Assembly: GCA_029834535.1 (NCBI GenBank)
Contig: JAQMWT010000042.1
Location: forward strand, 1 to 64,000
Length of the DNA: 64,000 nucleotides
Direction of reading: 5' to 3'
DNA from: Chrysophaeum taylorii
Lineage: Eukaryota; Sar; Pelagophyceae; Pelagomonadales; Pelagomonadaceae
Part shown: positions 1 to 64,000 of the stretch, piece after piece
Layout of the letters: every line of letters starts with the position of its first letter
How positions within the stretch are numbered: position 1 is the stretch's first letter
Notes under the pieces: generated by a model
What the model was told of the DNA's origin: nothing
The model's input: the letters and a program-made list of their open reading frames with translations, nothing else
Databases searched by the model: none
Position numbers and translations under genes: made by a program

Positions 1-134
1 TCCTTAAGGAAGCTAGGGCGTAAATCCCTACCTTTGTAGTAGCATGTGACCAAGCGGAATGGTCTGTACACGGCCTTAAGCACTGCGCGCAGTTCTCTAA
101 CCATGTACCGGAGAGGGTCAACAAATCTCTCCCA

Positions 135-148
135 GGTTATGGGCCCAG
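135..148 (+). other. Copia-type primer-binding site (initiator tRNA-Met half)
   Basis: The 14 bases GGTTATGGGCCCAG are complementary to the anticodon arm of eukaryotic initiator tRNA-Met (CTGGGCCCATAACC). Copia-group elements are known to prime from such an internal tRNA half. The site sits directly after the LTR end. Confidence 0.75.
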
Positions 149-954
149 ATGGCGTAGAGGTGTTAGGTCAGCCCAACTGTGTTTTTTGTTTGTTTGTTTT
201 GTACGTATAAATGAAGTGATCAATTTACGCCTGTGATCACAGTACAATGCGACAATGTAGTTTGGCGGTGGTTACTGTACAATTGTTGTGTGACGGTATT
301 GTCCCCACCAGGTTAATTTGGTTTTTGTGACCGGTTGTGTCGGTCACTGGGCACTCCGCAGCTCGCATGACCAATAAAATTAGATTTTTTTCCTACACAA
401 GCCGCGGAAACTTGTACGGGTTTTTCCTCCTATTCCCCAACAAAAGACTGTCTGCTCGAGAATTAATCCATTCTTCAGTCTCAAGTCATCCTGTTTTTAA
501 ATAACATGTTGATTTGTTTGGTCTTGTAAATAAGCCCACGCTTAAAATAGCGTACTGTATATATAACCCGCACTCAAGAAACCCTTCATTCTTATGTGTC
601 GAATCTGTCTATCAATCCTCTAACTTACCTTGATCAGTCACGATACTTCTCCTAAAAATACCAATATCCGGAATGCTCCGGAATACAGTCAAATCCTTGA
701 TAACGAAGTAGATGCCATCTTTTCAAGATGGATATCCGAGAAAATTAACGAATTACATCTGCATTAATTAAGATGCCCTGCCCGAACATTTAAAGACCTG
801 GCACGTCAATTCATCACATCAACTATCAGTTGGTGTCCGTAATAATCTCGAACGACTTTACTACCAAGAGTCATACAATCTCGTTCGTCCCGAATTAAAT
901 GAGGATGTTAAACTTGTCCTCACTTTATTAGATACCCGATTCCCTAAATCAATT

Positions 955-1144
955 GTGTATGATTCATCTCTAACTAACATGTCCTTTACAGGTCTCTCAA
1001 ATACCGACTGGATCAAACTCTGCGAAACTTATGCTGGTTTCTTGTACACATTTCTAAATCTGGAATCACAAGACAAGCCCGCGCTCTCTATGTGGCCTCA
1101 ATTAAAGAAGATACATGCACTTACTGCACATCCTAATAAACTAC
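955..1144 (+). pseudogene. Gag remnant of the divergent copia element
   Basis: The readable stretch resembles residues of the copia copy 1 Gag around its NLES and KPAL motifs. It runs straight into the following LTR. It is a fossil fragment with no independent function that can be inferred. Confidence 0.55.
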
Positions 1145-1458
1145 TGCAGAGAAATCTGCTGCCTCTTACCCTTATCCGTCCGTCGAGAACGTGATCTCTT
1201 CCTTACCCCTTCTTCTTCCTTTCTACACAACCTAATAGTCCTCTGATTTGTGCCTACGCTCATCATCATGGTCTAGCGCGTCCCGAGGTATGTAGCACTA
1301 TACACTTAACCTTTCTCGTGTAGTTCTAGATGCCGCCTGTCGTGTTCTGAGGATATAGGGAACATAACCTTTCATTCCCCGAATTAACCTTCCTGACGTT
1401 CACGATGAGACGGGATGGTTTCGCAGGTGACTTACCACTGCTTGCTAAATGCTCAGCA
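1145..1458 (+). repeat. 5' LTR of copia copy 1 (314 bp)
   Basis: It starts TGCAGAGAAATCTGC and ends in CA just before the primer-binding site. It matches the LTRs at 44859-45171 and 56396-56710 (both reverse strand) and the partial LTR at 8908-9109. It is closest to the 44859-45171 copy. Confidence 0.85.
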
Positions 1459-1472
1459 GGTTATGGGCCCAG
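1459..1472 (+). other. Primer-binding site of copia copy 1
   Basis: GGTTATGGGCCCAG follows the LTR with no gap and is complementary to the anticodon arm of initiator tRNA-Met. The leader from 1473 to 1977 that follows shows no gene. Confidence 0.85.
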
Positions 1473-1977
1473 GCGGGTCCCTGAGAAACCATGTGTCAAC
1501 ATGCACGTAACCTATGGGTATTGGACTGTCACCGCGCCAGCCCAGCCTCGCCATGTGACACGCTTGTCAATAAATCGCCATTACCATTGGGCTGTATATA
1601 ATATCTTTTTGCACACGTGATCGTGTAACCTTGTGTGCACCTGTTCATAGCATCGTATTGTCATGTCAATGTTGATGTGTGTGTAATTGGCTAACCTGTA
1701 CTCTTGCACACATGTTATGGAATATTTTGGGTACGTCCACTCGTACATTCCGTGGCAATGCACTTAACAAGCTCCTTGAGAGCACCAAAACTAACCAGCT
1801 GCCTGAGTGACTACGCTTAGCGACACTACTCTGGACTCACAGCTTGCACAGTCGTCATATAGACACATTTTCCATCGAAAACGATGAGTGTACATAGACA
1901 CCGATAGACAGACCCCCTTAGAATGTCTAGACAGTGTCAACTGCGTGACTGAACCCACAGGTTCCCCGTCAACTGCT

Positions 1978-4780
1978 ATGGCAGAACACGCAGCACGAGC
2001 CGCACCCAAGGCGATCACAGGTGCGGATATATTGAAGCTCGAAGCTCCTGTAGTTGAGTTTCTTAACGAAGGAAATCGGTTTCAGCTTCAGAACCGCAAG
2101 GTATCCTTGCAAATCAAGCATATCAAGCAATTACTACGGTCCAGTCATGCCGATGCTTTCCTCGAGTACGACTCGTATGAAGCATATACTCGGTCATGCA
2201 AGGACTACGAAATCCTCCGGAATCAAATTCTCGATCGCGTTTTCCTGGAATGGAAGACCGATAGGGCTGCTGATCTCCGTTTAGCTGTTGATGAATTGCC
2301 CCCTGAGTATCAGGAATGGCATTTCACCAACGAAGCTTTCCCCCCACTTACCTGATGCAGAAGTAGCTCAGCTAACTACTGTCTGTTACGACTATGAAGT
2401 CAAGGCATTACGTCCTGAAATCAATGCTCGTTTCTTAGAAGAGGAACGAATCTTAAATCGCGCGCACCCGAAGGCACTAGCTTTCGACACTCGTGTTCGT
2501 GCCCCGGTTACCATGTTTTCGTTAACTGCAGCTGACTGGCACACTTACCAGAACACGTACGCTACATTCTTGCATACTTACTTCAATCTTGAAAGTGTTG
2601 GAAAACCGGCACTTGCGGCCTGGCCCGCCATCAATGAGGTATACAACAAAAGTTATTTACCCAACAAGGCTCGAGCTATTATGCTCATCGCCTTTAGTCA
2701 CTACGAGTCTGTTACGACTACTGATGTGTCTTATTTGAAACAGCAATTTAACTCTGTTGTTTATAATCCTAACTGGTATGTCCATGTATTTATCGAAGCT
2801 GTCCTAGCATTTAGGCAAATCTCTTACCAACTTAACCAGGAAGAGACTGACCTTCAATTCGACTTTGGCACTCTTTGCAGAAAAATCTATGAAGAGATAC
2901 ATCGGCATTATGCCGATAATACCAGCAACAACCGTTACGATCGTGGTTGGGTAGATTGGTGTTATATGTACGAAACCCGATCTTCATCTCGACCTGTGCC
3001 AGAAGCTGAACGATTGTGTCACCCTACCAACCCTAGCTACATTTTAGAATACGCATTAGACCTTTACAATGTCGTATCAAATGGGTCGAACAAAAGACGC
3101 TTAGAACGCCCTGTTTCTTGGCAACCCTATGTCGAAGGTTTATCATCTCAACCAAAGCCAAAGTTACTACTTACACATACTTTGGACTCATCAGACAAAA
3201 GTCTGACTCAAACTGCTAACACACTCGCCTTCATCACTTCGTCCCAACCTGGTACATCTTCCACGTTTAATGCTAGACGCTTGCGTAACTCAAATGATGC
3301 TCGCCAGCCTTTCTCTCGCAGCGATTTATCGTATTATCGTCCTGGTGATTCTTACGTCACCAAGAAAACTGCCGGACAGTCCCATGACCGTCCAATTTAC
3401 CCCCGCACTTTTGACAGGTCCTCTCGGTCTAACATGAAATTATTAGATCGAACAAACCACACCTTAAACACCCTGCGAGAACAGTGTAGCGAACTCACGA
3501 AGCATGTGACAGATAATGATACCACGGCTCAGCTACAACAGAATATCAACAAGTTATTTGAGACTCTATTACAATCAGCTGACATTCTGTCAACGACATC
3601 TACTGAGGACAACAGTAGTTTACTTCGTCTAAACGAACAGCTCATGTTTGCAGAAAACATCATTTATGATGTAGACGTTCATCTATCCTCGACCGAAAAG
3701 TCGTTAAACTACGTGGAGCCACAACACCATACTGTCGTTACTGCTCCCACCCCAACAACAACTCCTCCTACTACAAACACACAGGGTAATCCTTCCAATA
3801 CTGTGTCTAACCTCTTTACCGCTTCCGCCATCTCGGCTTTACCACCAGCATTATTGTCCTCGCTATCTTCACAGGTCCAATCTGCCCTCAACCTACCATC
3901 ACAAGCCGAAACCAAAAGGGATGCCGATCATACTTCGCTATCGTCATTTGACGAAAAGCACGGCATGGCTGATGAGGCTGACGAACCATCACCACCTGTT
4001 CAACCGATCATTATTCCAACGAATCTGTTATTGCTGAAGAACTTCTTTACAGCCAGCCTCTCCACTACTTGCCCACATTCGGAAAACGCCTTCCTCACCA
4101 ACTACATGAAGGTAAACAGTGTCCCTCCACATTGCTCTTTTCTATATTTTGACTCTTGTGCTACCATCTCATTGATGTCCACCTACGATTTCGCAATACC
4201 CAATCATATAATTCCATTGGACTCCAAAATACGCGCCGACCATTGGACTCCAAAATACGCGCCGATTGTTATTCAGACGGCAACAGGACAACAACGGGCA
4301 TCACACATGATGTTAACACGCAACATCGTTATTCCCCTACCAGATCATCCACAAGTTGGCTATGTTAAGATCGACTTCGCTTTATGTCTTCAGCCAGTGC
4401 ATGACCGACATCTCGCTATCCTGAGCATGCTCGAGTGGAACCAGACGAATCTTACCACCGTGTTCAACGATCGAGCTGAGCCAAAGCTCAGCGCTGTCAC
4501 GAGCCGCATAGACAAAGATGTACGTATACCCATACACTATGTAGCAGCTAATTTACCCGCTCTCCCTTGTCTCACTTACAACATCGCGCGCGACAAGCGG
4601 CTGGAACTTCGCTCCCTTGCATTTCCCCTCAAGCGATACCATGAAAACAGGGATCTACTGGCATACTACAATTACCTACTCCAACGAGTTTTACCAGATC
4701 GGCCGTGGATTCGCCCTTTGGTTCTCAATCTTCGGAAACAGAACAAATTTGTTCAGCAAAATACGCAGCCATTAACTTGA
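1978..4780 (+). pseudogene. Copia copy 1 Gag and protease region
   Basis: The first ATG of the conserved frame is at 1978; the same ATG is present in copy 2. The N-terminal part is a helical Gag without zinc knuckles. A Ser/Thr/Pro-rich linker follows and contains the SLNY site at 3691-3712. Near 4147 there is a retropepsin active-site motif, DSCAT, in the setting LYFDSCATISLMS, matching the usual DSGAT pattern. The region would supply the particle shell and the polyprotein protease. It looks broken, with about two or three breaks; copy 2 is in similar state. Confidence 0.75.
3691..3712 (+). other. SLNY site 1, Gag to protease border (copy 1)
   Basis: The peptide STEKSLNY lies at the end of Gag. 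It shares the TxxSLNY pattern and the core bases gtcgttaaacta with four other sites in this family, all at domain borders. Confidence 0.6.
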
Positions 4781-4795
4781 CTACTCTCACGCCCA

Positions 4796-7700
4796 GTGTT
4801 TCTCTCACAAGAGTCCAATCTCCGCAAACCCTCTGTCATGTTACTTTGTTCTGGTTTGTCAACTCCGGCGTTCCTGTCTCAAGCCACTAATGACTTAGGC
4901 TTAAATATCAATGTGAAAGTTGTTGTTGAGTCTGATGATACGCTTGTTCGTATGTTACGCCACCGTTTTCCTACTGTACTGTTATTTGAATGTGCACCAG
5001 AGGAAAGGCGCACATTCTATTGTGATATAATTGAGATCACTCCTCCCTGCACAAACAGGAATTTACTAAAACAGCAAAAGTCGGAAGACTTACACAGCCT
5101 GCTGGACGATTCTCTTTTCGACAGCATGCTGTCTGTCATCAAGCTACTCCAGCCCTTGGTACTACTGGCTGAGATGACGCCTCCGCATAAGTACTGTCAT
5201 CAAGACCACATCACTGTGGCCAACCTTATCCATACTACACTTGATTACTGTGTCTATGTTGTTGATAGGCTCCCGACCTACCTCTTTGGCGACTACCAAT
5301 TTAGAGAAAGGTGGATATGCATCGCACGCAGATATTCTACTGGACCAATTAAACTATCATCGTGGCCCATCCTCCATCCACGCCCCTTCCTAAAGATCGT
5401 GGATGATCTACAAGCTATTCCCAAGCGCCTTTGGCTACCTAACCACATATCCAAAGACTGGATCCGGGTGTTCCCCGATCCTCCATATATACCCGTTCCT
5501 AAAACGTTTGCACCTTACTCTCGCACAGGTTCTGTTCAGCTTACTATGGCTGACCTTGAATCCCTCAATATGTTACTGCTTCGCCTTCACTCACAACAGG
5601 CTCACGAGCAACGTACTCACTCTGTTCAATCCGAGTGTACTTACCATCAGTTGTGCTTTAAACGCTCCTCTATGGAGCCATCACCCAATGCAACACATCC
5701 TATACACGTCAAGATTTTTACAATCCTCTATAACGTGTTTGCAAGCTTACATACTAACTCACCCACTCCTGTGTCCTATTACATAACCGTTTTCGAAACT
5801 AACCAACCGTCACACAGGTTATTACTTACAACCTCATCAACATCACACAACTCCTACTTCTTAACTGGTGGCCACCATTCCGACGGCGACCTCACCATAG
5901 AGAACGCCACCACAAAAAACTCCACTCCCATCAACGCCTTTGGGAGCACGTATACGTTCACTGCTTCCGACATCCCCCGCGACCGGGACAGGTCCATATA
6001 TCTGGAGCCGTTTATAGGTTACTTGTGGATAGTCCAAGCCCTTCCCCCAGTTGGCTCCGCTACCACCTATGGCACCGCCATACAAAACCTCGTGTCCAGA
6101 TGCGCTCTCGTGATGCCTGGCTGCCTTACCTACAAGGCCACCGACAACTCTTTCGATTACAAGGATTCTCTTTTTGCTCTGGAAGATCATCACCTATCTC
6201 ATAGTCGCTATATAGGGTACCTTCGTGGAAGTGACCGCAAACTCGGCTCTAAAATCCACTCAATGCTTGCTCCATTGCCAACCGTCCGAGGGTATGCCAA
6301 TATTATTTTACTCGACCCTCGCAACGGGAAATTACGCTACCCCACTCGACCGGAGTTGATTCGTGCTAACAACCACACCAAACAACAGGAATCTTTCCTT
6401 TTGTCTCTACGCCATGACCTTTGCTGTGACATGCTCAGCAATGCTCTGCCTGCCGGTACGTACAGCACTCTGTACAAGCACCTTTCGCTCATCGTCGCCG
6501 ATATTAAATCCCTTATGTTGGACCCTACCTTCCAACATACTGCTGCCGTGACGAAGAAATCCTATGTATCCAATTTCATGACCGTCGACCAAGCCTCCAC
6601 CACGTGCAGCACAGATACCTTGTCTTTGGCACAATCTTTTATGATGTATATTTCCAGCAACTGCTTGACCGAAATGTCGTTAAACTATATATCGTCGTCC
6701 TACGAAGATACTCTCGCTACTCGTGATAATGAGGATGCACCTCCAAGTGACCCTGCTGTGCACCAGGATGACGACGCACCGCCTTCCCCTGCCTTAGACA
6801 CCGAACTCAAGTTCGATGTTCGGCGCAAACGGCACATTCCCGCTCATCCAATTCCTCGTAAGTCCCTCGCACACGGATCCACCGAATATCTCAATGCCAA
6901 AGAACGTGCTAATCGCTTTCACCGGGTGCATCACCGCCCCGACAACGTTGCTGCCAAGGCCCCCAACGTACTTGCTCGCCCTGGATTCTCTGCTTCTGAC
7001 ATACCATATCGCGACTTATGCACCGACTGCATCGCACACAACAAGCGCCACCCGCACAAGCATTTCAATGCGACCATGCCTTCTCTTGAGCAAACCCACA
7101 AAGCCGGTGAAGTCTGGGCGTGCGACGGCGGCTATGTGACCATCCCATCCGAATGGGGAGGCTTCACACATATCATCGTCTTCAAGGAACTCATTTCGAA
7201 ATTTCTCTTGGTGTACTTTACACGCACCACCAACGCCAAGGAGTTCACTCAAGCTCTGCATTTTGTGTATGACTTCTGTCGTACACAACTCAATGTGCAC
7301 ATGTGCACCCTCTACTCCGATGCATTCAAGCCTTACTTTAGCCAGCACATTACCTCCCCGTACCGCGTCGATAAGGGCATTCAACTCGTTGCCTTCCCGT
7401 CATACATGCACCACTTTAACCTTGAAGTTGAGTCTGCCATCGGTTTCATCGCCTCCGCCTCCTCAACTCGCCTTCGTTCTCTCCTTAATGCTCACTATCG
7501 TGGCGCCAAGATCGTGGAACCCGCTATCATGTTCCCATGGGCGGTGATACACACCGTTCAAAGCTATAACCTTCTCCCGAACGCCACGCTCGAGCGCATT
7601 CATCATGCTATTCTGAGTCCGCAACAGCCACTCTACAACCAACTCAGCACTCCCCAACACGATATGCTCAAGATTTTTGGCGCTGAATGTTACCTCCGAT

Positions 7701-8611
7701 TGGAGCCCCATGAACACCACAAGTGGGGACCGTGCCGCCGCAAATACCTGTATATCTGTTGCGCCAACGCACAAAACCCGCTCGTCTCCCCACGCGTCGA
7801 CCATCTCGCTGACGTCGTCCTCAACCCTGAAAACGGACAAACTCGTGTTTCGTCCAAGCTGCAATTCCTCTACATGTTGCAGCATCCTACTCCTGATCCT
7901 GAATTAGCTCCTCCGCCACATGCTCCTTCCGCGCCTTTCTCGCTCACACCCCACACCACTATGCAAGACCATGTCATTCAGAGGGGGACAAGGACTTCTC
8001 ATCCTCAGAGGGGGCACTCCCCACCTCCTTCAGCTCCTCCTTCTTCGTCCCCTACTCCGGCCTCTTCTCCCTCTTCTGACGCTACCGCCGACGAATCTGG
8101 CTCTATGTCACCGCCGCCCTTGCTTCCTTCTTACAAAGACCTTTTTGCACAAGATGACCTCATTCTTGTTCCAGGTTCCAAAAAACCTAACACTCGCAAG
8201 GCCACTTCTATGAAAACTATCCGAGCCCGGTTACAAGCGTCTACTATTGGTGCTTACAAAGCCGCTGGTGGCAAGCTCGCCGATTTCCGCTGGGATCTTC
8301 GCCACCACTTTCTTACGTTCAAGTCTCCCGCCCTCTCCGCCCTTCATCTCCGTGGTGGTATCCTCTGGTCTGCTATCTGCTCAGAGGGGGAACATGCGTT
8401 GTTAGCTCGTCTTCTTCTCCCGTTGCGTACTGACTTACTTGCCCGCTACCCGCACGTCGATGGTTACTTCGCCCACGCCAAGTGCGCGTCCAGCATCCCA
8501 GCTGCAACCTTTTTAACTGCTGATGGTTCACCTACGTGCCCTATTCCTCAGCCCCTTTTATCTGCGTTCACTGAACACGCTGCTGCCTTCGGCACTTCTT
8601 CCTTGCAATGC
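4796..8611 (+). CDS. Copia copy 1 Pol: C5-methyltransferase-like domain plus integrase
   Basis: The long open frame starts with a methyltransferase-like domain (about 4838-6510). It has a Dnmt3-like motif I (LCSGLSTPAF), an acidic motif II (VVVESDD), a PPC motif IV near 5042-5050, an E-containing motif VI-like LLAEMTPP, motif VIII (QFRERWICIARR), a long target-recognition-like region, a motif IX-like LLDPRNGKLRYPTRPEL and a motif X-like LSNALPAGT. SLNY site 2 follows at 6667. The integrase then shows an HH-CC finger (CTDC), D in ACDGGYV (about 7120), D in LYSDAFKPYF and E in LEVESAIGF. A Pro/Ser-rich linker comes after. The last residues of the frame beyond 8611 come from the LINE-like fragment. 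Confidence 0.8.
6667..6688 (+). other. SLNY site 2, methyltransferase to integrase border (copy 1)
   Basis: The peptide LTEMSLNY lies about 55 codons after the motif X-like segment of the methyltransferase and before the integrase zinc finger. It has the same TxxSLNY core as site 1. Confidence 0.6.
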
Positions 8612-8907
8612 ATCCGCCCTCCCGGCGTAGGTTGGCACCTATTCGCCTCCCGGGCGGGCCGGTTGGCAGCCGGAACGTTCGCAGTGGGACGGGGTATGGC
8701 CGGGGGGCGCAGACGGAAGGTCATCGACGAGTTGATTGTCAGTCACATCGCGGTCTCCTCGTCGCATGGCGACAAGCTTGATGGTCACTCTCCGCCGACC
8801 GACCTTTCGGCGCTCCTCGTCTACAGGCCCGTGATTCCGGACTGGCTCCTGTCGGTCCGGCCTGGCTCCCATGCTCGGGAGAGGTCTGAAGTTAGTTAGT
8901 TAGTTAG
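8612..8907 (-). mobile_element. LINE-like fragment with (TTAG)n tail at a chimeric junction
   Basis: The element body lies here with its TTAG-repeat tail at the right, near 8892-8906, so in this copy it reads along the plus strand; the minus label of the copies at 13590 and 14575 refers to the opposite orientation. Sequence matches those copies over about 290 bases. It is 5'-truncated. The left flank is copia pol and the right flank is a copia LTR, with no target-site duplication, so the fragment marks a rearrangement rather than one clean insertion. Strand in this entry should be read as uncertain, with plus preferred. Confidence 0.6.
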
Positions 8908-9909
8908 TTCATCATCATGGTCTAGCGCGTCCCGATGTATGTAGCACTATACACTTTACCTTTCTCGTGTAGTTCTATATGCCGCCTGTCGTGTTCTGAG
9001 GATATAGGGAACATACCTTTTCATTCCCCGAATTAAATACTTCCAGACGTTCATGATGATACGGGATGGTTTCCCAGGTGACTTACCACTGCTTGCTAAA
9101 TGCTCTGCAGGTTATGGGCCCAGGCGGGTCCCTGAGAAACCATGTGTCAGCATGCACGTAACCTATGGGTTTTGGACTGTTACCGCGCCGGTCCAGCCTC
9201 GACATGCAGACACGCTTGTCAATATAACGCCATTACCATTGGGCTGTATATAGCATATTTTGCACACGTGATCGTGTAACCTTGTGTGCACCTGTTCATA
9301 GTATCGTATTGTCATGTCAATGTTGATGTGTGTGTAAGTTGGCTAACCTGTACTCTTGCACACATGTTATGGAATATTTTGGGTACGTCCACTCGTACAT
9401 TCCATGGCAATGCACCTAACAGGCTCCTTGAGAGCACCAAAAATAACCAGCTGCCTGAGTGACTACGCTTAGCGACACTACTCTGGACTCACAGCTTGCA
9501 CAGTCGTCAAATAGACATTTTCCATCGAAAACGAATGAGTGTACATAGACACCGATAGACAGACCCCCTTAGAATGTATAGACAGTGTCAGCTGCGTGAC
9601 TGAACCCATTGGTTCCCCGTCAACTGCTATGGCATAACACGCAGCACGAGCCGCACCCAAGACGATCACAGGTGCGGACATAATATCCTCCGGAATCAAA
9701 TTATCGATCGCGTTTTCCTGGAATGGAAGACGGATAGGGCTGCTGATCTCCGTTCAGCTGTTGATGAATTGCCCCCTGAGTATCATGAATGGCATTTCGC
9801 CAATGAAGCCTTCCCCAACTTACCTGATGCAGAAGTAGCTCAGCTAGCTACTGTCTGTTACGACTATGAAGTCAAGGCATTACGTCCTGAAATCAATGCT
9901 CGTTTCTTA
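8908..9909 (+). mobile_element. Third copia copy: LTR end, leader and gag fragment
   Basis: The piece holds the 3' two thirds of a copia LTR (8908-9109), the primer-binding site, the leader, and part of gag, matching copies 1 and 2. It begins inside the LTR next to the LINE-like fragment and ends at 9909 against the LTR of gypsy element G1. Its LTR is closer to the 56396-56710 LTR than to that of copy 1. It is broken. Confidence 0.75.
9110..9123 (+). other. Primer-binding site of the third copia copy
   Basis: GGTTATGGGCCCAG again follows an LTR end directly, as at 1459 and, in reverse, at 56382-56395. Confidence 0.8.
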
Positions 9910-10230
9910 TGTGGCGGCAACTCCTGACCGCTAAGGCTTACCCCCCCCTCTCTCGAGGCTTGATACCCGTTCAACGGGACACCTTTCCCGATCTTCTTAG
10001 TGACATCATACCTCTCTCTTGTGAGAAGCATTCTTGCTGTATTCTTGTAGTTTCCTTGCTATCATATACCATCTCTCCATCTTGTTGAGAGGCTTGGTGA
10101 GCGTGAGCAAGGTGTGTGGCGAGCATACCCGACCCCGAGTCCGTGTTTTCCTCGTTCAGTGAGATCGAGGACGAGTCGGTGAGTACCCCCTTTGTCACCC
10201 GGGGGTCGGGAAGGTTTTTCTGTGCCGCCA
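9910..10230 (+). repeat. 5' LTR of G1 (321 bp)
   Basis: It begins TGTGGCGGCAACTCC and ends TGTGCCGCCA, so its tips form a short inverted repeat. It matches 20644-20958 and, on the reverse strand, 57154-57473. Confidence 0.88.
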
Positions 10231-10234
10231 TCCG

Positions 10235-10252
10235 TGGTGGCGGATATGAGAT
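10235..10252 (+). other. Probable primer-binding site of G1
   Basis: TGGTGGCGGATATGAGAT lies four bases past the LTR. Its complement ends in CCACCA and reads like the 3' end of a tRNA (T-arm, acceptor, CCA). I cannot name the tRNA. Confidence 0.5.
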
Positions 10253-10602
10253 CGTGCGACTACATCGGTCGCCGACGAGCGAGTGCTGCCGTACGTGTTG
10301 TAATACGTGGTCCGGATTTGTACGTGAGCCCTGATCAAGCAGACGGAGTTCCATTGGACCGGTTTGCGTTGAGAATATACGCGAACGTTGTTTGTGTTCG
10401 TACGATCCGAGTGACGACGAACACGCGTGCGAGTTGGAAATCGCAGCGCATTCTCCCGGGAATTGATTTTGGTATAGCTGAACGGTGGAAGCTGTTTGGC
10501 GAGTGGGATCGCTACCCACGGGCATTTTTGAATAGCCAGCGGATTGGAATTCCGCCAGTGCTGTTTTTACAGCGACAGATAGCGTTGTTGGAATCAACGT
10601 GA
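10246..10602 (+). CDS. Leader open frame of G1 (about 118 residues)
   Basis: An open frame from the ATG at 10246 fills most of the leader before gag. A nearly identical frame lies in the leader of G4 (about 57138-56782, minus strand), and the G3 leader has a frame with a similar start (DHIGR compared with DYIGRR). It has no recognised domain. Conservation between copies is visible, but whether it is translated, or simply a conserved leader, cannot be told. Confidence 0.4.
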   Translation: MRSCDYIGRRRASAAVRVVIRGPDLYVSPDQADGVPLDRFALRIYANVVCVRTIRVTTNTRASWKSQRILPGIDFGIAERWKLFGEWDRYPRAFLNSQRIGIPPVLFLQRQIALLEST

Positions 10603-10663
10603 ATTACTTCGAGTGATCGGATCCGGACGTGTTTCGAGATTCTTGATCTATATTTGATACAGT

Positions 10664-12384
10664 ATGGAGATAAACGCAGACGTGCGTGACGAAGAATCTC
10701 CCCCAGTTCTTCCCGCCGCACCTGAGATAAGCCGCGATGAAGGTGAATTAAGAGAGGCCGAGGCAGTCGACGTTGCTGACGTGCCCCCTGATGTGCCTCC
10801 GGATATTGCCATTTTTTTGCCGTTGAGTCCAATGACTCCGGACCGTGGCGAGCGTGTTACTATTGAGCGCGGATCTGCAGCCCGAAGTCGACTTCGTTAA
10901 GACCTCGAGCGGAGACGTCGCGAAAATGAACGATTAGCAGAGCTTTTTGCTCGTGAAAGGGCTGAAGCGAAAGAGGAAGCGGTTCGACGAGAAGTTGATA
11001 TGCTCAATGATGCATTACAGCAAGAGATTGAGACCTCGAAGACCCTACGTGAAAAGGTTGAACGATTTCGTCGTGAACGAAATGAATTGTTAGCCGAACG
11101 TACGCGTCGGGAGAGTAGCCGCGAACGACCCGTGAGTCGACCCGAGCCGGAGACGCCCGTGAGGCCGCCTGGACCGGAAAGGAACACTGAAACGGGGAAT
11201 GAACCTCCGCCCCGAGTCGATACGGAGACTGAGGGCAGGGCGGACGTTGAGAATGAAGGTACGAAAATTTTACGGGAATTATCGCGGGGAATATCGCAGA
11301 CGGTTGCGGACGCCTTCGAAAAGGGCAACTTGAGCCGATCCCGTCGACCCACCTCTAGTTTGAAGCCGGACAACTTCAAACTCGCCATCGACGGCCGAGT
11401 CAACGGCAATTCAATTTGGATTCGGCGGCGATGATGCATACTTTGGCAGATGACCATTACTCGGTCGAGAAATTACGTTACTTACTACCTGTGCATCTAC
11501 GGGACACCGTTGCGCCAATTTTTGGGGAACACTTGCAGAAATACGAGGAGCTCTGCGATGAGCTACCACACGGTCCGTCGTTTTACTTGAAATTAGATAC
11601 TGACGATGAAGAGCATGGAGCCTCGGTTTGTCGTATCCGTCGTCTTAACAAGACGTATTGCGACAAGATTTTGGATTATTTTAGATCGACTTGCCGACCT
11701 CCGCGCACGCAGCAGGAGTTGCTTGATAAGCTGCGGAAGGTCACCCAGGCTTCAGTTCCGATGAAGTATGGGGAGCGGCACGTCCAAACGTATCGCACCA
11801 GATTCCAATCTGAAGCCTTGAAGTTTTGTTCCGTGTCCAGCCGCACGATGGATGATGTCGATATCCTTGACCAGCTTATCAGTGGATTGACGTCCAAGGA
11901 GTTGAGGACCCGTGTGCGGACTATGAGGAGCGGACATCCTGATAGTTACGTGACTTTTAAGTCGATGGTGGCGCTTACTACGCGGCTCGAGAACGACTTA
12001 CGAAAGTTGATGGAGGAGAAGGACCAAGGCCCACCTAATCCGAAATCGAATAAACCGCCGCGAGGGCGGGGAGGTCGAGCTATGGCCTCCGATCAACAAG
12101 CCAAGCAAGATGCGGATAAACCGTATGGGAATACGGATCCGCTGATCTTACGAGATCCTTTTTTGTGGGGCAAGAGAACGTGCCCTCACTGTGGGTTCTT
12201 CTGGACCACCCATGATGAAGATGAACACGGAAGTCGCGTAGTTTGCAACCGCGATCCGGATCGTTACTACTGTGCGATGTGGAAGCGAATTCGCAAGCAG
12301 AAGAAGCAGCCCATATCGCGGTCCGATTGGGCGAAGCGTGATGATGCATCTCATGCGAACGCCACACGGATCGGAGCCTTCTAA
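10664..12384 (+). pseudogene. G1 Gag region
   Basis: An acidic N-terminal part is followed by a charged coiled-coil stretch rich in Glu, Arg and Leu. A capsid-like helical domain follows, with LLPVHLRDT and, further on, GLTSKELRTRVRTMRSGHP. A basic RGRGG stretch and a zinc-finger-like CPHC motif with downstream H and C residues close the region. The same order is seen in G3. It would form the particle shell and bind RNA. It is broken, with a few breaks. Confidence 0.7.
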
Positions 12385-13410
12385 TGAAATTCAAACGGCC
12401 CTCACCGATCTTGGAACCACAATGGCGACCATGGTGAGCGAGGTCAGAAGCATCAGGATACTACGTCGTTTTCTACACGACAGCGAGACGGACGATCACC
12501 TTCTAGACGATCGTCACGCCGACATCGAAGCCAGAGCCCTGATCGAAAAGCCCATACTGCTCAAAGCAGCCCGAGTCCTTGCCGTCACCGGCTCTAGTCG
12601 CGATTCGCGCCGGCGCTGACGTCATCGACATTACGATGACGAGTATGACGGAGGCAGATATCAGGATAGTTCGGGACATTCGAGCGCAACTTTCGCGTTC
12701 CAATCTTTATGCGACGCGCCGCCAATGTCGGGGGTTGTCTTTTACCCAACGGCGCGCCGTACCCGAGTCTCCGATGATGCTGCCGATGTCGCTGTGACGA
12801 GCAGCCACGTTTGCAACAGGAGCAACATACCAGCCAACGCTCGGATCGTTCGGTGGCCTTCGCATCGTAGGTAAAGCAATGTCGATGCTACTTGGGATTC
12901 TCCGCACTACTGGGAAGACTCAGATTCGAGACCGACGAACCCATGCCGCAGGTTCCAGTGTCCCCCATCCGTCAATGTGCATGTCTTGCAGGGCAGTTCA
13001 CGATGATGACGTTGCAACCTTTGAGTTGACGTCGGTACGTCGTATTCTTTCCTACGGGGCCCCCTTGAGCATCGTTTTGGCCGTTTTAGCGATGCTTTCT
13101 ACCGATACAGTTTTGGTCGCAGCAGAGCAGACCACAGCGGCGCCGATGGAGGAGAAGTTGACGGGAATGTCCATTTGATGGAAGAGAAACGCACGATTAC
13201 CAGAAGAGATCAAGGCGAGCATAATGTGCCTCCGATTGAGCGTCAGAATTTGTTGTCAGCGAAACTGGGGAATGAGGAAGCAACCGAATCGGCGAGCGCC
13301 AATATAGATTCAGCGGCGATGTGGAACGCCAGATATAGCAAGGTGACGATGCAGATGCCGGGCGATGCGAAACCGAGATACATGTCATCACACTGCACTG
13401 TCGCTTAGCG
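12385..13410 (+). pseudogene. G1 Arg/Ser-rich and acidic linker region
   Basis: The stretch after the Gag zinc finger corresponds to the long linker of G3 at 40380-41990. One frame shows an Arg/Ser-rich segment (RDGRSPSRRSSRRHRSQ). The rest is poorly readable. It is decayed. Confidence 0.45.
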
Positions 13411-13589
13411 ATGGAAAAGATTGAGCAAGACCTCATCACCATCGGTTGCCTGACCCTGGTACCCGTACGTTTATTGCAGTCTGTCATATTTATAGACGAC
13501 GACGGGCCGAAGTTTGCAACGACTTTAGGCGTGGATGGAATGGCTGATGTCTCTTATATTTGTCGTGGGATGGTTGAAAAACTGGAAAA

Positions 13590-14236
13590 CTAACTAACTA
13601 ACTAACTTCAGACCTCTCCCGAGCATGGGAGCCTGGCCGGACCGACAGGAGCCAGTCCGGAATCACGGGCCTGTCGACGAGGAGCGCCGAAAGGTCGGTC
13701 GGCGGAGAGTGACCATCAAGCTTGTCGCCATGCGACGAGGAGACCGCGATGTGACTGAGAACCAACTCGTCGATAACCTTCCGTCTTCGCCCCCCGGCCA
13801 TACCCCGTCCCACTGCGAACGTTCCGGCTGCCAACCGGCCCGCCCGGGAGGCGAATAGGTGCCAACCTACGCCGGGAGGGCGGATGCCCTCGCAAGGCTC
13901 AGGATTAATGAGGCACCGTCCTCCATCGCAACCGCAGTCGGCGATCGGGGTAAGGGTAGGGTCGGATAAGAAAACGAGACTAGCCCGCGCCGCAACGACG
14001 GGTCCTACAACGCGTGGGCTTTTTCCTTTTTTTGCGTGAGGGGACGAAAGGATGCCGACTTCACTATGGGGACTAGTTCCATCGCGACGATCTCGCGGCG
14101 TGGCGGCACATACTGCTTGAGTACAAATGAACATAGCTCAGCGATCCGTTGAGTATGTCTTAGTACAAACTGAAACATAGTTAACGGCTCGTACGAACTT
14201 TCTTATCCGACCCTTACTAAGGGTAAGAACAAGATG
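13590..14236 (-). mobile_element. LINE-like insertion 1 in G1, with a nested small element
   Basis: The insertion of 647 bases is flanked by a 14-base direct repeat, gaaaaactggaaaa, at 13576-13589 and 14237-14250. The left end is (CTAA)n, so the element lies on the minus strand with a (TTAG)n tail. It matches the copies at 14575, 8612 and 33111 but has extra sequence at the right, most of which is the inverted-repeat element at 13959-14217. A variable 5' end, a constant 3' tail and a target-site duplication are the marks of a non-LTR retrotransposon. An open frame spans it but has no recognised domain. Confidence 0.75.
13959..14217. mobile_element. Small inverted-repeat (MITE-like) element inside the LINE-like copy
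   Basis: Inverted repeats GGGTCGGATAAGAAA (13959-13973) and its complement (14199-14213) bound about 259 bases. The 8-base direct repeat taagggta lies on both sides (13951-13958 and 14218-14225). It has no coding capacity. The similar string tagggtcggataagg at 35892 may be half of another copy. An alternative is that it is simply the 5' part of a longer LINE copy. Confidence 0.45.
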
Positions 14237-14574
14237 GAAAAACTGGAAAAGGATAGCATCATCCTCGACCGGGGCGATCTTCCAGTCGAGCGCGCTTTGT
14301 ATGGGTCAGGATTGAACAAAACGACTATCCACAAATGGGTTGCATTGCGGATTGCGCTTGCGGACGACGTAGCCGTTCCAGTTGATGCTATTGTGGCCGA
14401 TACTAATCATCTATTTTTGCTGGGAGCGCGCGATATTCGGGTGTTCGGAGCCATAGTGGACTACCCTCGGAATAGCAATGCGTTTCTACGCACACAAGTC
14501 GCTCACGGGCGCAAGAAGTTAAAGGTGCAGGATCGACGAGTAGATTATCCGATTTTGACGTTCAGAACAACTTA

Positions 14575-14931
14575 ACTAACTAACTTCAGACCTTTCCCGA
14601 GCATGGGAGCCAGGCCGGACCGACAGGAGCCAGTCCGGAATCACGGGCCTGTAGACGAGGAGCGCCGAAAGGTCGGTCGGCGGAGAGTGACCATCAAGCT
14701 TGTCGCCATGCGACGAGGAGACCGCGATGTGACTGAGAACCAACTCGTCGATAACTTTCCGTCTTCGCCCCCCGGCCATACCCCGTCCCACTAACGTTCC
14801 GGCTGCCAACCGGCCCGCCCGGGAGGCGAATAGGTGCCAACCTACGCCGGGAGGGCGGATGCCCTCGCAAGGCTCAGGATTCATGAGGCACCGTCCTCCA
14901 TCGCAACCGCAGTCGGCGATCAGGGTAAGGG
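14575..14931 (-). mobile_element. LINE-like insertion 2 in G1
   Basis: The 357-base insertion is flanked by the direct repeat gaacaactta (14565-14574 and 14932-14941). Removing one repeat restores contiguous homology to G3. The left end carries the CTAA repeat, which is the (TTAG)n tail on the minus strand. A minus-strand open frame of about 100 residues covers most of it and stops inside the tail. It has no known domain and may be a chance frame. Confidence 0.8.
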
Positions 14932-14941
14932 GAACAACTTA

Positions 14942-16720
14942 TGACGAGAGCAATCCCGTGGTAGTTCAGGTTTATGGGCAACAGCACCATGCGAAGCAAC
15001 AAAGCCCGAGCACAGTGGCGAACCGAGTCTACGCTCGCTTGTGCGAGATTGAAGACCTCCAGCGTCCACCGCCGAAACGAGCGGGAGCTTCGACGACTTG
15101 GGGAGTTCCTCCAGTTACGCCTTCTCAAAGTTCGAACAGCGATGCCTATGAAGTGATAGCATATGCTGCGCGCACGATGAAGGTCGAGCCTGGGCGCACC
15201 TACTGCGTGCCAGTCGCTCTTTCAGAGCCCGTGGAAACTGGGCAAGTTTTCGTTGCTACGTCTTCTGGGTACGAGCAACTCGGGGTAGTCGATGGAATGT
15301 GTTCTTCTCCTGAGGATCATGATAAGTTCGCAGCTCGAGTGGCGATATCCTCTACCCAGGATGTGCCGACCGTGATCACTCAAGGTGAAGTCCTTGCTTT
15401 GGGCGATATTGTTCGTTTTGATGACGAGCTGAATGCTGAGACGGTCGACGATTTAACGAAGGATGGTGAAGCCGAATCTAACAAGGCTAGCCTATCATTC
15501 ACTGTTTCGGTCGCAAGCCATCTTACTCAAGACAATGCGGCTCCCGAACTGATGCTTTTGAGCTCAGTGCAGAAGGCGTCTCCTTCTGCCGATAAGAAGA
15601 ATTCTCGTCAAGAATCGCTCGGTAACGACGATTTCGACCGACGAACTGACGAGGAGGAAAAGAAAGGCCGAGAAGTTGCGGAATGCGAGATTCGCCGAAG
15701 GTTTGAAAAGTTCCACTGGGTGCCGATCACGTATCACAAGGTTGTGATGCTCTTCAGCGGCGCCGGAGGAAGTACTTTAGGACTGCAACGAGCGAGCAAG
15801 TTGTGCGGGACGTCGTTTCGAGTCGTCCTTGCTCTTGACTCGTCAACAGCTGCCAACAAGGTTCATCAGACGAATTTTCCGAAGATACCTGTGGTCCAGC
15901 ACACGCTCTGTGGACGATATGACTCGACCCTCCGGTTGATCAAGGCTTATTTGCCTGAAGCGGAATGGTCATCGTCGATGTGTATAGCGTCTCCGCCCTG
16001 CGTTCATTCAGCACTCTGCAACTTGACATCCAGAGATGTTGGCAAGGGTGTTACGGCCACTAACTGGACGATGAAGCTGTGCAAGATGGCTGGCTTCATG
16101 ATGTGGCTGATTGAACAGGAGGCGTCCATTATTTCGTATATAGCGCGTTTACACCCTCACGTGTACGTCGTCAATTTTCATGATATCACACCTACTCTGA
16201 TGAGCTCTCGCGTGCGATTGTTGGTTTCCAGTCACCCACTGCACTTGCAAGAGGCTCCGAAGACATGTGTGAACATGCAACAAAATTTGCTGCAGCTTTA
16301 GGTTATGCTCATGAACGCCACCTTCTCCAGCTGAATAATCTTGGCTCGTCCCGAGAAGCAACAGATACGGCTTACACCGTTACGCGAGTTCCTCTTCGTT
16401 TGGGGCCGCATCGCTCGGACACTCAGCCTTTGACTCTCAAAATGACGGCCGAGTTGCTCACGATGCCGGTGGATCATGATTGGGCTAGCTTGTCTAAGAC
16501 AGATTCGTTCAAACATTTAGCGTCTGTCGTCCCTCCAGACACTCTTGCGATTTTAGCAGTCGATCTGCACAACTCCGTGACCAGAGGTTTCCGCCAAAGT
16601 GGCGAAGTCCTGCCGACCGCGTTGAGCCCGACAGATCGATCCTTTGAGCAGTATTTGCGAATCTCCGACACCACCTTTCGTCACGTAGATTCCGCTGTTA
16701 AATACGCGTACTCGTGTCGT
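14942..16720 (+). pseudogene. G1 linker and C5-cytosine methyltransferase-like domain
   Basis: The first part (about 15130-15460) resembles the beta-rich segment that follows protease in gypsy polyproteins. The methyltransferase-like domain follows. Motif I is MLFSGAGGSTLGLQRA (about 15747-15794), motif II lies around VLALDSS, and motif IV is ASPPCVHS (15987-16010), with the catalytic-type Cys after PP. A motif VI-like WLIEQE, a motif VIII-like SSRVRLLVSS (about 16203-16232) and a motif IX-X-like tail (PLTLKMTAELLTMP through SVVPPDT, about 16420-16545) complete it. ENV and the Gln of QxRxR are not kept. The enzyme would methylate cytosine in DNA if active. The region is broken. Confidence 0.75.
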
Positions 16721-16759
16721 TAAGTGGGTGTCAAAGATGATCTCCAGGATCCCACTAAA

Positions 16760-18640
16760 TGGGAACCGCCAGAAGTTCCTATGCTTCCGCTTCCAACAGA
16801 TGCGCCGGGGACGGCTCATGCTTTTTCTGCTGCCCCCGACAATCCAAAGTGGACGTTCCGCCGGATCCTGAACCTGAACAGGAGCCGAAAGTAAGGAGCG
16901 AGCCGAATGTGCGCGTCAAAGGTGAAAAGATCAATAAGAGCCACCCTGAGGTGAGGTTCAAATACGAAGAAAAGTTCGATGTGCCATGGAAGGATGCGCC
17001 GCGCGATGCGGACGGTGTACCGTTACCGCAGATTCCCGAGCACGTCAAGGACAATGATGCGATGAAAGTCGTAATTCCGACGAAGGAAGAAGTTGAGAAG
17101 GCTGTTCGAGATCTAGGAATTCCCGACAACCCGCATCTGGATGATGATGCGAAGATGATGTTGAGCCATTGCGTGCAATACGCGTGGGCTTTCTTTGATC
17201 CGATTATGAGACCCGTGGACTCGCCACCGGTTTCTCTACGCTTTAAAGACGCAAACCCACGACCGATCAAGATGACGCCTTATAGGTTGACGCCAGCAAA
17301 GCTCGAGTGTCTCAGAAAGCAGATCACTGAGTGGTGTCGCGATGGAGTCATCCGACCGGCGAACTCTCCGTGGGGATTCCCTGTACTGATGCTGCCTAAG
17401 AAGGGAGCCGAGGCCGGGACGTCGAATGCTTTTCGTGCTGCAGTTGACTTGCGTCAGCTCAATGATCAGCTGGTCAATGACAGTTGGCCGAATATTCGTC
17501 AAGATGATGCTTTGGCTTTTCTTGCCATGCGCCGTTGGCGGACGTGCATTGATATTCGATGGGGCTATCATAACTTACGTTGGACGCCGCTGCTCAGGAC
17601 GCTGTTACGATGGCTAGTCCGCTTGGAGCCCATAGTTTCTTGCGCTTGCCTCTAGGAGTAAAAACAGCAGGAGCTCTCTTTTGTAAGCAGATGGCTAGCG
17701 ATTTGTCCACATGGATGTATAAGGACTTGGTCGCGTTTGTCGACGATATTATGATGGGATCGGATGAACTCCATCGACATTTGCAAGTTTGACTGAAGTG
17801 TTGTGCCATTTAGCACAGCGAGGATATAGTGGACGAACTTCGAAGTTCCACCTCCTCAAGGATGAAATCGAGTTTTTGGGACATATTTCGACTCCGGAAG
17901 GCTTGAAGCCGAATCCCAAGACGTTAGAAGCGTTGCAGCAGATGCCGATTCCCGGTACGTTGCCCAATACGTCCCCGAAGACCCAGATTCGATCTTTCAT
18001 TGGTATGAGCAACTATTGCCGCCGATATGTGAAGAATTATTCGAAGATTGTGGAGCCGCTTAGGCGATTGTGTCTTGAAGGCGTTAAGTTTGAGTGGACG
18101 CCTGAGTGCCAAAAGGCATGGGACACGATCATCGAAGCTTTGGTGGATTCTCGTGGAGTTTATCATCCTGACTACGATCTTCCCTTTCAGATCCGCTCGG
18201 ATGCTTCCAAGGATGGTCTGGGTGCGTATCTTTTTCAGCTCGTGGAAATCAAGGACGAAACCGGCAAGGTGACACGAGAGGAACGAGTAATTGAGTATTG
18301 GAGCCGAGCTGTGCCGAAAGAGATGCGGAACTATGAGCCTCGCCGGCTAGAGCTACTGGCAGTTATTCTTTCTCTTGAGCATTTCCGCTCTTATATCGAA
18401 GGTCACAAGACGATCCTTGAAACAGATCATCGCAACTTGACGTTTTTACGAAAGGCGAAGCACTCGTCTGGGCAGTTGGCTCGATGGGCGATGCGGCTCG
18501 CCAATTTTGATCCTGAATTGGGTTACAAGCCAGGGAAGTCGCCGGGAATGAGCATCCCTGACTGTCTCTCTCGCAATCCTATAGATCATGTCATCGAGAC
18601 GGACGAGTTTGGTGAGCCCTTGAACCACGCGTATCTAGTG
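16760..18640 (+). pseudogene. G1 reverse transcriptase and RNase H
   Basis: The RT shows GVIRPANSPWGFPVLMLPKK, the active-site region AFVDDIMMG near 17737 and FLGHISTPEG. The connection and RNase H follow, with QIRSDASKDGLGAYL, ELLAVILSLEHFR and TDHRNLTFL, as in Ty3/gypsy elements. The product would copy RNA into DNA and remove the RNA strand. The region is broken in places. Confidence 0.85.
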
Positions 18641-18869
18641 TGCCAAGAACCCTCTCGTTCTGTTGATGATGAAGGAGTACATTTACCTGGGTGCCATGTC
18701 ATTCTGTCGTTTGTTACGACTGAGTTGCCTGTGGAGGAAGAGGAAGAAGACCTCGATGATCCGATGCAATTGGTCACGTCTCATGCTACGAAACAACGTC
18801 AGAAGCAACGACTGCAGACCCAGCCTAGTATTTTCCGTGATGCCGATGATTACCAAGAGTACATCGACA

Positions 18870-20550
18870 AGATTCCGGATAATTTGACTTTGGAAGAGAT
18901 AGCCAAAGAGCAGATCACTGATGCTACTTGCGAGGACATTCGTTATCGCATGGCTCAGGGCCATTCTCTTCGTCGGTACGGTGCCAATTCTCGCTATCAA
19001 TTGGTGAAAGGAGTTCTCTACCGTGCCGCACCCGACTTGCACCCGATGATAGTCGCACCCCGAACTTTACGGACGCGCATCATCCGATTGTACCATGACA
19101 CACCTCTCAATGGTGGTCATATGGGTCGTCAAAGTACAGTGCAGTCGATACTTGAACGTTTTTGGTGGCCCCATATGTCTAATGAGGTGGGTGCTTACAT
19201 TGCTGGTTGCATAGTGTGCAAGAAAGCTCGTACGCCTGAACCAAAGAGAGCAGGTCTGCTTCAGCAACCGGTGTATGATGGTGATTGTGTCGTCCTTTGT
19301 ATGGATTTGTTTGGACATTTGCCCAGTGCTGGTCCCGAGACATATCTCATCGTTCTCATCGTCTTTTTTGATCCATTTTCTCATTTCTTGATTCTCGACG
19401 TACTACACCATAAGACTGCAGGGTCAATCCTCGAGTCTTTTGTCGCGAATATATTACTCAAAGGTTATCTACCTCGGAGGATTCGTACCGACAATGGGAT
19501 GAGTTCGTCAACAAGTTGATGGAAGAGTTTTGTCATCTTTTCAATGTTCGGTATAGTACCACGATTCCGTATCATGCACAGGCTAATTCTGCGGAAAGGG
19601 TCAACCGCTTTATCAAGGCTTGCCTCCGTGCGTGCCTTCAAAACCGCAAGATCACGGAATGGCCCGAATTCGCGGAGTACATTGCTTTCCGTTATAATCG
19701 TAAATTTATTTTGGGGACTCAGATCTCACCTTTCATGCTTCGTCCTAACCGGCAGCCTTTATTGCCAACCGATTACATGATCATGGATCTTGATGTCCGC
19801 CGCCTGGCGAAAACTCGCTCCGATGTTGTGGCAGAGACTCGCGAGAGGCTGAAGTTCTATACCGCTACGGTGAACGAAGCTCGTGAGAAGGCTCTTTGTA
19901 AACAACGTCTCGCCTATAATGCGGACCATGTTGATGTGGAGTATGAAGAAGGTTCACATGTGCTGCTCTACATCCCTTTTCTTCAGAACAAGCTTCGACC
20001 GGAATGGCGCGGTCCATTCGTTATTTTGGAACGCTTGTCCCCGGTCACTTACAGGATTGAGTCTCTTGATTCTCCTCCCGAACGCCGTTGTGTTCATGTT
20101 AGCCAGATCACCCCTGTGATGGTTTCTCCAGTGGTCGATCGAGCTGTGCCCAAGCCCAAGGAGACCTTTCGGGATGATTACAAGCATGGTAAGTTCGTTA
20201 TCTTTCGGATTCCGGATAATAAACGGTCCGATTGGCGAAAGAAGATTTATGTCGCTGAAGTTTATGAACCCTATGATTTTGTGAATGATCGAGTCGCTCT
20301 GCATTTCTATGCTGATCTCGGTCCCCATGACAAGGTTTCTTATTACAAGCCTACTTCACATCTCTCTACTCGCAAGCTTAAGCCGGAATACAAGGACGTG
20401 GACGGTCGCAGTTTCACCGACAAGACCAAGGTCAACAACAGTACCACTCCTTGTGTCACCGACTTCGCCCCGCATGAGATCGATGTGTTGATTCCTAAGT
20501 TCACTTTGCGTGGTGGACGCGTTCCTGATCCTTTCGTTGAACGTGGCTAA
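18870..20550 (+). pseudogene. G1 integrase with GPY/F module and conserved C-terminal domain
   Basis: The HH-CC finger (H-x-GGHMGR then CIVCKKA) lies near 19090-19230. The catalytic core starts with MDLFGHLP and includes RTDNG; the third acidic residue is expected near YHAQANSAERVNRF. A GPF module (EWRGPFVILERLSPVTYRI) lies near 20005. A further domain at about 20180-20550 (GKFVIFR, KKIYVAEVYE, VALHFYADLGP) is shared with G2 and is not a chromodomain I recognise. The region looks broken. Confidence 0.8.
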
Positions 20551-20643
20551 AAGAAGATTCGTTCTCGAGATGCTCATTCAGTCAAGGCTCGTGCTTCTCG
20601 CCGGACTCGCTGAGGGCAGCTCGTGTTCTCACCAGGGGAGTCC

Positions 20644-20958
20644 TGTGGCGGCAACTCCTGACCGCTAAGGCTTACCCCCCCCTCTCTCGAGGCTTGATAC
20701 CCGTTCAACGGGACACCTTTCCCTATCTTCTTAGTGACATCATACCTCTCTCTTGTGAGAAGCATTCTTGCTGTATTCTTGTAGCATCCTTGCTATCATA
20801 TACCATCTCTCCATCTTGTTGAGAGGCTTGGTGAGCATGAGCAAGGTGTGTGGCGAGCATACCCGAGTCCGTGTTCCCCTCGTTCAGCGAGGTCTAGGAC
20901 GAGTCGGTGAGTACCCCCTTTGTCACCCGGGGGTCGGGAAGGTTTTTCTGTGCCGCCA
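20644..20958 (+). repeat. 3' LTR of G1 (315 bp)
   Basis: It matches the 5' LTR from TGTGGCGGCAACTCC to TGTGCCGCCA. The purine-rich ACCAGGGGAGTCC just before it is the likely polypurine tract. Confidence 0.88.
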
Positions 20959-21340
20959 TTGGGACATGTGGGTCGTGAGTCGCCATCGTTTTCGGGTTGC
21001 GTTTTGCGCGTTGTTGGTTGCCTTTCACACTTGGTCACACTTGTTCACCAGTAGCAAGCGACGAGACTTGACTACGGTCTTAAAACTTTCAGGAACTTCA
21101 GGAGATTGCTCTTGCCTGGAAATCCTGGGTCTTTGTCCGAGACGTCGATCGAGATCGATGTCTTTCGGAGGACGTTTCTCTACCAGTACCGGACTGGGTC
21201 CAAACCTAGAGAACAGTAAAAATCACTGTGCCTCTGGTAGAGAATGGTGGCAGTGGTAGTGCTGCCTTTCGTCCTGTCCTCTACCGACACAAAGAGCAGC
21301 ACGGTGTACGACACAGCGATTTTGGGGTTGTAAGTGTGAG
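20959..21340. other. Unassigned sequence between G1 and the tandem repeats
   Basis: There is no element match in the window. One frame near 21086-21220 reads like short coding sequence (LQELQEIALAWKSW) after a plausible splice acceptor (ctttcag). It is too short to call a gene. Confidence 0.3.
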
Positions 21341-21920
<580 letters not shown>

Positions 21921-22147
21921 CCCCGAATCAGGGTAAGGCTCAGGTAGGCGCGCGAGCCAAACATTGATCCTCCAAGCCGTCTACGGCGACCTCGCAGACT
22001 ATTTCCACGACCCGCGTCGGCTCTTTCAGCGCGCCATTCTCACGCCCCGTCGAAACGATGTTGTCGATGCTGACAACGCGCGCATGACCGCGGCCTTTCC
22101 CGGAGACGAGGCGTCGGAGTTCTTTTCGGCCGACTAGGTTGGGTCGG
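21921..22147 (+). mobile_element. Helitron-like (Pif1 helicase) repeat, left half
   Basis: The frame reads AVYGDLADYFHDPRRLFQRA then ILTPRRNDVVDADNARMTA, a pattern of the helicase part of Helitron Rep-Hel proteins (ILAP-x-N-x-DVDxxN). The unit continues at 33481 after gypsy element G2: the G2 target-site repeat tcgg joins the two halves exactly. It is a fragment, with no Rep domain in the window. Confidence 0.65.
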
Positions 22148-22477
22148 TGTGGCAGTAATGGCCATTTCCCCCACTTGCCTGCCTGCCACCTGACTTACCC
22201 TGATTGTTGCCCTGGTATTGACCTTGCATTTATGGGGGGGTGTCATCTTGACACCTTCACCTGCGCTTCCACTGGACCCAATGCACCGGGCATTTGTATT
22301 GCTCTCTTGCTGTCTTCTTGATATTACCCTCTTTTGATTGTCGGATTTCGTGATGGCGTGAGGTATTACGCTGAGATCGGGCGTGTGGTGGTTTCACCCG
22401 CGGTTCGGGTTGGGAGGAAGGGTTGTTGAGGCCCCCGGTCCGGCCAGGAGGGGCGGGTTTCTGAGAAAACCACTACA
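22148..22477 (+). repeat. 5' LTR of G2 (330 bp)
   Basis: It begins TGTGGCAGTAATGGCC and ends AAAACCACTACA. It matches 32931-33476 once the inserted LINE-like element is removed. Confidence 0.9.
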
Positions 22478-22478
22478 G

Positions 22479-22496
22479 TGGTCTCAGAAACGGGAA
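22479..22496 (+). other. Primer-binding site of G2
   Basis: TGGTCTCAGAAACGGGAA begins one base after the LTR. Its complement, with the next bases, reads CGATTCCCGTTTCTGAGACC plus A, a convincing tRNA 3' end. The leader at 22497-22956 shows no gene. Confidence 0.65.
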
Positions 22497-22956
22497 TCGA
22501 TAGTCCAACTCCCGGACTATCGATCTCCTGTTTCTCGGCGGCGAGTCGGTTCGTAACGGTCGAGTGAGTGCGAAGCCGACGCATTTGTGGGTGAAGATCC
22601 AGAGGACCACGGGTACCGCCGCGGGGTTCATTTTACGTGATTCGGATCGAACGGGGAGCGGAGTCACTACGACTCATTTTGCATACTTTTGCATATCGAT
22701 CGTCATATCGTAAGGCATTGTTATAAGACCTAACTAGCTCGCGCGAGGCAGACCACCTCCCTGACGGCGAGCGACTACACCGGGAAGGCCGCCCATAGTC
22801 ATCACGCGCAAGGCAAATGCTTCCGTAAGACCAGCGCACCGGTACAGCGCGCAGTAGTAGTCAGACGGCTGCCGGCAATTGTCGTCTGACGAAAAGAATA
22901 CAACAAGTGAGTTGTGAACATCCGGAACAAACCTATTATCCGGGCAAATCGCGATC

Positions 22957-24150
22957 ATGGCAGAGAGGCCAATGACAGAACGATCGCAGTGGTTTCGGGA
23001 CGCACAGGGGCGTCTGCAACGATTCAGTGCAGGGACTCCGTTGGCGTCTATTGGAAGAACACCGTCCAGTACGCCCTTTCAACGACAGGAAGCCGAGGAA
23101 AGCGGCATCGGAAGAGAGGCAAGATCATATGATAGCCTCGACAGCCCCACGAGCGTGGTCATCCTTCCGGATCCACGCGGCGGCGAAGGGGGAGATACGG
23201 TTGCGTCAGACGCAACTTCAAGACAAGGGGAGCCGACGTTCCCGTACGCACGACCCTACGAACGTGCGATGAATGCTACGGAGTCATCTCGAGCGGAACC
23301 CGAACCGTTTACGGCGATGCGTGGACCAGAGGAGAGTGCACCTCCTAGGCCACCATCTGTGAATATGAGAGCGACAGATTTTCGCGGGGATGTCGACCCC
23401 GAGGTTCTGCAGACCATCAACGAACGATTCGAGATGTACCAGTCGCAGATGGAGCAAATCATACGTGAACTTGAGAACACCCGCCGCGACGCTCAACAAC
23501 AACGCTCATAAGTGGAGCGACAGCGGATCGACAACGATCGACTTCGGCGAATGATGGAGGAATCCATGCAGGCGCATGCTCGAGAGGCACGGCCAACCTC
23601 TCCGAATGCTACGCGTGTTACGCCCGACGACGATAATGACGCTGTATCGGCACTGACCGACGATCAGCCACCGCGAAGTCGACCGGAGCCTACCCCGCAC
23701 CATCATACTGACCCCGGTTCGGCGCGTCCTCGTGACGAAGAAGAAATACTTCGTGTCAGGAAGGGAGCTGCTGGTATGACACGTATCACATTCTCGAATC
23801 TCACGGGGCAAATTACCAAGGACCGTGATGAGGTGGACGCGTGGTGGATGCAATTGCGGCGTATGATGGAGGGAAAGATTGATAAACCCTCAATAGCGAT
23901 GAACGTGATTGGAGGCGAGTATCAACTCGCCCCTATGGGAGCTTATCGCAAGTGGGAAGTTGAACGACCGCAGATGTGGAAACAATACAAGGATGGGACC
24001 ATCACAATGAAAGAGTTGCGCCAGCATGATGAGGACTGTCTGGATGCTATGCAAGAAGCGACGAAGCTTCCTTGTCCACCTCGGGCTACGGTTGAGGAGC
24101 TTGAACGTGAATGGTTCAATTTACGACTCTTGGGTACGATTTTGGATTAT
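22957..24150 (+). pseudogene. G2 Gag region
   Basis: The N-terminal part (MAERPMTERSQWFRDAQGR) is rich in Arg, Glu and Pro, with a coiled-coil segment near 23400-23560. A capsid-like helical part follows (WWMQLRRMMEGKID, EELEREWFNLRLLGT). There is no zinc knuckle. It is not obviously similar to the G1 Gag in sequence. It is broken. Confidence 0.55.
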
Positions 24151-25850
24151 GCGACAGAGAGAGCTATTTTTCGGCGTTCTGAAGTGACCATTGGAGTTCT
24201 CAAGAATCGGACTTCCGCCTCACCACAAGACCAGCATGGAATTGTGCTTTACAATGATGCATTCGATGCGACTCCGCAGGTAGTGCAGATGTTCCCGACA
24301 GCTAAGCTTGCTGTGCAATACGGGAACATCCAAACTTGGACGCCAGTTGGTAAACCGTGGAGTTATGACAGTCTATTGCGTTCTATTCGTATCAGAGCGA
24401 ATCACCATCACATTCCTTCCGGTGATCAGACTGCTGGAAAAGCTGAAGACCAACTTGAATGCCCTGCATACGAGGAAGATATCATCCCTCATTTCGCGTA
24501 CGTGACGAGTACTCGATTTCTTCTTCCAAGCCAACCGTACTTCTTGGAGATGGAGTGCGATGTGCCGCTGGAAAAGAGCCATGTATTCCGACCTTATCGG
24601 ACACTCCTCCAAGATCTCCGCCTTGTACCTGGTTCCTATTCATCGTATTGTGCTGATGAGCCCAACGAAGTTCATGTGACTGTGGAGCACATTGGTGACG
24701 AACCCATTGGTATCGACCCCGAAGTCCCGGTGGTCGAAGGCGAGATCATGCCGCATGAAGGATGTGTCAACATGCAGCTAGAAGCCATCGATGACGTGTG
24801 TCATGCCACTCTTACGGCTGCTGTTGACGACGACGAAGTCGAGGAGGATGTCTTGAGTGACAGACCTCCTCCTCAGCCACCTCCAGATGAAGAAGTGATA
24901 AAAACACCAGAAATGGAGATGGAGGCGACTGTTAAGGAGCTGCTATCTAAGCACGCCTCCTTGGTTTGGATACCCATCACCTACACATTCGTCGTTGTCT
25001 ACTTTGCTGGCGCTGGAGGATCAACGTTGGGTATCCGGCGATGTAATGAGCTATATGGCAGTTCATTTCGCATTGTCCTGGCTTTGGATGCTTGTCCTCA
25101 AGCCCGAGCCACCTTTGAACTCAATTTTCCGAAGATTCCCTATGTTTTGCATGAGTTGGGGAAATCTCATCGTCGTACATACGACTTGGTGTTGTCGTAT
25201 TTACATTCAGATTTTTGGAAGCACTCTTATTTTCACGCCAGTCCGCCGTGTATCTATGGATCGACTGCCAATTTGCACTACAGGGACGCACGCAAGGGCG
25301 CTACTATTCCTTCTTGGGTCCTGCGTCATTTCCGCAACGCACCTTATGTGATTGGACGATGAACACTCGAGCAGGAACCATCAGTGAACCCTTTTGTGCA
25401 TCACCAATTTTATGTGCCGCGTATTGTTGATTTCTATAGTATCACGCCAGAGCTGCTGTGCTCGCGCACGCGCCTACTTGCTTGCAATGTTCGCTTGGAA
25501 CTGCCGTTATTATCGCGTGTACCACCGAATTTACGGGACCGTTTTGGCCCAGCGTTGGGATTTACAGGTGGTCACCCGCTCAATATAGTGAACAGTTTCT
25601 CTTCTACGCGCCCGGCTATCGGCCCTGCCTTCACGGTGACGCGCAATAAGCTCCGCTTAGGACCTCATTTCTCGAACACCCGTCCACTCACGTTGCAGAT
25701 GCACCAGGAAATTATGACCGTTCCTGCTACGTGGCAATGGGGTGCGACAGTTTCCGAGACAGTAGCTATGAAGATGCTTCGCAGTATGGTGCCACCCGCG
25801 ACTATGACGCGGATTGCGCTAGCCGTGCACAATTCGTTTGAAACTTCACT
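24150..25850 (+). pseudogene. G2 linker and C5-cytosine methyltransferase-like domain
   Basis: A beta-rich linker similar in position to that of G1 precedes the methyltransferase-like domain. Motif I is VVYFAGAGGSTLGIRR (about 24992-25039), motif II lies around VLALDAC, and motif IV is ASPPCIYGS (about 25236-25262). Motif VIII is LLCSRTRLLAC (about 25453-25485). The motif IX-X tail is well kept: PLTLQMHQEIMTVP, then MVPPATMTRIALAVHNSF (about 25684-25842). That matches the PLT-x-RE and GNAVPP pattern of C5-methyltransferases better than the other copies do. An obvious protease motif is not seen. The region is broken. Confidence 0.75.
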
Positions 25851-26195
25851 TCGAAATTTGGGTAAGTTGCGGAATATTGCGACGACTACGCTAGCCCAAC
25901 CTGATCACCATATTCTACGGTTTTTACCTTTTGCTGTAGAGTCGCGCATTCCAACGCTCGACCCTGCCACTCGAAGTGTATCATGGATTGCGCCCGATGA
26001 ACTCTACTCTTCTGCGAGTCCTGCACCATCCGCTGCTGCCACCACCACCCCGCCACCGCCTTCAGTTACATCGCCTGGGACGGCTTCATCTTTTGCAGGG
26101 GGCACCGTCGCCACTGCTGTTATGCAGAGCAACCAAGTTGATAACCAGCCCTCCGCAACTGCTGAAGAAGAAGGCACCGCGAAAGAGCGACCAGC

Positions 26196-27984
26196 GTATT
26201 TCAATACGTACGACGTTCCGTGGGCGGACGCGCCTCACGACGAACATGGTCAACCTTCACCGGTGATGCCTCCTCATTTAGCGGATCAGGAGAGCATGCA
26301 GGTCATCCCTCCGACCGTCGCGCAGGTCGAAGAGGTGATGACTGAATTGGGTATTACAGAGCATCCTGCCTTAGATGATGACGAGAAGCTGATGATGAAG
26401 CATTTAGTCTCGTATTCATGGGCATTTTTCGATGATGTGATGAGACCTGTTGATTCACCTGAAGTGACGCTCCGGTTCAAAGAAGAGAACCCGACTCCCG
26501 TCAAACTCTCGCCATATCGGTTATCGAAAGAAAAGATTGAGTGTTTGCGGATGCAGATTGAAGCATGGACCCGAGATGGAGTTATTCGTCCCGCGAATTC
26601 TCCATGGGGTTTCCCTATTTTGATGTTGCCTAAGAAAGGAGCTGAGCCCGGCACTTCCAATGCTTACAGAGCAGCTGTCGACCTACGGCGCCTCAATGCA
26701 TTGCTCAAGGATGATAGCAGGCCGAGTGTGAGCATGGCTGACGCGTTGATGTTTCTCATTGACAAGTTCTGTCGTTCCAGTTTGGATATTCGTTGGGGCT
26801 ATCACAATTTACGATTGTCGCTGGATGCACAAGATGTGGTCACCTTCACTAGTCCTCTGGGAGCGTACAGCTACATGCGTCTACCTTTGGGAGTCAAACC
26901 AGCCGGAAGTTTGTTTTGCAAGCAGTTGAACACTGGCTTATCGCAATGGCTATATCGTGAGCTCGTGGCATATATCGACGATATTCTCGCCGGTCACGCA
27001 GATACAAAGAATCACTTGCAGTGCCTTGTGCAAGTTATTCCCCATCTCGCCTTGAAGGGGTACAGTGCCAAGATCAAGAAGGTTCACTTTATGCAAGAAG
27101 TCATTGAGTTTTTGGGTTATTTATCTACCCCGAACGGACTTCTTCCATCACCAAGATCTTTAGAAGCCATCAGACACATGCCAATCCCTGGCACTTTGTC
27201 GGATCCTGACCCTAAGAGGCAAGTGCGATCTTTCCTTGGAATGGGGAGCTTTTGCCGGCGTTATGTAAGGAATTTTGCGGAAGTTGCAGAGCCATTAAGA
27301 CAACTGACGTTGCCGGACGTGAAATTCACGTGGACGAAAGAGTGTCAGGAAGCTTGGGATGCCATCATCGAGGCTATTGTCACGTCGAAGGGCGTCTACC
27401 ATCCTGATTACTCGTTGCCTTTTTACATTCGAACTGATGCTTCCGCGCATGGGTTGGGTGCTTACCTATTTCAAAAAGTACCAGTCGTTGACGACGATGG
27501 AAGAGAAAGAATCGAAGAGAGAGCTATCGAGTACTGGAGTCGAACCGTGCCTAAGTCGATGAGGCAGTATGATCCTCGGCGCTTGGAACTCCTCGCAGTA
27601 CTCTCTGCTCTCGAAAATTTCCGATTTTATATCGAAGGTCATCATACAAAGTTAGAGACGGATCATCGTAACTTAACGTTTCTGCGGGATTCGAATCATA
27701 CGTCTGGACAGTTAGCACGATGGGCTGTGCGGCTTGCTGCGTTCGACCGGGAGCTCGGATGCAAGCCTGGAAATTCCCCTTGCATGCGCATCCCGGATTG
27801 TCTGTCGCGCAACCCTATCGACAAATTGATCGAGAAAGACGAAGACGGGGATCCGATCAATGAAGCTTTTTTATTTTCTAAGAAATCCCACCGATGTACC
27901 TGGCACAGCTTGTTTCACCTTCTCTTCGGTGACGATGCCCATGCTGACGGACAGCGGACCCACCGCAGCTATGGTAGCAGTTAG
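26196..27984 (+). pseudogene. G2 reverse transcriptase and RNase H
   Basis: The frame shows YDVPWADAPHDEHGQ, GVIRPANSPWGFPILMLPKK, AAVDLRRLNALL, the active-site segment AYIDDILAG (about 26968), FLGYLSTPNG and then RNase H motifs (YIRTDASAHGLGAYLF, ELLAVLSALENFRFY, TDHRNLTFLRDS). This is the usual Ty3/gypsy order. This part is one of the best-preserved coding stretches of the element. Confidence 0.88.
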
Positions 27985-28693
27985 TACGCGACAGAACGTA
28001 CAACCGCCTCAATTCTCGTACGAATCTGAGCCAGTTGACTCCGTTGAACGTCTCCCTTTTGCGGATCAAGCGGAGGATGAGATCACTCTCGATGAGATAG
28101 CGAAAGAACAAGCTGAGGATGAAACACGCAAGCGCATCAGACGAAAACTCGACTCTGAACAGAAAGATCAAGACGAGCGGTCATCCGTACCATATGAGAT
28201 TGATGACAACGTGTTGTATAAGGTCGATGATTCAGCTTCTCAACGTCTTATTGTGGTCCCTCAGTCTATGCAGAAGCGTGTGATCGCCATGCATCACCGA
28301 GGCTTGTTCGGAGGCCATGTAGGACGAGATTCCACCGCGAATCAAATCCTATAACGGTATTGGTGGCCAAACGTCTCATCATCCGTTAATGAGTTCGTCA
28401 ATTCCTGCATTATTTGTCAGAAGATTCGATCCACCATGCCTAAGCGCCATGGCTTGCTCTGTCAACCGAATCGCGTCGGAGACTGCTATGTCCTAGGTAT
28501 GGATTTGATTGGACCTCTACGAGGCGCTGACCTGGACACGTACATACTCGCCGTGTACGATGCAGCATCACATTTCTTGAAATTAGCTCTGATCAACACG
28601 AAGCACGATTATTCGATCTTGAACGCGTTTGTTGACAAGATTTTACTCGAGGGATGTCTCCCACGGTGCATAGTCACGGATAATGGAAACAAG

Positions 28694-29718
28694 TGCAGGC
28701 CAGTAAGTTCACCTAGTCCCAATCTCTAACCCCAGTAAGTTCACCTAATCCCTGTAAGTTTCATATAAGTTCACCTGGTCAGTAAGTTCACCTAGCTCAC
28801 ACCAACTCCTTTGAGCTCGTCGCTCTCGCCTCCGCCAATCTAAGCTGCTTTGATACGCACGCGCCGCCAACCTTTGAGTTTACTCTAAAAACCCTTTACT
28901 CTAAAAACCCCAGTATGTTCACCTGGTCCCAGTTTCACCTGGTCACTCAGCTCACCTAGTCCCAATCTCCAACCCCAGTAAGTTCACCTGGTCCCAGCAA
29001 GTTCACCTATAGTGCGCGTGTAGACGCCGGGAGGGGGCTTATCGGTATTGCGCAGCACGTGTGGGGTAGGGTGGAGTCGTCGACCCAGAAGAGCAAATCC
29101 TCGGGGTTGCCGATCGACAGAGAGCCACGTAGAGCTGGACGTGGCAGAAGACGGGCTTGGGAAAGAGGACGCCGACCTCGCGGGGCGTCTGGCCCTGGCT
29201 TTTGTTGATCGTTTGGCGTAGCCGGGCCTTAAGCGATACAGGTTGGAGGAGCCTCGGTGACGACACGATCGATCATGTATCTGGTACCGTTGCAGTGGCC
29301 GTGCGACGGGTCGAGGTTGCGAAGACATTAAGCTCGCGATCAAAGTCAGCATGCCGTTGGTTGTCAGGGAGTTGAAAACTCGACTGTAAAGAGCGAGGCG
29401 TCGTCTTCCGACCCAGCCTAGTCAGCCGAAAAGAACTCCGACGCCTCGTCTCCGGGAAAAAAAGGCCGCGGTCATGCGCGCGTTGTCAGCATCGACAACA
29501 TCGTTTCGACGGGGCGTGAGAATGGCGCGCTGAAAGAGCCGCCGCGGGTCATGGAAATAGTCTGCGAGGTCGCCGTAGACGGCTTGGTGGATCACTGTCT
29601 GGCTCTCGCGCCTACCTGATCCTTACTCTCGCGCCTACCTGATCCTTACCCTAAATCGAGGGACAAACAAACAAACAGACAAACAAATAAACATCTGTCG
29701 ATTAGTAGTTAAGACAAA
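28694..29718 (-). mobile_element. Helitron-like unit 1 of a tandem triplet
   Basis: On the minus strand the unit carries the C-terminal part of a Pif1/Helitron helicase: [20 protein letters not shown], then QLYVALCRS. The pattern [10 protein letters not shown]-x-VGVYLP-x-PVF-x-HGQLYVALSR is typical of Helitron helicases. The rest is non-coding, with many copies of an agtaagttcacctggtccc minisatellite. Candidate element tips are TCTTAACTACTAATCGAC and CTTACTGGCCTGCACTTG. Confidence 0.65.
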
Positions 29719-30744
29719 TGCAGGCCAGTAAGTTCACCTACTCCCAATCTCTAACCCCAGTAAGTTCACCTGGTCAGTAAGTTCACCTAGTCCAAATCGC
29801 TAACCCCAGTAAGTTCGGCGTAAACCCACTCGTGCTCACACCACTCCTTCGAGCTCGTCGCTCTCGCCTCCGCCAATCTAAGCTGCTTTGATCCGCACAC
29901 GCCGCTAACCTTTGAGTTTACTCTAAAACCCCCAGTAAGTTCACCTGGTCTCAGTAAGTTCACCTGGTCACTATATTCACCTATCCCAATCTCAAACCCC
30001 GGTAAGTTCACCTGGTCCCAGTAAGTTCACCTACAGTGCGCGTGTAGACGCCGGGAGGGGGCTTATCGGTATTGCGGAGCACGTGTGAGGTAGGGTGGAG
30101 TCGTCGACCCAGATGAGCATATCCTCGGGGATGCCGATCGACAGAGAGCCACGTAGAGCTGGACGTGGCAGAAGACGGGCTTGGGCAAGAGGACGCCGAC
30201 CTCGCGGGGCGTCTGGCCCTGGCTCTTGTTGATCGTTTGGCGTAGGCGGGCCTTAAGCGATACAGGTTGGAGGAGCCTCGGTGACAACGACACGATCGAT
30301 CATGTATCTGGTACCGTTGCAGTGGCCGTGCGACGGGTCGAGGTTGCGAAGACATTAAGCTCGCGATCAAAGTCAGCATGCCGTTGGTTGTCAGGGAGTT
30401 GAAAACTCGACTGTAAAGAGCGAGGCGTCGTCTTCCGACCCAGCCTAGTCAGCCGAAAAGAACTCCGACGCCTCGTCTCCGGGAAAAAAGGCCGCAGTCA
30501 TGCGCGCGTTGTCAGCATCGACAACATCGTTTCGACGGGGCGTGAGAATGGCGCGCTGAAAGAGCCGCCGCGGGTCGTGGAAATAGTCTGCGAGGTCGCC
30601 GTAGACGGCTTGGAGGATCACTGTCTGGCTCTCGCGCCTACCTGATCCTTACTCTCGCGCCTACCTGATCCTTACCCTAAATCGAGGGACAGACAGACAA
30701 ACAGACAGACAGACAAACATCTGTCGATTAGTAGTTAAGACAAG
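29719..30744 (-). mobile_element. Helitron-like unit 2 of a tandem triplet
   Basis: This is a close copy of unit 1 in the same orientation, joined without spacer at tgcaggccagtaag. It keeps the same helicase C-terminal motif, minisatellite blocks and a GACA/AACA tetranucleotide run near 30689-30718. Confidence 0.7.
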
Positions 30745-31806
30745 TGCAGGCCAGTAAGTTCACCTAGTCCCAGTCTCTAACCCCAGTAAGTTCACCTGGT
30801 CCCGTTACGTTCACCTGGTCAGTAAGTTCACCTAGTCCCAATCTCTAACCCCAGTAAGTTCGGCGTAAACCCACTCGTGCTCACACCCACTCTCCTTCGA
30901 GCTCGTCGCTCTCACCTCCGCCAATCTAAGCTGCTTTGATCCGTACACGCCGCTAGCCTTTGCGTTCACTCTAAAAACCCCAGTAAGTTCACTTGGTCCC
31001 AGTAAGCTCACCTGGTCACTAAGTTCACCTAGTCCTAGTCTCAAACCCCAGTAAGTTCACCTGGTCCCAGTAAGTTCACTTATAGTGCGCGTGTAGACGC
31101 CGGGAGGGGGCTTATCGGTATTGCGCAGCACGTGTGGGGTAGGGTGGAGTCGTCGACTCAGAAGAGCATATCCCCGGGGTTGCCGATCGACAGAGAGCCA
31201 CGTAGAGCTGGACGTGACAGAAGACGGGCTTGGGCGAGAGGACGCCGACCTCGCGGGGCGTCTGGCCCTGGCTCTTGGTGATCGTTTGGCGTCGGCTGGA
31301 CTTAAGGGATACAGGTTGGAGGAGCCTCGGTGACACGACACGATCGATCATGTATCTGGTACCGTTGCAGTGGCCGTGCGACGGGTCGAGGTTGCGAAGA
31401 CCTTAAGCTCGCGCTCAAAGTCAGCATGCCGTTGGTTGTCAGGGAGTTCAAAACTCGACTCTTGAGAGCGAGGCGTCGTCTTCCGACCCAACCTAGTCGG
31501 CCGAAAAGAACTCCGACGCCTCGTCTCCGGGAAAAAAATGCCGCGGTCATGCGCGCGTTGTCAGCATCGACAACATCGTTTCGACGGGGCGTGAGAATGG
31601 CGCGCTGAAAGAGCCGCCGCGGGTCGTGGAAATAGTCTGCGAGGTCGCCGTAGACGGCTTGGAGGATCACTGTCTGGCTCGCGTGCCTACCTGATCCTTA
31701 CTCTCGCGCCTACCTGATCCTTACCCTAAATCGAGGGACAAACAAACAGACAGACAAACAGACAAACAGACAAACAGACAAACATCTGTCGATTAGTAGT
31801 TAAGAT
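30745..31806 (-). mobile_element. Helitron-like unit 3 of a tandem triplet
   Basis: The third direct copy has a slightly diverged helicase segment ([17 protein letters not shown]) and a longer tetranucleotide run (about 31738-31783). It ends at attagtagttaaga, after which G2 integrase resumes. Confidence 0.7.
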
Positions 31807-32930
31807 TAAGATGAGTTCGCGAACAGGTTATTTCGCACGTTTGTTCGTCAATTCAACGTACGTTATCGTACTACCCTTCCGTATCATCCTCAGAGTAATC
31901 ATACTGAGCGTGTCAATCGATTCATCAAAGCCTTCTTGCGAGCTGCGATCGATGAACAGCGTCAGCCAGATTGGTCGAATTTCCTCCCATGTGTGTCATT
32001 CATGTACAATAGGATGTACATTCCGGGAACGAAGATTTCACCTTTCATGATGCGTACTGGCAAGCAACCCCTGTTACCACCTGATTACAATCTTTTGAGT
32101 GAACAGCGTGATCTACCGCAATCACATCATCAGATTTTGGTGGACTTTAAGAACAAGTTTGAATTTTATAGTCGACTCGTTACACGAGCTCATCAGAAAG
32201 CACAGGAGAGTCAAAAGCTCAACTATGATGCCCACCAAGTTGACATCCAGTTTTCCCCAGGTGATTATGTTCTGCGTTTCGTGCCTAAAACACGCCACAA
32301 GCTACGGCCCATTTGGCGCGGACCTTACATGATTACTAGAGAGATCTCTCCCGTCGTTTATGAAATTCAAAACGTTAACGACGATGATGCTGAATCGGTT
32401 GTAGTATCTGTCCAGCAGATTGTGCCTTTGAAAGTGCCAACCATCGACACTTCTTCAGCCCCTCTACATTTACCCTCGGACCGCGACCGGTTCAAACATG
32501 GTAAGTTCGTGATTTTCAGGGTGAAAGGACGATCCAACGCGTGGAAGAAGCGTATCTATGTTGCCGAAGTCTACGAAGAATATGACTACGACAATGATAC
32601 AGTTGCGCTTCACTATTATACCGATTTGGGACCACGCGATGATCCTCGCGTTTTTGATCCTACTAAGCCACTGGCTGAGCGGCGCTTAAGACCAGAATAC
32701 AAAGATCCTGACGGAGGTAGCTTCACACGCCTACGACCCAACATGGAGGGCTGTGAACCCTGTGTGACTGATTTTCGCCCGGATGAAATCGATGTCCTCG
32801 TCACTAACTTCGGTCTCCACAGCAACAAAGTTCCTGCTGATGTAGCTGAACGAGCTTATCGTACCATTCGTGAGCGTGACCTTCGTCACCCTTGAAGTCG
32901 AGGACGACTTCATCTCAAGTAGGGGGCTCC

Positions 32931-33476
32931 TGTGGCAGTAATGCCCATTTCCCCCACTTGCCTGCCTGCCACCTGACTTACCCTGATTGTTGCCCTGGTA
33001 TTGACCTTGCATTTATGGGGGGGTGTCATCTTGACACCTTCACCTGCGCTTCCACTGGACCCAATGTACCGGGCATTTGTATTGCTTTCTTGCTGTCTTC
33101 TTGATATTACAACAATATTGATATTGGTTATCGACGAGTTGGTTGTCAGTCACATCGCGGTCTCCTCGTCGCATGGCGACAAGCTTGATGGTCACTCTCC
33201 GCCGACCGACCTTTCGGCGCTCCTCGTCTACAGGCCCGTGATTCCGGACTGGCTCCTGTCGGTCCGGCCTGGCTCCCATGCTCGGGAGAGGTCTGAAGTT
33301 AGTTAGTTAGTTAGTCTTGATATTACCCTCTTTTGATTGACCGATTTCGTGATGGCGTGAGGTATTACGCTGAGATCGGGCGTGTGGTGGTTTCGCCCGC
33401 GGTTCGGGTTGGGAGGAAGGGTTGTTGAGGCCCCCGGTCCGGCCAGGAGTGGCGGGTTTCTGAGAAAACCACTACA
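32931..33476 (+). repeat. 3' LTR of G2, carrying a LINE-like insertion
   Basis: It matches the 5' LTR from TGTGGCAGTAATG to AAAACCACTACA. The total of 546 bases equals 330 plus a 204-base insertion and its 12-base duplication. AGTAGGGGGCTCC just upstream is the likely polypurine tract. Confidence 0.88.
33111..33314 (+). mobile_element. 5'-truncated LINE-like insertion in the G2 3' LTR
   Basis: The 12-base repeat tcttgatattac lies at 33099-33110 and 33315-33326. The insertion has about 16 bases of filler at its left, then the 3' part of the LINE-like element from gttatcgacgag to the (TTAG)n tail. The matching 5' LTR at 22314-22330 shows the empty site. Confidence 0.82.
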
Positions 33477-33480
33477 TCGG

Positions 33481-34190
33481 AAGACGACGCCTCGCTCTTT
33501 ACAGTCGAGTTTTCAACTCCCTGACCACCAACGGCATGCTGACTTTGATCGCGAGCTTAAAGTCTTCGCAACCTCGACCCGTCGCACGGCCTCTGCAACG
33601 GCACCCGATACATCATCTATCGTGTCTTGTCACCGAGGCTCCTCCAACCAGTATCCCTTAAGCCCCGCCGACGCCAAACGATCACCAAGAGCCAGGGGCA
33701 GACGCCCCGCAAGGTCGGCGTCCTCTTGCCCAAGCCCGTCTTCTGCCACGTCCAGCTCTGCGTAGCTCTCTGTCGAGTCGGCAACCCCGAGGATATCCTC
33801 TTCTGGGTCGACGACTCCACCCGACCCCACACGTGCTGCGCAATACCGATGAGCCCCCTCCCGGCGTCTACACGCGCACTGTAGGTGAACTTGCTGGGAC
33901 CAGGTGCACTTACTGGGGTTTGAGATTGGGACTAGGTGAACTTACTGGGGTTTTAAGAGTAAACGACACAAAGGTTAGCGACGTGTGCGGATCAAAGCAG
34001 CTTGGATTGGCTGGGGTGAGAGCGACGAGCTCGAAGGAGTGGGGTGAGTGGGTGTGAGCACGAGTGGGTTTACGCCGGGTTAGAGATTGGGACTAAGTGA
34101 ACTAAGTACCAGGTGAACTTACTGGGACCAGGTGAACTTACTAGGGTTAGAGATTGGGACTTGGTGAACTTACTGGCCGTCACTTGTTTA
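33481..34190 (+). mobile_element. Helitron-like (Pif1 helicase) repeat, right half
   Basis: This continues the unit begun at 21921. Readable helicase pieces include SLRNLDPSHGLCNGTRYI, a hallmark of Helitron and Pif1 helicases, and [20 protein letters not shown]. Minisatellite copies (tgaacttactggg) occupy 33880-34170. It ends about 60 bases before the kinase start codon. Confidence 0.68.
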
Positions 34191-34250
34191 CTCCTAAACC
34201 CTTGCTGCAGCTGGAATTCTGCTGATGCTGATGATGATGGAAGAAGAAGA

Positions 34251-35621
34251 ATGGTAGGCCAGAGGATCATCGACTTAGCGTCGCGGGATGTGGCCGTGCT
34301 GACGATGGAGACGCTGACGAAGGTGGTGGCGAATCAGATGCGAGCCGCGCCCTTTCTCCAGGAAACGCTGCCTTGCCTGATGGCTCGAATGGCGCTGAGC
34401 CTCGACAGTGCCCCCACGTCGCTGTCTTCGTTGCCGGCGCTCGGGCTCTTGCGAGACTGGTACGGCGAATCGGCCGAGTTGATCCTCGCGTGCGAGCGTC
34501 TGCCCGCGTCAGAGTGGCGGACGCGGCCATCGCGCACCTTCTGCGAGCGCGAGGAGAAGTTCGCTAAAACGCTCGAGGAGATTCGCGTCAAGGGCAGACA
34601 AGTCAGGGAATCGCTCGTCGCCGCCACCTCGGCAACTGGCGGCTTGTGGCGGCGGAACGTTACCGCCGCTGTGGAGATCGACGCCTTCCTCGAGACGTTC
34701 TACGCGAAACGCCTCACGTTGCGGCTTCTCATGGGACAGTACGCTGCTTGCCGGCGCGAATGGCGCGACGACTGCGCGCCAATAGCAGCAGAGCATTCGA
34801 TGGACTCCTTCCTGCGGCGCAACGACAAGGCCCTCGAGTCGTCGGGGACCTTGTCGGGGTACTTGAGGTCGACCTTCGACCAGCTGGACGTCAACAAGGA
34901 CGGGACCCTCGATTCCGAAGAGCTTTCGACGGCCCGCAGTCTCTACGAAAAAATAGAACCCCTGCGCGGCCTCGACCGCAAGCCCTCGGTCCTCGGGCTG
35001 GTCGACATGGAGATGTCACCCTTCGACGTCGCGGTTCAGGCGGTCGCGGACGTCCAAGCCGAGTGCAGAATGTCCGAGTTTCGTCGCGCGCCGCCCTTCA
35101 CTATGTACGGTCGCGGTAAGGGCGAGACGATGCCCTACCTTCCACGCCACTTGTACAAAATCTTGAGGGACGTCCTGCGAAACGCGGCCAAGGCAACCCT
35201 GGAGAAATACGAAAAAGACGAAATGCCAGCCATTAAAGTTGTTATCTCGGACGCCGAAGGTCAGAACGACGTCGTCATTAAGTGCGCCGACGAGGCTGGC
35301 GGCATCCCGCGCTCGAAGGTCCGCACAATCTTCTCCTTTGCGCAGACGTCGGCCACCGAGAAGGAGATCACCTCCGTTCTGGCTGACCAGGCGCTCTGCC
35401 GTTCTTTGGGCGACTTGGAACCCTCCAAAGCACATCCCCTCAACATGTCGCCCGCCCACCGGGTCATCGGGACCCACCGGGTTGGCGGCCACGGCCTCCC
35501 AATCTCGCGCCTCTACGCGAGATATTTCGACGGTGACCTCAGAATCAGATCCATGCAGGGCTACGGCACGGACGCCTACATCTTCATCTCCCGCGTCGCA
35601 CAAAACGTCCTTCCAACCTGA
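34251..35621 (+). CDS. PDK: Mitochondrial pyruvate dehydrogenase kinase-like protein with an inserted EF-hand
   Basis: The 456-residue protein belongs to the PDK/BCKDK family, which phosphorylates the E1 subunit of mitochondrial 2-oxoacid dehydrogenases and so switches them off. Residues 5-175 form the helical N-terminal domain (LRDWYGESAELI, FYAKRLTLRLLMGQY). A canonical EF-hand loop, DVNKDGTLDSEE, sits at 213-224 within an extra segment of about 70 residues. The ATP-binding domain follows: N-box HLYKILRDVLRNAAKATLE (Asn311), G1 box DEAGG (347-351) and G2 box GGHGLPISRLYARYF (412-426). Two family residues differ: the His of the usual NQH is Tyr164, and the N-box Glu is Asp307. The start is the first ATG in frame. 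No clear targeting peptide is seen, so an upstream exon is possible. No intron is apparent. Confidence 0.88.
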   Translation: MVGQRIIDLASRDVAVLTMETLTKVVANQMRAAPFLQETLPCLMARMALSLDSAPTSLSSLPALGLLRDWYGESAELILACERLPASEWRTRPSRTFCEREEKFAKTLEEIRVKGRQVRESLVAATSATGGLWRRNVTAAVEIDAFLETFYAKRLTLRLLMGQYAACRREWRDDCAPIAAEHSMDSFLRRNDKALESSGTLSGYLRSTFDQLDVNKDGTLDSEELSTARSLYEKIEPLRGLDRKPSVLGLVDMEMSPFDVAVQAVADVQAECRMSEFRRAPPFTMYGRGKGETMPYLPRHLYKILRDVLRNAAKATLEKYEKDEMPAIKVVISDAEGQNDVVIKCADEAGGIPRSKVRTIFSFAQTSATEKEITSVLADQALCRSLGDLEPSKAHPLNMSPAHRVIGTHRVGGHGLPISRLYARYFDGDLRIRSMQGYGTDAYIFISRVAQNVLPT

Positions 35622-35639
35622 TTGATTCTTTTTCGAAAT

Positions 35640-36160
35640 GTTCTTTTTTTTCTTTTTTGGGGGGGGTTCGGTCTCTCTCTCTTTTGGGGAAACTTATCGG
35701 GGGTTCGGTCTCTCTCTCTTTTGGGGAAACTTATCCCCGACATTAGCCTGAAATAGTCGATTACTCGACCTAGGTCCACGACGTTGTTTGAACCGTGATG
35801 TCCAATCTCGTCGCAAAACTCGCGAGAACTTAGAATATAGTCGAGCTCCTCGGCACCAGCAATGCGACAATCCGGGTCTTTTTTACTCTGGTAGGGTCGG
35901 ATAAGGAGCGCGGGGGTCACCTGCCCAGCCACTTGAAGACAACGCGGCCTAAAACGCGCAGCCGGCCTAAAACGCGCAGCCGGCCTAAAACGCGCAGGTT
36001 TTTTTGTCCGTCCCTCCGCCCGTCCGTCCGTCCGTCCGTCGGTCGGTCGGTCGTCAAGTTGACCCAACATGATGCCGGTTTTATCTTGGAAGAACCACGC
36101 CGATTTCGAGAATCTACTCGGGAGTGAGATACTTATACACCTTTGATCGGGGGTTCAAAG
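35640..36160. repeat. Intergenic tandem repeats downstream of the kinase
   Basis: Contents are a T-rich stretch, a 48-base unit (gggttcggtctctctctctt) repeated about twice, a 20-base unit (cggcctaaaacgcgcagc) repeated about three times near 35944-35999, and a GTCC/GTCG tetranucleotide run at 36007-36053. The minus strand near 35745-35890 reads AEELDYILSSREFCDEIG, which could be a coding remnant. I do not recognise it. Confidence 0.6.
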
Positions 36161-36360
36161 TTTGGGCGTTAGACCGAGGGGACATTTTACGCATACCTAT
36201 CTACGCCCGTCAGGCACATTCCTCCTACCCCACAAACCCACGCACATCCTTTGTGCACTAAACACCCCCCCCCTCTTAGCAGTCGACCTTTTAAAGACAT
36301 TTTATATCCCCTTGGATATTAGACTGCGCTTTTTGTTTGCGCGCTGGGGCTATTAATTCT
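36160..36360 (-). repeat. Reverse copy of the GTCGAC-box tandem repeat
   Basis: The block around tcttagcagtcgaccttttaaa, with the C-rich and hatched GTGT-type flank, is the reverse complement of the repeats at 21500-21900. It is a single copy. Confidence 0.55.
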
Positions 36361-36429
36361 AGTGTCATGGTCATGATTTCCGCTGGGCATCCTCGGGCGA
36401 GAGGCCGGCGTCGGTGAACGCAGCTATAC

Positions 36430-37610
36430 GACATCGTCCTAGTCATCAACATCCATCGCGTCCTCCTCCTCATCATCATCCTCGTCGTCGTATTCGTTGT
36501 CCTCAGACATGAAGCACCAGGAAGCCGGCTTGGAGCTGTTGAAGAAGGCGGGGCAGTTCGCGTGGTGCCACCCGCTGATTTCAACCGTGTCGTCATAGGA
36601 AACGAAGATTCAACCCAGCCCGAGTTTATTGCGACCGTCCTTGGTGTTCTCGTCGGATACCGCCTCGATGGTGCCGGGCATCCAGTAGCAGCTCGGGCGT
36701 CCCCACAACTCCCTGAGAACCTCGACGCGTGACCCGACCAACGCCGTGTCGATTGTCGGTAGCATCGAGCTGCCAGTCGTTTTCCGCGCCTTCTTCCTCG
36801 GGTGGCGAGAGGCTCGACATTCCTCAAACTTGGCCTCGAGATCGTCAACGCTTTGGTGTCGCCTTGCGTCGAGTTTCGAGTCGCGGTCCCGAGCACTTGC
36901 AGCTGCCGTCGACGCTCGCCCGGAACGAAACCGCCGCCTCGGCGACCAATTCGCGGGAGTTGGTCTTGATTTGGTCGTAGGCGTACTTGAGATGCGTGGT
37001 GAGGAATTCGACGTTAACCTTGGAACCGGCCCGGTCGATCGTCGGGAGTAGGACTTCGGTTTGAGGTCGTCCATGTCCATGCCCGTGCCTTACCTCTCAA
37101 TGTTTGCATCGAGGACGTTCGACCGCGCAGCGTCCCTATGAAGCTGCTCGAGTGCCGCGTCGAGTCGCCTGTTGACCGTCGAGAGATAAGTCCTCCCGAA
37201 GAGGGCATGCTCGTCGACGACAGGGTCGACTTTCGTGGCCTCAAAGGCCCTGGCGTAGTCGTTCACACGGCGCTCAAGGGCCCGCCTTCTCGACAGACGC
37301 GGAGGCGCGACAAACGATGGTGCTCCATCGCCGCCTCCCGGCTAGTGGCAGCCTGCGACTTGCGGTTCTGCCGACCACGATGAGCCGCCTCCATCATCGC
37401 TCATTGAACGTCGTCGCTGAGCGCGGCGAGGCGTCCTCCGCCAACTCGATCGCGGACCGTTCTTTCGTCATACGACCAGCGACCTCGTCGGCGACGCGTC
37501 ACCGGCGCTTGGCCGAAAAATTCGTGGCGGCGCGTTCGAAATTGTGGTCCCGTTGGCGCGAGACGACCCCGGCGCAGCTTTCGACGCTCATGTTGAAGAA
37601 GGCGGCGTTG
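36430..37610 (-). pseudogene. Decayed host-like gene with a Tudor/Agenet-like C-terminus
   Basis: Clear protein-like stretches lie in more than one minus-strand frame. In order they are YARAFEATKVDPVVDEHALF with RTYLSTVNRRLDAALEQLH (about 37250-37110), VNVEFLTTHLKYAYDQIKTN (about 37016-36955), SVDDLEAKFEECR (about 36860), GSRVEVLRELWGRPSCYWMP (about 36735-36675), then IFVSYDDTVEISGWHHANCP and an acidic tail ending DAMDVDD. An in-frame TGA precedes IFVSYDD (about 36613-36611), and the frame changes near 36900. The spacing of RVEVL, WMPGTIEAVSD and VSYDD resembles an SH3-like Tudor or Agenet fold. A GTAAGG after NIER could be a splice donor. Pseudogene and multi-exon gene with sequence errors both remain possible. 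Confidence 0.4.
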
Positions 37611-37614
37611 TTAT

Positions 37615-37950
37615 TGTGGCGGAAACTCCCGCCTCCTAAGGCTTACCCCTCCTTTAGCCCCCCCCCTTATCAGGGGCACCCTACTCCGTTCTGATGATGT
37701 CAGTTTTCTCTATGACATCATCTTCTTTTTCCGTGACATGTGTCACCCTGATTTCTGTGATTCGAGAGTATCTTAATCATAAAGCAACAGCCGATCCTCA
37801 AGTTGTGAGGACCAGGCACGGAAGTTGTTTGTGGTTGTGTGGCGAGCGAACGGCCTTCCTCGTCCAGTGACTCGATCAAGAGCGCGGACGTGAGCGGCGA
37901 GCCTATATTCGAAGGTGAGCCAGGTAGGCATAATTTCTTGTTACGCCACA
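37615..37950 (+). repeat. 5' LTR of G3 (336 bp)
   Basis: It begins TGTGGCGGAAACTCC and ends TTACGCCACA, with perfect inverted tips TGTGGC and GCCACA. Only the outer parts resemble the G1 LTR. The boundary is set by the primer-binding site and by homology of the leader to G1. Confidence 0.7.
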
Positions 37951-37952
37951 GG

Positions 37953-37972
37953 TGGTGGAGGAATACGAGATT
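37953..37972 (+). other. Probable primer-binding site of G3
   Basis: TGGTGGAGGAATACGAGATT lies two bases after the LTR. Its complement ends in CCACCA and resembles a tRNA 3' end. It is close to, but not the same as, the G1 site. Confidence 0.5.
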
Positions 37973-38499
37973 CGAGCGACCATATCGGTCGCAGCGGACG
38001 AGTGCATCTTGCATTCTCTACACGGTCCGGACAAGCCGTGCGCGCCCTGATCAAGCGCACCGACGAAGAGTTCGAGAGGGACCATCGCCGTGGGAAAGAT
38101 CCCCGGCCGGATACGTTAGTCGTCGGAGGTGACGACGCGCGGATCGGTTCGAGCCGACGCGCAACCCGGGTACCGCTGCCGCAAGCGAGCGGAGTGAGAT
38201 CGCAACTCACGGAGGCATTGTTTGCCGGGCAGATACGGATTCTGCCGCCCACCGGAACTGATAGATCAGTCGGTGGAAGACGCACGCGACGACGATATTG
38301 CGCGTGACGAGGACGAGTGGAAGTCCCAGAGTCGTGGGAGCACGAGAACGACGACGACTCAACCTTCTTGGACCCGTTCAGACTTTGGCCGATTGGAGCG
38401 AGCCGAAGCCGACATGGAGGACGATGACGCTGCTGACGAGCAGATACGAGAACCTGAACCTCCAAGTCGTCCCGAGGGGACGAACGAGCGGAACGATGA

Positions 38500-40340
38500 T
38501 GATTAAGACGATGTTGATGATAATGATGATGATGAAGCTGCTACCGAAGACGATGACAATGAAGGAGAGCTGAACTACAACGGCGACGAACCGTTGGATG
38601 CGCCGCAGGCGAGGCAACCGACAGCTCAGTCAACACGTGCACGAAACATCGAAGCACCGATCATGAGCGAGATTTACGAGGCTCATCTACGCGAGTTACG
38701 CCGAGAAAACGAACGCGCGCAAGAGAGCACTCTGCAGCAGATAGAAGAAGAAAACAAACGGCGTGAACGGCTACGCCAGAAGGAGCTGGACGAGATTCGA
38801 GAGCAACTGCGGAAAGCAAACGCTCTGACGGAGGAACTCCACGATCAAGTACGGACACTGACCCGAGGGAGGGACGAATTACGTACGCCGAGTCGCTCGA
38901 GGCGAGCGAGCAGTCCGGGGTCCCGACCCGAGGAAGAGCCGCCGCCTACGCGAACACGCGTTAAAGTTAGGAAACCGCGCTACGACGACGATGATTACGA
39001 GACTAAGGAGGAGACGCGAGACGACGGGAAGGTCAACGACCAGAAGTTCCTCTTGGACTTCACGGACCGGTTCGCCAGCGCGTTAGCCAAGCATGATCGC
39101 AGCAAGGATCGGTCGGCGATCAACCTCCGGATTGAAGACTGAAACGTTTAAATTGGTTCTTGATGGTCGCGACCAGGACCAGTTCGATTTAGATGCAGAT
39201 GCCGTGATGAGTACGTTGGCCGACGACCATTACAGCATGGAAAGCTGCGGTATTTACTGCCGGTAAGCTTACGCGACACGGTCGTTCCGAGAGCACTTGA
39301 AGAAATACAAGGAAGAGTGCAAGGATCTCGACCATCCGGCGTTTTTTATTTACGTCGGGACGTCGACGATGACGAGTACGGTTCAGTGGTACGACGACTG
39401 CGACGACTGAACCGTACTCAGTGGTACGACGACTGCGACGACTGAACCGTGCTCGTCATCGTCGACGTCCCGACGTAAATAAAAAGACGCCGGATGGTCG
39501 AGATCCTTGCACTCTCCCTAATACTCATCGGTTCGCGGTTGCAAATAACGCGGCTCCCATGTTCATCCTTGTCGTGGGTCGAGAGGGAAAATCCACAATT
39601 CTTGCAATTGAGCTCGCACCCCTTTTTCGGATTCTCTTCTAATCGTAGCGATTCGTATTTCGTCTTCAGTGGTACGACGACTGCGACGACTGAACAGAGA
39701 GTACTGTATCAAGATTTTGAAATATTCCGATCGAGCTGCCCTTTGCCTATGACGACAGAGGAGCTACTACGAAAACTTCAGAATACGACCCTGGCTTCCG
39801 TTCCGAAAAGGCCTGGGGAACGCCATTTGCACACTTATTGCACCAAGTTCCAGAGCGAGGCGATGGCCTACTGCTCTGTGGCAAATCGAGACCTCAATGA
39901 TGCTGATATCATTTCTTATTTGATACGTGGACTGGAGTCCAGCGACTTACGATCCCGCGTGCGGACCATGCGCAGCGCGCACCCGACTACGTACGACACG
40001 TTTACGTCGACGTTGTCACTGATTACGCGGCTCGAGAACGATTACAAGACCGCGTTGGAAGAGCGGAACGACCGCAACTCGAAGAGCCCGTCGAACGGGA
40101 AATCGCAGAAACCGCCGCAGGGACGCGGAGGCCGAGCACTAGCCTCGGGACCGAAAGATAAGAAGACGAAATACGAATCGTTGCGATTAGAGGAGAATCC
40201 GGGAAAGTAGTACGAGCTCACATGCAAGAATTGTGGATTTTCCCTCTCGATCCACGACAAGGATGAACATGGGAGCCGCGTTATTTGCAACCGCGAGCCC
40301 GATGAGTATTATGTGGCGATGTGCAATTACATCGAAAACG
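38500..40340 (+). pseudogene. G3 Gag region
   Basis: The N-terminal part is acidic, with a strongly charged coiled coil near 38660-38860 (REQLRKANALTEELHDQV). A capsid-like part shares KPGERHLHTYCTKFQSEA-type sequence and RGLESSDLRSRVRTMRSAHP with G1. A zinc-finger-like segment follows. It is broken, with about four breaks, and includes an inverted duplication listed separately. Confidence 0.65.
39300..39670. repeat. Palindrome and inverted copy of Gag sequence in G3
   Basis: Arms of about 70 bases (around 39314-39382 and 39449-39520) are inverted copies of each other. The space between them holds a tandem repeat of ggtacgacgactgcgacgac. The following bases (about 39521-39670) are an inverted copy of 40158-40310. 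Confidence 0.7.
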
Positions 40341-40379
40341 ATAACCCCCCCCCCCTCTCGAGGCAGATGGGAGAGACGA

Positions 40380-41990
40380 CAGAAGGAGAATACCCAGTCG
40401 CGCGATGATGGCAGTTCGAATGCCACTCTCGGGTCGAGCGCCGCTCATGATATTCAGAGCTGGCTCAACGACATGGGCACGCAGCTGACCACGGTCATGG
40501 ATTCCGTGAAGCACTTGAAAGATGGACACAGCCGATCGCCGTCGGCACGACCGGGCCGTCGAGATAGCCGGAGCCCCCGACGCCGCGACAAGAGCCGCAG
40601 TCACAGCACGCGTTCGCGCCGACGGAAAGAACGCCGGAGCCCTAGCAGACATTCGCGCCGACGCCGGCGACGAATATCTCGCGACCGCGATTCGGACGGT
40701 GGACGTTTCCGAGAAGATTCGGGTCATTCGTCTGCTACGTTAGCGTTTACGACCCCTTGCGGTCAACAGTTACCATCAGGAGTGATGATGTACCCGAACA
40801 CGGACACCCGCTCCGACAACGCAGCCGACGCCCTTGCCGCGGCCGCATTCGAAGATCGTGCTCGCCCGCCGCCGGACGAGCCACCCACCGAAGTGCTGAC
40901 CGATCGTCGGTCTTTGGCACGAATTTACGAAGAGATGTCTAGCGATGAACTCGAAGAGTCGAGCGATGAACTCGAAGCTCCACGATACTGGGAGGACGAT
41001 TCGGACTCGGAAGACGACGAAGCCGCACCTTGTGAACTAGTGTCCTCGATTACGTTACTTGACGAGTCATCCAAGGACGACCCACCGTTTGTTTTTGACG
41101 AGGAAGCCCTCGACGCTATCGGCTTATCTTTTGATCCCCCCGAGATGACCTTTGGCGACCGGACTGGCAGTGAGCCAGACATGGATTTCTGCAGCGATAG
41201 CACGGATGATCATTCGACAGATGAGACGGTGACCATTGCGAGTGATGCAGAAGACGACCTTACGATAGAGTTGACGTCGGGGACGACGCCATCTTTTTCT
41301 GTGGACCCCCCCGAAACGGTTTCGGTTACGACGGATCGAGCCACGGATACACCGCCGGAAGAAAAGGATACGAAATCGGATAATGCGTCGGACGAGAAGC
41401 TACGTGCACGGCCCGAAGACGAAAGGGACGCTTCTCCGATTGAGCAATGCCCGGATTTGTCACCGCCAGAAGAAGAGAGCAGTGACGGCGTTGCCGGAGT
41501 CGAGCCGAATCCGACCGAAGAAGATGGATGTAAGAAGAAGATTAGCAGCGTTCTCGATTGGGACGAAGATGAGCCGACGTGGAACCTGCAGGATTGGTGG
41601 ACGAGAACTCGGACCTTCTTGCTAAAGAAGCCACTAGAACGACCGCTCAGCTACGGAATCGAAGCCGCAGCCGACATGGAGCCGATCGGCACCGACTGTG
41701 ACGATCAACCGATGGCGACTGAATCTACCGATGCATCCTGGAAAGACGAAATGAAGGAGTTATGGGAGAGGTCCTTTGCTTCCGAGAACGCCGAAGATCG
41801 GGATCCCCTACCAGCATTGATTCCATCCGAGATTGTCATGGAGGAAGAGCGGAAGCCACCAGATAAAGAGGCTGCCGCGAGCGCTGCGTCGATCACCCCG
41901 ACGACAGACGATACGAGAGCTCAAGCCGCGGTGTCGATGCCCAACCCCGGCCACGAGCGAGTCAGAGCCCAATGTTCTCTCACACTTCGT
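40380..41990 (+). CDS. G3 Arg/Ser-rich and acidic linker between Gag and protease
   Basis: The open stretch begins with a coiled-coil-like part (DIQSWLNDMGTQLTTVMDSV). An Arg/Ser-rich domain follows (about 40510-40690; RSPSARPGRRDSRSPRRRDK), resembling the RS domains of splicing factors. About 350 residues very rich in Asp, Glu, Ser and Pro come after. Such a segment is not a standard gypsy module. The basic RS part could bind RNA. The function of the acidic part is unknown. Confidence 0.6.
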
Positions 41991-42520
41991 TAACGCCGCG
42001 AGATGGCAAACTATTGAAGATGATTTGGTTACCCTCCGTTGTTTGGATACGGGTACTCTTACGTTTATGGCCTACCACATCTACAGGAATCGTGACGGAC
42101 CGAAATTCTCGACGACCATCGGTGTCGATGGAATGGCAAAATTTTCTTATATTTGCTGCGAAATGGTCAGAAAGTTGGCCAAAGATAAGTTGATTTTCGA
42201 TGAAGGCGAGCTTCCGATTAAGCGTAAGCAGTGCGGATCGGGGTTGAATACGACGACGATCTATCGTTGGATCGCGATCCGGGCTGCCCTCGCCGACGAC
42301 ATCGCTGCCCCCATTGTCGCTATTGTGGCCGACACCAATCATCTTTTCCTGTTGGGAGGGCGCGATATCCGAGTTTTAGGAGCCGTCATGGACAACCCCC
42401 ACGATCGGACCTGTTTTTATCGAACCCAAGTCGTCTACGGACGCAAGAAGATTAAAGTCAAGGGTGAACGAGTCGATGCACCCATTGTGACCTTTCGGTC
42501 TGTTTACGATCGAGACCCGA
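41990..42520 (+). CDS. G3 protease-like region
   Basis: The stretch has FSTTIGVDGMAKFSYIC near 42108-42160, then FLLGGRDIRVLGAVMDN near 42347-42400. The order D-G turn then LGxxD-like segment is that of gypsy retropepsins, but the usual DTG or DSG triad is not seen. It is the uninterrupted equivalent of the split G1 region. Confidence 0.5.
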
Positions 42521-42539
42521 TAACCGTGCCGATTTACAA

Positions 42540-44170
42540 TCATCAGCAAGACGCCTTTCGGCAGAGTCTCGACCTGGTCAAGACTCGAGTTTACGCTCGT
42601 CTGAGCACGATTAAAGATCACCGCAGCCCGCCGCCAGAACGAGCGGTAGCCTTGACGACGCGTGGACATTCTACGACCAAACTCTCCCCAGCTCCGGGAG
42701 AAGCCGCGCAGGAAGTTGTCGCTTACGCTGCGCGCACGCTACAAATCGAGCCCTGTCGAACTTGCAATTTACCGGTTATTTTGTCGAAGCCTATGGAAAA
42801 AGGACAGGTTCTTCGTCGCTACATTTGCTGAAAACGAGCAGCTGGGGATTGTCGAAGGGATGTGTTCTTCTTGCGAAGAGCACGACAAGTCATCTGCTCG
42901 CGTGGCTGTTACTTCCACGCAAGAAGTGCCAACGGTCGTCACTCAAGGCGAGGTTCTCGCAATTGGCGACATCGTTCGGTACGAAGATGAGTTGAGCGTT
43001 TCTACGATCAACGAGCTTACGAAAGAATGTGAAGAAGGGTACGACAAGGGGAGCCTTTCTTTCGCCGTTTCCGTCGCTAGTCACTTGACGCGCTGCGACG
43101 AATCTCCCCCGCCGATGTTGCTGAGCACGGCGCAGAAGGACGCTACAGCCGCTGCTGTGGACGAGTCCTCCCCCCAACGACCCAAGAGAGATGGCGATTT
43201 CGCTCGACGGTCTGAAGAAGATGAGAAAAAGTGCCGCGAGATCGCCGAAGCGGAGATCCGCCGCCGATACGAAAAGGTTCAGTGGCTTCCGATCACTTAT
43301 CGCAAGGTGGTGATGCTGCTCAGTGGAGCCGGAGGCAGCACTTTAGGTCACCAACGAGCCAACGAAATGTGTGGGGCGTCGTTCGAGTCGTGTTAGTACT
43401 CGATGCGTCGGACACCGCCAACAAGATCCACCGCAAGAATTTTCCGAATAATCCTGTGGTGCAGCACGCGCTTTGTGGACGCTATGTTACAACCTCACGG
43501 TTGATCGAATCTTATTTACCTTACGCGGAATGGCCGTCGTCGATGTGCATCGCGTCGCCACCCTGCGTCCACTCCGCTCTGTGCAACTTGACTTCCAGAG
43601 ATGTTGGGAAGGGAGTCATCGCCACCCACTGGGCGATGAAATTATGCAGGATGGCTGGTTTCTTCATGTGGTTGATAGTGCAGGAGGCCTCGATTATATC
43701 TTATGTTGCGCGTTTACACCCTTACGTGTACGTCGTCAATTTTTACGACATAACGCCCAGTTTGATGAGCTGTCGCGTGCGGTTGTTGGTTTCTAGCCAC
43801 CCGCTCCATTTACGCGCAGTTCCCAAGACTTGCAAGAATATGCAACAAGAGGTCGCCGCTGCGCTTGGCTACGCAGACGAACGGCATTTACTTCAGATGA
43901 ACAATTTAGGATCATCACGAGCCGCGACAGACGCAGCTTATACCGTTGCGCGTGTCCCACTTCGCATAGGACCGCACCGTCCCCATTGCAGATCTCTCAA
44001 TCTGAAAATGACTTCGGAGTTGCTGACGATGCCCCCTGATTTTGATTGGGCCGGCTTCTCCAGGACGACCTCGTTGAAGCACTTGGCGTCCGTCGTGCCA
44101 CCAGACACGATGGCTTTATTGGTACTCGATCTGCACAACTCTGTGACCATGGATTTTCGCTTGAGCGGCG
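42540..44170 (+). pseudogene. G3 linker and C5-cytosine methyltransferase-like domain
   Basis: The linker (about 42720-43000) matches that of G1. Methyltransferase-like motifs are MLLSGAGGSTLGHQRA (motif I, about 43312-43360), ASPPCVHSAL (motif IV, about 43554-43583), a motif VI-like WLIVQE, SCRVRLLVSS (motif VIII, about 43768-43797) and a motif IX-X tail (SLNLKMTSELLTMP, SVVPPDTMALL, about 43999-44118). The PPC core is kept. As in G1, ENV and the Gln of QxRxR are replaced. It is lightly broken. Confidence 0.75.
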
Positions 44171-44539
44171 AGGCTTTGCCGTCGGCGTTGAGTCCTGCAG
44201 ACCGACCGTTTGATTATTTGCAAATCGATGAAACCACCTTTCGTCACGTACAAGTTCCGCTGTTAAACACGCGCACACGTGTCGTAAGACGGGTGTCGAT
44301 TGATGATCTCCAAGATCGCACCAAATGGAAACCTCCAGAGGTGCCGTTGATTCCGCCTGCAACAGATGAGCCGGGGACGTCTCATGCTTCTTCTGCTGCC
44401 CCCCCCCCCCGGACAACCAAATTTGGACGTTCCGCCAGATCCTGAGCGAGATCGGGAACCGAAGATTAAGAGCGAACCGAGCGTTCGTGTCAAAGGCGAG
44501 AAGATCAACAAAAGTCACCCGGTAGTGAGACTAAAATAT

Positions 44540-44858
44540 GAGAAAAAGTTCGATGTGCCATGGAAAGATGCGCCGCGCGATGCTGATGGTGCACCACTGC
44601 CGCAAACTCCTGAGCATGTCAAGGATAACCCCGTTACGGAAGTGAAGATTCCTACGAAGGAAGAAGTTGACAAGGTTGTTCAGGAGCTTGGAATTCCTGA
44701 CAATCCGCACTTAGATGACGACGCGAAGCTGATGCTCCGTCATTGTGTGCAATATTCTTGGGCCTTTTTCGACCCGATTATGAGACCTGTGGACTCGCCT
44801 CATGTGTCTCTACAATTCAAAGACGCGAATCCGCGACCGATTAAGATGACGCCCTATC
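44540..44858 (+). pseudogene. G3 reverse transcriptase, N-terminal part
   Basis: The frame gives KFDVPWKDAPRDADGAPLPQ, HCVQYSWAFFDPIMRPVDSP and PRPIKMTPY, matching G1 at about 16976-17285. It stops at the copia LTR at 44859. Confidence 0.8.
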
Positions 44859-45171
44859 TGCAGAGCATTTAGCAAGCAGTGGTAAGTCACCTGGGAAACC
44901 ATCCCGTCTCATCGTGAACGTCTGGAAAGGTTAATTCGGGGAATGAAGGTTATGTTCCCTATATCCTCGGAACAGGACAGGCGGCATCTAGAACTACACG
45001 AGAAGGTTAAGTGTATAGTGCTACATACCTCGGGACGCGCTAGACCATGATGATGAGCGTAGGCACAAATCAGAGGACTATTTGATTGTGTAGAAAGGAA
45101 GAAGAAGGGTAAGGAAGAGATCACGCTCTCAACGGACGGATAAGGGTAAGATGCGGCAGATTTCTCTGCAC
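44859..45171 (-). repeat. 3' LTR of copia copy 2 (313 bp)
   Basis: It reads TGCAGAGAAATCTGC at its coding-strand start and ends in TGCA. The coding strand has GAGGGGG directly before it, a typical polypurine tract (plus strand ccccctc at 45172-45178). It is closest to the LTR at 1145-1458. Confidence 0.85.
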
Positions 45172-45407
45172 CCCCTCGAGATGTCGTAAGCGCAAGGTGC
45201 GACTGTAGAGCATCTCTCGAGAAAGATGATGATGAAGAAAAAAGGAAGGAATACGGTCTTGATGGTGACAGAGGTCACATACGAAGCATCAAGAGTATAG
45301 AAGGGTCTTAGGACTTGGACTTGGACTTGGTGGAACTGAGAGTCGATTTGACCCTTTTGAACAGAACATTAAGAAACACAGATACAACAGACAGTGTGTT
45401 AGGATTA

Positions 45408-45950
45408 TTAATCATCGTCAGCTTCTGCTGTAAGGTGGTGAACACCAATAGCTGAACGATGTGGTGCCAAGAGAAGGGTGAGTGCAAGTAGAGCATTCAG
45501 TATGGATGGCGATAGAGAATCTAGTTGAAAGGCGTCCAGTTGGTTTTCCAACAAAAAGGTTGGACTTGGCGAACGAAGAACGAAGATAGAAGAGTCTTCA
45601 GATTCACACGAGAGCGGACGGAATGCTCTGAAGCATGAGAGCAACTTGTCACGTAGATGAAGGAGGTGATCGTCCGGGGAGGAGTAGTTGGTAGCATGTT
45701 GATCATGAGCGGTGAGTATTAAGCGAGACAACAGCTCTGTGATCTTGTACGGTGTATAAGTAACACGTGGGTGTTGGCTGTAGGAGGGAAGAGCCGGTTC
45801 TCCAGGGAGGTGTTTCCTGGAGTTGGTCGACTTGTTGGCACAAGAAGTCGGAATCAACAAGCGAAGCAGATGGCGTAGGTAACGGTGGCGAAGATATCTC
45901 CAGAGTAGCGTCTAGCGTGGAGTGTGAGTAGTTTAACGACGTTTCGGTCA
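45408..45950 (-). CDS. Copia copy 2 extra 3' segment B, headed by SLNY site 5
   Basis: The open stretch begins at a TTG codon with LTETSLNYSHS and so has no ATG of its own at that point. Overlapping frames are open; one (about 45860-45408) gives about 150 Ser/Leu-rich residues. I recognise no domain. Its position after RNase H is where some copia elements carry an additional, sometimes envelope-like, gene. Confidence 0.4.
45928..45950 (-). other. SLNY site 5 (copy 2)
   Basis: The peptide LTETSLNY is encoded with the same core bases (gtcgttaaacta on the minus strand) as the other sites. It heads the last coding segment. Confidence 0.6.
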
Positions 45951-46106
45951 ACGTTAAAAAAAAAAGAAGAGGTGCAGGAAGCCTTAATGTTCTGCCTGAA
46001 CATAAGTGTGGCCGAACATTACATCCCGGAGTAATAGCGGTTCTGTATCATCAGAGGATGATGCGTAGTTGTTAAGATGTTGTACACGATCAGATAACAG
46101 TATGAA

Positions 46107-47098
46107 TCACATGGTGGTATTTGGCGGCTTGAACATAGCCTGAGTTTTACGAGCTTGTGTTTGCTCGAGCGTTACAAGAAAGTTAAGATGCTCCAGGTGC
46201 ATCTGAGTAATAAGCCGAAGATCCAGTGCCAATGGTAATTGAGTACTGGAGTCTGTGGCTGCATCGGTTACTGATAAGACTAAATGAGCAAGTGACGAAT
46301 GTTGCGTTAGATTTCTGGTCAAGAGAATATGTAGCTCCTTTGGCAAATGATACGTGCGTATGATGGTTGCGCGTATATGACCAGCTGAGCACCCGTTACA
46401 GGAGGGTTGGAAGGAAGTAGCATTACGTGCACATACGTTAGGTTGTATGGGCGCCTGATCGGTGTTGTGACAAGCACAACAAATGTTAGTGGTGATAGTT
46501 GAGATGGGAATATGACCATTCTGCTTGTGGTCATCTGTGTTAAGGTGACTCAGCACTTCGGTGGGGAGTTCACTACGTGCTTGTGACTTCGAATTATATG
46601 TGGTAGAAAGCAAGAAATGTAGGATGACAGGATGAAACGTTCACGTTTGGGGCCTCTGTAGCCGCCAATAGAAGTAATAGCAGGAGCAGCTTCCCAAAAT
46701 GTAGTAATGGGTAGGCGCATGGATATGAACGTCGTAAGTTCCACAAACAGTAAAGAGTCAGCAGATTCATATATCGAGTTGAGTGCCGTAGAGATTTCCG
46801 CTCGCATAACAGAAGAGAGGAAGGGCGTGGCAGGAGTACGGAAACTCTCAGAACGAGAGAATCCTCGTTCAATCAGGGCAAAATCCATATTGAGGCCATC
46901 GCTGGCGTCGGTGAGACAGTAGCAGCCTGGGAGGTAGTAGGAGTGACAGTGGTTATGGGTTGTCGCTTTTGAAACAACTTGGGAGAGATGCCACGGCCAC
47001 GGGAGTGTCAAGAAGACATGAACAACACTCGCCCGTGTACAAAAAAAATGTGGCAAGAGAAGGAAAGGCCAGGGGTAGTTTAACGTCGTTGCGGTCAC
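46107..47098 (-). pseudogene. Copia copy 2 extra 3' segment A, headed by SLNY site 4
   Basis: The segment begins at a GTG codon with VTATTLNYPWPFLLLPHFF, a hydrophobic stretch directly after SLNY site 4. Later it has a Cys-rich patch (CCACHNTD, then CARNATS and CNGCSAGH) which might be a metal-binding or disulfide-rich module. No known domain is recognised. It is broken, with about one break. Confidence 0.4.
47075..47098 (-). other. SLNY site 4, RNase H to segment A border (copy 2)
   Basis: The peptide VTATTLNY lies a few codons beyond the end of RNase H. It is the most diverged of the five sites, with Thr in place of the first Ser. Confidence 0.55.
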
Positions 47099-47113
47099 TA
47101 GAGTTAGGTATCT

Positions 47114-47980
47114 TCAATCCTGTAAAGGATTGTCGTCAGAGGCATGATGCATGCCGAGTAGAGAGCGAAATGTGGAGAACTCAGCAGCAAGTGGCTTTGT
47201 AAAACCATCCGCCACGTTCAGCTTGCCGGGAACATGATGGACTCGTATTTTCTGTAGCGAGATGTACTCACGGATTTTAAACCATCTGGTCGACAGTGCC
47301 TTGGATCGAGAGGGCCCATCTGGGTTATTAGAGGTGTGAACAGCGGCAGCATTGTCAGACAAAAGAGGTAGGCTTCTGATGAAGCGCATATCTTCGGCAA
47401 TTGGGTTGTCATTGTCATCAATGTCAACAGGGTCAGCGGTGTTCTCACCATTAGCATTGTTGACGTAGAAGGTGGGGTTGACGACAAAGGAGAGTTCCAA
47501 CAGCAGCTTGCGTAGCCAAACAGCTTCATCAGCACAAATACTGAGGGCAATCAACTCAGCTTCGTGAGTTGAGCAGGAGACAATCGGTTGAAGTTTGCTT
47601 TTCCAACCAATAAGGCAGTTGAAAAGATAGAAGACAAACCCGGTGGTAGATTTCCTACCTTCCTGTGCTAAGGAAGGGGCATTGTCAGCGTCAACCATGG
47701 CAACTCAGGGGTCAAACTGTCCAGTAGCTACATCCTGCGGTTGGTAGTCGACCACAGTGGATAGATCAATTCGATTAGCGGAGACAGTGCGAAGGTGAGC
47801 TTCAATGGCATTACCTTTAGGATGGAACCAGAGGCGAAGTGAGCGGTTTTCCGGTTTCTTGAGGTAGCGAAGCAGATGCTCTAGCATATGGACGTGAACA
47901 TACGTGCGTGCATGCATACCACGCGAACATCTGCCCAAGGCTTGCGAGAAGTCAGGTCTGCAGGCAACTTGCATGAACAC
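47114..47980 (-). pseudogene. Copia copy 2 RNase H
   Basis: Motifs of copia RNase H are visible: CRPDFSQALGRCSRGMH and LRYLKKPENRSL, then GRKSTTGFVFYLFNCLIGWKSKLQ, STHEAELIALS and VHHVPGKLNVADGFTKPLA. The last two correspond to the usual STAEAEYIA and NxADxFTKPL. It is continuous in function with the reverse transcriptase upstream. Lightly broken. Confidence 0.82.
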
Positions 47981-48019
47981 CAGCTTGCCAAGGAGGGTGG
48001 CAAAGTGCGAGTTGATGTA

Positions 48020-51000
48020 CTACTCTGCTTCAGTGCTGGGAGTGCCATCTTTATACTTGAAGGACGATGACATAGGATATTTAAGCGGGGTCAGTTGCTG
48101 CAAGACTGGGTGATCAGCGAAGAGTTCATCCAGCTTGGCTTGCACATCCAGAGAAATGGAGCCGTCAGATGTGCGACACACACGCATGCCTAGGAGGGTA
48201 TGGACAGGTTCAAACTGCTCTACAGCATACCGTTTGTGGAGGGCATCCTGTAAGTCTGTACGAAGAGGGTCGTCATTGGACACAATAACAATGTCGTCTA
48301 CAGACAGACTGCATACGACGAACTTAGCATGTGCGGATACTCGAGCATATAGGCAAGAGTCCGAATGCAGGCGTTTGTAACCAAGGCTACGGAAGAAGCC
48401 GTCTATCTCTTTGTTCCAAAGGGATGGTGATTGCCTAAGTCCATAAAGTGACTTCAGCAGTTTCGGTAGACGTCGGCCCTTGTACTTAGCGTCATCGGGG
48501 TCGATAAGCTTGATGCCGTCTGGTAACTGAACATAGACGTTGGCATCAATGTCAGACTGAACGAAGGCGTTCGGGACGTCTGCATGGTAGACAGCCAATT
48601 GCTTGTATGCTGCAATAGCTAGTAGTACCCGGATTGCGGTCATAGTGGCCATGGGGCTGAAGGTACCAAAGAAATCGGCGCCAAGAGATGCTAGGAAGCC
48701 ACGTAGTACGAGGCGAGCCTTGTGCTTAACGTATTTGCCTGCAGAGTCTGTTTTAATCTTCAGCACCATCTTGCTGTCAATAGGACGAGAGACACCGTCG
48801 GGTAAGGAAAGTTTGAAGCAGCCAAAGCGGATAATGTCGTGGAGTTCCTTGGCGATGGCCTTGAGGTAGGCGTGCCTGTTTTCAGGCGACAAACCGTGGA
48901 GGCACTTAAGTTTATATTCGTCAATGGAAACGTCCGCTTCTTGGACCTTATATTCGTCAGGACCAACAGTGGCTGGTGAATTATAGTTTAGCGACGTTGC
49001 GGTCGAGGCAGTGTGCGCAACTTCGGAATAAGCGGAAACAGCGTCAGTAGGAGTAGTAGGGGCAGATTGCAGTTGGATATGGATAGTAGGGTCGGTACGT
49101 AAGACCTGGGTGATAAACTCTGTAGAGACCAGAAGGTATTCCTCCAAGTCAGCCAGAGATGCAGATGTAGCGCCAAACTCGGATGAGTTGTGATCAATAA
49201 AGCTGATCGGTGCCAGGTACGTAAGTGCATATTGTAAGGAAGAAGTGCCGAAGGCAGCAGCGTGTTCAGTGAACGCAGATAAAAGGGGCTGAGGAATAGG
49301 GCACGTAGGTGAACCATCAGCAGTTAAAAAGGTTGCAGCTGGGATGCTGGATGCGCACTTGGCGTGGGCGAAGTAACCATCGACGTGCGGGTAGCGGGCA
49401 AGTAAGTCAGTGCGCAACGGGAGAAGAAGACGAGCTAACAACGCATGTTCCCCCTCTGAGCAGATAGCAGACCAGAGGATACCACCACGGAGATGAAGGG
49501 CGGAGAGGGCGGGGGACTTGAACGTAAGAAAGTGGTGGCGAAGATCCCAGCGGAAATCGGCGAGCTTGCCACCAGCGGCTTTGTAAGCACCAATAGTAGA
49601 CGCTTGTAACCGGGCTCGGATAGTTTTCATAGAAGTGGCCTTGCGAGTGTTAGGCTGTTTGGAACCTGGGACAAGAATGAGGTCATCTTGTGCAAAAAGG
49701 TCTTTGTAAGAAGGAAGCAAGGGCGGCGGTGACATAGAGCCAGATTCGTCGGCGGTAGCGTCAGAAGATGGAGAAGAGGCCGGAGTAGGGGACGAAGAAG
49801 GAGGAGCTGAAGGAGGTGGGGAGTGCCCCCTCTGAGGATGAGGAGTCGTCCTTGTCCCCCTCTGAATGACATGGTCTTGTATAGTGGTGTGGGGTGTGAG
49901 CGAGAAAGGCGCGGAAGGAGCGTGTGGCGGAGGAGCTAGTTCAGGATCAGGAGTAGGATGCTGCAACATGTAGAGGAATTGCAGCTTGGACGAAACACGA
50001 ATTTGTCCGTTTTCAGGGTTGAGGACGACGTCAGCGAGATGGTCGACGCGTGGGGAGACGAGCGGGTTTTGTGCGTTGGCGCAACAGAGATACAGATATT
50101 TGCGGCGGCACGGTTCCCACTTGTGGTGTTCATGGGGCTCCAATAGGAGGTAACATTCAGCGCCAAAAATCTTGAGCATATCGTGTTGGGGAGTGCTGAG
50201 TTGGTTGTAGAGTAGCTGTTGCGGACTCAGAATAGCATGATGAATGCGCTCGAGCGTGGCGTTCGGGAGAAGGTTATAGCTTTGAACGGTGTGTATCACC
50301 GCCCATGGGAACATGATAGCGGGCTCCACGATCTTGGCGCCACGATAGTGAGCATTAAGGAGAGAACGAAGGCGAGTTGAGGAGGCGGAGGCGATGAAAC
50401 CGATGGCAGACTCAACTTCAAAGTTAAAGTGGTGCATGTACGGCGGGAAGGCAATGAGTTGAATGCCCTTATCGACGCGGTACGGGGGGGTAATGTGCTG
50501 GCTAAAGTAAGGCTTAAATGCATCGGAGTAGAGGGTGCGCATGTGCACATTGAGTTGTGTACGACAGAAGTCATACACAAAATCCAGAGCTTGAGTGAAC
50601 TCCGTGGCGTTGGTGGTGTGTGTAAAGTACACCAAGAGAAATTTCGAAATGAGTTCCTTGAAGACGATGATATGCGTGAAGCCCCTCCATTCGGATGGGA
50701 TGGTCACATAGCCGCCGTCGCACGCCCAGACTTCACCGGCTTTGTGGGTTTGCTCAAAAGAAGGCTTGGTTGCATTGAAATGCTTGTGCGGGTGGCGCTT
50801 GTTGTGTGCGATGCAGTCGGTGCATAAGTCGCGATATGGTATGTCAGAAGCAGAGAATCCAGGGCGAGCAAGTACGTTGGGGGCCTTGGCAGCGACGTTG
50901 TCGGGGCAGTGATGCACCCGGTGAAAGCGATTAGCACGTTCTTTGGCATTGAGATATTCGGTGGATCCGTGTGCGAGGGACTTACGAGGAATGGGATGAG

Positions 51001-53038
51001 CGGGAATGTGCCGTTTGCGCCGAACATCGAACTTGAGTTCGGTGTCTAAGGCAGTGGAAGGCGGTGCGTCGTCATCCTGGTGCACAGCAGGGTCACTTGG
51101 AGGTGCATCCTCATTATCACGAGTAGCGAGAGTATCTTCGTAGGACGACGATATATAGTTTAACGACATTCCGGTCAAGCAGTTGCTGGAAATAGACATC
51201 AAAAAAGATTGTGCCAAAGACAAGGTATCTGTGCTGCACGTGGTGGAGGCTTGGTCAACGGTCATGAAGTTGGATACATAGGATTTCTTCGTCACGGCAG
51301 CAGTATGTTGGAAGGTAGGGTCCAACATAAGGGATTTAATATCGGCGATGATGAGCGAAAGGTGCTTGTACAGAGTGCTATACGTACCGGCAGGCAGAGC
51401 ATTGCTGAGCATGTCACAGCAAAGGTCATGGCGTAGAGACAAGAGGAAAGACTCCTGTTGTTTGGTGTGGTTGTTAGCACGAATCAACTCCGGTCGAGTG
51501 GGGTAGCGTAATTTCCCGTTGCGAGGATCGAGTAAAATAATATTGGCATACCCTCGGACGGTTGGCAATGGAGCAAGCATTGAGTGGATTTTAGAGCCGA
51601 GCTTGCGGTCACTTCCACGAAGGTACCCTATATAGCGACTATGAGATAGGTGATGATCTTCCAGAGCAAAAAGAGAATCCTTGTAATCGAAAGAGTTGTC
51701 GGTGGCCTTGTAGGTAAGGCAGCCAGGCATCACGAGAGCGCATCTGGACACGAGGTTTTGTATGGCGGTGCCATAGGTGGTAGCGGAGCCAACTTGGGGA
51801 AGGGCTTGGACTATCCACAAGTAACCCATAAACGGCTCCAGATATATGGACCTGTCCCGGTCGCGGGGGATGTCGGAAGCAGTGAACGTATACGTGCTCC
51901 CAAAGGCGTTAATGGGAGTGGAGTTTTTTGTGGTGGCGTTCTCTATGGTGAGGTCGCCGTCGGAATGGTGGCCACCAGTTAAGAAGTAGGAGTTGTGTGA
52001 TGTTGATGAGGTTGTAAGTAACGACCTGTGTGACGGTTGGTTAGTTTCGAAAACGGTTATGTAATAGGACACAGGAGTGGGTGAGTTAGTGCGTAAGCTG
52101 GCAAACAAGTTATAGAGGATTGTAAAAACCTTTACGTGTATAGGATGCGTTGCATCGGGTAGTGGCTCCCTAGAGGAGCGTTTAAAGCACAACTGATGAT
52201 AAGTACATTCGGGTTGAACAGAGTGAGTACGTTGTTCGTGAGCCTGTTGTGAGTGAAGGCGAAGCAGTAACATATTGAGGGATTCAAGGTCAGCCATAGT
52301 AAGCTGAGCAGAACCTGTGCGAGAGTAAGGTGCAAACGTTTTAGGAACGGGGATATATGGAGGATCGGGGAACACCCGGATCCAGTCTTTGGATACATGT
52401 TTAGGTAGCCAAAGGCGCTTGGGAATAGCTTGTAGATCATCCACTATCTTTAGGAAGGGGCGTGGATGGAGGATGGGCCACGACAATAGTTTAATTGGTC
52501 CAGTAGAATATCTGCGTGCGATGCATATCCATCTTTCTCTAGATTGGTAGTCGCCACAGAGGTAGGTCGGGAACCTATCAACAACATCGACACAGTAATC
52601 AAGTGTAGTATGGATAAGGCTGGCCACTGTGATGTGGTCTTGATGACAGTACTTATGCGGAGGCGTCATCTCAGCCAGTAGTACCAAGGGCTGGAGTAGC
52701 TTGATGACAGACAACACGCTGTCGAAAAGAGAATCGTCCAGCATGCTGTGTAAGTCTTCTGTCTTATGCTGTTTTGGTAAATTCCTGTTTGTGCAGGGAG
52801 GAGTGACCTCAATTATATCACAATAGAATGTGCGCCTTTCCTCTGGTGAGATTAGGTGAAGGTGGTTAATAAAGGCGGGGAGAGATTTAAATAATAATAC
52901 AGTAGGAAAACGGTGGCGTAACATACGAACAAGCGTATCATCAGATTCAACAACAACTTTTACATTGATATTTAAGCCTAAGTCATTAGTGGCTTGAGAC
53001 AGGAACGCCGGAGTTGACAAACCAGAACAAAGTAACAT
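48020..53038 (-). CDS. Copia copy 2 Pol: methyltransferase, integrase, reverse transcriptase
   Basis: This is one open frame of 1672 residues. Methyltransferase-like motifs are LLCSGLSTPAFLSQATNDL at the start, VVVESDD, TPPCTNRN (about 52805-52782), LLAEMTPPHKYC, YQSRERWICIARR (motif VIII with the expected Q-x-R-x-R), LLDPRNGKLRYPTRPEL (motif IX-like) and LSNALPAGT (motif X-like). SLNY site 2 follows at 51155-51178. Integrase has VWACDGGYV, LYSDAFKPYF and FEVESAIGF (D, D, E). SLNY site 3 lies at 48983-49006. Reverse transcriptase shows KHKARLVLRGF, VYHADVPNAFVQSD, LKSLYGLRQSPSLWN and the active-site LSVDDIVIVS. The frame is unbroken over 5 kb. Confidence 0.88.
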   Translation of the reverse strand: MLLCSGLSTPAFLSQATNDLGLNINVKVVVESDDTLVRMLRHRFPTVLLFKSLPAFINHLHLISPEERRTFYCDIIEVTPPCTNRNLPKQHKTEDLHSMLDDSLFDSVLSVIKLLQPLVLLAEMTPPHKYCHQDHITVASLIHTTLDYCVDVVDRFPTYLCGDYQSRERWICIARRYSTGPIKLLSWPILHPRPFLKIVDDLQAIPKRLWLPKHVSKDWIRVFPDPPYIPVPKTFAPYSRTGSAQLTMADLESLNMLLLRLHSQQAHEQRTHSVQPECTYHQLCFKRSSREPLPDATHPIHVKVFTILYNLFASLRTNSPTPVSYYITVFETNQPSHRSLLTTSSTSHNSYFLTGGHHSDGDLTIENATTKNSTPINAFGSTYTFTASDIPRDRDRSIYLEPFMGYLWIVQALPQVGSATTYGTAIQNLVSRCALVMPGCLTYKATDNSFDYKDSLFALEDHHLSHSRYIGYLRGSDRKLGSKIHSMLAPLPTVRGYANIILLDPRNGKLRYPTRPELIRANNHTKQQESFLLSLRHDLCCDMLSNALPAGTYSTLYKHLSLIIADIKSLMLDPTFQHTAAVTKKSYVSNFMTVDQASTTCSTDTLSLAQSFLMSISSNCLTGMSLNYISSSYEDTLATRDNEDAPPSDPAVHQDDDAPPSTALDTELKFDVRRKRHIPAHPIPRKSLAHGSTEYLNAKERANRFHRVHHCPDNVAAKAPNVLARPGFSASDIPYRDLCTDCIAHNKRHPHKHFNATKPSFEQTHKAGEVWACDGGYVTIPSEWRGFTHIIVFKELISKFLLVYFTHTTNATEFTQALDFVYDFCRTQLNVHMRTLYSDAFKPYFSQHITPPYRVDKGIQLIAFPPYMHHFNFEVESAIGFIASASSTRLRSLLNAHYRGAKIVEPAIMFPWAVIHTVQSYNLLPNATLERIHHAILSPQQLLYNQLSTPQHDMLKIFGAECYLLLEPHEHHKWEPCRRKYLYLCCANAQNPLVSPRVDHLADVVLNPENGQIRVSSKLQFLYMLQHPTPDPELAPPPHAPSAPFSLTPHTTIQDHVIQRGTRTTPHPQRGHSPPPSAPPSSSPTPASSPSSDATADESGSMSPPPLLPSYKDLFAQDDLILVPGSKQPNTRKATSMKTIRARLQASTIGAYKAAGGKLADFRWDLRHHFLTFKSPALSALHLRGGILWSAICSEGEHALLARLLLPLRTDLLARYPHVDGYFAHAKCASSIPAATFLTADGSPTCPIPQPLLSAFTEHAAAFGTSSLQYALTYLAPISFIDHNSSEFGATSASLADLEEYLLVSTEFITQVLRTDPTIHIQLQSAPTTPTDAVSAYSEVAHTASTATSLNYNSPATVGPDEYKVQEADVSIDEYKLKCLHGLSPENRHAYLKAIAKELHDIIRFGCFKLSLPDGVSRPIDSKMVLKIKTDSAGKYVKHKARLVLRGFLASLGADFFGTFSPMATMTAIRVLLAIAAYKQLAVYHADVPNAFVQSDIDANVYVQLPDGIKLIDPDDAKYKGRRLPKLLKSLYGLRQSPSLWNKEIDGFFRSLGYKRLHSDSCLYARVSAHAKFVVCSLSVDDIVIVSNDDPLRTDLQDALHKRYAVEQFEPVHTLLGMRVCRTSDGSISLDVQAKLDELFADHPVLQQLTPLKYPMSSSFKYKDGTPSTEAE
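48983..49006 (-). other. SLNY site 3, integrase to reverse transcriptase border (copy 2)
   Basis: The peptide STATSLNYNS lies after the Pro/Ser-rich integrase tail and before the reverse transcriptase N-terminus. Confidence 0.6.
51155..51178 (-). other. SLNY site 2, methyltransferase to integrase border (copy 2)
   Basis: The peptide LTGMSLNYIS lies at the same place as the copy 1 site at 6667-6688. Confidence 0.6.
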
Positions 53039-53209
53039 GACAGAGGGTTCGCGGAGATTGGACTCTTGTGAGAGGAACCCTGGGCGTGAAAGTAGTCAAG
53101 TTAATGGCTGCGTATTTTGCCGAACAAATTTGTTCAGTTTCCGAAGATTGAGAACCAAAGGGCGAATCCACGGGCGATCTGGTAAAACTCTTTGGAGTAG
53201 GTAGTTGTA

Positions 53210-55876
53210 TTATGCCAGTAGATCCCTGTTTTCATGGTATCGCTTGAGGGAAAATGCGGGAGAACGAAGTTCGAGTTGCTTGTCGCGCGCGATGTTGTAA
53301 GTGAGACAAGGGAGAGCAGGTAAATTAGCTGCTACATAGTGTATGGGTATACGTGCATCTTTGTCTATGCGGCTCGTGACAGCGCTGAGCTTTGGCTCAG
53401 CTCGATCATTGAACACAGTGGTCAGGTTCGTCTGGTTCCACTCGAGCATGCTCAGGATAGCGAGATGTCGGTCATGCAATGGTTGAAGACTTAAAGCGAA
53501 GTCGATCTTAACATAGCCAACTTGTGGATGATCTGGTAGGGGAACAACAATGTTGCGTGTCAACATCATGTGTGATGCCCGTTGTTGTCCTGTAGCCGTC
53601 TGAATAACAATCGGCGCGAATTTGGAATCCAATGGAATTATATGATTGGGTATTGCAAAATCGTACGTGGACATCAATGAGATGGTAGCACAAGAGTCAA
53701 AATATAGAAAAGAGCAATGTGGAGGGACACTGTTTACCTTCATGTAGTTGGTGAGGAAGGCGTCTTCCGAATGTGGGCAAGTAGTGGAGAGGCTGGCTGT
53801 GAAGAAGTTCTTCAACAATAACAGATTCGTTGGAATAATAATCGGTTGAACAGGTGGTGATGGTTCGTCAGCCTCATCAGCCATGCCGTGCTTTTCGTCA
53901 AATGACGATAGCGAAGTATGATCGGCATCCCTTTTGGTTTCGGCTTGTGATGGTGTGTTGAGGGCAGATTGGACCTGTGAAGATAACGAGGACAATAATG
54001 CTGGTGGTAAAGCCGAGATGGCGGAAGCGGTAAAGAGGTTAGGCACAGTATTGGAAGGATTACCCTGTGTGTCTGTAGTAGGAGGAGTTGCCTTTGGGGT
54101 GGGAACAGTAACAACAGTATGGTGTTGTGGCTCCGCGTAGTTTAACGACTTTTCGGTCGAGGATAGATGAACGTCTACATCATAAATGATGTCTTCTGCA
54201 AACATGAGCTGTTCGTTTAGACGAAGTAAACTACTGTTGTCCTCCGTAGATGTCGTTGACAGAATGTCCGCTGATTGTAATAGAGTCCCAAATAACTTGT
54301 TGATATTCTGTTGTAGCTGAGCCGTTGTATCATTATCTGTCACATGCTTCGTAAGTTCACTACACTGTTCTCGCAGGGTGTTTAAGGTGTGGTTTGTTCG
54401 ATCTAATAATTTCATGTTAGACCGAGAGGACCTGTCAAAAGTGCGGGGGTAAATTGGACGGTCATGGGACTGTCCGGCAGTTTTCTTGGTGACGTAAGAA
54501 TCACCAGGACGATAATACGATAAATCGCTGCGAGAGAAAGGCTGGCGAGCATCATTAGAGTTACGCAAGCGTCTAGCATTAAACGTGGAAGATGTACCAG
54601 GTTGGGACGAAGTGATGAAGGCGAGTGTGTTAGCAGTTTGAGTCAGACTTTTGTCTGCTGAGTCCAGCGTTTTTGTAAGTAGTAACTTTGGGTTTGGTTG
54701 AGATGATAAACCTTCGACATGGGGTTACCAAGAAACAGGGCGTTCTAAGCGTCTTTTGTTCGACCCATTTGATACTACATTGTAAAGATGTAGTGCGTAT
54801 TCTAAAATGTAGCTAGGGTTGCCAACCGTAGGGCGACACAATCGTTCAGCTTCTGGCACAGGTCGAGATGAAGATCGGGTTTCGTACATATAACACCAAT
54901 CTACCCAACCACGATCGTAACGGTTGTTGCTGGTATTATCGGCATAATGCCGATGTATCTCTTCATATATTTTTCTGCAAAGAGTGCCAAAGTCGAATTG
55001 AAGGTCAGTCTCTTCCTGGTTAAGTTGGTAAGAGATTTGCCTAAATGCTAGGACAGCTTCGATAAATACATGGACATACCAGTTAGGATTATAAACAACA
55101 GAGTTAAATTGCTGTTTCAAATAGGACACATCAGTAGTCGTAACAGACTCGTAGTGACTAAAGGCGATGAGCATAATGGCTCGAGCCTTGTTGGGTAAAT
55201 AACTTTTGTTATATACCTCATTGATGGCGGGCAAGGCCGCAAGTGCTGGTTTTCCAACACTTTCAAGATTGAAGTAAGTATGCAAGAATGTAGCATACGA
55301 GTTCTGATAAGTGTGCCAGTCAGCAGCAGTTAGCGAAAACATGGTAACCGGGGCACGAGCACGAGTGTCGAAAGCTAATGCCTTCGGGTGCGCGCGATTT
55401 AAGATTCGTTCCTCTTCTAAGAAACGGGCATTGATTTCAGGACGTAATGCCTTGACTTCATAGTCGTAACAGACAGTAGCTAGCTGAGCTACTCCTGCAT
55501 CAGGTAAGTGGGGGAAAGCTTCGTTGGTGAAATGCCATTCCTGATACTCAGGGGGCCATTCATCAACAGCAAAACGGAGATCAGCAGCCCAATCGGTCTT
55601 CCATTCCAGGAAAACGCGATCGAGAATTTGATTCCGGAGGATCTCGTAGTCCTTGCATGACCGAGTATATGCTTCGTACGAGTCGTACTCGAGGAAGGCA
55701 TCGGCATGACTGGACCGTAATAATTGCTTAATATGCTTGATTTGCAAGGATACCTTGCGAGTCTGAAGCTGAAATCGATTTCCATCGTTAAGAAACTCAA
55801 CTACAGGAGCTTCGAGCTTCAATATATCCGCACCTGTGATCGCCTTGGGTGCGGCTCGTGCTGCGTGTTCTGCCAT
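53210..55876 (-). pseudogene. Copia copy 2 Gag and protease region
   Basis: The start is the ATG at 55876, encoding MAEHAARAAPK as in copy 1; the open frame extends upstream only through non-ATG codons. The helical Gag matches copy 1 almost residue for residue. SLNY site 1 follows at 54137-54160, then the retropepsin with FDSCATISLMS near 53705-53670. It is broken, with about one or two breaks. Confidence 0.8.
54137..54160 (-). other. SLNY site 1, Gag to protease border (copy 2)
   Basis: The peptide STEKSLNYAE is at the same place as in copy 1 (3691-3712). Confidence 0.6.
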
Positions 55877-56381
55877 AGCAGTTGACGGGGAACCTGTGGG
55901 TTCAGTCACGCAGTTGACACTGTCTAGACATTATAAGGGGGTCTGTCTATCGGTGTCTATGTACACTCATCGTTTTCGATGGAAATATGTATATTTGACG
56001 ACTGTGCAAGCTGTGAGTCCAGAGTAGTGTCGCTAAGCGTAGTCACTCAGGCAGCTGGTTAGTTTTGGTGCTCTCAAGGAGCTTGTTAAGTGCATTACCA
56101 TGGAATGTACGAGTGGACGTACCCAAAATATTCCATAACATGTGTGCAAGAGTGTAGGTTAGCCAATTACACACATATCAACATTGACATGACAATACGA
56201 TACTATGAACAGGTGCACACAAGGGTACACGATCACGTGTGCAAAAAATATGCTATATACAGCCCAATGGTAATGGCGATATATTGACAAGCGTGTCACA
56301 TGTCGAGGCTGGACCGGCGCGGTAACAGTCCAATACCCATAGGCTACGTGCATGTTGACACATGGTTTCTCAGGGACCCGC

Positions 56382-56395
56382 CTGGGCCCATAACC
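56382..56395 (-). other. Primer-binding site of copia copy 2
   Basis: GGTTATGGGCCCAG on the minus strand directly follows the 5' LTR. The leader between it and gag (56381-55877) shows no gene. Confidence 0.85.
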
Positions 56396-56710
56396 TGCAG
56401 AGCATTAGCAAGCAGTGGTAAGTCACCCGGGAAACCACCCCGTCTCATCATGAACGTCTGGAAGTATTTAATTCGGGGAACGAAAAGGTATGTTCCCTAT
56501 ATCCTCAGAACACGACAGGCGGCATCTAGAACTACACGAGAAAGGTAAAGTGTATAGTGCTACATACCTCGGGGCGCGCTAGACCATGATGATGAGCGTA
56601 AGCACAAATCAGAGGACTATTTGATTGTGTAGAAAGGAAGAAGAAGGGGTAAGGAAGAGATCACGTTCTCGACGGACGGATAAGGGTAAGAGGCAGCAGA
56701 TTTCTCTGCA
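56396..56710 (-). repeat. 5' LTR of copia copy 2 (315 bp)
   Basis: It has the same ends as the other copia LTRs. In its 3' half it matches the partial LTR at 8908-9109 better than its partner at 44859-45171. Confidence 0.85.
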
Positions 56711-57473
56711 TTATCTCCATACTGTATCAAATATCGATCAAGAATCTCGAAACACGTCCGGATCCGATCACTCGAAGTAATTCACGTTGATTCCAACAAC
56801 GCTATCTGTCGCTGTAAAAACAGCACTCGCGGAATTCCAATCCGCTGGCAATTCAAAAATGCCCGTGGGTAGCGATCCCACTCGCTAAACAGCTTCCACC
56901 ATTCAGCTATACCAAAATCAATTCCCGGGAGAATGCGCTGCGATTTCCAACTCGCACGCGTGTTCGTCGTCACTCGGATCGTACGAACACAAACAACGTT
57001 CGCGTATATTCTCAACGCAAACCGGTCCAATGGAACTCCGTGTGCTTGATCAGGGCGCACGTACAAATCCGGACCACGTAATACAACACGTACGGCAGCA
57101 CTCGCTCGTCGGCGACCGATGTAGTCGCACGATCTCGTGTACTCCACCACGTATGGCGGCACAGAAAAACCTTCCCGACCCCCGGGTGACAAAGGGGGTA
57201 CTCACCGACTCGTCCTAGACCTCACTGAACGAGGAAAACACGGACTCGGGGTCGGGTATGCTCGCCACACACCTTGCTCACGTTCACCAAGCCTCTCGAC
57301 AAGATGGAGAGATGGTATATGATAGCAAGGATACTACAAGAATACAGCAAGAATGCTTCTCACAAGAGAGAGGTATGATGTCACTAAGAAGATAGGGAAA
57401 GGTGTCCCGTTGAACGGGTATCAAGCCTCGAGAGAGGGGGGGTTAGCCTTAGCGGTCAGGAGTTGCCGCCACA
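56711..57473 (-). mobile_element. Gypsy element G4: 5' LTR and leader only
   Basis: On the minus strand an LTR (57473-57154) is followed by a primer-binding site (about 57149-57130) and a leader with the same open frame as in G1 (about 57138-56782). It stops at the start of gag, where the LTR of copia copy 2 begins. It is a close relative of G1. No further parts are found. Confidence 0.82.
57154..57473 (-). repeat. LTR of G4 (320 bp)
   Basis: It is the reverse complement of the G1 LTR family, with ends TGTGGCGGCAACTCC and TGTGCCGCCA. Confidence 0.85.
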
Positions 57474-57919
57474 GTCCCGAGTCTGGAATCAGCGAAGCCA
57501 TTCGCTACACCACAAGACCCACAAGCTTTCTGGCAGCCGCTCAAACAGCGCCTAGATGATATATTAAATCAACTCGCCGTTGATCAAGCTATTCTCAAAG
57601 CCAGAATCGCCGCTGATAACGCTGCCTTAAGAGCCAAACACGCTGCCGAAAGAGCTGCGCTCGCCGCAGCAATCGAAGCTCGAGACGAGCAACTTGATCA
57701 AGACGTGCAACTCGATCAAGACGAGCAACTTGAACAAGCTCCCCAACCAGCTGTTCTTCCGGCAACTCTTCTCAAGCACAAGCAAACTTCTCACGAAGTC
57801 GCAAAGTCTCAGACCCAACTGCCTTCCCTCCGGACCCAGGCATAGCCAAGGTTACTCCACAACCTGGCACACCCCACATTCACGAGGACACTCCACCTCG
57901 TTCGAATATCGCACCAGCA

Positions 57920-60155
57920 ATGTTGAACACAACAACACCACCAACAAACATTACTCCCTTCACTCCACCAACCCCACCGGAGCCTCCACCTCCTTCACTG
58001 GAGCCTAACTCCCCACTATCGGCGACTCCCGCTACACCACCTATACAAGTTCCCCAACATCTTCGTCAACCCCCTCGCCGCACCACTCACCTCCTTGATG
58101 ATCATGCCACCTACTACGGCCATGACGGCCCCGGCACTTTCATCCCTGACCAAGCCCCACCGCGACTCAAGCTCCTGCCGCCCCACTGTCGGATTCCATT
58201 GTCCGATATCCGTCATTCTCCTCAAGACTTTCCTCTTCATCCACAAGACCATGCCACCTATGGCCACGACGGCCCCGGCACTTCCATTTACACCACAGCT
58301 CCTTCCGCGGCTCGAGCTACTGCCGTCCAACCATCGGACCCTCCTGACAGACCTTCATCACCTTTCGAAAGTCGCTGTTCCCCCGATTTGCCCCTCCACC
58401 CGCGTGACTATGCATTCCACGACTACGACCATTCCTCCGTCCCCACTCAAGCGAACACCCACCTCCTTTCTCAAAGTTCCAATGCACCTCCGTCTGAGCT
58501 CCAACGCGAGTTGGCCACAACTAAGGCTGCACTCCGCTCCCAAACCGCTGAATTGGCCGCAACTAAGGCCACGCTCATTCGCCAGGATGACGCTTTGTCC
58601 TCCACAGCCAACAAACTTATCATCACCGACGCCGCCCTGGCTTTTGCCACTGCCCAGCTCGCCATCCAAGCCGACGAACTGGTCTCCACCCACGCTGAAC
58701 TCCATCTCACCCACACCCAGCTCAAGGCACTCGAAACTGCCCACGCTGACATCCGCAGCTCCCACCTTGAAACCAACGCCGTCCTCCAAACCATTCTTAC
58801 CTCATTGGATGCCACCCACCCCACCCAAGATGCTGCATCGCATATTTTACCTCCTTTCCCCATCAACAACCAACCCTCATCCCGTTCGAACCAACCTCCA
58901 ATGCCTCTCCCCGATTCTCCCCGAGTATCATCACAACCTCTCCACGGATGCCCCGGACCTGGTTCTCCTGGTTCACCACCCACTCCGTCTCTCTGTTCTC
59001 AACCCCCCGCCATCTCTGGCCCCTCCTCTGCCAAATCACTCTTCGCCTCTCTGGCACCCCCTGAACCCCTTTGCACCCGCTCGCCTTATCAGCCATCTGG
59101 TTCATTCCAACTCGACCACATCCCCGCGTCCGAGTTGCGAGGGCGTACATTCAACACCGGCGACCGTACCCCTACCACCAGCGACGATCACCACGTGCAA
59201 TGTCCCACCAATAATCAAGACCACCCACATCAAGAGTCGACAAGTTCCGAACTATCAAAAGACAGCTCTTTGCCAGATGGTCATGCTCACCATCATGCTG
59301 CCAAGACATGCATAAGGGCTTCTTCTCTCTTCGGGCACAACGGCCCAGGAAGCAATCTTGTCGAAGAAACCCCAAGCCACCTCGTTCCTACTTTCGACAA
59401 GTCAAAGAAAAAGACACCTCGAGATGTTCCCGAGTATTATGCCTACATCGACTATGGCAACCACACCCAAGAACCTAAGGCTCCGCCGTATTCTATGCCC
59501 CGGGCACAAGAGCCGCAGGCCACTGACAACATCCCCTCTGATTCAGCCCCCTGGTATGATGCATACAGCGAAGAAGCAAGACCCACTTCACTAGTCTCGA
59601 AGATGGTCTCCTCGACCATTCCAGATCAGCCGCCTGATCCAAGCACCACCAATGACCCAGCAATGCCGTATCCACAAAGACAAGACACGCTGTCGACGGT
59701 CCCACGGTCACCATACTCGCAGGCACTCACCGCACCTGCAGGTATCCGCTCAGATTCACAAGGCATTCCCGCCTTATTCGATATCTCACGATCAGCAGCT
59801 CCCGATCACTTCGAAGCTGGTTCCGCCTCGCCGCCTCCCCTCCTCGAAGACAGGCGCGCACTGCCGCTCACCGGCGCTTGCTGCTGCACCCACCATCCAC
59901 CCTCTCGGTCGGATGCACTGGATCACACTGCTCAGCAGGTTGCATGGACCCATCTGCGACCACCATGTAACGATTTGATGGATGTCTTCGTACTAGCACC
60001 AGTCGCAGCACCTGATCACCCGCACCCCAACTTTCGGTCAGAGGACGCAATCCTTTCGGCTGCCGATCCTTATGTCTTACCGCGACCAAGCCTCTGGAAA
60101 GCTTTCCCCATGGCTGCAGCAACAGACACAGATTTCGAGAATTCTGAACGACCCG
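57920..60155 (+). pseudogene. Pro/Ser-rich, coiled-coil N-terminal part of the CCHC copia element
   Basis: The open stretch is rich in Pro, Ser, Thr and His, with repeated GHDGPGT segments. A regular coiled coil lies around 58490-58790 (LATTKAALRSQTAELAATKA). It is followed by the LINE-like insertion at 60156. I see no enzyme motif. It is probably a Gag-side structural extension, by position only. Confidence 0.45.
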
Positions 60156-60478
60156 GCCGTCCCGGAGTGAGACGGTGCCTGCTCGCCTCCCGGGCTGGCC
60201 GGTTAGCACCCGGAAAGTCCGCGCTGGGATGGGGTTCGCTCGGTTGGGCAGAACGCGACGGACAGGTCGATTGTTCGTGGACCAACACGTCCGCGGCCTG
60301 CAACGCTTTTGCACGACCTCGCACAAGACCGCGCGCAGTGGCGGTCCACCATCAACAAGCCCGTCCTCGTTCCTCGCCTCTGCCCCAACTGCGTGATTTT
60401 CCTCTGTGATTCCGTACCGGCTCCTGCCGGTCCGGCCTGGCTCCCATGCTCGGGAGAGGTCTGAAGTTAGTTTAGCTA
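60156..60478 (+). mobile_element. Diverged LINE-like insertion in the CCHC copia element
   Basis: The 10-base repeat gaacgacccg lies at 60146-60155 and 60479-60488. The right end has the common 3' end (tcgggagaggtctgaagttag) and a short tail. The middle has diverged strongly from the other copies, although cgcctcccgggc and ggccggtt are kept. It is probably an older member or sister family. Confidence 0.7.
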
Positions 60479-60719
60479 GAACGACCCGATCAGCCACAAA
60501 CTATGCACGATTCCATTGCGACGACTTCGGTCCTGTATGTCCCCTTGCATAGCTCTCTTCTGGACGCCACACGCTTGCGCTGCCTCCGGAAAATCGATGT
60601 TGCGCTCTCAGGACACATTCTCCGCGCACTATGCACAGACTCGCTCCAAACAAACCATTTCTGTAAGCATTTTCGCATCACTGGAATGCACGACAAACGC
60701 TCCACGCCAGCTGCCGGCT

Positions 60720-61000
60720 CCACCACAAACATGCACCCAAGTCACGTACGTTGCCTCCCTCAAAAGCGTCTTATCGCTCAGCACGTCACTCGACGCCTGC
60801 CCGCAGGGTAATACGTTCCTTGACTCCTGGAATATACCAGAAGCGCTGAGCCTGGAGGAATTGCGCACCACCAAGGTATTATAAACCAATTGCAAATACA
60901 ACTCAATGGGTAATACAGAGGGTGCCACCACAAACATGCACCCAAGTCACGTACGTCGCCTCCCTCAAAAGCGCATTATCGCTCAGCACCCGATGCATGA
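60720..61000 (+). repeat. Direct repeat of about 65 bases, 206 bases apart
   Basis: The segments at about 60724-60786 and 60930-60992 (accacaaacatgcacccaag through cgctcagcac) are nearly identical, so the intervening segment was bounded by a short duplication. Confidence 0.7.
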
Positions 61001-62738
61001 TACTGTTCGTGCAGACATCCGTGAAAACCGCGATATGAACTTCACGCGGCTCTACAAGCGCATTACAGATGTTTACATGGGCCACGGGGAGCGTGTAGCT
61101 CAATCCGCTATTGCTTCACTGCATACGCTGGTGTGCAACAATATTGATGATCTTGACAACTTCCTCAACAAGTTCATCACCGGAGTTCAAGTTGCTCGGC
61201 ATCATCAAGATTACCCCGATGCTACAGCGTTGCAATTGCTTCAAACGAAAATCCTTGATTCAATGTTGTCCAAGGATCTTATTGCGCTTGATGATAAACT
61301 GCAAGCATATGATGGTTTTGTTGATCGTCTCAATGCTAAGATTTTTGAAAGCGCGCAACACAAGCATACACTCATCAATGTCGCTATCAACAAGGGACCC
61401 CGCAATCGCGACAGTGACTCCAACCCTCCGCCTTGCCAAACCTGTGGTCGTCGCAATCATTCTACTGCTCAATGTTATTATCGCTCCCGTCAACATACTC
61501 ACTTGCGCTACAATCCGCGCCAACGTCCACGCCAAAATTCCCGTTCCAGGCCCCTGCCTCCCTTTTACAACACACACAACCGTGGTCCTTTTCCTCAACC
61601 CCACTACCCAATATCCAACAAACGCCCACGCGCTACTGTCATATGTCACTTTTGTGGCATTCCTGGTCATTACAAGAAAGACTGTCGCAAGCGTCAGCGC
61701 TACTTACACTCTCAAGCCCAGTCCCGACCTCACCCTCCTTTCCAATACCAACCTCGCCCGCCTCGTCCAAATCCACCATTATACCAAGACTACCTCTCTG
61801 CCCCAATACCACTCTTGCCCCCATCTCAACCCTCTCCGCCGCTTCTTGCGTTGCCACCCTCCACCACACCCTCTGTACCGCCTTCCACGGCCATGCCTTC
61901 CCCTACTGACCCACCTCCCGATGCTGCCAACTATCCCTCTTTCAATTTCCATATGTTCTCATTATCTACAACGGTCCACCAGGTCTTGGCTTCCACCAAC
62001 TCTCTCAACAATCTACTCACCGCCCGTGAGCGTGACTATCTTCACTACAACAACCGCTGTCTTGTTGTCTACGACACGGGTGCCAACGTTAATCTTTTTA
62101 ATTCCCCTTCCGGTTTTACTGATCTTGACGACACCCAACAACATGCCATCAACTCTGCTATTGGCACTGGATCTATCTCTGGCTCGGGCACTGCCCACTT
62201 AACGTTCCCTTCCATCGGCCTTATCGACAATCGTGGTCTTCCATTCCCAGCACCCACCCTTTCCGCCCCTCATGGCATCCATATCGCTTTTCCGCACACT
62301 CTCATCTCTCCTGGCCTTGGTGACAAGCGGGTTCTTTCTGACCGTGCCCTTGAGCAGGCTGGCTACGATTGTCATACGATCCAAGACGTTGGGCCTGCTC
62401 ACCCTCAACCAATATTGCGTCACCGCCAGACGCATCATGTCATTCCTCTGCACCGTCGCTGTGGTCTCCTGTTGATCGTATGTTGGATCGGCAACACCAC
62501 CGCTGCGCCTTCAACGGACTTTGTTTCCCCGTTTGTGGCATTTTCTTCCTGCCCTCGCATTCACGACCCTTGCGCTTTTCCAGCCGTGTCTCAGCGCACC
62601 CAACTCACTTTCGACCTGTGGCATGCTCGCCTTGGTCATTATAGTGCCTCTTACATCCGCCGGTTGTCCTCTCTCGCTGTTGCGCCCCTTTTTTCCCAAG
62701 TTCGGCGTCTCTTTCTTTTCGTGCTGCTTGTGCTTTAG
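60906..62738 (+). CDS. CCHC copia Gag, protease and start of the integrase region
   Basis: The open frame has a helical Gag core (YKRITDVYMGHGERVAQSAI; LLQTKILDSMLSKDL), two perfect C-x2-C-x4-H-x4-C knuckles (CQTCGRRNHSTAQC and CHFCGIPGHYKKDC, about 61432-61684) and a Pro-rich linker. A retropepsin with DTGANVNLFNS (about 62074) and the GAG-pre-integrase motif LWHARLGHYS (about 62619) follow. This order is that of Ty1/copia elements. The tail after 62690 runs toward the Helitron-like unit. Confidence 0.75.
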   Translation: MGNTEGATTNMHPSHVRRLPQKRIIAQHPMHDTVRADIRENRDMNFTRLYKRITDVYMGHGERVAQSAIASLHTLVCNNIDDLDNFLNKFITGVQVARHHQDYPDATALQLLQTKILDSMLSKDLIALDDKLQAYDGFVDRLNAKIFESAQHKHTLINVAINKGPRNRDSDSNPPPCQTCGRRNHSTAQCYYRSRQHTHLRYNPRQRPRQNSRSRPLPPFYNTHNRGPFPQPHYPISNKRPRATVICHFCGIPGHYKKDCRKRQRYLHSQAQSRPHPPFQYQPRPPRPNPPLYQDYLSAPIPLLPPSQPSPPLLALPPSTTPSVPPSTAMPSPTDPPPDAANYPSFNFHMFSLSTTVHQVLASTNSLNNLLTARERDYLHYNNRCLVVYDTGANVNLFNSPSGFTDLDDTQQHAINSAIGTGSISGSGTAHLTFPSIGLIDNRGLPFPAPTLSAPHGIHIAFPHTLISPGLGDKRVLSDRALEQAGYDCHTIQDVGPAHPQPILRHRQTHHVIPLHRRCGLLLIVCWIGNTTAAPSTDFVSPFVAFSSCPRIHDPCAFPAVSQRTQLTFDLWHARLGHYSASYIRRLSSLAVAPLFSQVRRLFLFVLLVL

Positions 62739-62744
62739 GTAAAA

Positions 62745-63690
62745 CAAGTGCAGGCCAGTAAGTTCACCTAGTCCCAATCTCTAACCCCTGGTCAGTAAGT
62801 TCACCTGGTCCCAGTAAGTTCACCTAGTCCCAATCTCTAACCTCAGTAAATTCGGCGTAAACCCACTCGTGCTCACATCCACTCACCCCACTCTCATTTG
62901 AACTCGTCGCTCTCACCCCCGCCAATCTAAGCTGCTTTGATCCGCACACGCCGCTAGCATTTGAGTTTACTCTAGAAACCCCAGTAAGTTCACTTGGTCC
63001 CAATAGGTTCGCCTGGTCTCTAAAGTTCACTTAGTCCCAATCTCTAACCTCCGTAAGTTCACCTGGTTCCAGTAAGTTCACCTGGGCCCAGTAAGTTCAC
63101 CTACAGTGCGCGTGTAGACGCCGGGAGGGGGCTTATCGGTATTGCGGAGCACGTGTGGGGTAGGGTGGAGTCGTCGACTCAGAAGAGGATATCCTCGGGG
63201 TTGCCGATCGACAGAGAGCCACGTAGAGCTGGACGTGACAGAAGACGGGCTTGTGGGCAACAGGACGCGGACCTCGCGGGGCGTCTGGCCCTGGCTCTTG
63301 GTGATCGTTTGGCGTAGGCGGGCCTTAAGGGATACAGGTTGGAGGAGCCTCGGTGACAACGACACGATCAATCATGTATCTGGTACCGTTGCAGTGGCCG
63401 TGCGACGGGTCGAGGTTGCGAAGACTTCAAGCTCGCGATCAAAGTCAGCATGCCGTTGGTTGTCAGGGAGTTGAAAACTCGACTGTAAAGAGCGAGGCGT
63501 CGTCTTCCGACCCAACCCAGTCGGCCGAAAAGAACTCCGACGCCTCGTCTCCGGGAAAAAAAGGCCGCGGTCATGCGCGCGTTGTCAGCATCGACAACAT
63601 CGTTTCGACGGGGCGTGAGAATGGCGCGCTGAAAGAGCCGCCGCGGGTCGTGGAAATAGTCTGCGAGGTCGCCGTAGACGGCTTGGAGGA
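62745..63690 (-). mobile_element. Helitron-like unit at the right end
   Basis: It begins at the same tip, tgcaggccagtaag, as the triplet units, with the minisatellite, the helicase C-terminal segment ([20 protein letters not shown]) and the DYFHDPRRLFQRAILTPRR segment on the minus strand. It breaks off at 63690, short of the other units, against different sequence. Confidence 0.68.
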
Positions 63691-64000
63691 AGGGCTCCAC
63701 GAACGAACAAGGTCTCAAGGTTGTCGATTTTGTCCATCGCCGAGCGTGCCTTGACGTTGCTCGGGAAGGGCTGGGCGAAAACGGAGAGGAATTCATTGCG
63801 GCACTGATCGGGGCCCACACCAGCCTTCGGCCGGAGCGTGCGGTAAGTTTCACGCAGGGCGACCGAGAGTGTGGCGAGCCCTTGCGGGTGGTTGGGGAAA
63901 GTGTGAAGGTCCTCCTTGCGAGCAGGGTGTTTGGATACGAGTTGGCGCATGACGTCTGGGTGGCATGGGTCGGCGATGCCCAGGCTGGTGAGGATACGGC
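63691..64000 (-). pseudogene. Edge of a LINE reverse transcriptase-like coding region
   Basis: The minus strand reads RQLVSKHPARKEDLHTFPNH, LRETYRTLRPKAGVGPDQCR and FLSVFAQPFP. The spacing and the AGVGPDQ turn resemble the region before the RT core of LINE-type elements (K-x-x-x-GPD). It runs off the window. The assignment is by pattern only. Confidence 0.35.

Follow-up and report, generated by a model that had tools for sequence, protein, structure and literature searches.

Two Ty1/copia retrotransposons of Chrysophaeum taylorii carry, at the front of Pol, a domain that is almost certainly homologous to C5-cytosine methyltransferases, as judged from its sequence relatives. Both lie in the stretch analyzed here, the first 64,000 nucleotides of contig JAQMWT010000042.1 (referred to as the window). 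The explanation we prefer, and hold to be reasonably likely, is that a C5-cytosine methyltransferase domain was fused to Pol in the order methyltransferase, integrase and reverse transcriptase (RT), and that it would methylate new element DNA at a dose gated by a TGA codon. Catalytic activity of the domain is likely, and towards element DNA as its substrate we lean slightly. The copia family of the two window copies is called family A, and a second copia family of the same genome family B.

Architecture of the copia elements

The features of the two copies are as follows.

1145..8600, +: copia copy 1, 5' LTR to mid-pol, by nucleotide match to copy 2
2285..4780, +: gag-protease ORF of copy 1, terminating at an in-frame TGA (4778-4780)
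4781..8899, +: pol ORF of copy 1, with methyltransferase domain, integrase, then a foreign repeat
4835..6510, +: predicted C5-methyltransferase domain of copy 1, motifs I to X, by motif positions and by homology via P0001 and family B
4835-4873, +: motif I, VMLLCSGLSTPAF
4922-4936, +: motif II, VVESD
5042..5050, +: motif IV, PPC with the putative catalytic cysteine (Cys conserved in 25/25 full copies)
5171..5182, +: motif VI, EMTP (Glu conserved in 25/25 full copies)
5291..5314, +: motif VIII, DYQFRERW (first Arg conserved in 24/25, second in 25/25)
5315..6334, +: target-recognition-like stretch between motifs VIII and IX, under weaker constraint by dN/dS
6335-6358, +: motif IX, RYPTRPEL, aligning to IRYATLNEI of family B
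6434-6451, +: motif X, LSNALP, aligning to LANAVP of family B
44859..56710, -: copia copy 2, LTR to LTR, with LTRs, probable primer site and purine tract
56396..56710, -: 5' LTR of copy 2 (TGCAGAG...CTCTGCA)
51335..53041, -: predicted C5-methyltransferase domain of copy 2, motifs I to X, by motifs and by 42% identity with P0001 over 351 aa
48020..53095, -: pol ORF of copy 2, with methyltransferase, integrase and RVT_2 reverse transcriptase
47114..47704, -: RNase H-like end of copy 2 pol, an ORF assigned by eye
44859..45170, -: 3' LTR of copy 2, with the purine tract GAGGGGG just ahead

The nucleotide match between the copies is 95.3% over 1145-4991 and 97.3% over 4995-8609. A repeat at 8601-8909 interrupts the pol of copy 1 in the RT region, and the gag-pro of copy 2 has stops. 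Transposons in the window are heavily nested.

Copy 2 has the order and RT type of Ty1/copia elements, with integrase ahead of an RVT_2-type RT. In Pfam, RVT_2 covers residues 1431-1651 of its pol (E 7.7e-42), and rve covers residues 784-866 weakly (E 0.0076, under its cut-off). Moreover, the element has TG...CA LTRs, identical at 293 of 311 aligned bases, and a purine tract; GGTTATGGGCCCA stands directly after the 5' LTR and is probably the primer binding site. The flanking bases, GATAA and GATAG, differ at one position and point to a 5-bp target duplication.

Motifs of the domain

The preliminary description had placed motifs I, II, IV (PPC), VI, VIII (QxRER), IX and X in this order between protease and integrase, with a long stretch between VIII and IX. 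We confirmed the place and order in both copies, including the catalytic Cys and Glu, and the long stretch comprises about 340 residues. Copy 2 has the same motif set as copy 1, with QSRER as motif VIII, and copy 1 is short of 11 residues in the II-IV interval, which the 8 other displayed copies have. The copia domain departs from the common FxGxGG in motif I and has EMT instead of ENV as motif VI, so binding of SAM or cytosine may be altered. AlphaFold models reached a mean pLDDT of 28.9 (2-sequence input) and 33.6 (3-sequence input), both too poor for use; the secondary structure of the second, itself of low confidence, begins with strands and helices in a Rossmann-like order, which we did not count as evidence.

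Homology to C5-methyltransferases

A search against the DNA_methylase profile (PF00145) had been proposed as the check, and a lack of significant match as grounds to discard the reading. Neither window ORF has such a match in Pfam at E <= 10, a threshold at which the HMMER filters discard most matches above 0.1, and copy 2 has no match in NCBIfam (E <= 1). The two window copies alone therefore speak as that objection foresaw, and it is overturned only by their relatives. In BLASTP, copy 2 shares 42% identity over 351 aa with P0001, a transcriptome protein (E 1e-82), and P0001 shares 25% over 293 aa with a family B sequence (E 2e-7). The sole Pfam match of P0001 at E <= 10 is PF00145 (E 4.4e-4, 20.2 bits, with a cut-off of 22), while family B scores up to 39.8 bits, over the same cut-off. 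Family B also matches the dcm model TIGR00675 at E 3.8e-9 with 36.6 bits, which is under the model cut-off of 100.65. Through these two intermediates, P0001 and family B, the domain is assigned to the C5-methyltransferase family, as originally suggested.

Of 11 B sequences, 10 were recovered by a profile built from A and P0001 with B left out (E 3.5e-8 to 1e-4; the next ORF had 0.42), and a B-only profile recovered P0001 (E 6.9e-10). An A-only profile scored B weakly (best E 9e-4, remaining B sequences 0.025 or worse), and with B profiles against the window ORFs copia A stayed within background. Against PDB, the family A profile (17 copies, motifs I-VIII) had one match at E <= 10 and the A and P0001 profile 26 matches, none of them a methyltransferase; P0001 alone had one methyltransferase (E 0.49), outranked by 16 chains, most of them designed ankyrin repeat proteins. 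The sole match of the family B profile at E <= 1 was a cytosine methyltransferase (E 0.061). The joint A and B profile matched 7 distinct sequences at E <= 10, all of them C5-methyltransferases (best E 5.1e-4), with correct register in both alignments displayed.

The alignment score of copy 2 with a family B sequence was 64, compared with a mean of 10.9 and a maximum of 37 in 500 shuffles. In hhalign, A and B aligned in the right register but weakly, since the sequences within each family are too uniform; one column shuffle in 100 reached the score. Against A, the 18 control sequences all stayed at or below z 1.6; the top one is a host DNMT, so some controls are related, and neither this DNMT (z 1.6) nor the host Dnmt2 (z -0.1) scored significantly. 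In the B column of the same comparison a kinase ORF reached z 2.7, and reversed B against B z 4.6, which we took as an effect of self-comparison.

Protein homologue searches with copy 2 and with B separately gave nothing at E <= 0.001, and the search with the joint alignment yielded P0001, one among 4849 scored candidates. Viral contigs and prokaryote genomes gave pattern matches, none confirmed as a relative. Columns without variation across 8 A and 6 B sequences include PC, the Glu of motifs VI and IX, the second Arg of VIII, one Gly in motif I and A-x-P in motif X. P0001 spans motifs I to VIII only, and the register of IX and X relies on the A-B alignment. The alignments comprised 17 A copies, 14 of 30 B copies, 8 A with 6 B, and 8 A with P0001, with rows picked among copies without stops in the domain. 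The hhalign input was 18 of 30 B copies in one run, and 20 of 30 A with 11 of 30 B copies, stop-free and near full length, in another.

Dnmt3 class and the gypsy domains of the window

Motif I had been described as Dnmt3-like. DNMT3 is absent from the 7 PDB matches of the joint profile, and we rejected Dnmt3 membership as a finding. The window also holds gypsy elements with C5-methyltransferase motifs, at the following positions.

14733-16301: gypsy element with C5-methyltransferase motifs
23512-25362: gypsy element with C5-methyltransferase motifs
43195-44857: gypsy element with C5-methyltransferase motifs

They are likewise LTR elements of the same genome, but belong to another superfamily and have GAGGS as motif I; in ORF order their domain adjoins the RT upstream, whereas the copia domain is upstream of the integrase. 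The claim that the copia domain stands apart from them holds, as no closeness was detectable: the A and P0001 profile gave one gypsy ORF at 0.8 bits, and alignment of two gypsy ORFs with A gave z 0.2 and -0.7.

Copies, family B and selection

Family A has at least 78 matches in the genome (72 scored of 1604 candidates) and family B at least 107 (99 scored of 629 candidates). Among the listed matches, 24 same-strand pairs have a family A domain with RVT_2 2.3-4.9 kb downstream, compared with 1 in the control arrangement. The pairing used 72 of 78 A matches, all 105 P0001 matches, all 150 RVT_2 matches listed (from 1670 candidates) and, for B, 40 of 107 matches; these last were the first 35 plus 5 selected ones (sharing a contig with a listed RVT_2, or by choice), so the B link cannot be read as an unbiased count. 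One B element has a copia-type RT (RVT_2, E 2.9e-42). At least two copia families, A and B, share this position of the domain, ahead of integrase and RT. Between one A and one B element the RTs are 42% identical (95/227), and between one A and one B domain the identity is 24%. Such a distance, measured on one pair each, speaks for an association that is old and has been maintained for long; the enzyme is therefore probably of use in the life cycle of the element.

In family A, dN/dS is 0.129 for motifs I-VIII, 0.259 for the target-recognition-like stretch, 0.088 for IX-X and 0.122 for the integrase, so the stretch (residues 236-480 in copy 2 numbering) is less constrained than both sides. For the four regions 25, 30, 30 and 20 of 30 copies were used, of which 5, 3, 2 and 1 bear stops, and stop codons were skipped. 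The family B values are 0.21, 0.29 and 0.28 for I-VIII, the stretch and IX-X (30, 23 and 22 of 30 copies). The family A ratios show purifying selection on the domain at integrase level. In sum, the domain lies within the coding region of the element, in many copies and under purifying selection, as in the retrotransposon-encoded DNMTs of de Mendoza et al. 2018. The NALP of motif X is kept in 25 of 25 full A copies. PPC and the motif VI Glu also occur in P0001. In family B the corresponding motifs read PCQ and ENV, and of 30 copies 29 retain the Cys and 28 the Glu. The diverged P0001, from a transcriptome collection, suggests that the domain family is wider than this genome.

The TGA codon and the proposed mode of action

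In copy 1, CTA and the pol ORF come immediately after the TGA. An in-frame TGA stands ahead of the domain in 26 of 27 readable copies (30 taken), a conserved stop at the gag-pro/pol border as in readthrough gag-pol elements. By hand count, the next codon is CTA in 16, ATG in 6, ATA in 2, CTG in 1 and CCA in 1. The TGA would limit the domain to a low-dose Pol product, by readthrough in the TGA CTA copies and by reinitiation in the TGA ATG copies. The enzyme would then ride in the particle alongside RT and integrase, and cytosines of the new element DNA might be methylated before or at integration, which could shield the new copy or mark it for the host.

The preliminary description had suggested that the family may methylate its own copies. 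Indirect traces in 30 A and 30 B copies give no strong sign of CG methylation, with neither strong CpG depletion nor strong CpG-specific decay. CpG observed/expected is 0.96 in A and 1.04 in B. C-to-T differences between copies, before G, T, C and A, are 0.068, 0.067, 0.058 and 0.045 in A and 0.089, 0.073, 0.063 and 0.036 in B; the value before G is the highest in each family, with a bare margin in A and a lead of one fifth in B. For the opposite strand, G-to-A differences are 0.070 after A versus 0.060 after C in family A, and 0.101 versus 0.064 in family B. TpG and CpA are mildly over-represented (1.13-1.23) in the A and B copies.

Alternative explanations

The domain could be derived from a methyltransferase and have lost catalysis, keeping the fold to bind nucleic acid or SAM as a structural or targeting part of Pol. 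The altered motif I, EMT in place of ENV and the lack of a direct profile match would suit this. We consider it unlikely, because catalytic loss is expected to relax such residues as the PPC Cys, the motif VI Glu and NALP, which are intact in all 25 full copies, and the first two recur in P0001 and in nearly all copies of family B. Less probable still is an RNA m5C methyltransferase that, in the manner of Dnmt2, modifies element RNA or the tRNA primer. Dnmt2 has a short stretch between VIII and IX, unlike the long one here. On the other side, GGTTATGGGCCCA directly after the LTR resembles, as we take it, the complement of the initiator-tRNA anticodon arm, as in half-tRNA-primed copia elements. 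The matching 15-mer TGGGCCCATAACCCA occurs at 9 genome places, which are candidate tRNA sites. A tRNA scan at 16 of 69 loci found no tRNA. A passage of the 2018 paper also holds that a LINE-borne methyltransferase might act on RNA (PMC5890265). The narrower proposal that the copia enzyme modifies the initiator-tRNA anticodon region or element RNA, and so controls reverse transcription, appears doubtful indeed, though it agrees with the half-tRNA-like primer site and the absence of strong CpG decay. If true, a C5-methyltransferase would have been recruited for primer control and not for epigenetic escape.

That another fold shows PPC and QSRER in order by accident is highly improbable. The missing direct match, the weak hhalign result and the failure of the A and P0001 profile to yield a PDB methyltransferase would be expected of it, but homology runs transitively from copy 2 through P0001 and family B to PF00145, the A-B score was reached by 0 of 500 shuffles, and all 18 controls stayed at or below z 1.6 against A. 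The P0001 and B evidence refutes chance resemblance, unless both are misread. The heavy nesting here might suggest that a single element recently took up a host methyltransferase gene, by chance fusion or by nested insertion. This has next to no probability, as the place is common to many copies and the host Dnmt2 and DNMT (L001, L002) have no significant score against A. The divergence of A and B in domain and RT also means that the fusion is not recent, and we rejected a chance event on copy number and divergence.

Comparison with known systems

In the sections of PMC5890265 on Symbiodinium, SymbioDIRS-Dnmt3 and SymbioLINE-Dnmt are retrotransposons with a cytosine methyltransferase inside, in many copies and under purifying selection, and the SymbioDIRS-Dnmt3 domain is part of the Pol ORF and has CG methylation activity in yeast. 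The copia domain is likewise element-encoded, in many copies and under purifying selection. The Symbiodinium carriers, however, are DIRS (tyrosine recombinase) and LINE elements, and the Copia superfamily there is stated to be without any DNMT domain; moreover, their DIRS domains group with Dnmt3. The same source describes KnitGypsy-Dnmt3 of Klebsormidium nitens, an LTR element with the methyltransferase in Pol and Ka/Ks < 0.2, similar to the dN/dS of 0.09-0.26 here, but of the Gypsy superfamily, Dnmt3-related and from a different host lineage. One sentence of PMC12344493 names LTR Copia among DNMT3-embedding retrotransposons; this may be a slip, because the 2018 paper it cites describes, in the relevant passages, Gypsy, LINE and DIRS instead, and the domain here is assigned to the C5-methyltransferase family only, not to DNMT3. 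Mobile elements of other types that encode a DNA methyltransferase of another enzyme class are reported too: DIRS elements whose enzymes are Dam-like adenine methyltransferases (PMC5890265), and Sola1-1_Ec32, a transposon whose methyltransferase is of the 4mC/6mA type (PMC12477816).

Capture of cytosine methyltransferases is thus known, from these accounts, for LINE, DIRS and Gypsy elements, and here a single 70.8-Mb genome has it in two or more copia families. The role of a methyltransferase in a retrotransposon can be tested on a wide set of natural variants, and such domains can escape a standard profile search. A chlorophyll-binding ORF adjoins the host Dnmt2, which points to an alga. A dinoflagellate-type spliced leader, searched as a pattern at up to one mismatch, was not found.

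Copia copies in the window

The assembly comprises 70.8 Mb in 697 contigs, and the window holds two copies of a copia family, here referred to as family A. Their main features are:

2285-4780, + strand, gag-protease ORF of copy 1
4781-8899, + strand, pol ORF of copy 1
53095-48020, - strand, pol ORF of copy 2
56396-56710 (5') and 44859-45170 (3'), - strand, LTRs bounding copy 2 (TGCAGAG...CTCTGCA)

The LTR pair of copy 2 is identical at 293 of 311 aligned bases (K2P 0.061). GGTTATGGGCCCA adjoins its 5' LTR on the inner side, GAGGGGG lies 5' of its 3' LTR, and the flanks are GATAA/GATAG. In Pfam, the pol of copy 2 matches RVT_2 (E 7.7e-42) and, weakly, an integrase. Both copies are non-intact: a repeat at 8601-8909 interrupts copy 1 in the RT region, and the gag-pro of copy 2 carries stops (TAA at 53210 and 54725). 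This repeat of about 310 bases also lies at 13588-13956, 14566-14931 and 33126-33315 (190 bases in the last), 95-99% alike and inserted among other elements; the one in copy 1 cuts that copy. A third fragment of family A, with part of an LTR and the start of gag, occupies 8909-9909. Copy 2 begins at 44857/44859, where similarity to a gypsy copy stops; its insertion thus probably took place at or within that gypsy.

Identification of the methyltransferase domain

The preliminary description had placed a C5-cytosine methyltransferase domain between protease and integrase in both copies, and all the motifs it named were found at their positions and in that order. The PF00145 search that it proposed gave no DNA_methylase match at E ≤ 10 in either copia ORF. 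Likewise, copy 2 had no match in NCBIfam, and no methyltransferase turned up in the PDB with a profile built from 17 copies of family A. From the window by itself, short motifs would be the basis of the claim.

Searching the genome with PF00145 (123 of 474 candidates scored) brought up a further copia family, family B, whose motifs read PCQ and ENV. It reaches up to 39.8 bits against PF00145 (cut-off 22) and E 3.8e-9 against dcm, below that model's cut-off, and has 107 genome matches (99 of 629 candidates scored). The alignment of A with B spans motif I to motif X with every motif in register. It scores 64; the scores of 500 shuffles averaged 10.9 (sd 5.8) and peaked at 37. None of 18 controls aligned to A (window ORF pieces including gypsy ORFs, two host methyltransferases and reversed B) exceeded z 1.6, the host DNMT being top. 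An A profile placed 9 of 11 B sequences over the HMMER inclusion line, in a very small search space, with two collinear blocks in at least two of those nine; hhalign of A against B was weak by itself, its score being reached by 1 of 100 column shuffles.

A joint A+B profile, run against a database of 5.8 billion sequences with 4849 candidates scored, found one protein, the transcriptome protein P0001 (E 8.6e-71). Its source label is mmetsp, which we take to be the Marine Microbial Eukaryote Transcriptome project. P0001, which opens with its own methionine, shares 42% identity with copy 2 across 351 residues (E 1e-82) and 25% with a B sequence across 293 (E 2e-7). In Pfam at E ≤ 10 it matches PF00145 and no other family, narrowly missing the cut-off (E 4.4e-4, 20.2 bits). 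When B was left out, a profile built from A plus P0001 recovered 10 of the 11 B sequences with E between 3.5e-8 and 1e-4, the next ORF being at 0.42; a B-only profile recovered P0001 at 6.9e-10.

In the PDB, all seven distinct sequences that the joint A+B profile matched at E ≤ 10 are C5-methyltransferases, the best at 5.1e-4. The A+P0001 profile without B gave 26 hits at E ≤ 10 and no methyltransferase, and P0001 alone gave one methyltransferase at E 0.49, ranked after 16 others. Both AlphaFold models were too poor for use. At the level of sequence, it is these relatives that settle the membership of the family A domain in the C5-methyltransferase family. Motifs IX and X lie outside the stretch covered by P0001, and their predicted placement rests on the A-B alignment.

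Selection and conservation

In family A, pooled dN/dS was 0.129 for motifs I-VIII (25 genome copies), 0.259 for the recognition-like residues 236-480 (30 copies), 0.088 for motifs IX-X (30 copies) and 0.122 for the integrase (20 copies). In A, constraint is as strong on the catalytic parts as on the integrase and looser on the recognition-like stretch, as would be expected of a sequence-reading part. The PPC cysteine, the motif VI glutamate and NALP are kept in all 25 full copies; of the two arginines in motif VIII, one is kept in 24 of them and the other in 25. In family B the parts differ less than in A (0.21 for I-VIII, 0.29 for the recognition-like stretch, 0.28 for IX-X); 29 of its 30 copies keep the catalytic Cys and 28 keep the Glu. 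Because the copies of both families share ancestry and are in part decayed, the dN/dS values average over lineages and are not independent tests.

Position in pol and the conserved stop codon

Of the 150 RVT_2 places listed (from 1670 candidates), 46 are preceded, within 6 kb and on the same strand, by a listed methyltransferase match. Counted as pairs, family A accounts for 24, P0001 matches that are not among the listed family A places for 21, and the 40 family B rows used, 5 of which were added by choice, for 2; a control arrangement, with the match on the opposite strand or the opposite side, yielded 1, 2 and 0, respectively. P0001 has 105 matches in the genome at 39-44% identity, 89 of which lie outside the 72 family A places compared. 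Some of these non-overlapping matches are probably further A copies, and others, aligning further, may represent a third family. One B element has an RT of copia type, 42% identical to that of A, whereas one A and one B domain are only 24% identical, which indicates either an old fusion or two separate ones.

In family A, 26 of the 27 readable copies (of 30) have an in-frame TGA between gag-protease and methyltransferase-pol. The codon after it is CTA in 16, ATG in 6, ATA in 2, CTG in 1 and CCA in 1; TGA CTA is a known leaky context. In the family B copies inspected by eye, protease and methyltransferase share one frame behind gag.

Proposed mechanism and alternatives

The data above show the family of the domain, the conservation of its motifs, the selection on it and its position; its catalysis, substrate, dose and benefit we infer as follows. 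The C5-methyltransferase would form the front part of Pol, be made at a low level owing to the TGA, be packaged together with integrase and RT, and act on the new DNA of the element. CpG observed/expected is about 1 in the copies and CpG transitions show at most a slight excess, which speaks against lasting CG methylation of the copies. The domain might instead be a non-catalytic binding domain, or methylate RNA. Taken as a whole, the reading as a Pol-borne, packaged C5-methyltransferase directed at element DNA is the best supported.

A precedent for this mechanism is SymbioDIRS-Dnmt3, whose domains gave CG methylation in yeast according to excerpts of PMC5890265. The same excerpts name LINE, DIRS and Gypsy elements as carriers and describe the Symbiodinium Copia superfamily as being without any DNMT domain. 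One sentence in the excerpted PMC12344493 names LTR Copia with DNMT3, citing PMC5890265, and is possibly a slip. No copia element with a C5-methyltransferase was found among literature titles and abstract openings (preprints and most subscription papers being outside this scope), or reported in the excerpts of PMC9998398, PMC12477816 and PMC6338049. New here are the copia setting, with at least two families in one genome, the very diverged methyltransferase and the conserved stop ahead of the domain.

Other features of the window and genome

Gypsy elements of the window (14733-16301, 23512-25362 and 43195-44857) have their own, different C5-methyltransferase domain. PF00145 matches the first two at E 9e-4 and 4e-3, both below cut-off, and the third was recognised by similarity and motifs alone; one of these domains has 152 genome matches (150 of 709 candidates scored). 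Two host methyltransferases were also seen: a Dnmt2-like ORF, classed by eye (L001, 1498-2580; PF00145 E 4e-19), and a large DNMT with motifs CSGTEAP, TSC and ENV (L002, 1006-3537; E 8e-18). The former locus also has a Chlorophyll a/b-binding protein match at 691-2316 (-) (E 1.2e-13), which makes a photosynthetic alga the probable host. Another element at 60885-62738 has weak zinc knuckle and GAG-pre-integrase matches, with no methyltransferase match within the part scanned. A mitochondrial dehydrogenase-kinase-like ORF at 34101-35621 (BCDHK_Adom3, E 1e-13) contains an EF-hand (EF-hand_5, E 6e-6).
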